From Pseudonocardia sp. (GTDB lineage: Bacteria > Actinomycetota > Actinomycetes > Mycobacteriales > Pseudonocardiaceae), in the NCBI GenBank assembly GCA_025869365.1, contig JAOZVV010000025.1:16281-80280 (forward strand): DNA of 64,000 nucleotides, written 5' to 3'. The translations under genes were made by a program, and so were the position numbers. Below are positions 1-64,000 of the stretch, in pieces (the stretch's first letter is position 1; every line of letters starts with the position of its first letter). The notes under the pieces were generated by a model. The model was given only the letters and a program-made list of their open reading frames with translations. It was not told the origin of the DNA and made no database searches.

Positions 1-770
1 ATGTCGATGTATTGAAGATTCGCGCGTAATGACCGATATGCCTCGGCGCTCGGCGCTTGAGGTGCGTACGCCATGACGATCTTCTGCTGATTGTTCGGAT
101 CGAGAAGGAGTGTGGCCAGTTCTGGCGCCCCGGAGATTTCTCCGAGACGGTCGGACGTGCGGATCGTCTGGTCCGTCAGGTGGCGGGTGATCGCGACGCC
201 TCCACCGATCGCCAACCCGGACGCGAGGCCGAGAGCCAGAGCGACCGGCAGTCCCAGGGAGTTCGACTCGGTCGGGGGGCTCGCGAGTTTCACCACCCGC
301 ACGGCGACCGGCGGGCTGTTGGTCGACGACGTCGGCCGCTCCAGTTCGTCCACGAGACTTGGCAGTGCGCTGCCGATCTGGTTGACGATGTCCGCGGCGC
401 GGCCCGGGGAGTCGCTGGTTGCGGAGACCTGGATGAGCACCGAGCCGTCACTGGAGCTCGCCTGCACCTTCTTGGCGAGGTCCTGGGGGGTGCCGGGCAG
501 GCCGAGCGCGGTGATGACGTCGTCGAGGATGCGGTCGCTCGTCACCAGTTCGGCATACGACTTGACGCGATCTTGCGACAGCTGGGCGCCCTCGGCGGCG
601 GTCTGGGGGGTGTCCCCCGCGGCAGCGGAGACGTACATGGTCAGGCGCGCGGTGTACGACGGCGGAAGGAGCAGATGGAGAGCCGCGGAGAGGGCCACGC
701 CGAGGACGGCGACGGCGACGACCAGGGTCCAGCGCTGGCGCAGGATCGCGGTGATCTGGGCGAGAGTCAC
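1..770 (-). CDS. Wzz/chain-length determinant-type protein, N-terminal part of a probable Wzz-BY-kinase (truncated by window edge)
   Basis: Minus-strand translation from GTG at 770: VTLAQITAILRQRWTLVVAVAVLGVALSAALHLLLPPSYTARLTMYVSAA...TRHLTDQTIRTSDRLGEI...APSAEAYRSLRANLQYIDI; N-terminal TM, Wzz core, and the xEAYRSLRANLQ motif that precedes BY-kinase domains. Not in the ORF track because it is open at the window edge. Confidence 0.85.
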   Translation of the reverse strand, partial: MTLAQITAILRQRWTLVVAVAVLGVALSAALHLLLPPSYTARLTMYVSAAAGDTPQTAAEGAQLSQDRVKSYAELVTSDRILDDVITALGLPGTPQDLAKKVQASSSDGSVLIQVSATSDSPGRAADIVNQIGSALPSLVDELERPTSSTNSPPVAVRVVKLASPPTESNSLGLPVALALGLASGLAIGGGVAITRHLTDQTIRTSDRLGEISGAPELATLLLDPNNQQKIVMAYAPQAPSAEAYRSLRANLQYID

Positions 771-1245
771 GTGCCGACCGCCGCTGCGTGGTGATACTCG
801 CGAATTCCTTGCATGCGTCTACCCGTCATACTCGAAAAGCGGACTAAACCGGCGGTGCAGGTTCAGCCGACGTGCCGGGAGCAGGAGCGCAGCGCACGGG
901 GTTCACCTTGTCGTCACTGTTCCTTCGTTGCTCCGTTGCCTGGCGTTACCGTGATCCGATCCATCCGGCTCAGGCACTCCGCGCACGCGAGATCCGGGGT
1001 GGTCCAGGTCGGGAACGTGTCCTTTTCGCTATCGGGCCGGTGTCCGGAGTCTCGCACCTCGGACATGTCTGGACTCGACGACGAGGCGATCTCCGTTACG
1101 TGGGGTTACCGAACCGTCACCCGTTCGCTCTCGCCGACGACGAGGGCCCGCCGCCCTTCCGGGCGCAGGGCGCAGCCCGCGTGTCATGCGATCGTGCGCG
1201 GCCGCGTGGCTGGGCTGCGGGCGCGGCCCCCGCGACACTGCCCGC

Positions 1246-2949
1246 GTGACCACACTGGTGATCGGGGCACCGTCCACGCCGACGCTCACCGGCGTGCGCC
1301 CGCCGAAACTCCGGCGGTTCCGGTGGTGGCAGGGGCTGATCGCCGTCACGCTCTGCACCGCGTTCGTCGCCGCGCACGGCGCACTCTACGGCCGGTGGAT
1401 CGTCGACGACGCGGCGATCACCTTCGCCTACGCCCGATCCCTGGCGAGCGGGGCCGGGCCGGTGCTGCAGCCGGGTGCCCCGATCGTCGAGGGTTTCACC
1501 AGCCCGGCGTGGCTGGCGCTGCTCGCCGCGGGACGCGCGCTCGGTCTCGTCGACCACGGGACGTGGGTCGGGGTGCCGGACCACGTCGTGTTCCCCAAGC
1601 TCCTCGCGATGCTGTGCTGCGCGGTGGCCTTCGCGTGCCTGTACGCGGCGGCGCGGTCCGTGGCCAGGTTCCCGGCCACCGTCACGGTCGTCGCGGGCGC
1701 GGCCACGGCGGCGGTGCCGTCGTTCGTGGTCTGGGTGGTGTCCGGGCTGGAGAACTCGCTCCTCGTCGCCGTCGTGTGCGCCATCGCGGCTGTGCTGACC
1801 CGTGCGGCCGTCGCCGAGCGGCTGTGTGCGCCGGGACCGGCCGTCGTCGTGGGGCTGCTCGCCGCCCTCGCCGCCCTGACCCGCCCGGACGGGCTGACCT
1901 ACGCCGGGGCCTACCCGCTGCTCGTCGTGCTGCTCACCGGCCGGGCGGACCGGCTCCGTGGGGTCCGCGCCGTCGTGCTGAACCTGATCGCCTTCGCGAT
2001 CCCGGCCGGGGCCTACCTCGCATGGCGGATCCGCACGTTCGGGGAGTACCTGCCCCCCATCGTGCTCGCGAGGGCGCAGGGCGTCCCGAGGCTCGACGCC
2101 CTGGGCAGGCCGGGGGATCTCGTCGCGGCGGTGGGGTGGCTGCCGGTCGTGCTCGGGGCGGTGTGCGTCGGCGCGGTGATGACGAGGTCGACACCCTTCC
2201 GTCGAGGACTGCTCGCGGCCGTCCTCCCTCTCGCCCTGGCCCTCACCGCGTTCGCGGTGCTCGAGGACGACTCGATGGCACAGTTCAGGTTCGCGACGCC
2301 CGTCTGGATCCTCGGCGCCTTCGTCGTCACGGTGGCGGTGTCGCGGATCCTCTGGCTCGCGGGCCTTCCCGGCAGGGCGGCTGCCGCGGGGCTCCTCGTC
2401 CTGGTCGTCGGGGCCTCCGGGCCGCACCTGCTGGACCAGGCCCGCGCCTTCCGTGCCGCGCCCACCGTCCCGCTGTGCCTGGTCGCCGCCACCGGCGCCG
2501 CGTTCGAGGGATATGCCGACGTGCTCGGCGTGCGCAGTGGGAGCCTGCTCGCCCCGGACATCGGCGGCGTCGCCCTCACGACCAGGCTGCAGGTCGTGGA
2601 CCTCGCGGGGCGGACCGAGCCGCGGATCGCGCGGTTCTGGCGCACGCAGGACATGGCCGGCCTGCGGGACCACGTCTTCGACGACGTGCGGCCCACCTTC
2701 CTCACCTCGCACCCCGTGTGGTCCGCGGAGACCGGGATCGCCGAGGACCCCCGGCTCGCCCGGGACTACGTCCTGCTCACCGCGATCGGACCGGACGGGG
2801 ACGAGGGCCACTGGGTGCGCCGGGACGCCGTCGGGTCCGCGGACGATCTCGCTGCGGCACAACGGTTCGCCGCGGCGGTGGTGCAGCCCGAGGACCGGGA
2901 GGCGCGGCTGGCGCCGCGGGGGTCGTGCGGGGAGACCTTGCGGGCGTGA
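1246..2949 (+). CDS. Multi-pass GT-C-like membrane glycosyltransferase
   Basis: ORF 1186..2949; GTG at 1246 is a likely start. WIVDDAAITFAYARSLASGAGPVLQPGAPIVEGFTSPAWLALL resembles the DD-containing first loop of GT-C enzymes; many hydrophobic helices. Confidence 0.7.
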   Translation: MTTLVIGAPSTPTLTGVRPPKLRRFRWWQGLIAVTLCTAFVAAHGALYGRWIVDDAAITFAYARSLASGAGPVLQPGAPIVEGFTSPAWLALLAAGRALGLVDHGTWVGVPDHVVFPKLLAMLCCAVAFACLYAAARSVARFPATVTVVAGAATAAVPSFVVWVVSGLENSLLVAVVCAIAAVLTRAAVAERLCAPGPAVVVGLLAALAALTRPDGLTYAGAYPLLVVLLTGRADRLRGVRAVVLNLIAFAIPAGAYLAWRIRTFGEYLPPIVLARAQGVPRLDALGRPGDLVAAVGWLPVVLGAVCVGAVMTRSTPFRRGLLAAVLPLALALTAFAVLEDDSMAQFRFATPVWILGAFVVTVAVSRILWLAGLPGRAAAAGLLVLVVGASGPHLLDQARAFRAAPTVPLCLVAATGAAFEGYADVLGVRSGSLLAPDIGGVALTTRLQVVDLAGRTEPRIARFWRTQDMAGLRDHVFDDVRPTFLTSHPVWSAETGIAEDPRLARDYVLLTAIGPDGDEGHWVRRDAVGSADDLAAAQRFAAAVVQPEDREARLAPRGSCGETLRA

Positions 2950-3142
2950 GCGCCCCACCGCAGCCGGACGCGGACGGGCAGGTGTGTCCGTTCGTATCGG
3001 GACGACGGCGTCCGCATTCTGCGGAGATCGCCTGGTGTCCCTCGGCGCGGGTACGGCGCGGCGGTGGCGCTCCGTGTGCGTAATGTCCCGCTGAGTCGTG
3101 ACGAGTCCCTCCGGCACCGCTGTTCCAGTGAGGGAGGGCGAC

Positions 3143-3223
3143 ATGACACCTGACGAGGCTCGACGGGCCCCGGAGTCCTCCGTGGACCTCGCGGCGGACA
3201 TCGCCCGGTTCGACGGCTCCTGA
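3143..3223 (+). CDS. Possible 26-aa ORF upstream of a receiver-domain gene
   Basis: ATG at 3143 preceded by AGGGAGGGCGAC (strong SD); encodes MTPDEARRAPESSVDLAADIARFDGS; ends 13 nt before the next ATG (3237). Confidence 0.4.
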   Translation: MTPDEARRAPESSVDLAADIARFDGS

Positions 3224-3236
3224 GGAAGTCGGTCCG

Positions 3237-3881
3237 ATGACGACGGTGACCGCGTTGCTCCAGGGGATCGGCGCCGTGCTGTGGCCGATCGTCGTCCTCG
3301 TCGTGGTGCTGATCTTCCGGAAGCCGATCGTGGGGCTGCTGACCCAGGCGACGAGCTTCGCCATCAAGGCGCCCGGTGGGTTCGAGCTGTCCGCGGTCAA
3401 GACGCAGGCGGCCGATGCCCTCGTCGAGGCGAGCGCGACGAAGAACCCCGGTGCCCCCATCACCCATGCCGAGGCCTACGACAAGGCGTCCGCCATGGCG
3501 CAGACCGTCCAGCAGGCAGTGCGGACGCCCCGGATCCTCTGGGTCGACGACAACCCCGCCAACAACGCCAACGAGCGGCTCGCGATGCAACGGCTGGGGA
3601 TGGTCGTGGTGACCAGCACCTCGACGGCCGACGCGCTCGACCGGATCGGGGCCGAGCACTACGACGTCGTCATCTCGGACATGGCGCGCGGCCTGCAACG
3701 CCGGGCCGGGTTCACGCTGTTCGAGAAGCTGCGGGCGGCGGGCAGGGATCTCCCGTACATCGTCTACGCGGGCTCGGTGAGACCGGCGGACGTGGAGGAG
3801 GCGAAGAAGCTCGGGATCCGGGGGTACACCAACAGACCGGGGGAGCTGATCGATCTCGTGGTGGGGGTGCTGCGGGGCTGA
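3237..3881 (+). CDS. Membrane-anchored response-regulator receiver-like protein
   Basis: N-terminal TM (VLWPIVVLVVVLIF), helical linker, then receiver-like fold RILWVDDNPANNANERLAMQRLG...YDVVISDMARG... Confidence 0.7.
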   Translation: MTTVTALLQGIGAVLWPIVVLVVVLIFRKPIVGLLTQATSFAIKAPGGFELSAVKTQAADALVEASATKNPGAPITHAEAYDKASAMAQTVQQAVRTPRILWVDDNPANNANERLAMQRLGMVVVTSTSTADALDRIGAEHYDVVISDMARGLQRRAGFTLFEKLRAAGRDLPYIVYAGSVRPADVEEAKKLGIRGYTNRPGELIDLVVGVLRG

Positions 3882-3979
3882 GTCGCCACCTTCCCGCGCG
3901 GGCGAGCCGCTCGTCGAGGCCGTTCGGCCGCTCGTCTCACCGTCGTCCGGATCGAACGTGTGTTCGATAGTGTGGATGC

Positions 3980-5341
3980 ATGACGGCGGGCCGGCAGGCG
4001 ACGGACGAGGAGCTTCTCCTCGCCGTCGGTGCCGTCCAGCATGAGACGAACCGTGCCTTCGCGACGATGGTCGAGCTGATCGCCGAGATCGAGTCCCGTG
4101 GGCTCGCGGACGCCCGGGGGTTCCGGAACACGGCGGACCTGCTGCAGTCCACACAGAACGTCGCACCCGCGATGGCCAGGGCGCGGGTGCGGGCCGCCAC
4201 GGCGGTGGTCGAGTCCCGCACCCTGCTGGGCGGGTACGGCCGGGCCGAGCTGCCGGTCGTCGCGGCGGCCCTGCGGGAGGCGGCGATCTCGGCCGAGCAC
4301 GTCGGCGTCATCCAGAACGTCCTCGCGTCGGTCCCTCTCCATCTCGAGGAGCATCGCCCGGCGCTCGAGGCCGAGCTGGTCGAGTTCGCCCGTGCCTTCG
4401 ATCCGGAGGCGGTCCGGAAGCTGGGGAAGCGCGCGCTCGCGCTGCTGGACCCGGACGGGCCGTGCCCGCGGAACGCCGCACCGGTTCGCACGCGACTCTC
4501 GCTCCGCCCGCGGGGTGCCGGGTTCGAGGCGCGCGGCTGGTTCGACCAGGAGTCCGCCGCGGTCCTGCGATCCGCGCTGTCGCCGCTGACGCGCCCGGCG
4601 AAGCGGAGCTGCGACTGCGGGAGGTGCGGGCCCGGGAACGAGGTGCCCGGGTGCGAGGTCCCCGGGAGGGACGAGCGCTCCGTGGCCGAGCGGATGGGGG
4701 ACGGGCTCGTCGAGCTCGCCCGCCGGGCCATGACCGCCGGTGCGCTCGGGGTCGAAGGCGGGGTGCGGCCCACCGTGACGGTCACGGTGCCGCTGCAGGT
4801 CCTGCAGTCCGGAGCCGGGAGCGCGTTCGTCGGCTTCGGCGCGGGCACCCTCGCCGGCATCGTCTCCGCCGAGGACGCGCGGCGCTACGCGTGTGACTCG
4901 GTGGTGGTCCCCGTCGTGATCTGTGACGCCACGGCAGAGCCGTTGGCCCTGGGGCGGGAGCAGCGCCTGGCGAGCCGCGCACAGCGACGCGCGCTCGCGC
5001 AGCGGGACGGCGGGTGCGCGTTCCCCGGGTGCGAGGTACCTCCGCAGTGGTGCGACGCCCACCACCTCCGGCACTGGGTGGACGGCGGCGCCACCGATCT
5101 CGACAATCTTGCGCTCCTCTGCGGCAGACATCATCGGATGCTCCACGAGCAGGAGTGGACGATCACGATGTCCGGCGGGTTCCCCGTGTTCCATCCGCCG
5201 CGGTGGGTCCCGGGCGGGCCACGGCGGAACATGATCCACCGGCCGGACCTGGTGGAGACGGCCGTGCGCTCCCGGGAGCGGCCGGCGCCCGTCCTGGTGG
5301 ACCTGTGTCCTCAGCCGATGTCCGAGACGACGGGCCGATGA
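3980..5341 (+). CDS. DUF222/HNH endonuclease family protein (13E12 repeat type)
   Basis: N-terminal DUF222-like helical region and C-terminal HNH motif CAFPGCEVPPQWCDAHHLRHWVDGGATDLDNLALLCGRHHRMLHEQEW. Confidence 0.9.
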   Translation: MTAGRQATDEELLLAVGAVQHETNRAFATMVELIAEIESRGLADARGFRNTADLLQSTQNVAPAMARARVRAATAVVESRTLLGGYGRAELPVVAAALREAAISAEHVGVIQNVLASVPLHLEEHRPALEAELVEFARAFDPEAVRKLGKRALALLDPDGPCPRNAAPVRTRLSLRPRGAGFEARGWFDQESAAVLRSALSPLTRPAKRSCDCGRCGPGNEVPGCEVPGRDERSVAERMGDGLVELARRAMTAGALGVEGGVRPTVTVTVPLQVLQSGAGSAFVGFGAGTLAGIVSAEDARRYACDSVVVPVVICDATAEPLALGREQRLASRAQRRALAQRDGGCAFPGCEVPPQWCDAHHLRHWVDGGATDLDNLALLCGRHHRMLHEQEWTITMSGGFPVFHPPRWVPGGPRRNMIHRPDLVETAVRSRERPAPVLVDLCPQPMSETTGR

Positions 5342-6099
5342 TCCGAGCCACCCGGCGCGGCGAGCCTCGCCGCGCCCACCGCGCCGAGGCCGCGGGCGAA
5401 CACGTAGTCGATCCTCCGGCCCTCGTGGGAGGGCAGGTCCGCGTCGCCGCCCGCGTCGCGGAAGTTCTCGAGCAGCGGGGCGAGCAGGTCCGTCTCGTCC
5501 GGGGTGGTGTTCAGGTCCCCGAGGACGAGCGAGGCCGGATACCGGGAGGCGTCGGCGGCCAGGGCGGCGATCTGCTCCGCGCGGATGTCCCCGCCCGTCG
5601 AGAGATGGGTGTTCTGCACCCGGAACTCCCGGCCGTCACCGGCCCGCAGGGCCACGGACAGCCAGCCGCGGGGCTCGTCGTCGTCGATGCCGGCGCGCAG
5701 CGGCAGGGAGGTCACGGTCGTCGAGTCCGGGACCACCTGCAGCCGGGTGAGCACGGCCTGGCCGAAGGCGCCGGACCCGATCCCCCGGTCCGCGCAGTCC
5801 ACCGAGCGGAACGTGCCGGAGGTGGGCACCGCGCCAGGAACCAGCCGGTACTCCAGGCCGTGGTCGCGCCGGAGCAGCTCACGCAGCTCCTCGGCGTCCC
5901 CGGTGCAGATCTCCTGCAGCCCGAGCACGTCCGGCGCCTGCTCCGCCACCACCGGCGCCCAGTCCGCCGGCGCGAAACGGATCGTGGCGACGTTCCAGGT
6001 CATCACCCGGACCGGGGCCACGCGAACGGCCGCCGCCGAGCCCGCGGTGCCGAACAGCACCAGCGCGACGGCGGTGGCGAACGTTGCGCGGACGGACAT
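5311..6099 (-). CDS. Secreted endonuclease/exonuclease/phosphatase (EEP) family protein
   Basis: Signal-like N-terminus, then VRVMTWNVATIR...DVLGLQEIC...NTHLSTG...LVLGDLNTTPDETD...RRIDYVFA...GGSDHRPVVSDIG; ATG at 6099. Confidence 0.88.
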   Translation of the reverse strand: MSVRATFATAVALVLFGTAGSAAAVRVAPVRVMTWNVATIRFAPADWAPVVAEQAPDVLGLQEICTGDAEELRELLRRDHGLEYRLVPGAVPTSGTFRSVDCADRGIGSGAFGQAVLTRLQVVPDSTTVTSLPLRAGIDDDEPRGWLSVALRAGDGREFRVQNTHLSTGGDIRAEQIAALAADASRYPASLVLGDLNTTPDETDLLAPLLENFRDAGGDADLPSHEGRRIDYVFARGLGAVGAARLAAPGGSDHRPVVSDIG

Positions 6100-6358
6100 C
6101 CGCGTCTGTGTAGCAGACCGCCACGGGTGCGAGGGCGCCGAGCAGGTACTCCGGGGCGGCGACCTGCCCGATGAGCAGCACTTCGGCGGCCAGGATCCCG
6201 CCTGCTGCGATGGTCTGGTCCAGCTCGAACGGGACGAGATCGACCACCGTGAGCCGGCTGCCGCCACATCCCGTTCCCTCGGTGGGGTGTGCCGGGAACC
6301 ACCGTGGAGGATCGACGTTGAGCAAGTGAGACCCGGGTCGATCGACGAGAGGAACCGC

Positions 6359-7378
6359 ATGACCGTCCGCCGGTTCGGCGCGGCCGCCCTCCTGGGCGCG
6401 GCAGCCGCCGCCGTGGTGCTGCCGGACCGGCTGCGCGTCGACCACCGGTTCCCGTTCGTGGACGTCGTGGCGTTCCGGCCGCACACCGTCGCGGGCGCCA
6501 CCGCCCTGGCGGGCCTGCTGTCCGCCTTCCGGCCGGCTCGGCCCGCCGCCGCCGCGCTCGGGCTGGTCGCGGGCACCGGGGCGGCGGCGCTGGTGCCCCG
6601 GATCCGCACCCGCCCCGCGGCGCCCGGGCCCGCCGCGCTGACGATCCTCTCGGCGAACGTGCTGGGCGGGCGCGCGGACACCGGTGAGCTCGCCGCCCTG
6701 ATCGCGCGGGAGCGGCCGGACCTGGTGGCACTGCCCGAGGCGGGTGTGGACTTCCGGGACAAGCTGATGCCACTGCTGGAGGGCCTGGGCTACCGGTCCT
6801 GGGTCTCGACGGGGCCGGGCGTGCGGGACATCCACGGGGTGGCACTCCTGGCGTCCGAGCGCGCGGGGGGCCTCCGGGTGCGCAGCGGGCCGGAGATGCG
6901 GGCCCCGCACCTCGAGGCCACCGGCGGGATCCTCGGCGCCCGCACGTTCTACGCCGTGCACACCGCCGCGCCGATGAACCCGCGACGGGCGGCGCGCTGG
7001 GCGGGGGACCTGGCCCACGTCGCCCGGTGGACCCGGCAGCCCGTGCCGCCGATCGTGGCGGGGGACTTCAACGCGACCCTGGACCACTCCCACATGCGGG
7101 CGGCACTCGGTGGCTGCCGCAGCGCGGTCCTGGGAACGGGGAAGGGGCTGGTCGGGACCTTCCACTCGGCCGTGCCGGCGTGGGTCGGCATCCAGATCGA
7201 CCACGTCCTGGTCCCGGAGGCCACCGGGACCACGCGGTTCGAGGTGCTGGACCTCTCGGGGACCGACCACCGCGCACTTCTGGTGGAGCTCAGCCCAGGG
7301 TCGCCGAGATCCGCGCGGCCAGCACGGACACGTTCGGTTCGGCGAGGATCACGTCGTGGTCCCCGGGCACCTCGGTGA
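6359..7378 (+). CDS. Endonuclease/exonuclease/phosphatase family protein with N-terminal TM segments
   Basis: MTVRRFGAAALLGAAAAAVV...LTILSANVLGGRADTGELAALIARERPDLVALPEA...PPIVAGDFNATLDHSHMRAAL...IDHVLVPE...DHRALLVELS; ATG at 6359. Confidence 0.85.
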   Translation: MTVRRFGAAALLGAAAAAVVLPDRLRVDHRFPFVDVVAFRPHTVAGATALAGLLSAFRPARPAAAALGLVAGTGAAALVPRIRTRPAAPGPAALTILSANVLGGRADTGELAALIARERPDLVALPEAGVDFRDKLMPLLEGLGYRSWVSTGPGVRDIHGVALLASERAGGLRVRSGPEMRAPHLEATGGILGARTFYAVHTAAPMNPRRAARWAGDLAHVARWTRQPVPPIVAGDFNATLDHSHMRAALGGCRSAVLGTGKGLVGTFHSAVPAWVGIQIDHVLVPEATGTTRFEVLDLSGTDHRALLVELSPGSPRSARPARTRSVRRGSRRGPRAPR

Positions 7379-10226
7379 CGACCAGGTGCGGCGCGGCCCG
7401 GCGCCAGGCGGCGAGCTGGTTGCCGACGACCGGCAGTCCGATCGCCGCCGCGTAGTAGACGACCATGCCGTCGTAGGGGGACAGCGTGTGGGCGTTGAAG
7501 GCCTCGAACGTCTCGGCGAAGTCCTCCTCGTCCGGCGGGATCTCGACGCTCCGGCCGGTGAACCGGCGCAGGTGCCGGCCGGCCTTCGTCAGGGCCTGGT
7601 CGGACCGCAGCGTCGCGAGCCGGCCCGCCCAGCGCCGGGCCCGCCACTCCGCGGGGGTCAGGGCCCCGACGGGCGGGAACACATCGATCAGCCCGACGTA
7701 GGTGACGTCCGCCCCCTCCGCCCGCAGACGGCACGCCATCTCGTAGGCGACGAGGCCGCCGTAGGAGAAGCCCGCCAGGCTGTACGGACCTTCCGGCTGG
7801 GTGGCGCGCAGCAGCGTCACCGCCTCTGCGACGACGTCGGCGACGGGGCGCTTGTCCCCGCCTGCCTGGTCGGTGGGCGGGTTCAGGCCGTACACCGGGC
7901 GTTCGGTGTCCAGTCGTGCGATCAGGGTGTGGAAGGAGTTCAGCTGACCCCACGCGTCCGCGACGAAATGGAGCGGACGGCCCACCCCCGCGCGCAGCAG
8001 CGGCACGCCCTGCCGCGCCGTCGTGCGGGCCGCGGTGGCGGCCGCGGCGAGCCCGAGCACCGTGGGTCTGCGCATGAACTCCTGGATCGGGACGTCCGCA
8101 CCCAGCTCGGCCTTGACCCGCCGCAGCAGGTCCATCGTGGCGCGCGACGTGCCGCCGAAGTCGAAGAAGTCGTCCTCCGGCTCGACCCCGGACAGGCCGA
8201 GCACGTCCTGCCAGATCAGGCCGACGAGCCGCAGGTCGTCCGCGTCCGCGAGAGCCGGGCTGTCGGGCCCGGCCGTCGCCGCGACGTCCCCGAGCACCGC
8301 GGTGCGGATCTCCGCGAGGCAGCCGGGGTTGCGCAGCGCGGCCTCGTTCGCCACGGCGTCCCCGTTGACCGCGTCCCGGGCCGCCCGTTCCGAGCGCTTC
8401 CCGTTGTGCGTGACCGGGAGGTCGGGCACGGCGACGATGCGGGACGGCACGTGCGCCGCGGAGTTCTCCGTGCGCAGCGTCAGCCGCAGCGAACGGTCCA
8501 GGTCGCTGTCCAGGGCGGCGCCGGGTGCGAGCACCACGAGCAGCACCATCCGGGAGCGCCCCGGCCCCTCGGGGTCACGCTGCTCCACGGCCATGCAGTC
8601 CGCGATCTCCGGCACCCGGTGCAGGGTCCGGTAGATCTCGCCGGGCCCGATCCGGATGCCGTCGATGTTCAGCACGCCGTCCGACCGGCCGTGGACGCGG
8701 GCGGACCCGTCCGGGGCGAACTCGACGAGGTCGCCGTGGGTCCACACGCCGGGATGGTCCGCGAAGTAGGCGTCGTGGAAGCGGCTGCCGTCCGCGTCGC
8801 GCAGGAAGCCGACCGGACGCGACGGGAACGGCCTGCGGCACACGAGCTCGCCCACCGCGCCGACGACCTCCTGGCCGTTCACGTCGACCGCCGCCACGTC
8901 GAGGCCGAGGCTCCGGGACTGGCAGCGACCCGGCCGGACCGGCAGGTCGGGATGGCCGAGGACGAAGCAGCCGATGATGTCCGTGCCCCCGGAGATGGAC
9001 TGCAGCGGCAGCGGGCCCACCGCCTCGGCCAGCCAGTCGAACTGCCAGTCGTGCAGCACCGCGCCGGTCGAGAGCACCGACCTCAGCCGGGACAGGTCGA
9101 CGGCCTCGGCCGGGCGGTACCCCGCGTCCTGGCACAGCTGCAGGTAGCCGGGGCTCGTGCCGAACACGGTGACGCCGTTCGCCGCGACGAGCTCCCAGAG
9201 CGTCTCCGGGCCGTCGATCGCCCCGTCGTAGAGGACGACGTGCGCGCCCGCCGCGAGGGCGGAGAGCTGCCAGTTCCACATCATCCAGGCGGTGGTGGTG
9301 TGGAAGTAGAGCGTCTCGCCCGCGCGGAGATCGCCGTGGAGCCGGTGTTCCTTGAGGTGTTCGAGCAGGGTGCCCCCGGCGCCGTGGACCATCGCCTTGG
9401 GCGGGCCGGTCGTCCCCGAGGAGAACATCACGAACAACGGGTGGTCGAAGGGCAGCCGCGGCCACTCGGGACGCGGTGCGCCCGCGGCGGCGTCGTCGAG
9501 CTCGGTCAGCCGGTCCACCGGCACGGCCAGCCCGGTCGGGAGCGGGAGGCCGTCGAGCAGGACGATGCGGCGGACGGTCGGAAGGCCGGCGAGCAGGGCG
9601 GCCGTCACCGCGTCCGCGTCGCCGGGCACGCCGGCGCGGTCCAGCACCAGCAGTACCGGGTCGACCTGCTCGAACCGACCCAGCAACGCCTCGACGCCGA
9701 CGTCCGGGGTCGCCGTGGACACCGTGCCGCCCAGGGCGGCGGTGGCCAGTACGGTCACGGCCGCGTGCAGCCCGTTGGGGCCGATGACGACGACCCGGTC
9801 CCCGGCGGTGACGTCCAGCGCGGCCAGCGCGGCGGAGGTCCGGCCGACCGCCTCCCGCAGCTCCCGCCGGGTGAGCCGCTCGGCGGGGCGGTCGTGGTGC
9901 AGGGACGTGAGCGCGGGGGACTCGTCGTCCAGGCCGGGAAGGGGCCGCAGGAGCGCCTCGGCGTAGTTCAGCGTGACGCCCGGGAAGAACCGGGCGGACT
10001 CGACGTCCTCGCCGAGGATCACCTCGTCCGCGGTGCCGGACCAGGGCACGCCGGACCAGTCCAGCACCGCGCGCCAGAACACCGGCGCCTGCTCCACCGA
10101 GAACGCGTGCAGCGCCGCCGGATCGGCGAGCGAGCGTCCGGCCCGCTGCTCGCAGAGGGCCCGGAAGGCCGCCAGCTGGGTGCCGCCGGTGCTGTCCGGG
10201 GACGGGGCCGTGTGCGTGAGTGTCAC
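7290..10226 (-). CDS. Three-domain fusion: acetoacetyl-CoA synthetase-like AMP ligase + acyl/peptidyl carrier + thioesterase
   Basis: LFVMFSSGTTGPPKAMVHGAGGTLLEHLKEHRLHGDLRAGETLYFHTTTAWMMWNWQLSAL (AACS-like); DDFFDFGGTSRATMDLLRRV (carrier Ser); YSLAGFSYGGLVAYEMA (TE GxSxG) and GDHD. GTG start at 10226. Confidence 0.85.
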   Translation of the reverse strand: MTLTHTAPSPDSTGGTQLAAFRALCEQRAGRSLADPAALHAFSVEQAPVFWRAVLDWSGVPWSGTADEVILGEDVESARFFPGVTLNYAEALLRPLPGLDDESPALTSLHHDRPAERLTRRELREAVGRTSAALAALDVTAGDRVVVIGPNGLHAAVTVLATAALGGTVSTATPDVGVEALLGRFEQVDPVLLVLDRAGVPGDADAVTAALLAGLPTVRRIVLLDGLPLPTGLAVPVDRLTELDDAAAGAPRPEWPRLPFDHPLFVMFSSGTTGPPKAMVHGAGGTLLEHLKEHRLHGDLRAGETLYFHTTTAWMMWNWQLSALAAGAHVVLYDGAIDGPETLWELVAANGVTVFGTSPGYLQLCQDAGYRPAEAVDLSRLRSVLSTGAVLHDWQFDWLAEAVGPLPLQSISGGTDIIGCFVLGHPDLPVRPGRCQSRSLGLDVAAVDVNGQEVVGAVGELVCRRPFPSRPVGFLRDADGSRFHDAYFADHPGVWTHGDLVEFAPDGSARVHGRSDGVLNIDGIRIGPGEIYRTLHRVPEIADCMAVEQRDPEGPGRSRMVLLVVLAPGAALDSDLDRSLRLTLRTENSAAHVPSRIVAVPDLPVTHNGKRSERAARDAVNGDAVANEAALRNPGCLAEIRTAVLGDVAATAGPDSPALADADDLRLVGLIWQDVLGLSGVEPEDDFFDFGGTSRATMDLLRRVKAELGADVPIQEFMRRPTVLGLAAAATAARTTARQGVPLLRAGVGRPLHFVADAWGQLNSFHTLIARLDTERPVYGLNPPTDQAGGDKRPVADVVAEAVTLLRATQPEGPYSLAGFSYGGLVAYEMACRLRAEGADVTYVGLIDVFPPVGALTPAEWRARRWAGRLATLRSDQALTKAGRHLRRFTGRSVEIPPDEEDFAETFEAFNAHTLSPYDGMVVYYAAAIGLPVVGNQLAAWRRAAPHLVVTEVPGDHDVILAEPNVSVLAARISATLG

Positions 10227-10374
10227 CGTCGGGAGTCCCGTCGTCGAGCAGGCTGGGGCAACGACGAGATCGGCCGGACGGGGTGTGCCGTTACTCCCTT
10301 CACGAGCACTCGGTAACGGCCACCGGTCCCCGACAGACATCCCGGGGGACGCACGGCACCGGAGGGGCACATCG

Positions 10375-11412
10375 ATGAGTGACCGCACGAGTCTGCGGCC
10401 GGAGGCCACGCGGCGGCGGGGCCGGCGGGTCCTGGTGGGGGTCGTGGCCGCCCTGCTGGTGATCGTGCTGGCGGTCGCGGCGGCCGTCTGGGTCGTCACG
10501 GACCGCCTGGGGGACAACGTCGCCCGGGTGCCGAACGCGTTCGCCGGGATCGACGAGGCGACCCGGCCGGTGGAGGATGCCGCGGCGACGACGTTCCTCC
10601 TGGTGGGGACGGACACCCGCGCGGACGGGCCGACGACGGGCACCGATGCGGCGGCCGGGACGGACGCGGGGTCCCAGCGCAGCGACGTGATCATGCTGGC
10701 CCATCTCGCGGCGGACGGGACCACGGCGTCGGTGACGTCGATCCCGCGCGACAGCTGGGTGGACATCCCCGGCCGCGGCAAGAACAAGATCAACGCGGCG
10801 TACGCGTTCGGCGGTGCGCCGTTGCTGATCCGGACGGTGGAGAACCTGACCGGGGTGCGGATCGACCACTTCGGTGTCATCGACTTCGCCGGGTTCCAGC
10901 AGATGGTGGACTCCGTCGGCGGGATCGACGTGCGGGTGGCCGCGGCGACGTCGAACTTCGGTGTGGACTTCCACGAGGGACTCAACCACCTCGACGGCGC
11001 GCAGGCGCTGGCCTACGTGCGTCAGCGCTACGGGCTGCCGAACGGGGACCTGGACCGGGCGAAGCGGCAGCAGAACGCGCTGCGCGCGTTGTTGGGCAAG
11101 GTGAGCAGCAGCTCGTCGGACCTGGTGGGGCTCTACGATCTGGTCGACGCGACGAGCCGCACCGTCAGCGTGGACGACACCCTGACCAACGGCGGCCTGC
11201 GGACACTCGCGCTGGACAACCGCAACCTGCGGGCGTCCGGTGTCACGTTCACCAGCGCGCCGGTCGCGGGGCTCGGCCGCGAGGGCCCGCAGTCCGTGGT
11301 CTACCTCGACGACGCCGCGGGCGCCGAGCTGTGGTCCGCCGTCCGTGGAGGGACGGTCGCGCAGTACGTCAGCACCCACCCGAACGAGGCGCTGGGCGCG
11401 ACCCCGTCCTGA
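10375..11412 (+). CDS. LytR-CpsA-Psr (LCP) family glycopolymer transferase
   Basis: TM anchor, TTFLLVGTDTRADG, QRSDVIMLAHLAADGTTASVTSIPRDSWVDIPGRGKNKINAAYAFGG, DHFGVIDFAGFQQMVDSVGGIDV, HLDGAQALAYVRQRYGLPNGDLDRAKRQQNAL. Confidence 0.95.
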   Translation: MSDRTSLRPEATRRRGRRVLVGVVAALLVIVLAVAAAVWVVTDRLGDNVARVPNAFAGIDEATRPVEDAAATTFLLVGTDTRADGPTTGTDAAAGTDAGSQRSDVIMLAHLAADGTTASVTSIPRDSWVDIPGRGKNKINAAYAFGGAPLLIRTVENLTGVRIDHFGVIDFAGFQQMVDSVGGIDVRVAAATSNFGVDFHEGLNHLDGAQALAYVRQRYGLPNGDLDRAKRQQNALRALLGKVSSSSSDLVGLYDLVDATSRTVSVDDTLTNGGLRTLALDNRNLRASGVTFTSAPVAGLGREGPQSVVYLDDAAGAELWSAVRGGTVAQYVSTHPNEALGATPS

Positions 11413-11424
11413 GTCGGTCCTGAG

Positions 11425-12198
11425 TCAGCCGGTGCCCCGTGCGCTCAGGATCCAGGACCGCACGGTGGTGTACGAGGAGTTGCCCAGGACGCGTTTCGCC
11501 CCCTCGAACGCCTGGTAGCGCGCCCTGGCGCGGCGGGGCCGCAGCCCGGTCCAGGTGACGAGGTCCCGCAGGGCGGGGATCGACAGCTCACGCGTGACGG
11601 CGATCCGTTGCATGCACCGGCCGGGCGTCCACTCCCGGTTGGTCCCGGGAACCGAGCCCAGCACGTGCGTGTAGCCGGTCCCGACCGCCACGCGTCTCTC
11701 CCGCTCGCCGCCGCGGCCCCCGGGCAGGGATATGGCGGTGACGCCGGTGCCCGTCCAGGCCTCGAGGGCCTGCCGGCTGGCGACCAGCTCGTGCTCCAGC
11801 TCGCTCAGGGGGAGGTCCTGCAGCGCCCGGTGCGTGCAGGAGTGCGACTGCACGCCCATGCCCGCCCCGACCAGGACCCGGCCGTCGTCCTCGCCGACCC
11901 AGCCGGGCGAGCCGATGTTGTCCGACACGACGAAGAACTCGGCCACCAGGCCGCGTTCCACCAGCAGCGGCAGTGCCACGTCCACGTTGGACACGTCACC
12001 GTCGTCGAAGGTGAGCACCACGCTCCGGTCGTCGGCCGCGGCCTCCAGGTCGTCGAGCCGCACGGTGCGGTACCCCTGCGCGACGAGCCAGTCGAGCTGG
12101 CGCGCGAAGTCCTCCGTCCGCACGCTGTAGACGGGATTGAAGTGGCCGTCGTCGCCGGGGGCGTCGTGGACGCCGTGGTACATCAGAACAGGGATCAC
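11425..12198 (-). CDS. Polysaccharide deacetylase family protein
   Basis: MIPVLMYHGVHD...VVLTFDDGDVSNVDVALPLL...MGVQSHSCTHRALQDL (NodB-type DD and HxxxH motifs). Confidence 0.92.
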   Translation of the reverse strand: MIPVLMYHGVHDAPGDDGHFNPVYSVRTEDFARQLDWLVAQGYRTVRLDDLEAAADDRSVVLTFDDGDVSNVDVALPLLVERGLVAEFFVVSDNIGSPGWVGEDDGRVLVGAGMGVQSHSCTHRALQDLPLSELEHELVASRQALEAWTGTGVTAISLPGGRGGERERRVAVGTGYTHVLGSVPGTNREWTPGRCMQRIAVTRELSIPALRDLVTWTGLRPRRARARYQAFEGAKRVLGNSSYTTVRSWILSARGTG

Positions 12199-12214
12199 CG
12201 TGCGCTCCCGCGGG

Positions 12215-13534
12215 TCAGAGCCGGTCGACGGCGGGATCGGCCAGCCGGTTGCGGGTGTCCAGGACCCGGCTCGCGCGGCTCTCCAGCAGGTCCCAGTCCA
12301 GGTCGTCGTGGTCGGTGAGCACCAGTACGAGATCCGAGCGGTCCACCCTCTCCTCGGTCATCTCCACGAGCTCGATGAACGAGGGGACGTACATCGGATC
12401 GATCAGCGGGTCGGCCGCCGACAGCCGGGCCCCCCGGTCCGCGAGCCGCCGGGCCACGTCGAGCGCGGGGGACTGGCGCGCGTCACCGGAGTTCGACTTG
12501 TACGAGAGCCCGACGAGCAGGATGGCGCTGTCCCTGATCGACCTGGACCGCTCGTTGAGGTGCGCGGTGACCCGGTCGACCACGTAGTCCGGCATGTGCT
12601 CGTTGATGTCGTTGGCGATGTCGATGAAGCGGAAGGTCCGGCCGACCGAGCGTTGTACCTGCCACTGGAGGTAGGACGGGTCGATGGGCAGGCAGTGCCC
12701 GCCCACCCCCGGCCCGGGGGTGAACTTCATGAACCCGAAGGGTTTGCTCGCGGCCGCGTCGACGACGGACCAGACGTCGATGCCCAGCCCGTGGCAGTAC
12801 ATGGCCAGCTCGTTGACCAGCGCGATGTTGACGTGGCGGAACGTGTTCTCGAACAGCTTCGTCAGCTCCGCCTCGCGGATCGTCGCGACCGGCACGAGCT
12901 CGTCGACGATGTCGCGGTAGAACGCGGACACGGCGTCGAGCGACCCGGCGTCGAGCCCCGACACGACCTTGGGCGTGTTGCGCAGGCCCCACCTGCGGTT
13001 GCTCGGGTCGATCCGCTCCGGGCTGTAGCCCACCCGGAAGTCCCGCCCGGCCCGCAGGGGCCCGCTGCTCTCCAGGATCGGGATGAAGACGTCCTCGGTC
13101 GTGCCGGGGTAGGTGGTCGACTCGAGCACCACGCAGCACCCGGGGCTCAGGTGCGGCCCGATCTCCACCGCGGCCGCCTCGATGTAACTCAGGTCCGGCG
13201 CGCCGTCCCGCAGGGGGGTCGGCACGGACACCACGACGACGTCGAAACCGGCCATCAGCGCGGCGTCGTCGGTCGGCTCGTACCTGCCGGTCGCCAGCAT
13301 CGAGGCCACGGTCTCCCCCGACACGTCGTCGATGAAGGAGCCGCCGCGACGGAGGAGATCGATCCGGTTCTTGTCGGTGTCGTACCCGATCACGTGGTAG
13401 CCGGCCTCGACCGCGCGCACCGCGAGCGGCAGCCCGACGTACCCCTGGCCGACGACGACCAGGCGGCGCGGTACCGCTCCGCCGGACGACTCCGGGAGCG
13501 CCTGCTCGCCCGATTCCGATCGACTCCGGGTCAT
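12215..13534 (-). CDS. UDP-N-acetylhexosamine 6-dehydrogenase (WecC/WbpA-like nucleotide-sugar dehydrogenase)
   Basis: LVVVGQGYVGLPLAV, VLESTTYPGTTED, FENTFRHVNIALVNELA, GPGVGGHCLPIDPSYL (catalytic Cys). Confidence 0.92.
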   Translation of the reverse strand: MTRSRSESGEQALPESSGGAVPRRLVVVGQGYVGLPLAVRAVEAGYHVIGYDTDKNRIDLLRRGGSFIDDVSGETVASMLATGRYEPTDDAALMAGFDVVVVSVPTPLRDGAPDLSYIEAAAVEIGPHLSPGCCVVLESTTYPGTTEDVFIPILESSGPLRAGRDFRVGYSPERIDPSNRRWGLRNTPKVVSGLDAGSLDAVSAFYRDIVDELVPVATIREAELTKLFENTFRHVNIALVNELAMYCHGLGIDVWSVVDAAASKPFGFMKFTPGPGVGGHCLPIDPSYLQWQVQRSVGRTFRFIDIANDINEHMPDYVVDRVTAHLNERSRSIRDSAILLVGLSYKSNSGDARQSPALDVARRLADRGARLSAADPLIDPMYVPSFIELVEMTEERVDRSDLVLVLTDHDDLDWDLLESRASRVLDTRNRLADPAVDRL

Positions 13535-13660
13535 ATCGCCTCCTCGCGATCCGCACCGGCGGCTCGACGCCCATTACGAGCCCGGCGGTGTTGTCGAAGG
13601 AGGACTCGTGATGGCCCCCGCGTTCATTAACGGCGCGGCATCACGGATTCCGGTAAGCGG

Positions 13661-13882
13661 TCAACTGGTGGACTCGAGGAAAGTGAAATCGTCGTGGCAG
13701 GTGTGCGTGCATTCGTCCAGCGCGCCGATGTGATCGGCCCACCAGGAGCCGTCCTGCCACACCAGCTGCGCGCGCCAGCAGAGCCGGCACCACCCGGGCG
13801 GAAGGTGCGGCACCGCCGTCCCGGTCGAGGTCTCCGGAGCTTGCGGCGCCGTCGACGGCAGGTCCACCGGTACGTCGGCCAT
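13661..13882 (-). CDS. Small Cys/His/Trp-rich hypothetical protein (paralog of 16146..16370)
   Basis: MADVPVDLPSTAPQAPETSTGTAVPHLPPGWCRLCWRAQLVWQDGSWWADHIGALDECTHTCHDDFTFLESTS; ATG at 13882 with G-rich SD; amino-acid-level conservation with paralog across capD. Confidence 0.75.
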   Translation of the reverse strand: MADVPVDLPSTAPQAPETSTGTAVPHLPPGWCRLCWRAQLVWQDGSWWADHIGALDECTHTCHDDFTFLESTS

Positions 13883-14117
13883 CAACAGCCCCCCCGGGTC
13901 GATCGCCGCCGGCGACGACGACGTTCCTGAGGCCGAGGATACCGCAGCGTCCCGGCCCGGGCGCGGAAGGCGAACGGTTCCGGGGGAGATCAGTACCGCC
14001 GAACAACCCAATCACCATCAGTATCCGGTCGGACACTATTTCCGGCGTGTTAACGGTATTCAAGATCCGCACGAGTCCGGGCGTGCGAGGAATCCCAGGG
14101 GTCAAGGGGAGGCTGCT

Positions 14118-15965
14118 TTGTACTCATTCGATCACGGGTCACGATCACGGCTTATCGTGCTGGGCGTGGCACTTTTCGACGGCGCCTCCTGGGTTCTGGC
14201 GCTCTTTCTCGCTGCCTGGTCGCGCTACGACTGGACCGTCCAGCCGATAGACGGCCGGGGGTTGGCCGTCCTGGCCCTGGTGGCCGTGGCCGCCCAGTGG
14301 CTCCTCGGCGCCGCGATGCGCACCTACCGCGGGCGGTACTTCCTCGGCACGATCGAGCAGGCGTCGAACGTCGCCCTGGTGGCAGCGGCCGTCGCGCTCG
14401 TGCTCGTCGCGTTCCAGGCGGTCACCGGTCCCGCGCTCCCGCGGTCCGTGCCGCTGACCGCGGCGCTGGCCATGATCGTCATCGCCATCGGGACCCGGGT
14501 GGGCATCCGCATCCGGCAGGAGCGCCGTGCACGGGTGCGCAGTCGTGCCGCGGGGCAGGCGGTCATCGTCTTCGGCGCCGGAGAGGCCGGGCGTCAGCTG
14601 GTCCGGTCCATGCTCGCCGAGCCGGCGTGCGGATGTCGCCCCGTCGCGCTGCTGGACGACGACCCGGACCTGAGGCGCCGGTCCATCCACGGCGTCGAGG
14701 TGAAGGGGGACCGTTCGCGTCTCGCGGCGGTCGCCGAGGAGCTGGACGCCGGCCTGCTCGTCATCGCCGTGCCCAGCCGGCAGCCCGAGGTGACGAAGGA
14801 GCTCGCCACGGCGGCGATCGACGCCGGCCTGAGCGTCAAGGTGGTCCCTCCGCTGAGCGAGCGCATCCAGCCGTGGATCGAGTTCACCGACCTGCGCGAC
14901 GTCGACATCAACGACCTGCTCGGCCGCCCGCCCGTGGACACCGACGTCGCCGCGATCGCCGGCTTCCTGCGGGGCAAGCGGGTGCTCGTCACGGGGGCGG
15001 GAGGCTCGATCGGTTCCGAGCTGTGCCGGCAGATCCACTCGTTCGGTCCGGCCGAGCTGATGATGCTCGACCGTGACGAGTCCGCCCTGCACGCCGTGCA
15101 GCTCTCGATCACCGGGCGCGCGCTCCTCGACTCCGGCGACGTCATCCTCGCCGACATCCGGGACGCCGGCACCGTGCACGGCATCTTCCGGGCGCGGCGG
15201 CCGGAGGTCGTGTTCCACGCGGCCGCCCTCAAGCACCTGCCGATGCTCGAGCAGTACCCGGTCGAGGCGTGGAAGACGAACGTGCTCGGGACGCTCAACG
15301 TGCTCGACGCCGCCGAGGAGTCCGGGGTCGAGCGATTCGTCAACATCTCCACGGACAAGGCGGCGAACCCGGTCAGCAACCTGGGGCGCTCCAAGCGGAT
15401 CGGTGAGCTCCTGGTCGCGGCCGTGGCGGAACGGACCCGCCTGCCCTACGTCTCCGTGCGGTTCGGCAACGTCCTGGGCAGCCGGGGATCGGTGCTGACC
15501 ACCTTCTCCGACCAGATCGTCTCCGGCCGGTCGTTGACGATCACCCATCCCGACGTCACCCGGTTCTTCATGACGATCCCCGAGGCGGTCGAGCTGGTGA
15601 TCCAGGCCGCGGTGATCGGCCGGTCGGCCGAGACCCTGGTCCTGGACATGGGCACGCCCGTGCGGATCGTGGACCTCGCCCGCCAGCTCATGGTGCTGGC
15701 GGGCCGCGAGGCCCCGATCGTCTTCACCGGCCTCCGCGGGGGTGAGAAGCTGCACGAGGAGCTGTTCGGGGACGGGGAGTGCGACGCCCGCCCTTTCCAC
15801 CCGGCGATCTCGCACGTCACCGTGCCGGCACTGGACGAGGAGTGCATCCGGGGGCTGACCGCGGTCGACGAGCCCGAATTCGCGACGAAGGAGCTGAAGG
15901 AGCTCAGCGCCCCGACCGCGGACCGGACATGGACCCACGACGCCACCGCGGCGCCGCTGCGGTGA
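14118..15965 (+). CDS. CapD/PglF-like membrane NDP-sugar 4,6-dehydratase/epimerase (copy 1)
   Basis: N-terminal TM helices, VIVFGAGEAGRQLV, VLVTGAGGSIGSELCRQI, HAAALKHLPMLEQYPVEAWKTNVLGT, ISTDKAANPVSNLGRSKR; TTG start at 14118 preceded by AGGGGAGG. Confidence 0.93.
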   Translation: MYSFDHGSRSRLIVLGVALFDGASWVLALFLAAWSRYDWTVQPIDGRGLAVLALVAVAAQWLLGAAMRTYRGRYFLGTIEQASNVALVAAAVALVLVAFQAVTGPALPRSVPLTAALAMIVIAIGTRVGIRIRQERRARVRSRAAGQAVIVFGAGEAGRQLVRSMLAEPACGCRPVALLDDDPDLRRRSIHGVEVKGDRSRLAAVAEELDAGLLVIAVPSRQPEVTKELATAAIDAGLSVKVVPPLSERIQPWIEFTDLRDVDINDLLGRPPVDTDVAAIAGFLRGKRVLVTGAGGSIGSELCRQIHSFGPAELMMLDRDESALHAVQLSITGRALLDSGDVILADIRDAGTVHGIFRARRPEVVFHAAALKHLPMLEQYPVEAWKTNVLGTLNVLDAAEESGVERFVNISTDKAANPVSNLGRSKRIGELLVAAVAERTRLPYVSVRFGNVLGSRGSVLTTFSDQIVSGRSLTITHPDVTRFFMTIPEAVELVIQAAVIGRSAETLVLDMGTPVRIVDLARQLMVLAGREAPIVFTGLRGGEKLHEELFGDGECDARPFHPAISHVTVPALDEECIRGLTAVDEPEFATKELKELSAPTADRTWTHDATAAPLR

Positions 15966-16145
15966 TGCGGTCATCCCGCCGATCCGGCCCGCTTCGGCCG
16001 GCGGAGTGTGGCGAGGGGAGGCGCTCGGCGACGATTGCTGGGATGATGGACCCCGGTGCGGGCTGCGCGCGCGCAGGCCAGGGGACGCGGCAGCAGGCAT
16101 CGCCGATGGTCAGAACTCGCTCGCAGTGGATGAGTGGTGGGGCCG

Positions 16146-16370
16146 ATGGAGATGGTGGGGAAGGGCGATCTCGCCCACGCCGGCGCGTCCCCGGTTGAGG
16201 TGGAGGACGGCACACCCGGCCCGGCGATACCGGACGACTGGTGCAGACTGTGCTGGCGGGACACCTTCGTGTGGCGTGACGGCAACTGGTGGGCGGACCA
16301 CATCGGCCCCCTCGCCGAGTGCCGCCACGGCTGCCACGACGATCCGACGTTCCTGGAGTCGACGAGCTGA
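16146..16370 (+). CDS. Small Cys/His/Trp-rich hypothetical protein (paralog of 13661..13882)
   Basis: ORF 16134..16370; ...DDWCRLCWRDTFVWRDGNWWADHIGPLAECRHGCHDDPTFLESTS; start uncertain (16134 GTG, 16146 or 16152 ATG). Confidence 0.75.
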   Translation: MEMVGKGDLAHAGASPVEVEDGTPGPAIPDDWCRLCWRDTFVWRDGNWWADHIGPLAECRHGCHDDPTFLESTS

Positions 16371-16392
16371 GCCGCCCGGCGCCCGGGCTCAG
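16367..16392. terminator. Probable bidirectional hairpin between convergent genes
   Basis: CTGAGCC-GCCCGGCGCCCG-GGCTCAG; 7-bp perfect stem (16367-16373 / 16386-16392) spanning both stop codons. Confidence 0.45.
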
Positions 16393-17027
16393 GCCGCGGG
16401 CGCCGACGGGTGACCGGGATCGACCGGGCGGGCGGGGGCGACAGGGCCCGGCATCATGCCGGGAGGATCGGGGTTGAGCCCGTCCGCCCCGTAGACGCCG
16501 TCCGGGCGCAGGAGGCGGGCCGCCGTGCGGACCAGGATCCTCAGGTCGACCCCGAGCGAGCGGTTCTCGATGTACCACAGGTCGAGCTCGATCCGTTCGG
16601 GCCAGTCGATCGAGTTCCGGCCGTTCACCTGGGCCCAGCCGGTCAGGCCCGGCCGGATCGCCAGCCTTCCCCGCTGGCGCGGCGTGTAGACCTCGATCTG
16701 TTCCGGAAGGGTCGGCCGTGGCCCGATCACGCTCATGTCACCGCGGAGGATGTTCCACAGCTGCGGGATCTCGTCCAGGCCGGTGGCGCGCAGCAGTTCG
16801 CCCGTGCGTGTCCGGCGTTCACGCTCGTCCTGACCGGGGAACGCCTCCGGCGGCATCGTCCGGAACTTGACGATGGTGAACGGCCGGCCGTCCCTGCCCG
16901 AGCGCTCCTGGTGGAACAGGACCGGTGAGCCCATCGACACCCGGACCGCCAGCGCGACCGCGAGGGCCACCGGCGTCAGGATCAGTCCCACGATCAGGGA
17001 CACGACGATGTCGAACGATCGCCTCAT
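16389..17027 (-). CDS. PglC-like monotopic phosphoglycosyltransferase (initiating sugar transferase)
   Basis: MRRSFDIVVSLIVGLILTPVALAVALAVRVSMGSPVLFHQERSGRDGRPFTIVKFRTM...LLRATGLDEIPQLWNILRGDMSVIGPRPTLPEQ...RPGLTGWAQVNGRN; single membrane helix, small size. Confidence 0.93.
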   Translation of the reverse strand: MRRSFDIVVSLIVGLILTPVALAVALAVRVSMGSPVLFHQERSGRDGRPFTIVKFRTMPPEAFPGQDERERRTRTGELLRATGLDEIPQLWNILRGDMSVIGPRPTLPEQIEVYTPRQRGRLAIRPGLTGWAQVNGRNSIDWPERIELDLWYIENRSLGVDLRILVRTAARLLRPDGVYGADGLNPDPPGMMPGPVAPARPVDPGHPSAPAA

Positions 17028-18283
17028 GCGTTGGCCTCCACTGGATCGCGGTCTCGGATTGGTCGGCCCGGGGGATTGACGGCCAGTGCCGCGAAGACCC
17101 AGAGGAACCGGCTGTCGTAGAAGTCCCCGGAGGTCATGCTGGCGGTGGTGATGAAGACGATGGCCATGACCAGGGCCAGCGAGTCGTTCGGGAGCGAGCG
17201 CCAGGGCTGGACATCCCGGATCAGCGCCACCACGAACCCCGCCAGCAGGACGAGGCCGACGACGCCTCCGGTGGCCGCGACGTCCACGGCGAGGTTGTGG
17301 GGGTAGCCCAGGTCCGCGTTGACACCGAAGTGGACGTAGAAGCTGTCCAGGCCCCCGCCCACCACCGGGTTGTCCCGGAACAGGGCCAGTCCCTGCTCGA
17401 CGAGCTGGGGCCGTCCGGAGAACTGGTCCTGCTGGGGCGCCGCGACGAAGCGCTCCTGGATCATCTGCAGGTTCTTGGCGTCGAGCAGGACCAGGCCGGC
17501 GGCGAGGCCCGTGAGCAGCACGAGCACGGCCGCCACGACCGCACGCACCGACAGACGACGCCAGCACAGCACCACGAACGCCGCCGCCGTGACTCCCGCG
17601 GACAGCACGCCCCCGCGGGAGCTGGCCAGCAGCGCCGCCGTCAGCAGCAGGGGCACCGGGACCAGGTAGAGCTTGCGTCGGTAGATCACGGCCAGCGCGA
17701 TCGCGGCGAGCGCGCCGAGGAGGACCACCCGGACGTAGATGTTCGGCCCGCCGCCGAAGGCGATCGTCCGGCCCTGCTCGTCGGTCTGACCCACGACGAG
17801 CCCGCTGAACGCGTACAGCATTCCGCTGGCGAAGGTCGCGACGAGCACGACGCGGCGGGCCTTGGCCGGGTCCGGTCCCGAGACCACGACCATGACCACG
17901 ATCAGCAGCGCCATGTAGACGAGGTCGGCCACCCGCTCGTCCGTGCGGGCGGCGTAGGGCGCCCAGAAGACCGTGAGCCACAGGTAGCCGATGACGGCGA
18001 GGGTCCACAGGAGCGACGGGGCCCACGGGTGCCGGTAGTCCGGATGGTCCGGCCGGTAGCGCCACAGCAGCGCCGCCACCGCCAGTGCCGGGCAGACGAT
18101 CAGCCGCAGGTCCAGCTCGCCGAACTCGGTGATGCCGATCCGGTCGAGGGTGAACCGGCCCATCAACGCGGCGACGTAGGTCGCCAGGATCAGGGAGACC
18201 GGGACGGCGCGGCCCGCCCGCGCCGGCGGCGCGAGGAAGGAGGCGGGTTGCCGGTGTCGCCGTCGAGTGTCGGAGAGGCTCAT
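17024..18283 (-). CDS. O-antigen ligase/polymerase-like (Wzy) membrane protein
   Basis: Multi-TM; VVGGGLDSFYVHFGVNADLGYPHNLAVDVAATGGVVGLVLL typical of Wzy_C/WaaL superfamily. Confidence 0.85.
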   Translation of the reverse strand: MSLSDTRRRHRQPASFLAPPARAGRAVPVSLILATYVAALMGRFTLDRIGITEFGELDLRLIVCPALAVAALLWRYRPDHPDYRHPWAPSLLWTLAVIGYLWLTVFWAPYAARTDERVADLVYMALLIVVMVVVSGPDPAKARRVVLVATFASGMLYAFSGLVVGQTDEQGRTIAFGGGPNIYVRVVLLGALAAIALAVIYRRKLYLVPVPLLLTAALLASSRGGVLSAGVTAAAFVVLCWRRLSVRAVVAAVLVLLTGLAAGLVLLDAKNLQMIQERFVAAPQQDQFSGRPQLVEQGLALFRDNPVVGGGLDSFYVHFGVNADLGYPHNLAVDVAATGGVVGLVLLAGFVVALIRDVQPWRSLPNDSLALVMAIVFITTASMTSGDFYDSRFLWVFAALAVNPPGRPIRDRDPVEANA

Positions 18284-18285
18284 CG

Positions 18286-19452
18286 CTAGTGCGTCCCGTT
18301 CGCGCCGAGGATCTTCGCGTTCACGGCCATGGCCGCGTAGTACTGCGTGTTCTGCACGCCGTAGCCCTGCAGCAGCTCCTGGACCGCGGGGTCGTACCTG
18401 CCGAGCTTGACGAAGCCGTCGGCGATCCAGCCGTTGCCCTGACCGCTGCCGTCGACGTACTCCGGGTAGCGGTCGTCCCGGCCCAGCACGAAGGACGTGA
18501 GCGTCCGGGAGAACCGCGCCGTGTCCTCGGCGGTCCAGCCGGCGTCGAGGTCCCGCGCCTCGACGACGAAGGCGATCACGCCGTTCCCGTGGCTGACGTC
18601 CTGGCCCGGGCCGCTGTCCTGGCCCCAGACGTCACTCCACCAGTAGGCGACCGGATCGGCCCGGCTGGGCCGCAGCTGCCCCCGCAGGGACGAGGGGTAG
18701 TTCGGCAGCCCGTCGCTGATATCGGCCACGACCTCGTCGTAGCGCGCCCGCCGGGCGGGGTCCGTGGTCACCACCGAGAGGTCGAGTGCGATGTAGGCCC
18801 AGTGGGCCGCCATGTGCGTCCGGCTCCGGTAGATGAAGTCGTCCGCACCGCGCGAGAACCACTTGTCGAAGACGTTCTGTTCGGCGAAGGCCGTCAGCCG
18901 GTCGGAGCGGTCGCGGTAGCCCGCGACGGCGTACAACGGGCTCGTCCGCAGCACCCGGAGCAGCCGCGTGATGTAGCGCCAGCAGTAGCTCTCGAACAGC
19001 GGCACCTCCTGACCGCGGAGGTCGGGCTCCTGCGTCGTCCAGCCGAGGTAGGCGTCGTCGTAGCCCCGGGCGAACGACACCGAGGGACGGGCCGTCGCCA
19101 TCACGTTGTCCGCGTAGTCCAGCGCGACGTCGGCGTACCGGGCCTCGCCGGTGGCCTCGAACATGCTGGTGAAGGCGTCGATCGAGTACGCCAGCGTGTA
19201 ATGGTCCGCGCTGTCCGGGGACAGGCTGAGCGGGCGGCTCTCCGCGTCGAACGCGCTCTCGTCGGCGTCGAACGCAGCCTTCCAGTACGAGACCGGCAGC
19301 AGCGGCCGGGCCGGGTGTCCCGGCGGCGGCACCGGGGCCAGGCCGCCCGAGGGAGGTGTCGGCGGCGGCGGGACGGCGGTGCAGGCGCTCACCGCGACGA
19401 CGAGGACCAGCATCAGCCCCGCCGCCGCCCTGCCCGACATCCGCGCCGTCAC
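18286..19452 (-). CDS. Secreted lipoprotein with helical-barrel glycan-active-enzyme-like sequence
   Basis: Lipobox-like VLVVAVSACTAV; helical-repeat sequence rich in W/Y/D; GTGA 4-nt overlap with upstream wzx-like gene; no family assigned with certainty. Confidence 0.55.
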   Translation of the reverse strand: MTARMSGRAAAGLMLVLVVAVSACTAVPPPPTPPSGGLAPVPPPGHPARPLLPVSYWKAAFDADESAFDAESRPLSLSPDSADHYTLAYSIDAFTSMFEATGEARYADVALDYADNVMATARPSVSFARGYDDAYLGWTTQEPDLRGQEVPLFESYCWRYITRLLRVLRTSPLYAVAGYRDRSDRLTAFAEQNVFDKWFSRGADDFIYRSRTHMAAHWAYIALDLSVVTTDPARRARYDEVVADISDGLPNYPSSLRGQLRPSRADPVAYWWSDVWGQDSGPGQDVSHGNGVIAFVVEARDLDAGWTAEDTARFSRTLTSFVLGRDDRYPEYVDGSGQGNGWIADGFVKLGRYDPAVQELLQGYGVQNTQYYAAMAVNAKILGANGTH

Positions 19453-20753
19453 GTGCCCCTCCCGGTGGCCGCGGTCGCGCCCCTCCGCGCAGGCCGGACC
19501 CGCAGGAGGAGCGCGCCCGCGCAGGTGAGACAGGCGAGGTACCCGAGCAGCGTCCCGTAGGCGGCACCGGCGGCCCCGTACCGTCCGATGAGCACCACGT
19601 AGGTCACGATGCTCACCGCGAAGCCGACGACCTCGGCCACCGAGGCCATCGTGTTGCGGCGCACCGCGATCAGCAGGTTGACCACGATCTGGGCCGTCCC
19701 GAAGACGGCGGACGCCGCGACGAGCGGGAGGACGAGCTGTCTCGCGGGCTCGTAGTCCGGGCCCAGCAGCGGCACCAGTGCCACGTACAGGGCCACCGCC
19801 AGGAGACACGCGGCCGCGACACAGTAGACGACGACGCCGCCCAGGATCCGGCGCACGGCCAACGTCCCGCGGTCGTGCGCCTCCCGCCACACCCCGAGGC
19901 GGGAGTCCGCGAACGCCATCAACGGCCAGGCGAGCAGCTCCGTCATCGTGGCGACGGAGGCGTAGATCCCCAGCGCCGCGGTGGAGGCCAGGGCGGCGAG
20001 CAGCACCCGGTCGAGCCGCAGCATCCCGCTGTTGGCCATCGAGGAGGGGAGGAGCTGCAGCCCCTCGCGGCGCGCCGCGCGCAGGGCGTCCGGGGACGCG
20101 GGCGTCGAGTCCGGTGCGGCGCGCAACGCCCACCGGGTGATCCACACCGCCGTCGGGAGGACCCCGACGACCACGTAGGCCAGCATCCACGTCGTGCTGC
20201 TGGTGTTGCCGCCGAGGAACAGGAGGCCGATGCACACCAGCCGCAGGGACTCGCACGCCAGGGTGTAGCCGAGGAACTCCCGCTGCCGGCCCGCCGCGAT
20301 CGCGACCGAGCGGACGGCGCGGACGAAGGCGTTCGCCACCGCGAACAGGAGCGTCAGCGCGATACCGGTGCGCCAGGACCCGATGCCCGGCAACGGCACG
20401 ACGAGCACCGCGATCAGGATGGCCAGCCCGACCGACGACGGCGCCGTCAGCAGCCGGACGAACGATCTCGCGACGAGCCGCGCCGGTCTGCCCGAGTAGA
20501 CGGCGACGACGCTGCGGTCGCACCCGAGCAGCAGTCCCAGGCTGCACATGTAGGCGAGCTGCAGCATCAACGCGAGCTCGCCGCGCCCCGAGGGCGCGAG
20601 CGCCCGGGCCGCCAGGATGTTGACGACGAACGCCGCCCCGGCGGCGACGAGCTGGCAGATCAGGAGCATCGACGACGGGTCCTTGGCCGCGCTCCGGACG
20701 GCGGCGCACGCGGCGGCCACCGGTCGTGCGCGGCTCGGGCTGCTGGTCGTCAC
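19449..20753 (-). CDS. Wzx-like polysaccharide flippase (set A)
   Basis: About 12 hydrophobic helices; VVNILAARALAPSGRGELALMLQLAYM...; GTGA overlaps with neighbours. Confidence 0.85.
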   Translation of the reverse strand: MTTSSPSRARPVAAACAAVRSAAKDPSSMLLICQLVAAGAAFVVNILAARALAPSGRGELALMLQLAYMCSLGLLLGCDRSVVAVYSGRPARLVARSFVRLLTAPSSVGLAILIAVLVVPLPGIGSWRTGIALTLLFAVANAFVRAVRSVAIAAGRQREFLGYTLACESLRLVCIGLLFLGGNTSSTTWMLAYVVVGVLPTAVWITRWALRAAPDSTPASPDALRAARREGLQLLPSSMANSGMLRLDRVLLAALASTAALGIYASVATMTELLAWPLMAFADSRLGVWREAHDRGTLAVRRILGGVVVYCVAAACLLAVALYVALVPLLGPDYEPARQLVLPLVAASAVFGTAQIVVNLLIAVRRNTMASVAEVVGFAVSIVTYVVLIGRYGAAGAAYGTLLGYLACLTCAGALLLRVRPARRGATAATGRGT

Positions 20754-22006
20754 GGACGGGACCGTCGCGCCGTGGCGACCCGGCCCCGGGGCCGGTCACC
20801 GCCGTCCCCGAGCACGGCCGCGGCGAGCACCCCGAAGAGCCTGTCCCGGGAGAACCGCTCGACGGCCAGCCGCCTCGCCGCCGCCCCGGCGCGGGTCAGC
20901 CAGGCGGTGTCGCGGACCGCGGCGGCCAGGTCCTTCGCCGCCAGCGCGATGTCGTGCGGGTCGAGCACGATCCCGGCCCCGCTGTCCCGCAGGATCGTCG
21001 CCTGCCAGCCGCCGTAGTTGATCGCCTGCGGCCGGCTCGCCGCCAGCGCGTCGAAGAACTTGTTCGCCGAGTTCGCCTCGAGGGCGGGCAGCGGCACGGT
21101 GACGCTGGTGGCGACGGTGGCCGCCCCCATGATCGCCGGTACGTCGGCCTTGGGGACGCTCCCGGTGATGAACAGGGTGCGGTCGAGCACGTCCAGCTCG
21201 GTGGCGAGACGCCTGACCTCCGGCAGCTCGACCCCGTCGCCGACCAGCAGGAAGCGCACCTCGGGATCGAGCCTCGCCATCTCCGCGGCCACCCGCACGA
21301 GGTACCCGACACCGTTGACGCGCCCGAAGGTCCCCAGGTAGACGACGAGCGGGCGGTCCTGCAGCCACGGTCGGGCCGCGCGGAAGCGCCGGACCACGTC
21401 CGGGTCCGCGGGGAACAGGTCCAGGTCCGCCGCGTTCGGCACGACCGAGATGCGCTCGGCGGGGTACCCGTGACGGGCCACGCCCTCCGCCATCCCGTCG
21501 GACAGCGCCACCACGCTGTCCGCGTTGCGGTACGCGGCCCTGGCCAAGCCGTAGGCGAGCCGCACCGCCACGGGGTTGTCCAGGGCCCCCATCGCGATCG
21601 GGATCTCCGGCCACAGGTCGCGCACCTCGAACACGAAGCGGGCCCTGCGCGACCGGGCCGCGATCATGCCGGGTATCGCCACCGTGAGGGGCGTGCTCGA
21701 GGCGAAGACGACGTCGCCGCGCAACCGGGTGGCCTTGATGCTCGCGGCCACGGCGAACTGCAGGAAGCTCACGATCCGGCGCCGGTAGGACATCGTGTTC
21801 GAGTAGGGGGCCGGCAGCCAGTGCACCCGGATGCCGTCCTCCGTCGTGGTTCGCCACGACAGCGACGGGCTCTCCGCGGCGATGTCGCTGGTGACGACGT
21901 GGACCTCGTGGCCGAGATCGGCGAGCCGGCGTGCCTGTTCGTAGGCGCGGGTCCCGCCGGACATCGAGCGGGTGGTGAAGTACTGGTAGAGGTAGACGAT
22001 TCGCAC
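20750..22006 (-). CDS. WbuB-like GT4 glycosyltransferase
   Basis: VRIVYLYQYFTTRSMSGGTRAYEQARRLADLGHEVHVVTS...FEVRDLWPEIPIAMG...VVYLGTFGRVNGVGYLV...EANSANKFFDALAASRPQAINYGGWQ. Confidence 0.92.
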   Translation of the reverse strand: MRIVYLYQYFTTRSMSGGTRAYEQARRLADLGHEVHVVTSDIAAESPSLSWRTTTEDGIRVHWLPAPYSNTMSYRRRIVSFLQFAVAASIKATRLRGDVVFASSTPLTVAIPGMIAARSRRARFVFEVRDLWPEIPIAMGALDNPVAVRLAYGLARAAYRNADSVVALSDGMAEGVARHGYPAERISVVPNAADLDLFPADPDVVRRFRAARPWLQDRPLVVYLGTFGRVNGVGYLVRVAAEMARLDPEVRFLLVGDGVELPEVRRLATELDVLDRTLFITGSVPKADVPAIMGAATVATSVTVPLPALEANSANKFFDALAASRPQAINYGGWQATILRDSGAGIVLDPHDIALAAKDLAAAVRDTAWLTRAGAAARRLAVERFSRDRLFGVLAAAVLGDGGDRPRGRVATARRSRP

Positions 22007-22045
22007 GGGAGTCAGCGCCCTTCGTGGGTTCGGGCAGGGGAGCAC

Positions 22046-23272
22046 TCAGGCGGTTGCCGCGTACATGACCTTCTCGACCGCGTCCGCGGAGTCCGCGATG
22101 TCCGCCGCGCCCAGCGTCGGGTGCACGAGCAGGGCGAGTGAGGTCCGGCCGAGCTCGGCGGCCACGGGCAACGGCCGGTCCGGCCTGCCCACCGAGTCGA
22201 ACGCCCGCTCGCGGTGGATCTCGGTGCAGCCGCCGTTCGCGCACGGGATGCCCTCCGCCCGGATCGCGGCTGCGATCCGGTCCCGGTCCCAGCCGGGGGC
22301 GAGCAGCTCGTCCCGGACGTGCAGGTAGAAGCGGTAGTACGCCGGCTCGGCGCCCGCCACCACCGGGGGCAGGCGCAGGCTCGGGATGTCCCCGAGCCTG
22401 TCCCGCAGCACCGCGGCGTGCGCTCGGCGCGTCGCGACCCAGCGATCGATCTTGCGGAGCTGGGTGAGGCCGACCGCCGCCTGCACCTCGGTCATGCGGG
22501 CGTTCGTGCCGAAGCTCTCGTGCACCCAGCGGAAGCCCGGCGGGTGCTCCCGCTCGAAGACCGCCGCATAGCTCTTGCCGTGGTCCTTGAGCTCCCAGCA
22601 CCGCCGCCACAGCGCCTCGTCCCCGGTGGTGATCATGCCGCCCTCGCCGGCGGTGGTCATGATCTTGTCCTGGCAGAAGGACCACGCGGCGACATCACCG
22701 ACGGTTCCCACGCCCCGGCCGTCCCGCCGCGCTCCGTGGGCCTGTGCGCAGTCCTCCACCACCCGCAGCCCGTTGTCGCGCGCGACCCGCCGCAACGCCG
22801 CCATGTCCGCCGGGAACCCGGCGAGATGCACCACGATCACCGCCCGGGTGCGCTCCGTCACGGCCGCGGCCAGGCCGTCCGCGGTCATGCACTGCGTGTC
22901 CGGTGCGACGTCGACGACGACGGGGACGGCACCCCGGGTGACCACCGCGCTGGCCGTCGCGATGAACGTCACGGACGGGACGACGACCTCGTCCCCGGGG
23001 CCGATCCCGAGAGCCGCCAGCGCGATCTCGAGGGCGACGGTGCCGTTGGCGACGGCCACGCCGTACGGGGCGCCGGCCCACGCCGCGAACTCGCTCTCGA
23101 ACCGCCGTCCCCGGCCGCCCGTCCAGTAGTTGACGTCCCCCGAGGCCAGGACCTCCTGGACCGCGGCGGCGTCGTCCGCGTCGAAGGACGGCCACCGCGG
23201 CAGGGGCACGGACCGCACCGGCGTGCCCCCGGCACAGGCCAGGGTGGTCCCTGGGGTCCGGATCGCGGTCAT
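22046..23272 (-). CDS. DegT/DnrJ/EryC1/StrS family sugar aminotransferase
   Basis: GDEVVVPSVTFIATASAVV, VVEDCAQAHGA, AAWSFCQDKIMTTAGEGGMITT (PLP Lys). Confidence 0.93.
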   Translation of the reverse strand: MTAIRTPGTTLACAGGTPVRSVPLPRWPSFDADDAAAVQEVLASGDVNYWTGGRGRRFESEFAAWAGAPYGVAVANGTVALEIALAALGIGPGDEVVVPSVTFIATASAVVTRGAVPVVVDVAPDTQCMTADGLAAAVTERTRAVIVVHLAGFPADMAALRRVARDNGLRVVEDCAQAHGARRDGRGVGTVGDVAAWSFCQDKIMTTAGEGGMITTGDEALWRRCWELKDHGKSYAAVFEREHPPGFRWVHESFGTNARMTEVQAAVGLTQLRKIDRWVATRRAHAAVLRDRLGDIPSLRLPPVVAGAEPAYYRFYLHVRDELLAPGWDRDRIAAAIRAEGIPCANGGCTEIHRERAFDSVGRPDRPLPVAAELGRTSLALLVHPTLGAADIADSADAVEKVMYAATA

Positions 23273-25161
23273 CGGTGCTCCTCGGCGCGGCCGACCTCGA
23301 GCAGGGCGCCGCCGAACGGCGCGCCCAGGCCGACGGCGGCGGAACCGGAGCGGGGGGTGGGCACGAAGGGGGTGCCGGTGGTCAGCTCGACCATGGCGGC
23401 CGCGGGATCGGCGACCGCCGACAGCCCGCGGATGTCGTCGGGATGCAACGGCGGGACCCGGACGTGGGAGATCGCGGGGTGCAGCGGACGGACGTCGTAC
23501 TCGTCGGTGCCGAAGAGCTCCTCGTGCAGCTTCTCACCCCCGCGCAGTCCGGTGTAGACGATCGGGGTCGTGCGGCCCGCGATCTCCATCAGCTGGTGGG
23601 CGACGTCCACGATGCGCACCGGCGCCCCCATGTCGAGCACCAGCGCCTCCGCGGACCGGCCGATCGCCGCCGCCTGGATCACCAGTTCCACGGCCTCCGG
23701 GATGGTCATGAAGAACCGGGTGACATCGGGGTGGGTGATCGTCAGCGGACGACCGGCCGTGATCTGGTCGGCGAAGGTCGTCAGGACCGATCCACGGCTG
23801 CCGAGCACGTTGCCGAACCGGACCGACAGATAGGAACCGTCGGTCTGCTCGGACAGGCTCGCGACCAGCCGCTCGCCGACCCGCTTGGACCGACCCAGGA
23901 CGCTGATCGGGTTGGCCGCCTTGTCCGTGGAGATGTTGACGAAGCGCTCGGCCCCGCAGTTCAGCGCCGCGTCGAGGACGTGCCGGGTACCGAGGACGTT
24001 GGTCTTCCAGGCCTCGACGGGGTACTGCTCGAGCATCGGCAGGTGCTTCAGGGCCGCGGCGTGGAAGACGACCTCCGGGCGCCGTTCCGCGAACAGGCTG
24101 TTCAGCGCCTCGGCGTCGCGGATGTCCGCCAGGAGGACGTCCGGGGAGTCGAGCAGGGCCTTGCCGTGGATCGACAGCTGGACGCCGTGCAGGGCCGACT
24201 CGTCGCGGTCGAGCATCATCAGTTCGGCCGGCTCGAAGCGATGGATCTGCCGGCACAGCTCGGACCCGATGGACCCGCCGGCCCCGGTCACCAGGACCCG
24301 CTTGCCGCGCAGATATCCGGCGATCGTGGCGACGTCGGTCTCGATCGGCCGGCGGCCCAGCAGGTCCGCGACGTGCAGGTCCCGCAGGTCGGAGAAGCCC
24401 ACCCACGGCGTGATGAGCTCCGGGAGCGGGGGCAGCAGCTTGACCCCGATGCCGGCGTCCAGGGCCGTCGCGGCCAGCTGCTTCATCACCGCGGGTTCGG
24501 TGTGCCGCACGGCGATGACGAGGACCTGGGCACGGGTCTCGGCGGCGACGGCGGCGAGATCGGCCCGGCCCCCCCGCACCCTGACCCCCGCGATGCAGCG
24601 CCGGCGGAGCTCCGGGTCGTCGTCGAGCAGGGCCACCGGGCGGTAGCCGCTCTCCGGTTCCGACAGCATCGACCGCACGAGCTGCCGTCCGGCCTCCCCG
24701 GCCCCGAACACGATGACCGGCTGTGCCCCCGCGACCGGGCCCCTCGGGCGCTCCGACCGGCGCCGCACGAGCAGCCGCGCGCAGGCGGCGAGGGCGAGCA
24801 TGCCCAGCGCCGCGGTGAACGGGACCGAGCGCGGGACGAGCTGCTCGGGCATCAGGAACTGGTAGGCGAACAGCAACGCGCAGACCGTCGAGGCGACGAG
24901 GGCGAGGCTCCACGCCTCCTCGACGCTGCCGACGTAGTAGCGCCCGCGGTAGGTGCCGACCGCCGTACCCACCAGCCACTGCGCGACGGCGGCCACCGCG
25001 GCGATGTGCAGCACACCGGCGACGGCGATCTGGCCGGTGTCCCAGTCGTACCGGAACAGCGTGGCGACCACGAGTGCCACCGCCCATGCGACGCCGTCGA
25101 CCGAAGGCAGTCCGAGATGTCGGATCCGTGGTCGCCGCAGCGGGTTTCCGAGTGGGTACAC
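23269..25161 (-). CDS. CapD/PglF-like membrane NDP-sugar dehydratase (copy 2)
   Basis: Near-colinear paralog of 14118..15965: RGKRVLVTGAGGSIGSELCRQIHRFEPAELMMLDRDESALHGVQLSIHGKALLDSPDVLLADIRDAEALNSLF. Confidence 0.93.
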   Translation of the reverse strand: MYPLGNPLRRPRIRHLGLPSVDGVAWAVALVVATLFRYDWDTGQIAVAGVLHIAAVAAVAQWLVGTAVGTYRGRYYVGSVEEAWSLALVASTVCALLFAYQFLMPEQLVPRSVPFTAALGMLALAACARLLVRRRSERPRGPVAGAQPVIVFGAGEAGRQLVRSMLSEPESGYRPVALLDDDPELRRRCIAGVRVRGGRADLAAVAAETRAQVLVIAVRHTEPAVMKQLAATALDAGIGVKLLPPLPELITPWVGFSDLRDLHVADLLGRRPIETDVATIAGYLRGKRVLVTGAGGSIGSELCRQIHRFEPAELMMLDRDESALHGVQLSIHGKALLDSPDVLLADIRDAEALNSLFAERRPEVVFHAAALKHLPMLEQYPVEAWKTNVLGTRHVLDAALNCGAERFVNISTDKAANPISVLGRSKRVGERLVASLSEQTDGSYLSVRFGNVLGSRGSVLTTFADQITAGRPLTITHPDVTRFFMTIPEAVELVIQAAAIGRSAEALVLDMGAPVRIVDVAHQLMEIAGRTTPIVYTGLRGGEKLHEELFGTDEYDVRPLHPAISHVRVPPLHPDDIRGLSAVADPAAAMVELTTGTPFVPTPRSGSAAVGLGAPFGGALLEVGRAEEHR

Positions 25162-25204
25162 AGCGTCTCCCCTGGCAGTCGTCGTCGTTCGCGCAGCGAT
25201 GGGA

Positions 25205-26719
25205 CTAGTCGCCCGCCGAGCCGGCGGAGTTGAGGCTCCGCCTGCGCGGCGAAGCCGTGGGTGTGGACCCGGGGGCGGGCGGGCCGGGTGGCGTCCCGGC
25301 GTCGTCGGACCGCGCCGGGCCGTCGTCGGCGACGGGTGGCGGTGCCGAGCGTGGTGTCGCCGGACCCGGTCGCAGGACCGCAGCCGTCCACCGGTTGGGC
25401 ACCTGGTTCAGGATCGTCCCGACGACGGGGGCGGAGACCCCCTCCAGGATCTCCATGACCGAGTGCACCTCACGACGACCGGTCCTGCCGTGTCGGACCG
25501 CGAGCACGACGCCGTCCGCGGCCCGGGCGAGCGCCACCGCCTCGCTCGCCGAGAGGATCGGTGGCGTGTCGAGCAGGACCACGTCGTAGCGTCGCGCGAG
25601 CTCCGCCAGGAGGTGCCGGACGTGGTCGGAGGCCAGCAGGCCACCGGGGTGCGACGACAGGCAGCCCGCGGTGAGGACGTCGAGGAAGCCGTTCCCCCAC
25701 GGTCGCAGCACCGTGTCCAGGGGCCTGCCGCCCTCGAGCACGTCGATCACACCGGCTTCCGGGTGGCCCGGGTCGTCCTCCGGCGGCCGGCCGAGCATCT
25801 CCCCCACCCGCGGATTGCGCAGGTCGCAGTCGACGAGCACCACCCGTCGCCGGGACTGGGCGAGGGCGACGGCCAGATTGCAGACGATCGAGGTCCGCCC
25901 GTCCCCGTTGTTCGGGCTGATCACGGCGGTGATCTCCCCGCGGGAGCCGGCCTCGGCGGACGTCAGGGCGGCGCAGATCCGCCGGTAGGCCTCGGCCTGC
26001 GCACTGTCGGGCCGGGTCGCGACGGCCAGCGGGTCGAGGACGCTGGCCGGATCCCTGCGGAGCACCCCGAGGAGGGGGGACCGGGTCACCTCGGCCAGGT
26101 CCCGGGGCGACCGGACCGGCATCCGGAGGGCGTTGAGCGCGAGGGCCCCGGCGAGACCGGCGAGGAGGCCCAGGATCGCGCCGAGGATCAGGTTCAGCAT
26201 CATGTCCGGCGTCACGGGCGTGTCGGAGAAGGTCGCGGGCTGGACCACCTTGACCGTCAGGGCGGGGGCGTTGGACGGGTCGTTCCGTTCGAGATCCGCG
26301 ACGGTCCGGGTGAACTCCCGGCTCAGGGCGCCGGCGATCTGCTGGGCCCGCTCCGCCGAACCGTCGACCACCCTGGCCTTGATCAGCACGGTATCCGGGT
26401 CCAGGATCACCGAGGTCTCCCCGACGAGTTCGACCGGGTACATGTCCAGCCCCAGGTCCCGCACCACGCCCCCCGCGAGCGCCTCCGTGGTCAGGAGGGG
26501 GGCGTAGGACTTGGCCCGTTCCGTGGCGAGGAGCGCGCCCTGGTACGCGATCGACTCGTCCGCCGTCGGCGTGGGCGCCAGGATCATGGTCACCTCGGAG
26601 GCGTAGGTCGTCGATGTCCGGCTCGAGACGACACCGGCGCAGACGAGCCCGATGAGGAGGCCTGCCAGGACGACGTACCAGTACCACGCCACGACGCGTA
26701 GGTAATTGCGAATCCCCAC
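25205..26719 (-). CDS. Wzz/BY-kinase-like polysaccharide co-polymerase with altered Walker A
   Basis: Two TM Wzz architecture; ATPase domain ITAVISPNNGDGRTSIVCNLAVALAQSRRRVVLVDCDLRNPRVG...YDVVLLDTPPIL; GTG start at 26719. Confidence 0.9.
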   Translation of the reverse strand: MGIRNYLRVVAWYWYVVLAGLLIGLVCAGVVSSRTSTTYASEVTMILAPTPTADESIAYQGALLATERAKSYAPLLTTEALAGGVVRDLGLDMYPVELVGETSVILDPDTVLIKARVVDGSAERAQQIAGALSREFTRTVADLERNDPSNAPALTVKVVQPATFSDTPVTPDMMLNLILGAILGLLAGLAGALALNALRMPVRSPRDLAEVTRSPLLGVLRRDPASVLDPLAVATRPDSAQAEAYRRICAALTSAEAGSRGEITAVISPNNGDGRTSIVCNLAVALAQSRRRVVLVDCDLRNPRVGEMLGRPPEDDPGHPEAGVIDVLEGGRPLDTVLRPWGNGFLDVLTAGCLSSHPGGLLASDHVRHLLAELARRYDVVLLDTPPILSASEAVALARAADGVVLAVRHGRTGRREVHSVMEILEGVSAPVVGTILNQVPNRWTAAVLRPGPATPRSAPPPVADDGPARSDDAGTPPGPPAPGSTPTASPRRRSLNSAGSAGD

Positions 26720-26724
26720 TGTGA

Positions 26725-27786
26725 CTACCTTCCGATTTCCCTGAACGGTGGCGTTCCGCCCCGACGGTCCGTGCCGACCCCCACCAGGCGATCGCATTTC
26801 GCCGCGACGACATCGGGCCGGACGGTGAGCCATGCCGTCTCCGGCACCCGACCCTCGGCCCAGGAGACGAGGGCCGCGGGCAGATCCGCGCCGGCGACCT
26901 GGGAGAACGGGTAACCGCCCCCGAACCGCGGGTTCAGCTCCAGGACGTAGGGCTGCCCGTCGCCGACGAACACGTCGCAGTCGAGGTTGCCGACGTGGCC
27001 GAGCTGGCGGCCCAGGACCTCGCCGAGCTTGCGCAGCTGATCGTCGTCGACCGTCATGGCCCGGTCCGTCTCGCCGGCCCGCATCGACAGCTTCCGTTTC
27101 GCGAACGTCGTGACGTGCCTGCCCGCCAGGTCGTTGACGACGTCCAGGCCGTGTTCCTGCCCGGAGAGGTGCTCCTGCACCAGCACGGACCGCCCCGGGT
27201 CCGCGTCGCTCATCCCGGCGATGATGGTCCGCCGGATCCGGATCTCGGTGAGCCGGAACGCGAGCTCGAGCTCCTCGAGGTCCCGGGGGTACTCGATCCC
27301 GATCGACGCCGTTCCCCAGCGGGGCTTCACCACGACCGGGAACGTGAGCTCGCCCTCGGCCAGCGCCGCGCGGGCGTCGGCCAGGGACAGGTACGTCCGC
27401 GGAGCGGGCAGGCCCAGGCCCGTCAGGAACCGGTGGGTCGCCCACTTGTCCGTGCAGGTGTCGATCACCGCGGGCGTGGAGACCACCGGGATCGTGCCGA
27501 TCGCCAGGAACTCGTCGCGACGGCGGGCGAGGATCGGCAGTTCGAGGTCGTTGAGGGAGACCACCAGCCGGACCCGGTGCTCCGCGCACAGGGCCAGCAG
27601 GTGGTCGACGTAGTCCGGCCTGCCGACCGGTGGCACGACGAGTGCGGTGTCCGCCTCCTGCATGGCGGGGGCATCGGGGTCGGTGTCCGCGGCGAGGACC
27701 CGGCCGGTGCCGCGCACCGCGTCCCGGAAGTACTCCACCAGGTAGTTGCGGCGCCCCGCACACGTCAGGAGGACGTTCGTGGTCAT
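26725..27786 (-). CDS. ATP-grasp domain ligase (carbamoyl-phosphate-synthase-like)
   Basis: NVLLTCAGRRNYLVEYFRDAV...TDKWATHRFLTGLGLPAPRTY...FPVVVKPRWGTASIGI...VQEHLSGQEHGLDVVND...YVLELNPRFGGGYPFSQVAGADLPAAL. Confidence 0.9.
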   Translation of the reverse strand: MTTNVLLTCAGRRNYLVEYFRDAVRGTGRVLAADTDPDAPAMQEADTALVVPPVGRPDYVDHLLALCAEHRVRLVVSLNDLELPILARRRDEFLAIGTIPVVSTPAVIDTCTDKWATHRFLTGLGLPAPRTYLSLADARAALAEGELTFPVVVKPRWGTASIGIEYPRDLEELELAFRLTEIRIRRTIIAGMSDADPGRSVLVQEHLSGQEHGLDVVNDLAGRHVTTFAKRKLSMRAGETDRAMTVDDDQLRKLGEVLGRQLGHVGNLDCDVFVGDGQPYVLELNPRFGGGYPFSQVAGADLPAALVSWAEGRVPETAWLTVRPDVVAAKCDRLVGVGTDRRGGTPPFREIGR

Positions 27787-27821
27787 GTCAGATGCATCCC
27801 GGGTCGGCGTCGGAGAGGTGG

Positions 27822-29060
27822 TCAGAAGGTGTAGGTCGCGAAGACGTCGTCGATCTGCTCACGTCGTCTGAGCACCTCGAAGCGGTCTGAGCCCCGATCG
27901 TGGGTGATGATGCAGGGAGCCGGGCGGATGAACGGTGGCTTCATGACGATCGTGTACGCGCCGACGTTGTCGAACAGTGCGTAGTCCCCGGGACCCAGCC
28001 GGCCGGAGTACCCCTCGAACAGCACGTCGTGTTCCATGCAGGTGTACCCGACGACGTCGATCCCGTCGTACTCCTCGCGAACCGCTTCGTCGGGCGAGCC
28101 GACGACCGTCATCGGCATGGTCTTCCCGTGCAGGGTCGGCTTGATGGTGTGGATGCTGCCGGAGGCGAGGGCGACCGACCGGGACCGGACCCGCTTCACG
28201 GTCACGATCCGGGCGACGAACGTCATCACGTCCGCGGTCAGCGCGGATCCCGGTTCGACGATCAGCTCGGGACCCGATCCGCCCGGATAGGTCGCGGCCA
28301 CCTCGGATGCGACGGCCTCCGCGTAGTCCTCGTAGCGGGGAACCGGACCCGCGAACTGCCGGCGCAGCGCGGGGCTCATCCTGCTGAAGTACCCGCCGCC
28401 CAGGTTGAGGAAGCGGGGAGGGGAGTCCGGGAAGTTCTCCACGGCCAACTCCAGCATGCGCTTGGTGCGCAGGGAGTAGGACTCCACGCTGCGATGCCCG
28501 GTCGAGGCGTGGAAGTGCAGTCCGGCGAGGTCGCAGGTGGACACGCGGCGCAGTCGGTCCAGCGCCTGCCGGAACTCCGGCGCCTCGACGTCGAAGCCGA
28601 ACCTCGACACCCGGTCCGTCCCGATGTCGATGTTGCAGCGCAGGGCGACCGTCAGCGGCCGGTCCGGGGCCCGGGCGGCGATCCGCTCGACGATGTCGAT
28701 CTCCGCGGCCGAGTCCAGGTTGCAGGTCGCCCCCTCGAGGAGGGCCAGTTCCAGATCGTCGGCGGTCTTGTACGGGCCGTTGAAGATGATCCGCGCCGGC
28801 GGGACGCCGATGCGCCGGGCGAGGTCGTACTCCATGCGGGAGACGACCTCGGCGTACCCGCCCAGGGCGAGCACCCGCTGGCACAGCCGCGGCAGGTAGT
28901 TCGTCTTGTACGAGTAGCCGATCCGGGTGTTCGGGTAGATCGCCCGGAAGGCGTCCAGGAAGTGGTGGAAGTTGTCCTCGAACGCATCGACGTCCACGTA
29001 GAAGAACGAGTCCCCGTACTGCTCGTCCAGTGTCCTGAGAAGGTCCCACGAGAATTCCAT
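27822..29060 (-). CDS. Fold-III PLP-dependent decarboxylase (DAP/ornithine decarboxylase-like)
   Basis: IGYSYKTNYLPRLC (PLP Lys), GLHFHASTG, FLNLGGGYF, LIVEPGSALTAD, VVGYTCMEHDVLF, DYALFDNVGAYTIVM. Confidence 0.92.
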   Translation of the reverse strand: MEFSWDLLRTLDEQYGDSFFYVDVDAFEDNFHHFLDAFRAIYPNTRIGYSYKTNYLPRLCQRVLALGGYAEVVSRMEYDLARRIGVPPARIIFNGPYKTADDLELALLEGATCNLDSAAEIDIVERIAARAPDRPLTVALRCNIDIGTDRVSRFGFDVEAPEFRQALDRLRRVSTCDLAGLHFHASTGHRSVESYSLRTKRMLELAVENFPDSPPRFLNLGGGYFSRMSPALRRQFAGPVPRYEDYAEAVASEVAATYPGGSGPELIVEPGSALTADVMTFVARIVTVKRVRSRSVALASGSIHTIKPTLHGKTMPMTVVGSPDEAVREEYDGIDVVGYTCMEHDVLFEGYSGRLGPGDYALFDNVGAYTIVMKPPFIRPAPCIITHDRGSDRFEVLRRREQIDDVFATYTF

Positions 29061-29357
29061 GAGGCTCGTCGTCCCTGCCTTCCGGGTCGAGTCGTCCGCA
29101 GTGGATGGCCGTCACGCAGTCGCGTGCGGCCGACCGGATCATCGACGGTGAAGATCCTGGGGGACCTGAGCTCCGGCTGTACGAATACTCGGCGGCAACC
29201 GAGCGATCGTTACGGCGTGGATCAGATGCGTTTCGACGGAGTAAACACCTCGCCAATCCGGTTACTCTCGTCATTTGATCCGGAACTCAGCGTGTGCAGG
29301 ATTGGCGCCGAACCGGTCGGCGCGGGGCCGAAACATCTCCCGCGGGAATGATCGTGA

Positions 29358-30053
29358 TCAGGGTGAGATCATCGTGTCAGCCGTCCGGGCCGGCGCACCC
29401 GCACCCCGCGGACGCGACCGCGGGACGGCGTCGATGAGCAGGGCGATCGTGAGGACGACGACGACCGCCGTGGCGAACCCGCCGACGGTGTCCGTCGGGT
29501 AGTGGAGACCGTGCGAGAGCAGGGAGAACGCCATCAGCATCCCGCTCAGGAGTACCCCGGTCACGGCCACGGCGGCGGCCGTCCGCAGGGGGGAGCGGGC
29601 GAGGCCGACGACCATCACCGCGACGACCGTGGAGACCGCGGTGATCCCGGCGGTATGTCCGCTCGGGAAGGCGAGATCTCCCATGAAGGTCCGGCCGACC
29701 AGGGGTTTCAGGAGCACCGTCGCCGCACCGGCCGCACCGGGACCGAGGAGGGCGAGGGCGGCCATGCGCGGTCTCCCCCGGAGGAGGGCGAACACGGCGA
29801 GGACCATTCCCGCGATAAGGACGGGAGGGGGATCGCCCAACCTGATGACGACAGGGGAGATCGGAGAATCGGGCGGTGTACCGGCCATGATCGCGTCGAT
29901 GATCGCGGAGTCGACGCGTCCGCCGGTGGATGCGGAACGGTACCTGAGTCCCAAGAGGGAGATCAATGCCGCCATTCCGAGTACGACCGTTGCTGCGAAC
30001 GGCCGGAGCGGTTCGGGAACAAGTGGTGAGTCCGCCGACGGTGGGTGGGGCAC
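29358..30053 (-). CDS. PAP2 family membrane phosphatase
   Basis: KPLVGRTFMGDLAFPSGHTAGITAVSTVVAVM...LSHGLHYPTDTVGGFATAV. Confidence 0.9.
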   Translation of the reverse strand: MPHPPSADSPLVPEPLRPFAATVVLGMAALISLLGLRYRSASTGGRVDSAIIDAIMAGTPPDSPISPVVIRLGDPPPVLIAGMVLAVFALLRGRPRMAALALLGPGAAGAATVLLKPLVGRTFMGDLAFPSGHTAGITAVSTVVAVMVVGLARSPLRTAAAVAVTGVLLSGMLMAFSLLSHGLHYPTDTVGGFATAVVVVLTIALLIDAVPRSRPRGAGAPARTADTMISP

Positions 30054-30113
30054 ATCAGCAGAGTAGGCAGAGCGGGCGCGCCGGTGAACGAATTCGGAAA
30101 TCGCGTGACCGGC

Positions 30114-30956
30114 TCACCCGGCTGCGAGATATCCGGCCAGGCTCCGCCGCCAGTCCGGCAGCACGACTCCCGCCTTCGCGGCCTTGTCCAGGTCCAGCAC
30201 GCTGTTCGACGGGCGGGCCGCGGCGGCGGGCTTGTCCGCGAAGTACTCCGTGGTGCTCGTGTCCCGGACGTCGGACTCCGGTCGTCCGGCGTGGGCGTAG
30301 ACGGCGCGGGCGACATCCGCCCAGCTCGCGGGTTCGCCGGTGTTCGTGACGTTGTACGTGCCGGGCTCCGCGTCGGCGTCGAGCAGGGCCAGGATCCCGG
30401 CGGCGAGGTCCGTGGCGAAGGTGGGCCGGCCGATCTGGTCCGCGACGACGGCGGGGGAGACGCCCCGCCCGGCGAGCCCGAGCATGGTGCGCACGAAGTT
30501 GCCGCCCGCCCCGACGACCCACGTCGTGCGCACGAGGTGGTGCCGCGGCGCGAGCGTCACCGCGATGTCGCCCGCCGCCTTCGACGCCCCGTAGACGCTG
30601 AGCGGGGACAGCGGCGCGGTCTCGGGGATCGGGCCGTCGTGCGCGCCGTCGAAGACGTACTCGCTGGACACGTGGACGAGGCGCAGGTCGTGGTCGCGGG
30701 CGGCGCGCGCGAGGTTGGCCGGGCCGACGGCGTTGACCCGCCAGGCCGCGACGCGCCCCTCTGGGGTCTCGGCGGCGTCGACCGCGGTGTAGGCGGCCGC
30801 GTTGAGGACCGTGTCGTGGCCGGACCAGTCGAAGGCGGCGACGGCGTCCGCGTCGGTGATGTCCAGCTCGGTGCGGGACAGGGCGGTGGCACCCGGGACC
30901 GCGGTGGCCAGTGCCGAACCGAGCTGGCCCCCCGAACCTACGATGATCACTCGCAT
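30114..30956 (-). CDS. rmlD: dTDP-4-dehydrorhamnose reductase
   Basis: MRVIIVGSGGQLGSALATAVPG...DTVLNAAAYTAVDAAE...VHVSSEYVFDGAHDGPIPETAPLSPLSVYGASKAAGD. Confidence 0.95.
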   Translation of the reverse strand: MRVIIVGSGGQLGSALATAVPGATALSRTELDITDADAVAAFDWSGHDTVLNAAAYTAVDAAETPEGRVAAWRVNAVGPANLARAARDHDLRLVHVSSEYVFDGAHDGPIPETAPLSPLSVYGASKAAGDIAVTLAPRHHLVRTTWVVGAGGNFVRTMLGLAGRGVSPAVVADQIGRPTFATDLAAGILALLDADAEPGTYNVTNTGEPASWADVARAVYAHAGRPESDVRDTSTTEYFADKPAAAARPSNSVLDLDKAAKAGVVLPDWRRSLAGYLAAG

Positions 30957-30976
30957 GGGTGGCTACTCTGCCGCGT

Positions 30977-31954
30977 ATGCGGGTGGTGGTGACGGGTGGG
31001 GCCGGGTTCATCGGGTCGAACTTCGTGCGGCGGGCGGTGTCGGGGGTCTACCCGGGCCTGGCCGGCGCGGAGGTGGTGGTGCTGGACCTGCTGACCTACG
31101 CGGGAACCCTGACGAACCTGTCCGGGGTGATGGACCGGGTGGAGTTCGTGGAGGGCGACATCCGGGACCCGGCGCTCGTGGGATCGGTGCTGCGCGGCAC
31201 GGACCTGGTGGTGCACTTCGCGGCGGAGTCGCACGTGGACCGCTCGATCACGGGCGCGGCGGACTTCGTGTCGACCAACGTCGTCGGCACGCAGGTGTTG
31301 TTGCAGGCCGCGGCGGATGCGGGCGTCGGCAGGTTCGTGCACGTGTCCACGGACGAGGTGTACGGCTCGATCGAGACCGGTTCGTGGGCGGAGACGTGGC
31401 CGCTGGAGCCCAACTCGCCGTACTCGGCGTCCAAGGCCTCGTCGGACCTGCTGGCGCGGGCGTACCACCGCACCCACGGGCTGGACGTCCGCATCACCCG
31501 GTGCTCGAACAACTACGGACCGCACCAGTTCCCGGAGAAGGTCATCCCGCTGTTCGTGTCCAACCTCCTCGACGGCAAGCGGGTCCCGCTCTACGGGGAC
31601 GGGCTGAACGTGCGGGACTGGCTGCACGTCGACGACCACTGCGCGGGGATCGCGCTGGTCGCCGCGGCCGGCCGGGCGGGGGAGGTCTACAACATCGGCG
31701 GCGGGACCGAGCTGACGAACAAGGAGCTCACCCACCTGCTCCTCGACGCCGTGGGCGCGGACGAGTCGATGATCGAGCCGGTGCAGGACCGCAAGGGGCA
31801 CGACCGCCGGTACTCGGTGGACTGGTCGAAGATCCACGACGAGCTGGGGTACTCCCCGGCGGTGCCGTTCGAGAGCGGGCTGGCGCAGGTGGTGGCGTGG
31901 TACCGGGACAACCGGTCCTGGTGGGAGCCCCTCAAGGCGGGGGCGCACCGATGA
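30977..31954 (+). CDS. rmlB: dTDP-glucose 4,6-dehydratase
   Basis: MRVVVTGGAGFIGSNFVRRAV...HFAAESHVDRSITGAADFVSTNVVGTQVLL...VSTDEVYGSIETGSW...CSNNYGPHQFPEKVIPLF. Confidence 0.97.
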   Translation: MRVVVTGGAGFIGSNFVRRAVSGVYPGLAGAEVVVLDLLTYAGTLTNLSGVMDRVEFVEGDIRDPALVGSVLRGTDLVVHFAAESHVDRSITGAADFVSTNVVGTQVLLQAAADAGVGRFVHVSTDEVYGSIETGSWAETWPLEPNSPYSASKASSDLLARAYHRTHGLDVRITRCSNNYGPHQFPEKVIPLFVSNLLDGKRVPLYGDGLNVRDWLHVDDHCAGIALVAAAGRAGEVYNIGGGTELTNKELTHLLLDAVGADESMIEPVQDRKGHDRRYSVDWSKIHDELGYSPAVPFESGLAQVVAWYRDNRSWWEPLKAGAHR

Positions 31955-32550
31955 AGGCCGCCGAACTGGTCGTCCCCGGCGCGTGGGTGTTCGAACCGCC
32001 GTCGTTCCCGGACTCCCGCGGGGTGTTCGCGGCCCCGTTCCAGGGCGCGGTGTTCCGCGAGGCGCTGGGCTTCGAGCTGACCGTGGCGCAGACGAACCAT
32101 TCGCGCTCGGCCCGCGGTGTGGTGCGGGGCGTGCACTTCGCGGACACGCCGCCGGGCCAGGCGAAGTACGTGTACTGCCCGTCGGGTCGACTGCTGGACG
32201 TGATCGTGGACGTGCGGGTGGGGTCGCCGACGTTCGGTGAGCACGTGGCGGTGGAGCTGGACTCGACCTCGATGCGGGCGGTCTACGTCTCGGAGGGCCT
32301 GGGGCATGCCTTCGTGGCGTTGTCCGAGAACACGGTGATGGCGTACCTGTGTTCGACGGGCTACAGCCCGGGTTCCGAGCACGGGGTGTCCCCGCTGGAC
32401 CCGGCGCTGGGCCTGCCCTGGCCCGAGGACCTCGCCCCGATCCTGTCGGACAAGGACCGGGACGCGCCGTCCCTGGCCGAGGCGCGGGCGCAGGGGCTGT
32501 TGCCCACCTTCGACGCCTGTTCCCGCTGGTACGAGGATCTCCGCCGCTGA
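31951..32550 (+). CDS. rmlC: dTDP-4-dehydrorhamnose 3,5-epimerase
   Basis: FPDSRGVFAAPF...QTNHSRSARGVVRGVHFADTPPGQAKYVYCPSGRLLDVIVDVRVGSPTFG; ATGA overlap with rmlB. Confidence 0.95.
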   Translation: MKAAELVVPGAWVFEPPSFPDSRGVFAAPFQGAVFREALGFELTVAQTNHSRSARGVVRGVHFADTPPGQAKYVYCPSGRLLDVIVDVRVGSPTFGEHVAVELDSTSMRAVYVSEGLGHAFVALSENTVMAYLCSTGYSPGSEHGVSPLDPALGLPWPEDLAPILSDKDRDAPSLAEARAQGLLPTFDACSRWYEDLRR

Positions 32551-32564
32551 GCCCCGCGGGCTGT

Positions 32565-33938
32565 TCAGCCCCGTGCCGGGCTGCGGTCCCCGATCGCGTC
32601 CAGCTCCCGGCCCAGCGCCCGCTCCGCGGACTCGAACGCGGCCAGCCCCAGCACCTCGGGGGACAGGGCGCGGACCCGCGCGTTCGTGAGCACCGGGTTG
32701 TTCTGCGCGAGGCCGACCACGATCCCGTCGACGGCGGTGAGCGTGCGGACCCGCACCCCGTCGGCGAGCTCGGCGTCGGCCAGCGCCTTGCCGATCGCCT
32801 CGTGCACCGAGTCCGACGGCGGCCGCAGCCGCGTCCCCGCGGCGTCCTCGGGGGACAGCCCGTGCAGCAGCGGGGACCAGCGGTCGTCGAGGTTCTCCAG
32901 GTCCAGCGGCAGCAGGGACGTCGAGCTCCGCACGGGCGTCACCCAGAGCTCCTCGACCCAGGTCCACTCCGAGTAGAAGCGCCGCTCCGACGCCGCCCGC
33001 TCGACCTCCGAGACCGGGGCCTCGCTCGGTGTCCAGCGGGGTGCGGGTGTGGAGTCGTTCAGGACCCGGCGGGCGACGAGCCGGTGGCCGGGATCCGGCC
33101 CGGAGCCCGGCCCGCCGTCCTCCTGTTCGAGTGCCTCGTCGTCCGGCTCCTGCGTCGCCGGAGGCGAGACGCTGAGCAGCAGCAGCTCGACCGTCACGCC
33201 GACCGCGAGCCCCTGGCCGTCCGCCCGCGTCACGAAGTACCGGGGGCCTCCCGGCGCGACGCCCGCGCCGAGCACCCGGTCCAGCACCCGGCGCAGCTGG
33301 ACGATCTCCGCCTGCTGTTCCCGGAAGCGCCGCTGGAACCCGAACAGCCAGCTCTTCGTCCGCTCCTCGGCCTCCTCGCCGGAGCCCGTGACGAGCGCGC
33401 GCACGGACGCGTCGCCCTGCCGGGAGCGGCGCATCGCGAACCAGCCGGCCAGCGCGGCCGCCAGCAGGGCGACCAGGACCGCCCCGACGGCCACCGGCCA
33501 GTTCCCGGCCCACCAGCCGACGGGCGCCACCTCGGCGGACGGCGCGGGCTGCGGCAACGGCGCGGGTGCGGCGGGCACCGGCCGGCCCGCGCGGAAGAGC
33601 CCCGTGGCGGCGGCCTGGTTCCCCGCGTCGATCCGCAGTGCGGCCTGGTACGCCTCGACAGCGGCCGGGAGGTTCCCGGTGCGCTCGGCGGCCGAGCCGC
33701 GGGCGGCCTCGGTGAAGGCCTCCTGGTACCGCTCGCCCACCGTGCCGAGCCCGGTACCGGCGCAGCTGCCCTCGTCGATCGTCTGGGCCCGGGCGTAGAG
33801 CTCCGCGGCCTGGGCGAGCTGGCCCTGGGGGACGAGCGCGGCCGCCTGGTCGCACAGCGGGGTGGGCGCGGAACAGGCCGTGACCAGGGTCAGCGCCGCA
33901 GCGAGGGCCCCGGCCAGCGCGAGGCGCCCGAGATGCAT
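32565..33938 (-). CDS. Lipoprotein with TPR-like N-terminal region, internal TM and cytoplasmic domain (hypothetical)
   Basis: Lipobox-like TLVTACSA; repeat-like AAELYARAQTIDEG...AVEAYQAALRIDAGN; TM VGAVLVALLAAALAGWFAM. Confidence 0.65.
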   Translation of the reverse strand: MHLGRLALAGALAAALTLVTACSAPTPLCDQAAALVPQGQLAQAAELYARAQTIDEGSCAGTGLGTVGERYQEAFTEAARGSAAERTGNLPAAVEAYQAALRIDAGNQAAATGLFRAGRPVPAAPAPLPQPAPSAEVAPVGWWAGNWPVAVGAVLVALLAAALAGWFAMRRSRQGDASVRALVTGSGEEAEERTKSWLFGFQRRFREQQAEIVQLRRVLDRVLGAGVAPGGPRYFVTRADGQGLAVGVTVELLLLSVSPPATQEPDDEALEQEDGGPGSGPDPGHRLVARRVLNDSTPAPRWTPSEAPVSEVERAASERRFYSEWTWVEELWVTPVRSSTSLLPLDLENLDDRWSPLLHGLSPEDAAGTRLRPPSDSVHEAIGKALADAELADGVRVRTLTAVDGIVVGLAQNNPVLTNARVRALSPEVLGLAAFESAERALGRELDAIGDRSPARG

Positions 33939-34006
33939 GGGCCCATGGTCGTCGGAGGGGGCCTGCCGGGACAAGGTGCGATGGTGAACGATCCGGGGCC
34001 GGTCGG

Positions 34007-35203
34007 TCACGCTCGGTGGACGCGCACGGGTATCGATGCCCAGGCCCGCAGGGTGTTGTTGAGCTGCCGTTCACCGTCGCCGACCTGCCGGATCGAGGCC
34101 ACCCGCGCGGCCAGCGCGGTCAGCAGCGCCTCCGCCTCCAGCCGGGCGACGTGCTGGCCGACGCACTGGTGCAGACCCATCCCGAACCCGACGTGCCCGG
34201 ACGGGTCCCGGCCGAGGTCGAAGGCGTCCGGGTCCGCCCAGCGCCGGGGATCGCGGTTGGCGGCGCCGAGGAACATGAGGACCTTGCCGCCGTCCGGGAT
34301 CACCGTCCCCCCGATCTCCACGTCCCTGGTGGCGGTCCGGAAGAAGGTCTGCACCGGGGACTGCCAGCGCACGGCCTCGTCGAAGGCGACCCGCGCCAGC
34401 TGCGGGCGCTCGCGCAGGCGCCGCCACTGCGCGGGGTGGGTCGCGAACGCGTGCAGCACCGCCGCGAGGCCGTGCACCGTCGTGTCGATGCCCGCGGACA
34501 GCAGCGAGCGCACGACCAGCGGGGCCTGCTCCGGGGTGATCTCCCCGCGGTCGGCGGCCGCCCAGACCGCGGCGCCGAACCCGTCGCCGGACAGTGCCTC
34601 CCGAGCGCACTGGCCGGCGACCCGGGCCCCGAGCTCGGGCGCCCGCGGCCTGCCCGCCTCGACGAGCGCGTTGGCCGGGCCGAAGGCGTTGAACAGATGG
34701 TTGCCGTAGGGCAGGAGGTTCTCCCGGCCGTCCGGGCCCAGCCCCACCGCGTCCGGGAAGACGCGAAGCGGAAAGGCCTCGGCGAGCGCGGGGACGGCGT
34801 CGAACTCGTCGGGGCCGGCCAGGACCTCGTCGACGAGCGCCTCGGCGTCGGCGGACCACCGCTCGCGGAGCGAGCGCAGCACCCGGGGGCCCAGGACCGC
34901 CGACAGCACCCGGCGCGGGGCGTCGTGGCGTGGCGGATCGGACTCCAGGAGCAGGCTGGGCGGTCGCCAGGGCTTCTCGAGGCGGAAGTTCGACAGCCCC
35001 ACCCCGGCCCCGGACTGCAGGCCCTGCCAGTTCGTGAGTGCGGCGTGCACCTGCTCGTGACGGCCGAACGCGTGGACGCCGTGGCTGGTCAGGTAGACCA
35101 CGGGACCGGCCTCGCGAAGCCGCTCCTGGAACGGCAGGGGATCGGCGAGGACCTCGGGGGAGAAGGGGTCGACGGTGGTGGTGGGCACGGCCGCGAGGCT
35201 CAC
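34007..35203 (-). CDS. Cytochrome P450
   Basis: LLSAGIDTTVHGLA (I helix), ExxR in FDEAVRWQSP region, heme loop GHVGFGMGLHQCVGQHVARLE; GTG start at 35203. Confidence 0.95.
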   Translation of the reverse strand: MSLAAVPTTTVDPFSPEVLADPLPFQERLREAGPVVYLTSHGVHAFGRHEQVHAALTNWQGLQSGAGVGLSNFRLEKPWRPPSLLLESDPPRHDAPRRVLSAVLGPRVLRSLRERWSADAEALVDEVLAGPDEFDAVPALAEAFPLRVFPDAVGLGPDGRENLLPYGNHLFNAFGPANALVEAGRPRAPELGARVAGQCAREALSGDGFGAAVWAAADRGEITPEQAPLVVRSLLSAGIDTTVHGLAAVLHAFATHPAQWRRLRERPQLARVAFDEAVRWQSPVQTFFRTATRDVEIGGTVIPDGGKVLMFLGAANRDPRRWADPDAFDLGRDPSGHVGFGMGLHQCVGQHVARLEAEALLTALAARVASIRQVGDGERQLNNTLRAWASIPVRVHRA

Positions 35204-35211
35204 GGGAGCTC

Positions 35212-36158
35212 CTAGAGGTCGAGGACGAGCCGGTCGCCGAGGGAGCGCGAGACGCAGACGAACATGCAGTCCCCCGCGGCGCGCTCGGCGTCGTCGAGGA
35301 TCGAGTCGCGGTGCTCCGGGAGTCCCGCGAGGACGTCGGTCTCGCACGTGCCGCACAGGCCCTGCCGGCAGGAGGAGAGCACCTCGACACCCGCCTTCCC
35401 GAGTGCCTCGAGCACCGACAGGTCCGGGGGGACCGTGACGGTCCCGCCGGTCCGGGCCAGCTCGACGTCGAACGGGGTGGTGCGGGACGGCGCGCCCTGC
35501 TCCCGCGCGACGAACCGTTCGGTCCGCAGCGCGAACGGCGGCCAGGCCGCACAGATCCGCTCGACGGCGTCCAGCAGCGGGCCGGGGCCGCAGCAGTAGA
35601 CCTTCGTGGCGGGGTCCGGTGCACCGAGCCAGCGGGGCAGGTCGATCAGCCCGCACTCGTCCTGCGGGACGACGTGGACCCGCTCGCCGTGGACGGCGAG
35701 CTCGTCCAGGAACGCCATCGACCCGCGGGTGCGGCCGCCGTAGACGAGTGTCCAGTCCGCGCCGAGCAGCTCCGCCTGGTGGACCATCGGCAGCAGCGGC
35801 GTGATCCCGATCCCGCCCGCGACGAAGAGGTAACGCGAGGCCGGGACCAGCGGGAAGTTGTTCCGGGGGCCGCCGAGGCCGACGAGGTCGCCGACCGCGA
35901 GCACGTCGTGGACGTACGCGGAGCCGCCTCGCCCGGCGACCTCGCGGAGCACCCCGACCCGGTAGGTCTCGGCGTCCCAGCGGTTCCCGCACAGCGAGTA
36001 CTGGCGGGTCAAGCCGTTCGGCAGGATCAGGTCGACGTGCGCGCCCGGCGCCAGTCCGGCAGGCGGCCGCCGTCCGGCCTCGCGAGGGTCAGGGTCACGA
36101 CGCCGTCCGCCGCGGTCGCCTTGCCGGCGATCCTGAGCTCGAGTGCCTTCTCCGGCAT
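35212..36158 (-). pseudogene. VanB/PDR-like ferredoxin reductase with C-terminal 2Fe-2S domain; apparent frameshift near codon 35
   Basis: MPEKALELRIAGKATAADGVVTLTLARPDGGRLP from ATG 36158 in one frame, then GLAPGAHVDLILPNGLTRQYSLCG...SCRQGLCGTCETDVLAG in another; switch at about 36051-36062. Confidence 0.75.
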
Positions 36159-36304
36159 CACGGCCTCCCGTCGTCGTCGGGTGCACCGAGCATGCGGCGC
36201 CGGGAGGGATGGTCACCAGGGCCCTCCCATCCACCGGGAGACCTCGTGGGACGGCGGGTGCACTCCGTCGTGTGGCCGCCGGTCCGGTGGTGTATCACCA
36301 CACG

Positions 36305-37711
36305 ATGCAGCCGCACGTCGTCATCGCGTCGGTGGACCGGCGCGGCTTCGCGTCCCTCTCCGCCCCGGCGACACCCCGGGCCGAGCGCTACACGATCGGC
36401 AAGGGCCTGCGACAGGTCGCGCCGAGGTCGTCCCTGGGGAGGTGGTCGCCCGCGAACCGGACCGTGGACGCGGTGGGCTCGGTGATCGCGACCAACGCGG
36501 GCCGGGTCGAGCGGCTCGTCCCGGTGCGGATCGGGCGGATGAGCGTCTCCCCGTACACCTTCCTGCGCGGGGCCGCGGCGCTGCACGCGTCGGACTTCGC
36601 GGGCCTGCCGGCCACCGGCATCCGGCCGGTGATCTGCGGGGACGCCCACCTGGCCAACTTCGGCTTCTACGCCTCGCCCGAGCGGGACCTCGTCTTCGAC
36701 CTCAACGACTTCGACGAGGCCCATCCCGGCGCCTGGGAGTGGGACCTGCGCCGCCTCGTCGCCAGCGTGTGGGTGGCGGGGCGGGACAACAACGCCTCCG
36801 AGGCGGCGTGCGAGGCCGCTGTGACGCGGTGCGTGGACGCCTACGGTGGGCATCTGGACCACCTCGCCGAGGAGCCGTTGCTGGCCCGCTCCTACGAGCG
36901 CATCGGGGCGGACCTGATGCACGAGCGGGCACCGCGGCGCTCCACCCGCAAGGCCGTCGACGACGCCGCCCGCCGGGCCCGCAAGCGCACGAGCGACCGG
37001 GCGCTCCCGCGGTTCGTCCGGGACTCCGGCGGAGCCCGGGCGCTGGTCGAGGAGCCGCCGCTGATCACCCGCCCGGACGACACCCAGTACGGGCGGATCG
37101 TCGCCGCCCTCGACGCCTACCTGGAGACCCTTCCCCCGCACTGGGCCCGGGTCGTGGGCGGGTACCGGGTGGTGGACGTCGCGCACAAGGTCGTCGGCGT
37201 CGGCTCCGTGGGGTTGCGCGCCTACATCGCGCTGTGCGAGGGATCGAGCCCGGACGACGTGCTGTTCCTGCAGCTCAAGCAGGCGCGCCGGTCCGTGATC
37301 GCCCCGTACGTGCACGGCGACGACGCCTGGCACGCCCACCAGGGCCAGCGCGTCGTGGAGTACCAGCAGGCGCTGCAGACCGTCTCGGACCCGCTGCTGG
37401 GCTGGACGACCGTCGGGGACCGCCAGTACTACGTGCGCCAGTTCCGGGACATGAAGGGCGCGATCGTCCTCGACGGGATCGGTGCCGAGGCGCTCGCGGA
37501 CTACGCCGCGGTGTGCGGCCTGCTGCTGGCCAAGGGGCACGCCCGGACCAGCGGCGCGTCCATGATCTCGGGCTACCTCGGCGGGGGCGGGAAGGCGGGT
37601 AAGGCACTGTGCCGGTTCGCGCGGCTCTACGCGGACCAGACCGAGCAGGACCACGACGCCTTGCTCGGCGCGATCCGTCGCGGTGAGCTACCGTGCGAAC
37701 CCGGTGTGTGA
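36305..37711 (+). CDS. DUF2252 family protein
   Basis: VICGDAHLANFGFYASPERDLVFDLNDFDEAHPGAWEWDLRRLVASV...VDVAHKVVGVGSVGLRAYIAL...FLQLKQARRSV. Confidence 0.92.
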   Translation: MQPHVVIASVDRRGFASLSAPATPRAERYTIGKGLRQVAPRSSLGRWSPANRTVDAVGSVIATNAGRVERLVPVRIGRMSVSPYTFLRGAAALHASDFAGLPATGIRPVICGDAHLANFGFYASPERDLVFDLNDFDEAHPGAWEWDLRRLVASVWVAGRDNNASEAACEAAVTRCVDAYGGHLDHLAEEPLLARSYERIGADLMHERAPRRSTRKAVDDAARRARKRTSDRALPRFVRDSGGARALVEEPPLITRPDDTQYGRIVAALDAYLETLPPHWARVVGGYRVVDVAHKVVGVGSVGLRAYIALCEGSSPDDVLFLQLKQARRSVIAPYVHGDDAWHAHQGQRVVEYQQALQTVSDPLLGWTTVGDRQYYVRQFRDMKGAIVLDGIGAEALADYAAVCGLLLAKGHARTSGASMISGYLGGGGKAGKALCRFARLYADQTEQDHDALLGAIRRGELPCEPGV

Positions 37712-37776
37712 GAACTCGTGGAGGTTCCCGGATGCCGGCGCGGATGCAGGACGGACTCCGGTCGGGGGGCGACACG

Positions 37777-38025
37777 ATGACACTGATGGCGATCGCGCTG
37801 GGCTGGGTCGCGGCGGCGCTCGTCGTCGGTGCCGTCCTGGCGCTGCTCATGCGGCGGGTCAGCCGCGCGGACGACCCGGTGGTGGAGCTGCCGCTCCCGC
37901 AGATGGGCGAGGCGCCCGAGGAACCGGACGTGCAGCTCCCGGCCCCGCGCGGCGAGGCCCCTGCGGTGGGCGCCGAGCCGCCGACGACGCAGGCCCGCGG
38001 GCGGGCCCGCGTCGTCCGTCGCTGA
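37777..38025 (+). CDS. Small single-TM hypothetical protein
   Basis: MTLMAIALGWVAAALVVGAVLALLMRRVSRADDPVVELPLPQMGEAPEE...; within ORF 37693..38025. Confidence 0.5.
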   Translation: MTLMAIALGWVAAALVVGAVLALLMRRVSRADDPVVELPLPQMGEAPEEPDVQLPAPRGEAPAVGAEPPTTQARGRARVVRR

Positions 38026-38041
38026 GCCCGCCGGGCGGACC

Positions 38042-39163
38042 TCAGCCGGTCATCTCCTCCGCGACCACCCAGCGGCCGCCGCTCGCCTCGATCTCCGGCA
38101 TCGCCTTGCGCACCTCGGGCAGCAGGTCCGGGACGAACAGCACGACGTTGTCCGGTCTCGCGGCCACCAGCTCGTCCGGGGAGATGATCGGGATCTCGCT
38201 GCCGGGCAGCCTGCGCCCGGCCTTGGCCTCGGCCGCGTCCGCGACGTACGGCATGAGCTCGGGGCCGATCCCGGCCGTGTTCAGCAGCGCGACCGAGCGG
38301 GACGCGGCGCTGTAGCCCAGCGTCGTGCGGCCCGCCGCCTTCTCCGCGTCCACGAAGCTCCGCAGCGCGCCGACGGTGGCGGTGGTGGCCTCCTGCAGGC
38401 TGCGGGCCCTGGCCGGATCGAGTACCCCGACGGCCTTCTCGCCCTCGACGATCCGGGCGACGGCCCCGTCCGGCACACCGCCGCGGCGCGCCGCGAGCAG
38501 CACCGTGCCGCCGTAGAGCGGATACCGGAACGCGGTGACCGGGGTGAGCCCGACGCTCGCGAGCATCGTGATCAGCGCCGGCGTGGAGTAGTAGGCGTAG
38601 TGGCCGTGCCGCAGGGCGTTCCACTGGCCGTGCTCGATGATCGCGCGGAACGAGTGGAACTGGAACAGCAGCACGCCGTCCGGGGTGAGCCGGTCCACCC
38701 GCTCCGCCAGGGCGGCGGCCTGGTCCGCGTCGTGCATCATCCCGATGTTGTCGATGATCACGTCCGCGCGCTGCCCGTCCGCGGCCGGCGTCAGGCCGCG
38801 CTCGAGCAGGATGTCCAGCCAGTCCCCGCCGTGCGGGCTGCCGTACTCGACGACGACCTTCCCGGGGGCCACGATCCCGGCCGCCGCCATGTCCGCGACG
38901 GCCTCCTTCGCCTGTTCGATCCAGGCGTCCGGTTCCTTGCCGCGCGGCTCCTCGGGGACCGTCGGGTCCTCGATCAGCTGGGCGAGGCCGCAGCCGCCGC
39001 AGAGCCACATGCGCAGCGGATGCACCGGGTCCGGGCCCGGCTCGGTGGCCAGGGGGAACAGGTCGCTGGCGGGCTGGAGTCCGGCGTCGAGCACGAGCTC
39101 GCCGTCGGTCGACCGGCAGAATCGGCAGGTGACGTCGTCCTGGTCCGGCATCGGCGCGCTCAT
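38042..39163 (-). CDS. C-methyltransferase-like protein with degenerate SAM-binding region
   Basis: N-terminal CRFC...CGGC zinc motif and C-terminal domain like neighbour 39160..40479; SAM motif region reads VVVEYGSPHGGDWLDILL. Confidence 0.8.
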   Translation of the reverse strand: MSAPMPDQDDVTCRFCRSTDGELVLDAGLQPASDLFPLATEPGPDPVHPLRMWLCGGCGLAQLIEDPTVPEEPRGKEPDAWIEQAKEAVADMAAAGIVAPGKVVVEYGSPHGGDWLDILLERGLTPAADGQRADVIIDNIGMMHDADQAAALAERVDRLTPDGVLLFQFHSFRAIIEHGQWNALRHGHYAYYSTPALITMLASVGLTPVTAFRYPLYGGTVLLAARRGGVPDGAVARIVEGEKAVGVLDPARARSLQEATTATVGALRSFVDAEKAAGRTTLGYSAASRSVALLNTAGIGPELMPYVADAAEAKAGRRLPGSEIPIISPDELVAARPDNVVLFVPDLLPEVRKAMPEIEASGGRWVVAEEMTG

Positions 39164-40479
39164 CCCATCACCTGCGGGCTCGGGACCGGAACGATGAAGC
39201 GCCCGCCGGCCCGCCGGTACTCCTCCTCCTGCTTCATGATCTCGTTCTTGAAGTTCCAGGCCAGCAGCAGCACGTAGTCCGGCTTGCGCGTCATGAGCTC
39301 CGACGGGTCCAGCACGGGGATCCGCGCGCCCGGGACGAGCTTGCCCTGCTTGTGGGTGTTCACGTCCGCCACGAAGTCGATGACGTTCGCGCCGATGCCG
39401 GTGGAGTTCAGCAGGGTGGCGCCCTTGGCGGCCGCGCCGTAGGCGGCGATGGACTTGCCCTGGGCCCGCAGCTCGCGCAGCAACGTGGACAGCTGCGTCT
39501 GGTTGGCCGCGACGCGTGCGCCGAAGTCCGCGTAGGAGGAGAAGTCGTCCAGGCCGAGGGCGTACTCCTCGTCCAGGTGGCGCAGCGCCCGATCGGTGGG
39601 CGTGCCGGTGCGGCCGGCGCTCCAGCGCAGCGTGCCGCCGTGCAGGTCCGGGAAGAACTCGACGTCGAGCAGCTGCAGGCCGTGGCGGGCGAAGAGCTTC
39701 TGCACCGCGATCGTGGAGAAGTAGCAGAAGTGCTCGTGGTAGACGGTGTCGAACTCGCAGTGCTCCAGCAGGTACCGGACGCCGGGGTTCTCCACCTGGA
39801 TGACGCCGTCGTCCGCGACGAGGGCGGCCATCCCGGCGACGAAGCCGTTCAGGTCCGGGACGTGCGCCATCACGTTGTTCGCGATCACGACGTCCGCCGC
39901 GCCGTGCTCCTTGCGGATCCGCAGCCCGGTGTCCGCGCCGAAGAACTCCTCGAGGGTCGGGATCCCGGCGGCCCGGGCCGCGGCGGCCGGACCCGCGGTC
40001 GGCTCGACACCCAGCACCGGGATGCCGTGCTCGACGAAGCGCCTCAGCAGGTAGCCGTCGTTGCTGGCCAGCTCGACGACGAACGACTCCGAGTCCAGCC
40101 CGCGCTCGTCGACGAGGGTGTCGACGTGCGCCGCCGAGTGCGTGAGCAGCGCCTTGATGAAGGAGGAGTAGTAGGGGTAGTCCGCGTCGAACATGGCTTC
40201 GGCCGGGAGCTCGTGGGTGAGCTGCACGAGCGAGCACGACGGGCAGAAGCCGATCGCGAGGGGGAAGGAGGGGTCCGGGGTCGCGGACCGAGCCGGCTCG
40301 ACGAGCGCGTTGGCGATCGGCGTCGCGCCGAGGGACAGGAACTCCCGCACTCCCGGGGTCCCGCAGGCGCGGCAGCACGTCACGTACTCCGCGACCGCGG
40401 ACCTGCGCGGGATCGGCAACGCCACACTATGGGTGGCGACCATGCCCACCGGTTCCTGAACCCTCTGATCCTGACCCAT
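39160..40479 (-). CDS. Class I SAM-dependent NDP-sugar C-methyltransferase-like protein
   Basis: CRAC...CPSC zinc motif; FVVELASNDGYLLRRF...VLGVEPTAG...VVIANNVMAHVPDL...DTVYHEHFCYFS; ATGA overlap with 38042..39163. Confidence 0.9.
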   Translation of the reverse strand: MGQDQRVQEPVGMVATHSVALPIPRRSAVAEYVTCCRACGTPGVREFLSLGATPIANALVEPARSATPDPSFPLAIGFCPSCSLVQLTHELPAEAMFDADYPYYSSFIKALLTHSAAHVDTLVDERGLDSESFVVELASNDGYLLRRFVEHGIPVLGVEPTAGPAAAARAAGIPTLEEFFGADTGLRIRKEHGAADVVIANNVMAHVPDLNGFVAGMAALVADDGVIQVENPGVRYLLEHCEFDTVYHEHFCYFSTIAVQKLFARHGLQLLDVEFFPDLHGGTLRWSAGRTGTPTDRALRHLDEEYALGLDDFSSYADFGARVAANQTQLSTLLRELRAQGKSIAAYGAAAKGATLLNSTGIGANVIDFVADVNTHKQGKLVPGARIPVLDPSELMTRKPDYVLLLAWNFKNEIMKQEEEYRRAGGRFIVPVPSPQVMG

Positions 40480-41155
40480 ATCCCCGCTCCCCGCTCCGCT
40501 GCGATGTCGACCCGGCTCCGGGCGCACCGTATGACTCGTCTTCGGGGGAGGACCGGGCGGTGTTACCGACCTCTGCACGGTTTGACGTCGTATGCCCGAA
40601 CTCGGTCGGGTCTCGTGCCGGGCTCCCCCGATCTGCCACGACCGAGCGAGACTCAGATCACATCGACGGTGCCGAAGTACCTCGGTGCGCCCCCGGCCCG
40701 GAGGGCCGCGTGGAGGTGGCTGCGGCTCCGGGTGCCGGGCCGGTGGGACGACGGACGTTGCCGTACTCCATCCATTCCGTCACCGCCGCCCGTTCGGTGG
40801 GGCCGGGCGAGGCCGCGACCCGCGGTACGTCCGGTCGGGGACACGGGCCGCCGCAGCCGGCCGAGGGGGAGTGCCGGTAGCTGGGAGTGTCACCGAGAGG
40901 GCCGAATCCATCGATCGAGTGGTCATCGTGAGCTGCGTTCGGACCGGTAATGACCGAACGTGATGCTCGGACGGGCGGCGGTGAGGCTCTTTCAGCAATG
41001 CGACGATCACGCAGAGTTCACATTTCTGCACGTCAGGTACCCGTAACGGTGAGGGGCGTCTCATCGTTCATACGGTTGAGGATTCGACGAAACGTCGCGG
41101 GGTGACGGGACGACTTCCTCGTCACAGTGCTTTTCACGTGTCTTGGGGGCCGATC

Positions 41156-42610
41156 GTGAGTTCTGTCGAGTCACCGCGGGTGACCGGCCGTGGTCTGCAT
41201 CGCCGCTCGCCTTCCGTGACCGGCGGCGGCAAGCAGAGCTACGTGCGTCCAGAGTCGCCTGATCGTGGGGCGGCTGACCGCCTCACCGCGAAGGTCCGGG
41301 CCTGGATGATCGTCCTCCCGCTGGACTTCCTGCTCCTGCTGGTCCCCCTGACGTGGAACCCCGAGCAGTGGAAGGCGACCGTGGCCATGGCCGCGCTGAG
41401 CGTCGTCCTGCTCAGCGGTGGCCGCCGCTACCGGGCCCGCCTGCACCTGAGCGTGCTCGACGAGCTGCCCTCGATCCTCGGCCGGCTGTTCAGCGCCGGG
41501 GCCATCGTCGCCACCGTGATCGCGCTGCGGAACCAGCAGGAGGAGGTCGCCACGTTCCTGGTGAGCGGAGCGGCCGGCATCGGCCTGGTCGTGCTCGGCC
41601 GGGGCATGACGACCTGGCTCATCTCGGCCGCCCGCCGGTACGGCCGCACCCGGCACCGCACGATCATGCTCGGCGGCGGTCGGCTGGCCGCGGAGCTCGC
41701 GGAGACCCTGGTCCGGGACTCGCGCTACGGGCTCGAGCTCGTCGGCTTCGTCGACGAGACGGACGACGCGCCGGCGGTGCGGGCGACGCCACGCCTCGGA
41801 CGCCTGGCGGACCTGCAGGACGCGGTCCGGGCGAGCGGGGCGGACGTCCTGCTGATCGCGGACGGGGACTTCGCCGAACAGGACCTGCTGGACCTGCTGC
41901 GCATGCCCGCCTGTGTCCCGTGCGATCTGCTCATCGTGCCGCGGATGCACCACTTCCACACCCAGACGGGGATGCCGGACAGGATCGGCTCGGTCCCCGT
42001 CATGCGGATCCTGACGCCGTCCCTCGAGGGGCCGGCCCGGATGGTGAAGCGCGGCTTCGACATGCTGGTCGCGGGTGTCGCCCTGATCATCGTGGCGCCG
42101 CTGCTCGCCGCGTGTGCGGTCGCCGTCCGGGTCGAGGGCGGCCCCGGGGTGATCTTCCGGCAGCAGCGCGTCGGCCGGGACGGGATCATCTTCGACTGTC
42201 TCAAGCTCCGCTCCATGCGCCCGGCCGACGAGACGGACTCGGCCACCACCTGGTCCGTCGCGAACGACAACCGGGTCGGCCGGGTCGGCCGGTTCCTGCG
42301 CCGCACGTCGTTGGACGAGCTACCTCAGCTGTGGAACATCCTGCGTGGGGACATGACGCTGGTGGGCCCGCGGCCCGAACGCCCGCACTTCGTGGACAGG
42401 TTCTCCCAGCAGTTCGAACGCTACGGCCACCGCCACCGCGTGCAGGCAGGGCTGACGGGGCTGGCGCAGGTCAGTGGCCTACGCGGGGACACCTCGATCG
42501 CGGACCGGGCCCGCTACGACAACTACTACATCGAGAACTGGTCCCTGTGGCTGGACATCAAGATCATCATCAGGACCTTCTCGGAGGTCTTCTTCGCTCG
42601 CGGTCGATGA
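41156..42610 (+). CDS. Polyprenyl-phosphate sugar phosphotransferase (long WbaP/CpsE-like type)
   Basis: N-terminal TM bundle, then FDMLVAGVALIIVAPLLAACAVAVRVEGGPGVIFRQQRVGRDG...LRRTSLDELPQLWNILRGDMTLVGPRPERPHFVDRF; GTG at 41156. Confidence 0.95.
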   Translation: MSSVESPRVTGRGLHRRSPSVTGGGKQSYVRPESPDRGAADRLTAKVRAWMIVLPLDFLLLLVPLTWNPEQWKATVAMAALSVVLLSGGRRYRARLHLSVLDELPSILGRLFSAGAIVATVIALRNQQEEVATFLVSGAAGIGLVVLGRGMTTWLISAARRYGRTRHRTIMLGGGRLAAELAETLVRDSRYGLELVGFVDETDDAPAVRATPRLGRLADLQDAVRASGADVLLIADGDFAEQDLLDLLRMPACVPCDLLIVPRMHHFHTQTGMPDRIGSVPVMRILTPSLEGPARMVKRGFDMLVAGVALIIVAPLLAACAVAVRVEGGPGVIFRQQRVGRDGIIFDCLKLRSMRPADETDSATTWSVANDNRVGRVGRFLRRTSLDELPQLWNILRGDMTLVGPRPERPHFVDRFSQQFERYGHRHRVQAGLTGLAQVSGLRGDTSIADRARYDNYYIENWSLWLDIKIIIRTFSEVFFARGR

Positions 42611-42687
42611 GCCGCCCGGGTCCAGCGGCGGGCCAGGCGCGGATCGTCGGTCAACGTCCTTCTCACCACCTCCGAACGGGGCAGCTC

Positions 42688-43623
42688 ATGACGTCCGAAC
42701 TCACCGCACCGGTTCCGGCCGCCGCCGCGTCCACGCGCTCCTACGACTACGAGATAGTCCTGGTCACCTACCACAGCAGGGACCTCCTCGAGAGCTTCCT
42801 CCCGGCCATCCCCGAGGACGTCCCGATGGTGGTGGTGGACAACGGCCAGGGCGCGGACGGCATCGACGAGCTGGTCGCACCCCGCACGGGCACCCGGTAC
42901 CTGGTGGGGCCGAACCGGGGCTTCGCGGCGGGCGCGAACCTGGGGGCCGCGACGTCGACGGCGGAGCACCTCGTCTTCGTGAACCCGGACAGCGAGCCCA
43001 CGCTCGACCAGCTCGACCAGCTCGTCGAGCCGCTGCGCCGGGACTCCGGGCTCGGCCTGGTGTCGGCCACGACCCGGCTGCCCGGCGGAAGCATCGAGAT
43101 CGGGGTGGGGGGCTGGGAACCGACGGTGCGCCGCGCGCTGGTCCACGCCACCGGACTCCACAAGATCTTCCCGCGCGCGGGCCTGTGGGCGACGCCGGAA
43201 CCCGGCGCGCCGCTCGAGGTCGACTGGCTCGGCGGCGCGGTCATGGCCTGCCCCCGCGAGGTGTTCGACCGCCTGGGCGCGTACGACGAGGGCTACTTCG
43301 TCTACAGCGAGGACGTGGACTTCGGCCGCAAGCTCCGGCTGGCCGGGATGCGCCAGCTGCTGCGCACGGACGTGATCCTGCCGCACATCGGCGCCGGTTC
43401 CGGCGACGCCCGGACGTGGATGCTGCAGATGCGCGCCGGATCGATGGTGCAGTACCTGCGCCAGAACAACCCGCGCCGGACGACGAACGGGATCCGGCTG
43501 GCGCTCACCGCGGGCTACGCGGGCCGCTACGTCGTCTGCCGGCTCCGCCACCGCGACGCCGTCGCGGCCGAGCACGCCGCCTACATCCGTGGGCTCTGGG
43601 TGGGCACCCCCGCCACCCCCTGA
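42688..43623 (+). CDS. GT2 family glycosyltransferase (rhamnosyltransferase-like)
   Basis: YEIVLVTYHSRDLLESFLPAI...VVVDNGQG...GPNRGFAAGANLGAA...VNPDSEP...DWLGGAVMACPREVFDRLGAYDEGYFVYSEDVDFGRKLR. Confidence 0.93.
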   Translation: MTSELTAPVPAAAASTRSYDYEIVLVTYHSRDLLESFLPAIPEDVPMVVVDNGQGADGIDELVAPRTGTRYLVGPNRGFAAGANLGAATSTAEHLVFVNPDSEPTLDQLDQLVEPLRRDSGLGLVSATTRLPGGSIEIGVGGWEPTVRRALVHATGLHKIFPRAGLWATPEPGAPLEVDWLGGAVMACPREVFDRLGAYDEGYFVYSEDVDFGRKLRLAGMRQLLRTDVILPHIGAGSGDARTWMLQMRAGSMVQYLRQNNPRRTTNGIRLALTAGYAGRYVVCRLRHRDAVAAEHAAYIRGLWVGTPATP

Positions 43624-43660
43624 CCACCCCACGTCGTCCACCCCGAGAGGCCCCAGCGCG

Positions 43661-44563
43661 ATGAGACTGCGCATCGTCTTCCGCTCCTACGGCGGCGAGA
43701 ACATGAAGAACCGCCCGCCGTACTACCGCAAGCTCACCGCACTGCGCTCGGCGGTCCGCGCGGCCGAGGCCGCCGGCGCGGAGATCACGTTCATGAACGA
43801 CGGACCGATGCCGGAGGACAGGCTCGCGGTGATGCGCGAGAACGGCGGCGAGATCGTGACGCTGCCGGGCGTCGGCATGCGGAAGTCCTATGTGGCGGGC
43901 CTGCGCCTGCCGTCCCGCCGGGGCTGGGCCGCCGAGGACCTCGTCTGGTTCAGCGAGGACGACTACCTCTACACCCCGGACGCGTTCGTCCGGCTGATCG
44001 CGGCGGCCGAGCGGCTCCCGGACGCGGACTACTTCGGGCTGTACGGGGACGACGCCGACTTCCCGGTGTGCGACAACTCCGACTGGACGCCGCCGGGCTG
44101 GGACCCCGGTCCCTCGGTGGACGTCGACGGCCAGCAGTGGTCCCGCATCGTCAGCACGGCGAGCACCTTCGGGGTCCGGGCCGGCGCGCTGCGCCAGGAT
44201 CTGTCGATCTTCGTCCAGGGCCTGTTGCCCCACAAGAAGATGTACCGGGACCACGACACCTGCGTGGTGTTCCAGGGCTACCGGCCCCACGAGTGGGACC
44301 AGTTGCTCCGCGACGTCACCGGCCGGGCGGCGGGCACACCCAGGGACCGGGTGCGCGAGGCGGCCCTGGCCCCGTTCAAGGCGGCGCTCAACGTCCGGGC
44401 CCACCGCCGCCCCGAGAACCGCCGGACCTTCGTGGCAGCGTTCCCGAACCTCGCCACCCACCTCGAGGTCGAGTGGCTCTCGCCCGGCCGGGACTGGGCC
44501 GCCGTCGCGGCGGACACCGAGCGGTGGTGGGCGGAACAGCGCTCCGCCGCGCTGGGCCGTTAG
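43661..44563 (+). CDS. Glycosyltransferase-like hypothetical protein
   Basis: MRLRIVFRSYGGENMKNRPPYYRKLTALRSAV...LVWFSEDDYLYTPDAFVRLI; DD-like motif; cluster context. Confidence 0.65.
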   Translation: MRLRIVFRSYGGENMKNRPPYYRKLTALRSAVRAAEAAGAEITFMNDGPMPEDRLAVMRENGGEIVTLPGVGMRKSYVAGLRLPSRRGWAAEDLVWFSEDDYLYTPDAFVRLIAAAERLPDADYFGLYGDDADFPVCDNSDWTPPGWDPGPSVDVDGQQWSRIVSTASTFGVRAGALRQDLSIFVQGLLPHKKMYRDHDTCVVFQGYRPHEWDQLLRDVTGRAAGTPRDRVREAALAPFKAALNVRAHRRPENRRTFVAAFPNLATHLEVEWLSPGRDWAAVAADTERWWAEQRSAALGR

Positions 44564-45852
44564 GAACTGGCGCTCTCGGGTTCGGGGAGACCCGCTGCCG
44601 AGCCCGAGTCCCGCCTCGCGACGAATGCCCTCGCCTCGCGGCGCAGCCGCATCCAGAACGGGATCAGGATCAGCCAGTTGGCGATCCCGAACCCCCAGGC
44701 CGCCCCGTACGCACCGTCGAGCAGGACGCCGACGACACCCCCGGCGAAGATCAACGGCGCCAGGAGCAGGTTCAGGGAGAACGTGACCGAGGTCCGGTCC
44801 ATCGCGATCAACATGATGGCCGCGCCGAGGCTGAGTGTCCCGCCGGCCTGCGAGGCGATGGTCGGCCACAGGATCGCGGAGGTGCCGGGCCACGTATCAC
44901 CCAGCAACGCGACGCCGACGCTGTCCGGCAGCAGGACGAAGACCAGGCCCCACACGAATCCGGCCGCACAGATCGCCAAGGACACCGCCATCCCGCCCTG
45001 CACCCACTGCCGTGCGCTGAGCCGGCTGCGGCGACGGGCGAACTCCGGGACGGCGAAGCTGATCGCGGCGACGGCGAGGATGGTGGTCGGGCCGAGCAGT
45101 ACCTGCACCCCGCGAAGGGAGCCGATGGCCTCCAGGGACGCGATGCCCGCGATCAGCAGCAGGGCTCCCTGCTGTGCCCCCTGGACCGTGGCGAACTCCG
45201 CGACCATGAACCCGGTGGTCCGGCGATGCGTCCTCGCCCACGTCAGCGCCCGGTCCGGCCTCGGCAGGACCCGGGCCTGCCGGATCCCCAGCGCGGCGGC
45301 CGCCAGGGCGGACCCACCCCAGACCAGGACCAGCGGCCCCACCGCGGACATCCCCACGGCCACCAGCGCGATGACCGCGCCGAGCTGGAGGACGGCCCAC
45401 ACCGCGTCGTTCGCGGCGGCGGCGGCCGGGCGGCCCTCGGCGAAGAAGACGTAGCGCCAGGCGTCCTGGACCAGCAGGGCAGGGAAGACGACGCCCAGCG
45501 CGAGCAGCGCGTGACCGGCGGCCTGCCCGATCAGCAGCCCCGCGATCACGCAGCCCACCCCGCTCACCACACCGATGGCGAACGCGGTGCCGACGGCCGC
45601 GGCGGAGGCGCGCCGGAACTCGTCCTTCCCGGCGTCGGAGAACTTGATGCCCAGCGGTGAGCTCGCCAGGGCCCTGCTGATCCCGATCCCGAGGGTGAAC
45701 ACGGTGAACGCGACCGCGAAACCACCGAAGTTCTGCTCGTCGACGGAGCGGGCGACCAGGAAGGACAACACCGCGTTCGTACCGCTGGAGATCACCTGGT
45801 CCACCAGGTTCCAGCCGGCCCGCTTGGCGACACCGGGCAGCTTCACCGTCAC
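44560..45852 (-). CDS. Wzx-like polysaccharide flippase (set B)
   Basis: GWNLVDQVISSGTNAVLSFLVARSVDEQNFGGFAVAFTVF..., multi-TM; GTGA overlap with 45849..46952. Confidence 0.85.
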   Translation of the reverse strand: MTVKLPGVAKRAGWNLVDQVISSGTNAVLSFLVARSVDEQNFGGFAVAFTVFTLGIGISRALASSPLGIKFSDAGKDEFRRASAAAVGTAFAIGVVSGVGCVIAGLLIGQAAGHALLALGVVFPALLVQDAWRYVFFAEGRPAAAAANDAVWAVLQLGAVIALVAVGMSAVGPLVLVWGGSALAAAALGIRQARVLPRPDRALTWARTHRRTTGFMVAEFATVQGAQQGALLLIAGIASLEAIGSLRGVQVLLGPTTILAVAAISFAVPEFARRRSRLSARQWVQGGMAVSLAICAAGFVWGLVFVLLPDSVGVALLGDTWPGTSAILWPTIASQAGGTLSLGAAIMLIAMDRTSVTFSLNLLLAPLIFAGGVVGVLLDGAYGAAWGFGIANWLILIPFWMRLRREARAFVARRDSGSAAGLPEPESASS

Positions 45853-46952
45853 GACCCTCCTACTTCTGCCAGTGGGGTGTCCCGGACGAGGTCGACGAGC
45901 GGATCGCCGATCTTGGTGCTCAGCTTGCACGTGGACAGCGTCTCCGCCGTGTACGACCAGTACAGGGCACCCGCGATCCGCGGGTCGGCGGCGTAGGCGT
46001 CGATCTTGCCCTGGGCGGTGCGGGCCCGCTCCGCGACGGTGTCGCACGGCCGGCCCTGCTCGTCCCTCGCACCCGGCGGACCCGCGTAGATCCCCCACTC
46101 CCCGACGAAGAGGGGTTTGTCCACAGTGGTCGCGGCCGCCAGCGCCGGCTCGACGTGATGCGACTCCGCCGGGACGTCGTCGTACTCGTGAAGGCTGACG
46201 AGATCGATCCCGGGACTCGCGTGGAGCTCGGTGAACGCCTCCACGCCGCCGTACGTGTCCGGCTGCAGCGTTCCGGAGCTGACGAGCTGGTGCGGGGCAA
46301 GCTGATGGACGAGCCCCCCCGCGTCGTCGAAGAACGCCCGGAGCGCAGGGACGGTGACGGCGCCGGGTTCGTTGATGAGCTCCCACACCGCGACGGTCGG
46401 GTTCTGGGCGTAACGCGGCACCACCGTCCGGACCCAGTCCAGGTACTCGCCCCGGTAGCCGCTCTCGTACCAGGCCTGGTCCTTGGGGGTGTCCCCGCAG
46501 TAGCCGTGGGCATCGGTCAGGACGATGATCAGCCGCTGCCGGTGCTGCGTCGCCGAGGCGACGATGGCGTCGACGTCGGCCAGGTTCGCCCCGGGCAGCA
46601 CCGAGAGGCGGACCACGCTCTCCGGTCGCATCGTGGCGAAGAAGTCGTCGCGCGCCGGCCCGGTGATGTTCTCCGGGGGGTTGCCGCACCCGAGCATCAC
46701 GTAGTTGTTGAAGCCCAGGAAGCGATACGGGCGCCCGTCGAGGACGAGGCCCGTCCCGACGCGGTGGACGAAGCCGGGTGTGGTGTCGGACCCGGACCGT
46801 ACGGCGGTGTCCTCGTCCTCCCGGGACATCCCGTTCGCGACGAGACTCCAGGCGACCGCGGCCAGGACGAGCGCCAGGGCGCCGACGATCCAGGGTGCCC
46901 GACGTCGTCCTCGGCCGGGTTTCGGCGGACGGGTCGACGTGGCTGGCGGCAT
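45849..46952 (-). CDS. Membrane-anchored/secreted GH5-like glycoside hydrolase
   Basis: N-terminal TM; FLGFNNYVMLG...VAVWELINEPGAV...LVSLHEYDD...KPLFVGEWGIYAG (acid/base NEP and nucleophile E). Confidence 0.82.
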   Translation of the reverse strand: MPPATSTRPPKPGRGRRRAPWIVGALALVLAAVAWSLVANGMSREDEDTAVRSGSDTTPGFVHRVGTGLVLDGRPYRFLGFNNYVMLGCGNPPENITGPARDDFFATMRPESVVRLSVLPGANLADVDAIVASATQHRQRLIIVLTDAHGYCGDTPKDQAWYESGYRGEYLDWVRTVVPRYAQNPTVAVWELINEPGAVTVPALRAFFDDAGGLVHQLAPHQLVSSGTLQPDTYGGVEAFTELHASPGIDLVSLHEYDDVPAESHHVEPALAAATTVDKPLFVGEWGIYAGPPGARDEQGRPCDTVAERARTAQGKIDAYAADPRIAGALYWSYTAETLSTCKLSTKIGDPLVDLVRDTPLAEVGGS

Positions 46953-46988
46953 GCTGATTCGTGTCTCCGGGAATGTCGTACGGGTCGG

Positions 46989-48344
46989 CTAGCGGGTGAT
47001 GGGTTGCGGCCCCGGCGGCCCTGCGGTCCCGCCGCGCTGCGGGAGTCTGCGGGCCGCCGTCGGGGTCGGACGCAGGTAGGGGCCCGCGGCGAACAGGCCG
47101 GTCATGAGCCAGCAGAGGTAGACGGTCTGGGGTTGGAGCAGGCTTCCGGACAGTACGAAGTAGACCATCACCGCGCACACGCCGAGTGTCGGTGACGGCA
47201 CACGCCTGAAGAACAACAGCAGGATGAAGGCGACGAAGACGAGCATCGCCGGCAGGCCGTACTCCCCGACCAGCTTCGGCAGCGCGGGGTAGTTCGCCAG
47301 GCGGCCGCCCGGGTTGAAGTAGTCCAGGTCCCGTGTGACGGAGCCCGGGCCGCGCCCGAGCAGGAACGAGGCGACGTCCGAAGGTGCGGCGGCGAGGACC
47401 GTCTCGTACGGCGCCACGAAGCGGATGTTCCCGCTCGAACCCGAGGAGGAGCTCTCCGCGGACCGCTCCGCGAGGAGGCTCCCGGCCGGGGTCAGCCCGA
47501 CCACCACGACCGCGACCAGCACCACCGAGGCAGCGCGCAGGGACCACTGTCCGCCGCGTCGGATCGCCAGGGTCACCAGGCCGGCTCCGAGCAGGAGCAG
47601 TCCGGTGCCGGCCATCGTCGTGAGGATGGCGGCCCCGAACACCACCAACCGCCACTTCGCGCCGCCGCGGAGGAGCTGGATGATCGCGGCGAGCGCCAGG
47701 AACTGCGAGGCGAAGCTGGCCTCGAGGAAGACGATCCCGTTCGCCTTGTAGATGTCCGAGCCGTAGTAGAGGGGGTAGCTCAGGTTGTACTCGGTGCTGT
47801 AGAGGAACTGCGACGGGACGAAGTCCAGCAGGTCCTCGAAGGGCCAGCCGGCCATCTGGGCCGCCCACTGTCCGATGCAGAGCACGGCTCCGAGGACCAT
47901 CACGCGCTGGAAGAACTCCAGCACGTCCGGGAAGCGGGCGCGCAGCGCCGGCGAGGCCCGGAAGCACAGCGGCAGGTAGATCGCGAGCAGCAGGTACAGC
48001 GACGAGATCGACGGCTCGATGGTGACCAGCGGCCAGGACAGGACCGACGCCAGGCAGCACGCGGCCATCGCGGCGGCCCAGAACAGGACCCGGGTGCGGT
48101 CCGGGACGAGATGACCCTGCAGCGAGAGGACGAGCACGACCAGGAACGCGACCGGCAGGCTCACCGACATGACCTGGCCGGGGATGACGAACCGCTGGAA
48201 CACCGTCAGCGTGATGATCAGCGCGTAGATCCAGCCGAGGGGTGACCGCGTCATCCGGCGCGCCGCCGGAACCCTCGGCACCGTCGGCCGACCACCCGGG
48301 CGCAGCGCGACGGGCTGCGGTCCCGGCACGACTTCCGCGCTCAT
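46989..48344 (-). CDS. Wzy/O-antigen ligase-like membrane protein (set B)
   Basis: Multi-TM; LLGRGPGSVTRDLDYFNPGGRLANYPALPKLVGEYGLPAMLVF; ATGA overlap with 48341..49822. Confidence 0.8.
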   Translation of the reverse strand: MSAEVVPGPQPVALRPGGRPTVPRVPAARRMTRSPLGWIYALIITLTVFQRFVIPGQVMSVSLPVAFLVVLVLSLQGHLVPDRTRVLFWAAAMAACCLASVLSWPLVTIEPSISSLYLLLAIYLPLCFRASPALRARFPDVLEFFQRVMVLGAVLCIGQWAAQMAGWPFEDLLDFVPSQFLYSTEYNLSYPLYYGSDIYKANGIVFLEASFASQFLALAAIIQLLRGGAKWRLVVFGAAILTTMAGTGLLLLGAGLVTLAIRRGGQWSLRAASVVLVAVVVVGLTPAGSLLAERSAESSSSGSSGNIRFVAPYETVLAAAPSDVASFLLGRGPGSVTRDLDYFNPGGRLANYPALPKLVGEYGLPAMLVFVAFILLLFFRRVPSPTLGVCAVMVYFVLSGSLLQPQTVYLCWLMTGLFAAGPYLRPTPTAARRLPQRGGTAGPPGPQPITR

Positions 48345-49822
48345 ACCCGGTGCGAACCCTCCGTGGCGCCGAGGGAGAGCGGGCCCTCTTCGCGCCGCTG
48401 CGGGGACCAGGACACCTTGCCACGCGCGGTGTTGCCGACGAGGACGTAGCCGAGGACCCCGACCCCGGCGAGCCCGATCCGGCGCCCCATCTCGTGTGCG
48501 TCGTCGACGGAGGTCTGCTCGTCGATCACGAGCACGACGCCGTCCACGCCGCGGCCGAGCGCGAGACCCAGGGACCGCTCGGTCAGTGGCGGCCCGTCGA
48601 CGAGGACGAGCGACGAGCGGTCCCGCAGCCGCTCGACCGCGGAGCGGAGCACCTGCGGCCGCGCCGCCGCACCGGTCGGTGCGGGTGCCCACCCGTCGAT
48701 CGGTACGACACCCAGCTCGGTGTCCGCGATCTTCCAGGTGCGCAGCGCCGCGCGGACCGGTGTGGCCGGGTCCGCGAGGGCCTCCAGGCCGTGGCCCGGG
48801 TCGACGTCGGTCATCGCGCTGACGCCGCGCTGCTTGAGCCCGCCGTCGATGACCACGACCTCGCGGCCGGCCCGGGCGGCCGAGACCGCCACGGCGACGA
48901 CGAGCGAGGTCGACGTCAGCGCGCGCTGCCAGCTCAGGAACAGGACGCTGGAGCTCTCCCGGCCCTCCAGCGCCAGGTCGATGGCCATCAGCACGTCGTG
49001 GGCGGCGTGGAGCTGGGGCGAGTTCGCCTCGGTGGAGATGATCTCGTCGCTGGTGGAGGAGGTGGCGGCCGGGTAGCGCGAGAGCAGTGGCGCGCCGATC
49101 AGCAGGTCCAGGTCCGCCACGGACGCCCGGCCGGCCTTGCGCTGGTCCCGGACGAGGACGACGCCGATGGCGAGCAGCGCCGCGACGAGGCCGAGGATCA
49201 CCGCGTTCTGGGTGGGCAGCGGCGCCGACGGGCTCGACGGCAGCGAGGCGGGCTCGACCGCGGCGACGCCGTCGCCGTAGGCCGCGGCGCGGAGCCGGAT
49301 CTGCTCCTTCTGCGTCGCGTCCGCGACGGCCTCGATCCCGGCCTCCGCGAACTGCTCGACCCGGGCCCGGGACGTCTCGCGGTAGGACTGGACGACGGCG
49401 TCGGCGATCGCCCGGGCCTGCTCGGCCTCCGGGCGGACGACGGTGACCGTCAGCCGGCTGGTGTCCGCCGACGGGGTGGCCAGGACGTCGCGGCGTAGTT
49501 CGTCCACCGGCACCGCCGGGTCGACGGCCTCGCCGGCCCGCTGCAGGACGTCGGAGGTGACGACGAGCTCGGCCTGGTCCGCGGTGAACCGGACCGGGTC
49601 CCCGCCGCCCTGGTCGAGGGGGGTGAACAAGGCGTCCGCACCGAGGTAGACCTGGCTCTCGGCGGTGTACTCGGTGGGGAGGGTGAGCGAGCCCAGGAAG
49701 CCCACCACCGCCCCGCCCACCAGCGCGAGCGCGATCGTGAGGGCGTGCCGCCGCAGCGATACCAGCAGCCCGGGCCGGGACCGGTCCGATGGCGGATCGA
49801 GGACGACCACCTCATTGCTCAC
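48341..49822 (-). CDS. Wzz-type protein with degenerate ATPase (pseudo-BY-kinase) domain
   Basis: Wzz TM segments; VLFLSWQRALTSTSLVVAVAVSAARAGREVVVIDGGL replaces GEGKST...IDADLR; LVLVDGPPL retained. Confidence 0.85.
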   Translation of the reverse strand: MSNEVVVLDPPSDRSRPGLLVSLRRHALTIALALVGGAVVGFLGSLTLPTEYTAESQVYLGADALFTPLDQGGGDPVRFTADQAELVVTSDVLQRAGEAVDPAVPVDELRRDVLATPSADTSRLTVTVVRPEAEQARAIADAVVQSYRETSRARVEQFAEAGIEAVADATQKEQIRLRAAAYGDGVAAVEPASLPSSPSAPLPTQNAVILGLVAALLAIGVVLVRDQRKAGRASVADLDLLIGAPLLSRYPAATSSTSDEIISTEANSPQLHAAHDVLMAIDLALEGRESSSVLFLSWQRALTSTSLVVAVAVSAARAGREVVVIDGGLKQRGVSAMTDVDPGHGLEALADPATPVRAALRTWKIADTELGVVPIDGWAPAPTGAAARPQVLRSAVERLRDRSSLVLVDGPPLTERSLGLALGRGVDGVVLVIDEQTSVDDAHEMGRRIGLAGVGVLGYVLVGNTARGKVSWSPQRREEGPLSLGATEGSHRV

Positions 49823-49896
49823 GGCAGACTCTCCTTCTCACACGCCTCGACGACGGGGGTCCGCAGCGCCGCGGTGCGGCCCGGGCCGCCGAGGTG

Positions 49897-49944
49897 CGTA
49901 CCGCGGCCGGGCCGTACCGCGGCTGGGCCGTATCGCCTGCAGGG
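49897..49944. repeat. Three imperfect 16-bp direct repeats in a divergent promoter region
   Basis: CGTACCGCGGCCGGGC / CGTACCGCGGCTGGGC / CGTATCGCCTGCAGGG at 49897, 49913, 49929. Confidence 0.6.
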
Positions 49945-50102
49945 TGACGCCGTTCGGCGCACGTACGTTCACTTCATCTCTCGATCGTCAACAGGGCCCC
50001 GTTACAGGTAACCCGCCGTGCGGTCCCGTCGACATCCCCGTCGAGGAGTCGCGCCGCGCTTCCGGCTCGACGAGCCGACGGCGGGACCCCGGAGGAGGTG
50101 CC

Positions 50103-51362
50103 GTGACCTACTCGGCGCAGGTCCCGGCCACCGGCGGCCCCCACTGGCTCGTGGTGACGGAGGAGGCTTTCGTCCCCGCGGACTCCGGGGGACGGGTCGA
50201 GACCGCCAACCTCCTGGCGGCGGCGGCCGCGGCGGGGGTCCGGCTGCACGTGATCGTCCCGGGGCTCGACGCGAACGGCCGCGAGCTGCACCGCCGCGCG
50301 CTGCCCGGGGTACGGCTGGAGAGCATCCCGCGGAAGGAGGAGCTGCGCTCGCACGTCGGCCTCGCGCCGTACCTCTTCGCCTCCCGGCCCCTCCCGCAGG
50401 GCCTGCCCGCGCAGCTGCTCCGGGACCACCTCGCGGATCCCTACGACGCGGTCGTCGCCGCCAGCTTCCGGGTCGCGCACCTCGGGACCGATCTGGCCGG
50501 CCGGCTCGGGGTGCCGCTCGTCGTCCGCCCGCACAACGTCGAGTCCCGGTACTTCCGTCAGCTGGCCCGCAGCTCCGGCGCGCTGCGGCGGTGGCCCTAC
50601 CTGGTCGAGTCCTGGAAGCTGCGCCGGGCGGAGGCCGCGCTGCACGCCGACGAGCGCGTCAGCCTCTTCGCGGACATCGCCGAGCAGGACGCCGCGGACC
50701 GTGCGGCCCGGACGCGGACGCCGGTCCTGCACGTGCCGCCGTTCCTGACCGTCCGTCCGGACGACGGACGTCCGGACCAGGGACGTCCGGACGGGGGACG
50801 TCCGGAGCAGGGGCGTCCCGGTGGTGACGCGACGGTGCTGTTCCTCGGGTCCCTGGACAACCCGAACAACACCGACGCCGTTCGATGGTTCCTCGACGAG
50901 GCGTGGACCGGGGTGCACGCCGCCGTTCCGGGGGCCGGGTTCGCGGTGGTCGGGCGGCGGGCGACGCCGGAGCTGAGCAGCGCACTACGCGACCGGGGAG
51001 TACGACTCACCGTCGACGCCCCGGATGTCCACGTCCATCTCCGGGCGGCCGCGGTGTTCGTCAACCCGGTCCGGGCGGGGGCCGGCATCAACATCAAGAT
51101 GGTGGAGGCGATGGCCGCGGGTCTCCCCGTCGTCACCACGACGGTGGGTGCGCGCGGGCTGCACTGGCGCCCCGGTGAGCATCTCGTGGTGGCCGACGGT
51201 GCCGCGGATTTCACCGCGGCCGTCGTCGGGCTGCTGGTGGATCCGGCGGAGCGGGCGGCGATCGGGGAGGCCGGCCGCCGGTTCGTGCGCACGGAACTCG
51301 ACGGCGCCCGCCACATCAGTCGGATGCGGGCCGCGCTGGACCACCCACGGGTGCCGGGCTGA
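50103..51362 (+). CDS. GT4-like glycosyltransferase with low-complexity GRP(D/E) linker
   Basis: HWLVVTEEAFVPADSGGRVETANLL...VVRPHNVESRYF...VLFLGSLDNPNNTDAVRWFLDEAW...VRAGAGINIKMVEAMAAGLPVVTTTVGARGL; GTG at 50103. Confidence 0.9.
   Translation: MTYSAQVPATGGPHWLVVTEEAFVPADSGGRVETANLLAAAAAAGVRLHVIVPGLDANGRELHRRALPGVRLESIPRKEELRSHVGLAPYLFASRPLPQGLPAQLLRDHLADPYDAVVAASFRVAHLGTDLAGRLGVPLVVRPHNVESRYFRQLARSSGALRRWPYLVESWKLRRAEAALHADERVSLFADIAEQDAADRAARTRTPVLHVPPFLTVRPDDGRPDQGRPDGGRPEQGRPGGDATVLFLGSLDNPNNTDAVRWFLDEAWTGVHAAVPGAGFAVVGRRATPELSSALRDRGVRLTVDAPDVHVHLRAAAVFVNPVRAGAGINIKMVEAMAAGLPVVTTTVGARGLHWRPGEHLVVADGAADFTAAVVGLLVDPAERAAIGEAGRRFVRTELDGARHISRMRAALDHPRVPG
50751..50825 (+). repeat. Intragenic 15-bp tandem repeat (about 5 imperfect copies)
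   Basis: Core units GGACGTCCGGACCAG, GGACGTCCGGACGGG, GGACGTCCGGAGCAG at 50766, 50781, 50796 plus degenerate flanking units; encodes RPDDGRPDQGRPDGGRPEQGRPGG. Confidence 0.85.
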
Positions 51363-52626
51363 GGCCGAACAACGAGTCGTACTGCGAGACGACGACCGGC
51401 TCGGCGTAGACGCGGGACCAGAACGCCAGCGCGCCGGCCGTGAGGGCGGCCGCCCGGTCGCCCGAGGCGAGGTCCGCCAGCACCTCCGGCCAGCGGGCGA
51501 TGTCGTCGACGACGAGGCACCCGTCCGCGCCGTGCGGGTCGACCGGGATCCCCTCGGCGGCCACCGACGTGGCGACCAGCGGAACCCCCCGGGCCAGCGC
51601 CTCCAACATCTTGATCTTCACGCCGCTGCCGAACCGGAGCGGAGCCAGCACGGCCGTCGCCCGGGAGAAGACCGCGTCCAGGTCCGGCACGAAGCCCTCG
51701 AGGGTCACGGCGTCCCCGTGCTCGGCCGCCAACGCGTGCAGGGCGGGTCCGGCGTTGCGCCCCACCACCCGGACGACGGCGCCCGGGCAGCGGCGGCGCA
51801 GGTGCGGCACAGCGGTCCGGACGAAGTGGCAGATCGCGTCGTCGTTGTGGGGGAGGTGCAGGTTGCCGAGGAACACGAACTCGGGGGGAGTCGCCGGTGC
51901 CCGGGGAGGCGCCACGACCGAGGGCATGAGCGGGGTCATCGTGTGTACCCCGGACACCCCGGACCGTTCCCGCAGCAGGTCCACCTCGTCGGCGTTCACC
52001 AGCAGGCTGACGTCGAAATGGCGGACGATCTCGACCTCGCGGCGGCGGATCCTGTCCCGCTCGGCGCGGAGCAGCGGCAGGTACACCGCGGGCCGACGGG
52101 CGAGCGGGCGGAGCCTGCGCGGGATGTTGTCGACGAACCCGCCGAGCGGGTCCATGTCGAAGCCGCCGCGAGCCGCCACCGCGAGCATCCGCTCGTAGCG
52201 CACCGAGAAGAGGTCGTCGACGTAGAGGACCCTCCCGCCCGGGCCGCGGGCGGCCGGGGCGTGCTGGCCGAGCCGGAGGGTGTCGTACACCTCGAGGGTC
52301 GGCCGCACCTCGTCGATCACCTGGCTGATGCGGGAGCGGAGGCGGGGGGAGCCGAGCATCGCCTCCTGCAGCGTGTAGGACCGGTCGGCGACGCACCGCA
52401 GCACGGATCGGAGCTGCTCCGGGGTGGAGGGCCGCGGCACCGGATGGACGACGACGCCCTCGACGCCGCGCATCGACTCCGGGTCCGCCCCCACGAGCAG
52501 GTAGTGGACATTGCCCTCGCCTAGCCGGGCGACGAGGTAGCGGAGCATCCCGCTGAGCACTGCGCGCTTGCCGGTGTCGACGGGAACCGGGGAGGTCGCG
52601 CTGATGACGAGCGCGGATTCCGTCAT
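51316..52626 (-). CDS. GT4-like glycosyltransferase
   Basis: VLYVDDLFSVRYERML...FVFLGNLHLPHNDDAICHFVRTAVPHL...APLRFGSGVKIKMLEALARGVPLVATSVAAEGI. Confidence 0.9.
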   Translation of the reverse strand: MTESALVISATSPVPVDTGKRAVLSGMLRYLVARLGEGNVHYLLVGADPESMRGVEGVVVHPVPRPSTPEQLRSVLRCVADRSYTLQEAMLGSPRLRSRISQVIDEVRPTLEVYDTLRLGQHAPAARGPGGRVLYVDDLFSVRYERMLAVAARGGFDMDPLGGFVDNIPRRLRPLARRPAVYLPLLRAERDRIRRREVEIVRHFDVSLLVNADEVDLLRERSGVSGVHTMTPLMPSVVAPPRAPATPPEFVFLGNLHLPHNDDAICHFVRTAVPHLRRRCPGAVVRVVGRNAGPALHALAAEHGDAVTLEGFVPDLDAVFSRATAVLAPLRFGSGVKIKMLEALARGVPLVATSVAAEGIPVDPHGADGCLVVDDIARWPEVLADLASGDRAAALTAGALAFWSRVYAEPVVVSQYDSLFGLSPAPVGGPARPASD

Positions 52627-52710
52627 GTCTGTGAGTCGTGGTGTGGTCGGGCCGCGTTAGCAACTGTGCCGACGGCCACCGGGGCGGGCCGCACGGTCTG
52701 CTCCCCCGGG

Positions 52711-53745
52711 TCAGCCGCGCGCCGCCTGCACCGTCCGCAGGACGGCCTGCGTCTGCGGATCGGCGTCGAGATTGCCGGTCTCGCAGGACGTGCCGCCGTT
52801 GCCGGGCTGCCACGCCCAGGCGAATGCGCCGGCGTACCCGCTGGTGGTGGTGTAGGTCTGCACCTTCTCCCGGACCGCGGCGGCCCGGGCGGCGAAGTCA
52901 CGGGGACAGCCGCGCCCGCTCGCGGTGGCGTCGATCCCGAACTCGCCGACCACCAACGGTTTGCCGGCGGAGTTCGCGCGGGCCCCCGGGCCGTGGTTGG
53001 ACTCGACCTCGTTCTCGTCGTACTCGTGCAGCGACGCCAGGTCGACGCCCGGGGACTCGTTGATCCGCAGGTAGCCCGCGGCGCCGCCGGTGGCGTACGG
53101 CGCGATCGTCCCCGACGCGAAGAGCCGGTCCGGGTCCGTGCGCTCGGCGAGCGCACCCATCTCGTCGTAGAAGGCGCGCAACCGGCCGCCGAAGTCCGAC
53201 GGCTCGTTGAAGTACTCGAACCAGGCGATCGCCGTCTCGCCCCGGTAGCGCTCCAGCATCGTCGTCAGGTGATCGGTGTAGGCGGCGCGTGCGGCGGCGT
53301 CGGCGAACCAGCCCTCGTCCTTGTGGCTCGCACCGCAACCCCCGATGGCGTCGTCGAGGGTGATCGTCAGATAGACGTCGTTGCGCCGCGCGGACGTGAC
53401 GGCGGCGTCGAGCCGGTCGAGGTTCCACCCCCGGTAGAAGAACAACCGCACGGCCGCGTGCCCGTCGTGGCGCAGGGAGGCGAACCAGGCGTCGACGTCC
53501 GCGGCGCTCATCCGCTCCTCCGGATCCCCGCAGTCCCCGGACCAGACGAACGAGTTGTAGCCGACGAACCACCACGGCCGTCCGCCGCGCAGGATGCGGT
53601 CGCCGTCGGTCGTGATCCGGGGTGGCGCGGACGTCTGTTCCGACGCGGCGGGGCCGAGGGAGGCGGTGCCGAGCACCGCGGTCCCCGCCTTCGGCAGCAG
53701 CACCACCGTCACCGCGACCGCGACGGCGACGACGAGCCAGCGCAT
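52711..53745 (-). CDS. Secreted GH5-like glycoside hydrolase (paralog of 45849..46952)
   Basis: MRWLVVAVAVAVTVVLLP...WFVGYNSFVWSGDCG...IAWFEYFNEPSDFGG...LASLHEYDENEVESN...KPLVVGEFGIDA; upstream in-frame start to 53847 possible. Confidence 0.82.
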   Translation of the reverse strand: MRWLVVAVAVAVTVVLLPKAGTAVLGTASLGPAASEQTSAPPRITTDGDRILRGGRPWWFVGYNSFVWSGDCGDPEERMSAADVDAWFASLRHDGHAAVRLFFYRGWNLDRLDAAVTSARRNDVYLTITLDDAIGGCGASHKDEGWFADAAARAAYTDHLTTMLERYRGETAIAWFEYFNEPSDFGGRLRAFYDEMGALAERTDPDRLFASGTIAPYATGGAAGYLRINESPGVDLASLHEYDENEVESNHGPGARANSAGKPLVVGEFGIDATASGRGCPRDFAARAAAVREKVQTYTTTSGYAGAFAWAWQPGNGGTSCETGNLDADPQTQAVLRTVQAARG

Positions 53746-53893
53746 CAACGGCCTCCGCCGCACCGGGCCGCCTCTCTCGTCGGGGGTAGAGGCCGAGCAT
53801 GGAGCACCGCGGGCCGCGGCGGGGTCGGTTCGGCGGAAGTTCCCCACACCGTGGAGACGCCCTGTGGTCGGTGGAGCGGTCGGCGCCCGGCGT

Positions 53894-54862
53894 TCAGGAC
53901 CCGCTGCCCGTCGAGCCCTGCCGCACCAGGTCCACCATCTCGAACTCGCCGGGCAGGGCCGCGGCGTCGATCGTGTGCCGGCCCCGCATGACGTCCAGGT
54001 AGGCGGCCCGGACCCGGGCGAGCGTCCCGTCCAGGGCGTAGTCGAAGGTGTCGATCTCCGAGATCAGGGTGAGCTCGGAGATCGTGCCCGCCACCCCGCA
54101 CTCCTCGGCGACGAGCAGCTCGGTCCGGTCGATCGCGCGGCGCTCGAACGGGACCCCCAGTTCGTGGCAGACCTGCTCGAGGACGGCGGTGGTGATGCTG
54201 TCCAGGCAGCCCTCGGTGGTCGGCGGGGTGACGACGCGGCCGCGGTTCGCGATGAGCACGCAGGCGCCGGTGGCCTCGGCGACGCGGCCGTGGTCGTTGA
54301 GCAGCACGGCGTCGTCGTAGCCGAGGCGGTTGGCGTCGATCCGGGCGAGCCGGGCGATCACGTAGTTCGCGCTGGACTTGACCCGGGCGGGAAGGGCGAC
54401 GTCCGCGGCGCGCCGCCACGTGCTCACCCCCATCCGCATCGGCTCGGGATCGTGCATCGCCTGGGTGAAGGCGGTGATCACCAGGTCCGCCCGGGTGGCC
54501 TCGCCCCAGTGCCCCTCGACGACGTAGAGCGTGGTGCGGAACCAGAGGTCCCGGCCCGTGACGAGCAGCTCCTCGGCGAGCGCCCGCATCGCCGCGACGT
54601 ACTCCTCGTAGGAGAAGCCGATCGGGATGCGGAACAGCGCGGCGGAGCGGCAGAGCCGGTCGTAGTGCCAGCGCGGGGCGCGCAACGAGAACACGGCGCC
54701 CTGGTCGTCCCAGTAGCCCTTGAGACCCTCGAAGACGCTCAGTGCGCGGGTCAGCGCCTCGGCGCCGATGTGGATCGTCACGTCCTCGTACGGGACGAGC
54801 TCGCCGTTGACCGAGGCGTACTTCGGCGTCTGGAGCTGGGAGAGCGACGCGGTGTGTGCCAT
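53894..54862 (-). CDS. Class IV PLP aminotransferase (branched-chain aminotransferase-like)
   Basis: YEDVTIHIGAEALTRALSVFEGLKGYWDDQG...VKSSANYVIARLARIDANRLGYDDAVLLNDHGRVAEATGACVLIANRG. Confidence 0.92.
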   Translation of the reverse strand: MAHTASLSQLQTPKYASVNGELVPYEDVTIHIGAEALTRALSVFEGLKGYWDDQGAVFSLRAPRWHYDRLCRSAALFRIPIGFSYEEYVAAMRALAEELLVTGRDLWFRTTLYVVEGHWGEATRADLVITAFTQAMHDPEPMRMGVSTWRRAADVALPARVKSSANYVIARLARIDANRLGYDDAVLLNDHGRVAEATGACVLIANRGRVVTPPTTEGCLDSITTAVLEQVCHELGVPFERRAIDRTELLVAEECGVAGTISELTLISEIDTFDYALDGTLARVRAAYLDVMRGRHTIDAAALPGEFEMVDLVRQGSTGSGS

Positions 54863-55139
54863 TCGTGACCTTTCACTGCACGCCTGCGAGGCGCCTGGAC
54901 CGGTGTTCCACCCTTCGTGACGCGCGGTGGGCGGCGACGTTGCCTCGCGGAGCCCCAGCGACCGGGACGGGTGCCGCCGGCGGGGCGGGGACGGGCGTCC
55001 GACCTGCGGGTGCTCGTAGTGGGCATCGGCCGAACGCCGACGGCCGTTACTCCACCGGTCGTCCGGACCGTACCGGCGTGATCGAGGTCGCCGGGCCCGG
55101 GCAGGCCCGGTGCGGCCCTCATCCGCTAGGTTCAGCCCC

Positions 55140-55376
55140 GTGAGTGTGGTGGAGACGGTGCTGACCCTCGTGGTGCCGCCCGTGGCGCTGTATGCGGTGA
55201 TCGCGTTGCTCGTGATGGCCCCCAAGCGGTCCAGGCGACCCCGGTACCGCAGCGGGCAGGAGTGGCCCTTCGAGCCGCTGTTCTGGACGGCCAACCCCGA
55301 GGGCGCGCACCTGCCCGCCCACCCGGCCGTCCCCGCTGCCTCGAGCCCGAAGGGAGGCGCACGTGGCCACTGGTGA
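55140..55376 (+). CDS. Conserved actinobacterial small membrane protein (CtaJ-like, tentative)
   Basis: VSVVETVLTLVVPPVALYAVIALLVMAPKRSRRPRYRSGQEWPFEPLFWTANPEG; GTG at 55140. Confidence 0.7.
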   Translation: MSVVETVLTLVVPPVALYAVIALLVMAPKRSRRPRYRSGQEWPFEPLFWTANPEGAHLPAHPAVPAASSPKGGARGHW

Positions 55377-55881
55377 GCACGATGCGGGCGGACACGATGC
55401 GGGCGGACACGGTGCCGTCGCGACCATCGATCCCGCGGACCTGCCGGAGGGCACGGTCCTGACCGCCTCCGGACGCGTGTCCGCGGCGGTCGTCTTCGTC
55501 GACGACACGGGTGCGGACGCCCCCTTCGACACGGTCCAGCTCAGCCGGCTCGACGAGGCCCTCACGCTGGCTAGCCGGGACACCGGCCTGAACTTCGCCA
55601 TCTACCTGGGAGACCTCGGTGACTCCCCGGAGAGGCGCTCGTCGGAGCTGCACGACACGCTCACGGACCCGGCCGAGTCCGTCCTCGTGGCCGTGAGCCC
55701 GCAGCAGCGCGTCGTCGAGGTCGTCACCGGCGCCGAGGCGCACCTGCGGCTCCCGGACCGCGGCGCGAAGCTCGCGGTCATGTCCATGGTGGCCTCCTTC
55801 AAGGAGAGCGACCTGCTCGGCGGGCTGCTCAGCGGTCTGCGGATGCTCGCGGACCAGGCCGGCGGCCGCCGTTCGTCCTGA
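55363..55881 (+). CDS. DUF5130/TPM-like protein with N-terminal HDAGG repeats
   Basis: Translation of ORF 55363..55881; AVVFVDDTGADAPFDTVQLSRLDEALTLASRDTGLNFAIYLGDLG; position after CtaJ-like gene. Confidence 0.75.
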   Translation: MATGEHDAGGHDAGGHGAVATIDPADLPEGTVLTASGRVSAAVVFVDDTGADAPFDTVQLSRLDEALTLASRDTGLNFAIYLGDLGDSPERRSSELHDTLTDPAESVLVAVSPQQRVVEVVTGAEAHLRLPDRGAKLAVMSMVASFKESDLLGGLLSGLRMLADQAGGRRSS

Positions 55882-56093
55882 CGGACGGCCCGTTCGTCCC
55901 CGGCCGCCCGCGCATCCAGCACGAGTGCCGGATCCGCCCGGGTGGATAAGCCATATGGTGTAAGCATGTGGTCGGCCTGTACGGTTCGCAGACCCACAGC
56001 GGTCTTGCGTGGACGGAGTGCGGAGCGCACCGCTCGTCCGGGTGAGCCGTTGTCCGTACATGACCGGCAGTGGTCGGAGCATTGACGGGACCC

Positions 56094-56801
56094 ATGACTG
56101 ATCGCAGGCCGTCGCAGGCACCGGAGCCGGCGCCCCGGGACCCCGACGTGCCCGTGCTCGTCGTGGACGACCACGAGCTGGTCGCCACCTCGATCGTCAT
56201 GAGCCTGCGGGCCGAGGGCCTGTCCACGCACCTCGGCAAGGGCCGTGGCGTCGCCGCGATCCTCGAGGAGGCCAGGGCGCTGGCGCCCGGCCTCGTCCTG
56301 CTGGACCTCGACCTCGGCCGGGACCACGAGGGCAACCGGGTGGACGGGGTGGAGCTCGTCGCGCCGTTGATGGCGGGTGGATGGCAGGTACTCGTCCTGT
56401 CCGGCAGCGCGGACCACGCCCGGATCGGGTCGGCGCTCGACGCCGGCGCGCTGGCCTGGGTGCCCAAGCACGCGCCGTTCCCCACGCTGCTCTCGTCCGT
56501 CCGGGAGGCCGTGGCGGGCCGTGCGGTGATGTCGCCGGAGCGCCGGCAGAGGTTCATCGACCTCTACCACCAGCGTGACGCCGAGAGCCGCGAGCTCACG
56601 GACAAGATCGACCGCCTCACCCAGCGCGAGCGCGAGGTGCTGGCCGAGCTCGCCCGCGGCCGTCGCGCCCAGGCCGTCGCCGACCACTTCGTCGTGTCGC
56701 TCGCGACCGTCCGCACACAGATCCGGGCGGTCCTCACCAAGCTCGAGGTCGGTTCGCAGCTCGAGGCGGTCGCCCTTTACCGCAGGGCGACGCGCTCCTG
56801 A
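56094..56801 (+). CDS. LuxR/NarL-type response regulator
   Basis: VPVLVVDDHELVATSIVMSL...LVLLDLDLG...RLTQREREVLAELARGRRAQAVADHFVVSLATVRTQIRAVLTKLEVGSQLEAVA. Confidence 0.95.
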   Translation: MTDRRPSQAPEPAPRDPDVPVLVVDDHELVATSIVMSLRAEGLSTHLGKGRGVAAILEEARALAPGLVLLDLDLGRDHEGNRVDGVELVAPLMAGGWQVLVLSGSADHARIGSALDAGALAWVPKHAPFPTLLSSVREAVAGRAVMSPERRQRFIDLYHQRDAESRELTDKIDRLTQREREVLAELARGRRAQAVADHFVVSLATVRTQIRAVLTKLEVGSQLEAVALYRRATRS

Positions 56802-56897
56802 CGCCACGCCGTCGGGACCGTGGGCGCAGGTGTCCGGGCTCACCTAGAGTTCACACCGACCGTCTCGGGTGGGGGCGGTGCGGGAGGGGGTCCCGGC

Positions 56898-58421
56898 ATG
56901 GTGACAGGTGTGGCGAGCGCCGTCGGGAGGATGCGCCGCGCCCGCTTCACGTCCCGGCTGTCGGTCGATGTCGTGGTGGTGCTCGGGATCGCGCTCCTGG
57001 TGGGCATCCTGGCGAGCTCCGCGGTCGTCACCCACTGGGTGCCCGATGACCGCACCCGGGACATCCTCACGCTGGTCGCCGCCGCGATCGGGGCCGGTGC
57101 CGCGATCCTCGCGTTCGTCACCGCCCGCATCCTGACCGATCCCCGGCCCGCCTGGCTGTCCGCGGCGCTGACCATGTACTGCATCGTCGTCCTGCCCTGG
57201 ACGGTCACGGCGTTCGTCGGGGACGCGACGCCCGGCATGCGCCTGTCCCGGCTCGTCGCCTACGCCACCGCCCTGCTGCTGCTGGCCCTGGCCCTGCGTC
57301 CGCCGAGACGGCTCGGCATGTGGGGCGGCTGGCTGATCCTGCTGGCGGGCGGCCTGCTCGCGGTCGCCGCGCTGCGCCTCGTGCGGTGGGACGGCCCGGT
57401 CGCCGCGGTCGTCGCGAGCACCGTCGCCTCCGTCGTCGTCCTCGTGGGCTGGGTGGCGGTGGCGGTGCTCTACATCGTCGACGCGGTCCGGCGGCAGAGC
57501 ACCCCGCGGGCCCGGATCGGCCTCGGCCTCGTCGTGCTCGCCGCCGGTCAGCTCTACCGGATGGCCGGGACCGGCCAGGACGACCTCGTGTTCCCGGCGC
57601 TGCGGGTCGTCGGCCTCGTGGTGGTCCTGGTCGGGCTGCTGCAGCTGGTGCAGCGCGGCCTGCGCGAGCTGCAGGCCCAGAACTACGAGCAGCAGGAGGA
57701 GCTCTCCGAGGCCGCGCTGCACATGGAGAAGGCCATGTCGATGGCCGCCGAGCGCAACCACGAGCTGCGCAACGGGCTGGCCGGCCTCGCCGGGGTCACC
57801 CACCTGCTCAGCGCCGAGAGCGACGGCCGGGACGACGAGACCCACATCCGGCTCCGGCACGCGGTCCTCGCGGAGCTGAGCAGGCTGCACAAGATCCTGG
57901 ACGGCTCGGTCGACCCGGCGGACGGGCTCGCGCAGAACCCCGCGGACCCGCCCGCCGGGGACTACCTCGTCGAGCCGATGCTCGACGGCCTGGTCCGCCT
58001 GCGCCGGGCCCGCGGCGCGGAGGTCACGCTGCAGGTGGAGGACGGGCTGCGCGCGCAGGGCGACCCGGCCGTCATCGCCCAGGTCGTCACGAACCTGCTG
58101 GCGAACTGCGAGCGGCACGCACCCGGGGCGCCGGTGGCGGTCCGGGCGGCGGTGACGGACGAGGGGACGGTCCGCATCGAGGTGCGCGACCACGGCCCCG
58201 GCCTGCCCGCCGGGGCGGAGCGAGACGTGCTGCGCCGCGGTGTCCGGGCCGCGGACGCGGGCGGCGAGGGTCTCGGTCTGCACATCTCCGCCCAGCTCCT
58301 GGAGAGCCAACGGGGGTCTCTCGTCCTCCGTTCGGAGGTCGATCCGTCCGGTTGCGTAGCGATCATCACCCTTCCGGCCGTCGACGTCACACGTCCGGTG
58401 AGCGATTCTCTGACGCGGTGA
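56898..58421 (+). CDS. Membrane sensor histidine kinase
   Basis: TM helices; MAAERNHELRNGLAGLAGVTHLL (H-box), AQVVTNLLANCERHAPG (N-box), VRDHGPGLP...GGEGLGLHISAQLLE (G-boxes); ATG at 56898. Confidence 0.93.
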   Translation: MVTGVASAVGRMRRARFTSRLSVDVVVVLGIALLVGILASSAVVTHWVPDDRTRDILTLVAAAIGAGAAILAFVTARILTDPRPAWLSAALTMYCIVVLPWTVTAFVGDATPGMRLSRLVAYATALLLLALALRPPRRLGMWGGWLILLAGGLLAVAALRLVRWDGPVAAVVASTVASVVVLVGWVAVAVLYIVDAVRRQSTPRARIGLGLVVLAAGQLYRMAGTGQDDLVFPALRVVGLVVVLVGLLQLVQRGLRELQAQNYEQQEELSEAALHMEKAMSMAAERNHELRNGLAGLAGVTHLLSAESDGRDDETHIRLRHAVLAELSRLHKILDGSVDPADGLAQNPADPPAGDYLVEPMLDGLVRLRRARGAEVTLQVEDGLRAQGDPAVIAQVVTNLLANCERHAPGAPVAVRAAVTDEGTVRIEVRDHGPGLPAGAERDVLRRGVRAADAGGEGLGLHISAQLLESQRGSLVLRSEVDPSGCVAIITLPAVDVTRPVSDSLTR

Positions 58422-58545
58422 CGCAACCTCGCGAACGGGTACACGTCATCATCACCTTCGGTGATTCCCCTCGAGGGTGAGGGGAACGCATACTGTGCCC
58501 GAGCCGCTGGACACGACGAGCGGTTCAGGAGGAGAGGAGCCCACC

Positions 58546-58896
58546 ATGGGTGAGACGGACAAGCGACCCCACAGCCGTTCCGGCGTGCGCAGGTCCACCT
58601 CGTCGGTCCTGACCCCCCCGACGGGCATTCCCTCGCTGGACGACCTGGGTGTCGGTCTGCCGGCGCAGCGCGCGTCCGAGCAGGTGCCGCCTCCCGGAGC
58701 CCCGGTCACACCGCCCGCGGCGCCCCCGGCGCAGGTCAGCACGGCCACCTGCGCGTGCGGCCACGAGCCGGACGCACACGAGCACTACCGCCCCGGTTCG
58801 GACTGCGCGCTCTGCGGCCTGGACGCGTGCACCAGCTACCGGCCGCAGGGCGGCACCGCCCGCCGGCTGCTGCGCAGGCTCGGCCTGAAGGGCTGA
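58546..58896 (+). CDS. Small Cys/His-rich hypothetical protein
   Basis: ATCACGHEPDAHEHYRPGSDCALCGLDACTSYRPQGG; good SD (AGGAGGAGAGGAG) upstream of ATG 58546. Confidence 0.8.
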   Translation: MGETDKRPHSRSGVRRSTSSVLTPPTGIPSLDDLGVGLPAQRASEQVPPPGAPVTPPAAPPAQVSTATCACGHEPDAHEHYRPGSDCALCGLDACTSYRPQGGTARRLLRRLGLKG

Positions 58897-58926
58897 GCGC
58901 CCCGGGCCGGGCACCACGCGGACGAG

Positions 58927-58959
58927 GAGGGCCAGGTCGGAGTCTCCGGCCTGGCCCTC
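58927..58959. terminator. Strong hairpin between convergent genes (bidirectional terminator candidate)
   Basis: GAGGGCCAGG-TCGGAGTCTCCGG-CCTGGCCCTC, 10-bp perfect stem with a secondary inner hairpin. Confidence 0.7.
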
Positions 58960-58960
58960 G

Positions 58961-59626
58961 TCATGTCCGCCGGCGGGCGGCGCGGATGTCCGCCAGCCGT
59001 TCCAGCAGCAACGCGCAGCCCAGCACGATCGCGACCGCGGCGCAGAAGCCGCCGATCGTGTCCGTGGGGTAGTGCGCGCCGATGACGACCATCGCCGCGC
59101 CGATCGTCGCACCCGCCACGGACGTGACCACGGCGACCAGCGCCATGGACAGCCGCCGTCCCGGTCTCAGCACCCCGACCAGGAGCAACGCAAGCACCAG
59201 CGCGATCGACGTCGCCCCGCCGGTGTGCCCGCTCGGGAACGCGAAACCGGCGTTGTCCATGGTCCGGCCGATGGCGGGCTTGAGGAACGTGGTCGCCAGC
59301 CCGGTGAGGCCGGGGCCGACGATCGCGAGGACGGCGAGCCGCCGCCGGCCCAGTACCAGGCAGACCACCGCCAGGACGACCGCCGCGACGACGACGAACG
59401 GCGGTGAGCCGAAGGTCGCCAGCCGGCCCAGCACCCAGTTGTGCGCCCCGCCGAGGGAGTCCACGAGGTTCTCGGCGCGCCAGTCCACCCGGCCGGCGTC
59501 GGACTGCCCGGCGTAGCGGGCGGCGAGCACCGTGAACACGACCACCGCGAGGCCGACGACGATCAGGGCAGGCCTGCGGAGCACGTCCGGCAGGGCCACG
59601 CGCACGTCGGGCTCCGGTGCGGTCAC
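58961..59626 (-). CDS. PAP2 family membrane phosphatase (second copy)
   Basis: KPAIGRTMDNAGFAFPSGHTGGATSIALVLALLLVG...IGAHYPTDTIGGFCAAVA. Confidence 0.92.
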   Translation of the reverse strand: MTAPEPDVRVALPDVLRRPALIVVGLAVVVFTVLAARYAGQSDAGRVDWRAENLVDSLGGAHNWVLGRLATFGSPPFVVVAAVVLAVVCLVLGRRRLAVLAIVGPGLTGLATTFLKPAIGRTMDNAGFAFPSGHTGGATSIALVLALLLVGVLRPGRRLSMALVAVVTSVAGATIGAAMVVIGAHYPTDTIGGFCAAVAIVLGCALLLERLADIRAARRRT

Positions 59627-59693
59627 CGAGCCGATGCTACCGAGATCCCGGCTGTCGGCGCCGCACGATCCGACGGCGTCACGTCACCCGCGA

Positions 59694-60446
59694 TCAGCCG
59701 GAGATACATCGGCCGTTCGCGTAGAGCGGTGTGGTGTCCACCGGCCGTCCCGCAGGCGGGTTGATCTCGATCGTCACGTTCCCGCCGGGGGTCAGGGCCG
59801 CCTCGCAGTCCTCGACCCCGCTGTCCGTGGCGCCCCCGGCGTAGAGGTCGATCCAGAACGAGCCCGAACCGAGGCAGGAGGCGCACTGGTCCTCCATGAC
59901 GAAGTACTTCTTCAGCGGCGGGTAGTAGATCACCGTCCCGGGCGCGATCTGGTCCGCGTCCGAGGCCATCGTGACCGGATCGCTGAACGTGCCCGTGCCG
60001 CCGGCCTCGGAGTGGACGCTCGGATAGGCGATCTGCGTGCTGCCGGCGGGGTCGTTGTCGAAGGCCGCGTAGAAGGTGATCTTCGCGCTCTTCTGCGTGC
60101 CCGCGGGCCCGATGGTGGCGCCGCCGGTCGTGGTGCTGCCGCCCGCCCGGGAGCGGGTGGTCGGGGCGGGGCCGCTGGTGCCGGTGAGCGGGGCGGGGGT
60201 CGCGGTCGTGGTGCGGGTGCTCGCGTCCTGCGCGGCGCGCATGACGTTCGCGGCGGCACCCGTGACCGGGTCCGGCGCGGTGATGGGGGCCCTCGGCGCG
60301 GGGGCGGTCGTGACCGGGACGGGCGCGACGAGCGCGGCGTCGGACACGGGCGCGCCGCAGGCGACGAGCAGCAGGGACAGGAGGAGGCACGGCACACCGG
60401 CTCTGAGGGCGGTGGCCGGGCGCAGGGGGCTGGGGAGCGTGCGCAC
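59694..60446 (-). CDS. Secreted lipoprotein with 3D/double-psi barrel-like C-terminal domain
   Basis: Lipobox-like [50 protein letters not shown]...[24 protein letters not shown]. Confidence 0.7.
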
Positions 60447-60613
60447 GGTCAGGGGGTCTCCGGGTCTTCCGGACGACCGACGTCCCCGAACGGCGGTCGC
60501 GCAGCGTGAATGGGACCAGTGTGGCAGACGCCCGAAACGCCCGGAAGTGGGATCCCCCGCTTCCGGGCGTCACGCAGTGTGGAGCACCGGTGGATCGTCT
60601 GGGGCCGGTCGCG

Positions 60614-63163
<2,550 letters not shown>

Positions 63164-63340
63164 TGGCTCGGGTGCGTCCTCTCGGATGGCGATCGGTTCT
63201 CTCGGGGCTCGACGGCATCCAATCACGTGTGCCGGTGCCTCGCCCCGGTCATTCGCGCGGGGGTGGGGAACACCTTCCGGGCGGCGCTGGTTGTGCGTCT
63301 GGACGAGGCCTGCCGGCATCATCCGACGAACGGAGCAAGT

Positions 63341-63964
63341 GTGAGCAGCACGGACAGCAAAGCCACCGCGGTCGACATCTGGTTCGATCCGCTGTGTCCC
63401 TGGGCGTGGCTGACGTCGCGCTGGATTCTCGAGGTCGAGAAGGTCCGCGACATCGACCTGAACTTCCACGTCATGAGCCTGTCGGTGCTGAACTCGGGCC
63501 GTGACCTGCCCGAGCAGTACCGGGAGCTGATGACCAAGGGCTACGGACCGGTCCGCGTCTGCATCGCCGCCGCCGAGTCCCACGGCCAGGAGATCCTCCG
63601 CCCGCTCTACACCGCGATGGGGGAGCGGATCCACGACGGCGGCAACAAGGACTTCGACGTCGTCATCAAGGAGGCGCTGGCCGAGCTCGACCTCCCGGCG
63701 TCGCTCGCGGAGGCGGCCGGCTCCACCGAGTTCGACGAGTTGCTCGAGGCCAGCCACCACCGCGGCATGGACCCCGTGGGCATGGAGGTCGGCACGCCCG
63801 TCCTGCACGTCGACGGCGTCGCCTACTTCGGCCCGGTCATCTCGAAGGTGCCGCACGGCGAGGACGCGGGGAAGGTCTTCGACGGCGCGCGCCTGCTCGC
63901 GGAGTGGCCGCACTTCTTCGAGCTCAAGCGCACCCGCACGGAGGACCCGGACTTCGACTACTGA
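63341..63964 (+). CDS. DsbA-family/mycothiol-dependent nitroreductase-like (Rv2466c-like) protein
   Basis: [41 protein letters not shown]...[23 protein letters not shown] at 63341. Confidence 0.9.
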
Positions 63965-64000
63965 GATCGTTTCCGCGAACGGCGCGCCCGGTGATTTCCG

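Follow-up and report, generated by a model that had tools for sequence, protein, structure and literature searches.

A candidate ligase–decarboxylase module for amino-acid-derived decoration of a surface glycan in Pseudonocardia sp.

Two described systems combine an amino acid decarboxylase with an ATP-grasp ligase. In Campylobacter jejuni, the decarboxylase Cj1436 has an aminotransferase fold and not an alanine-racemase fold, and in the butirosin system the ATP-grasp ligase is BtrJ. The C. jejuni reactions are proven, with Cj1436 decarboxylating serine phosphate, the ATP-grasp enzyme Cj1438C amidating GlcA, and Cj1435 removing the phosphate (PMC11800379, PMC12409886). Several decarboxylases, namely, FigC, SbnH, AcsE, MccE, and BtrK, use amino acids that have already been conjugated to citrate, a peptide-nucleotide, or a carrier protein, and the substrates of the FigC clade (clade 2) comprise citryl-ornithine, citryl-diaminopropionate, citryl-serine, the MccE intermediate, and glutamyl-ACP (PMC7857480). 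The residue following the catalytic Cys is Met355 in FigC, whereas in free-substrate enzymes it is acidic and binds the side-chain amine (PMC7857480).

The DNA analyzed here, referred to as the window, is a stretch of 64,000 nucleotides from a Pseudonocardia sp. contig (JAOZVV010000025.1, assembly GCA_025869365.1). It encodes, on the minus strand, a pyridoxal phosphate (PLP) fold-III (alanine-racemase-fold [AR-fold]) decarboxylase that resembles FigC/FslC (27822..29060; 412 amino acids [aa]) and an ATP-grasp ligase with a PylC-like N-domain of the PRK12767/NF009404 type (26725..27786; 353 aa). Both genes have an ATG start and a strong codon-position signal. They lie where the original prediction placed them, and the predicted families agree with the Pfam and NCBIfam matches, which are Orn_Arg_deC_N/C for the decarboxylase and PylC-like_N plus ATP-grasp_3 for the ligase. 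The predicted adjacency also holds, but the gap between the genes measures 35 nt instead of 36 nt. The decarboxylase gene is probably the first in the run because the nearest upstream gene, which has the same orientation and encodes a PAP2-type protein, stops 297 nt short of it; a promoter scan of the region 5' of the decarboxylase gene found nothing.

The packed run predicted downstream of the pair is present with all of its members, each on the minus strand. A Wzz/BY-kinase-like chain-length protein (25205..26719) begins with a GTG at position 26719, 5 nt past the ATP-grasp stop codon, although ORF tools extend it further upstream. A CapD/PglF-type nucleotide-sugar 4,6-dehydratase (Polysacc_synt_2; 23269..25161) and a DegT-family aminotransferase (22046..23272) follow, and their expected products are a 4-keto sugar and a 4-amino sugar, respectively, the latter being a candidate acceptor. 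The remaining genes encode a GT4 glycosyltransferase (20750..22045; Pfam and NCBIfam), a Wzx-like flippase with a weak Pfam match (19449..20753), a 387-aa protein with a lipobox-like N terminus (18286..19449), a Wzy/O-antigen-ligase-like polymerase (17024..18283; Pfam), and a PglC-type sugar-1-phosphate transferase (16389..17027; Pfam and NCBIfam). The 387-aa protein, which had been called a barrel enzyme, matched no Pfam or NCBIfam family. Outside the run, the predicted WecC/WbpA-like gene is by domain scan a real uronate-forming UDP-sugar 6-dehydrogenase gene (12215..13534, minus strand), which lies about 13 kb from the pair and could be an alternative source of an acceptor. No acyltransferase domain was found in the approximately 40 window proteins scanned, as had been claimed from the sequence. 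In the same glycan region, the gene at 7293-10985 encodes a protein that combines acyl-activating, carrier, and thioesterase domains and could provide an acyl group. In addition, the window contains two full-length CapD-type dehydratase genes on opposite strands of one region (14118-15965 and 23269-25161), an NDP-hexose C-methyltransferase-like gene with a second sugar transferase gene (39163-42607), which suggests a second glycan locus, and a class-IV aminotransferase gene (53897-55294) about 25 kb from the pair.

The decarboxylase has the two-domain AR fold with the PLP lysine, the HxH motif, the Gly loop, and the catalytic Cys; its motifs are K52, HxH at 182-184, GGG at 221-223, EPG at 269-271, and C341-M-E-H-D345, and the catalytic residues quoted in the original prediction are invariant among its relatives. 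Its best solved relative, by both sequence and fold, is the N-citrylornithine decarboxylase FigC/FslC (26% identity), and a confident AF2 model (pLDDT, 88) matches 7kh2 with a TM score of 0.82. The score against the FslC model NF041039 is 125.9 bits, below the cut-off of 500, and the resemblance to the FigC/SbnH/BtrK group was judged by best-hit ranking. The pocket is FigC-like. M342 takes the place of the acidic residue that follows the catalytic Cys in free-substrate enzymes, and this position holds M, L, I, or V in 20 of 20 paired relatives; the specificity helix is without the Asp of the ornithine enzymes. K307 aligns with an Arg in the "RPxxY" motif of the M. jannaschii DAPDC. Position 307 is K or R in 19 of the 20 paired enzymes, whereas Asn predominates there in the aldolase-group enzymes described below. 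Such a pocket appears suited to a side chain that has no free amine and an anionic or polar distal part, which is consistent with a conjugated substrate without being proof of one. The likeness to conjugate-acting enzymes, a point absent from the original prediction, in turn suggests that ligation takes place before decarboxylation.

The ATP-grasp protein scores 463.2 bits against NF009404 (PRK12767 type; cut-off, 316) and 19 bits against PylC (TIGR03909; cut-off, 248.3), and it matched no TupA model. Its Pfam matches are PylC-like_N, ATP-grasp_3, ATPgrasp_Ter, and ATP-grasp_4. The active site is intact, with K114, K154, D269, D271, N285, and R287 invariant and E283 nearly so in 16 sequences. 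The structural model is confident (pLDDT, 89), and the solved structure closest to it is 2pn1, which comes from structural genomics and owes its name to homology only. Relatives that lack a decarboxylase neighbor occur in an O-antigen-like cluster on an Escherichia coli plasmid, where DegT, GNAT, and PALP-type (serine racemase/dehydratase-like) enzymes are also encoded, and in Sphingobium, where they are accompanied by PglC, GNAT, DegT, and a PLP enzyme. The PLP, GNAT, and DegT genes of these clusters look like a set for amino acid supply and acylation of an amino sugar. Next to the ATP-grasp genes of more distant relatives on alphaproteobacterial plasmids (L119 to L122) lies a gene for a HAD hydrolase, often with one for a formyltransferase, and the HAD neighbor recalls the ligase-phosphatase set of C. 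jejuni.

A scan of a genome collection with the decarboxylase retained 80 relatives from many phyla, of which 15 have an adjacent ATP-grasp gene, 63 have an HpcH/HpaI-like aldolase gene and/or a class-IV aminotransferase gene, and 2 have neither; none of the 80 carries both partner sets. Among 339 cyanobacterial genomes sampled, the decarboxylase was found in five (E ≤ 1e-60), one of which, Cylindrospermum, was the center of the sample and known beforehand. All five are paired, in the order decarboxylase, ATP-grasp, DegT, and Wzc comes next in four of them. Paired loci contributed to the HMM by which decarboxylases were scored, and the pairing counts therefore rest on the genome-collection scan and the cyanobacterial sample, neither of which was selected via the ATP-grasp. 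In a gene-neighborhood check of the kind proposed in the original prediction, the pair thus recurs across several phyla, mostly in surface-glycan loci, so that its co-occurrence exceeds chance. In Spartobacteria (L085/L113), for example, the order is PglC, PLP decarboxylase, ATP-grasp, GNAT, DegT, and CapD.

The paired ATP-grasps belong to two families, of the PylC-like_N and ATPgrasp_N types. In the decarboxylase tree, a single label change separates the paired from the aldolase group, with low branch support for the split, and in the PylC-like_N tree, the paired label requires three changes. In the locus L008, the decarboxylase is 53% identical to that of the window and the ATP-grasp only 36%, a gap which suggests that partners have been exchanged. 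The Neobacillus paridis locus L084 (5676-12279) holds two pairs with different ATP-grasp families in one cluster, and between them lie a glycosyltransferase-like gene and a gene of the WbqC family (PF08889). In two cyanobacterial glycan clusters (L110:10829-15520 and L111:13093-17724), a large protein is encoded close to the pair, with formyltransferase, AMP-binding, luciferase-like, and carrier domains as determined in L110. In the Thiotrichales locus L037, a further fold-III decarboxylase-like protein is encoded some 1.4 kb beyond the pair on its downstream side. A single distant match came from viral contigs.

The 63 relatives in the aldolase group (L016 to L018, L020, L022 to L033, L035 to L036, L038 to L058, L060 to L079, L081 to L083, and L087) belong to a different cassette, which combines the HpcH/HpaI-like aldolase, a decarboxylase of the same family, a PglC-type transferase, and a class-IV aminotransferase within glycan clusters, the aldolase and the aminotransferase usually being present together. 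Its hosts include Bacillota, Bacteroidota, Pseudomonadota, and others, and no ATP-grasp gene lies beside the decarboxylase. This cassette may install a new amine or amino acid decoration. It is the larger surprise and, with 63 of the 80 relatives, much bigger than the paired group. Full-text searches across 5.4 million open papers turned up neither the pair nor the aldolase cassette, which is weak evidence of novelty since most subscription papers lay outside their scope. It is conceivable, at slightly less than even confidence, that these enzymes form an undescribed and widespread AR-fold decarboxylase family for surface-glycan decoration, in which two mutually exclusive partner sets install two different decarboxylated amino acid groups.

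When 150 further genomes from the family were searched (E ≤ 1e-40), neither gene of the pair was matched, and the DegT of the locus was not matched in 12 genomes of the same genus (E ≤ 1e-100). The locus is accessory, as judged solely from this absence in the relatives searched. Recent horizontal transfer was rejected on compositional grounds, as the base composition looks native, with the GC3 of both pair genes being like that of their neighbors. A search for PglD (PglD_N; PF17836) gave no match in the whole genome, which is 90% complete, and matches in 8 of 14 control genomes. The missing PglD, which the original prediction had linked to the pair, does not hold as a general rule: PglD-like or hexapeptide proteins are encoded near the pair in 5 of the 19 paired loci, and the idea that the pair is a general replacement for PglD was rejected on this account.

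Taken together, the pair probably decorates a surface glycan with an amide group derived from an amino acid. As a whole, the observations are best explained, with confidence just short of even, by a transferable decoration module that ligates and then decarboxylates. Ligation to a 4-amino sugar followed by decarboxylation is the order and acceptor that we favor, although only tentatively. CapD and DegT would produce a UDP-4-amino-4,6-dideoxy-HexNAc. The ATP-grasp enzyme would activate an amino acid at a carboxylate, forming an acyl phosphate, and couple it to the 4-amino group of the sugar, and the PLP decarboxylase would then act on the conjugate by removing the alpha-carboxylate that is left. 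A glutamate linked through its side chain would in this way become a 4-aminobutanoyl group, comparable to the action of BtrK on glutamyl-BtrI in butirosin. The decorated sugar would be loaded by PglC or GT4 and then flipped and polymerized. The original prediction is partly supported: the pair is a recurrent module that lies mostly in glycan loci, while the sequence does not fix the amino acid or the acceptor.

The original prediction also allowed a uronic acid as the acceptor. The decarboxylase would then free an amine, which the ATP-grasp enzyme would couple to the C6 carboxylate of the uronate made by the dehydrogenase at 12215. We regard this main rival as unlikely. Its logic is proven in the C. 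jejuni HS:2 capsule (PMC11800379, PMC12409886), where decarboxylation comes first and a uronic acid is amidated, and this precedent counts against ligation before decarboxylation on an amino sugar. The window does contain a UDP-sugar dehydrogenase gene, and the HAD hydrolase beside the alphaproteobacterial ATP-grasp kin recalls Cj1435. However, UDP-sugar dehydrogenase genes are found in just 2 of the 19 paired loci, in comparison with DegT genes in 10. The excess of DegT in the ATP-grasp group over the aldolase group is modest (6 of 15 versus 9 of 63; P = 0.03), and such context frequencies are not strictly comparable, the stretches being larger for cyanobacteria than for many other loci. In addition, the active-site loop of the decarboxylase is like that of FigC, whose substrate is a conjugate and not a free amino acid, and the C. 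jejuni ATP-grasp is TupA-like, whereas the window protein is of the PylC-like_N type.

A further possibility, which we consider improbable, is that the product of the pair is a free metabolite, either a small amide or a dipeptide-like compound similar to a siderophore or signal, and that the pair travels with glycan loci by chance. Stand-alone pairs with no recognized glycan genes in the surrounding stretch do occur in Chamaesiphon (L010 and L011/L114) and in the Thiotrichales MAG (L037); FigC, SbnH, and AcsE belong to siderophore pathways (PMC7857480); and distant kin on a Streptomyces plasmid share a metabolite-like cluster with a further ATP-grasp. Nevertheless, glycan genes (PglC, Wzc, and DegT) adjoin most of the pairs with long flanks, the Wzz-like gene follows the ATP-grasp gene almost immediately in the window, and no exporter or siderophore gene adjoins the window pair. 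That the enzyme is an ordinary diaminopimelate or polyamine-type decarboxylase lying beside an ATP-grasp gene by chance is very improbable, since its top NCBIfam match, lysA (TIGR01048), gives 136.6 bits, far under the cut-off of 297.9, and its relatives belong either to the recurrent pair or to another cassette that also recurs. An ordinary LysA was rejected on this score, on the replacement of the DAPDC and ODC substrate-binding residues, and on the presence of two LysA genes above the cut-off elsewhere in the same genome.

Phages, predators, and immune systems recognize surface glycans, whose charge and recognition are altered when they carry amide decorations. A portable pair would allow an amino-acid-derived substituent to be predicted from sequence in cyanobacteria, Bacillota, Verrucomicrobiota, Pseudomonadota, and Actinomycetota. 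Moreover, the decarboxylase family, for which LysA is the closest curated model, would gain a ready assay target.

Compared with known systems, the locus differs from the bacillosamine pathway (PglF/PglE/PglD) in the lack of a PglD match in the 90%-complete genome. Its ligase belongs to the "carbamoyl phosphate synthase-like protein" ATP-grasps (PRK12767/NF009404) that occur in polysaccharide loci, but its partner is a decarboxylase, whereas the kin on the E. coli plasmid and in Sphingobium are accompanied by GNAT and PALP enzymes. The C-M-x-H-D loop and the IHTI-PT segment are common to FigC/FslC and the window decarboxylase; the specificity-helix residues of FigC are not all kept, and the ligase partner is an ATP-grasp instead of the NIS synthetase FigA/FslA. 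The pair is similar to BtrJ/BtrK in that BtrK, a homologous decarboxylase of fold III, uses a glutamate that has already been ligated. However, BtrJ/BtrK belong to an antibiotic cluster and not to a glycan locus, and there is no carrier protein in the window run, the only PP-binding domain in the window being in the 7293-10985 protein, 16 kb away. As in the C. jejuni HS:2 capsule, where an amino-acid-derived amine is added as an amide, a decarboxylase and an ATP-grasp amide ligase are encoded together in a surface-glycan locus. The ligase there is TupA-like, while that of the window is PylC-like_N and matches no TupA model; no phosphatase of the Cj1435 kind adjoins the window pair; and the acceptor there is GlcA, whereas a DegT-made amino sugar looks likelier here. 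Because the C. jejuni precedent exists with a different ligase family, the pair described here would be a variant of an already proven chemistry.
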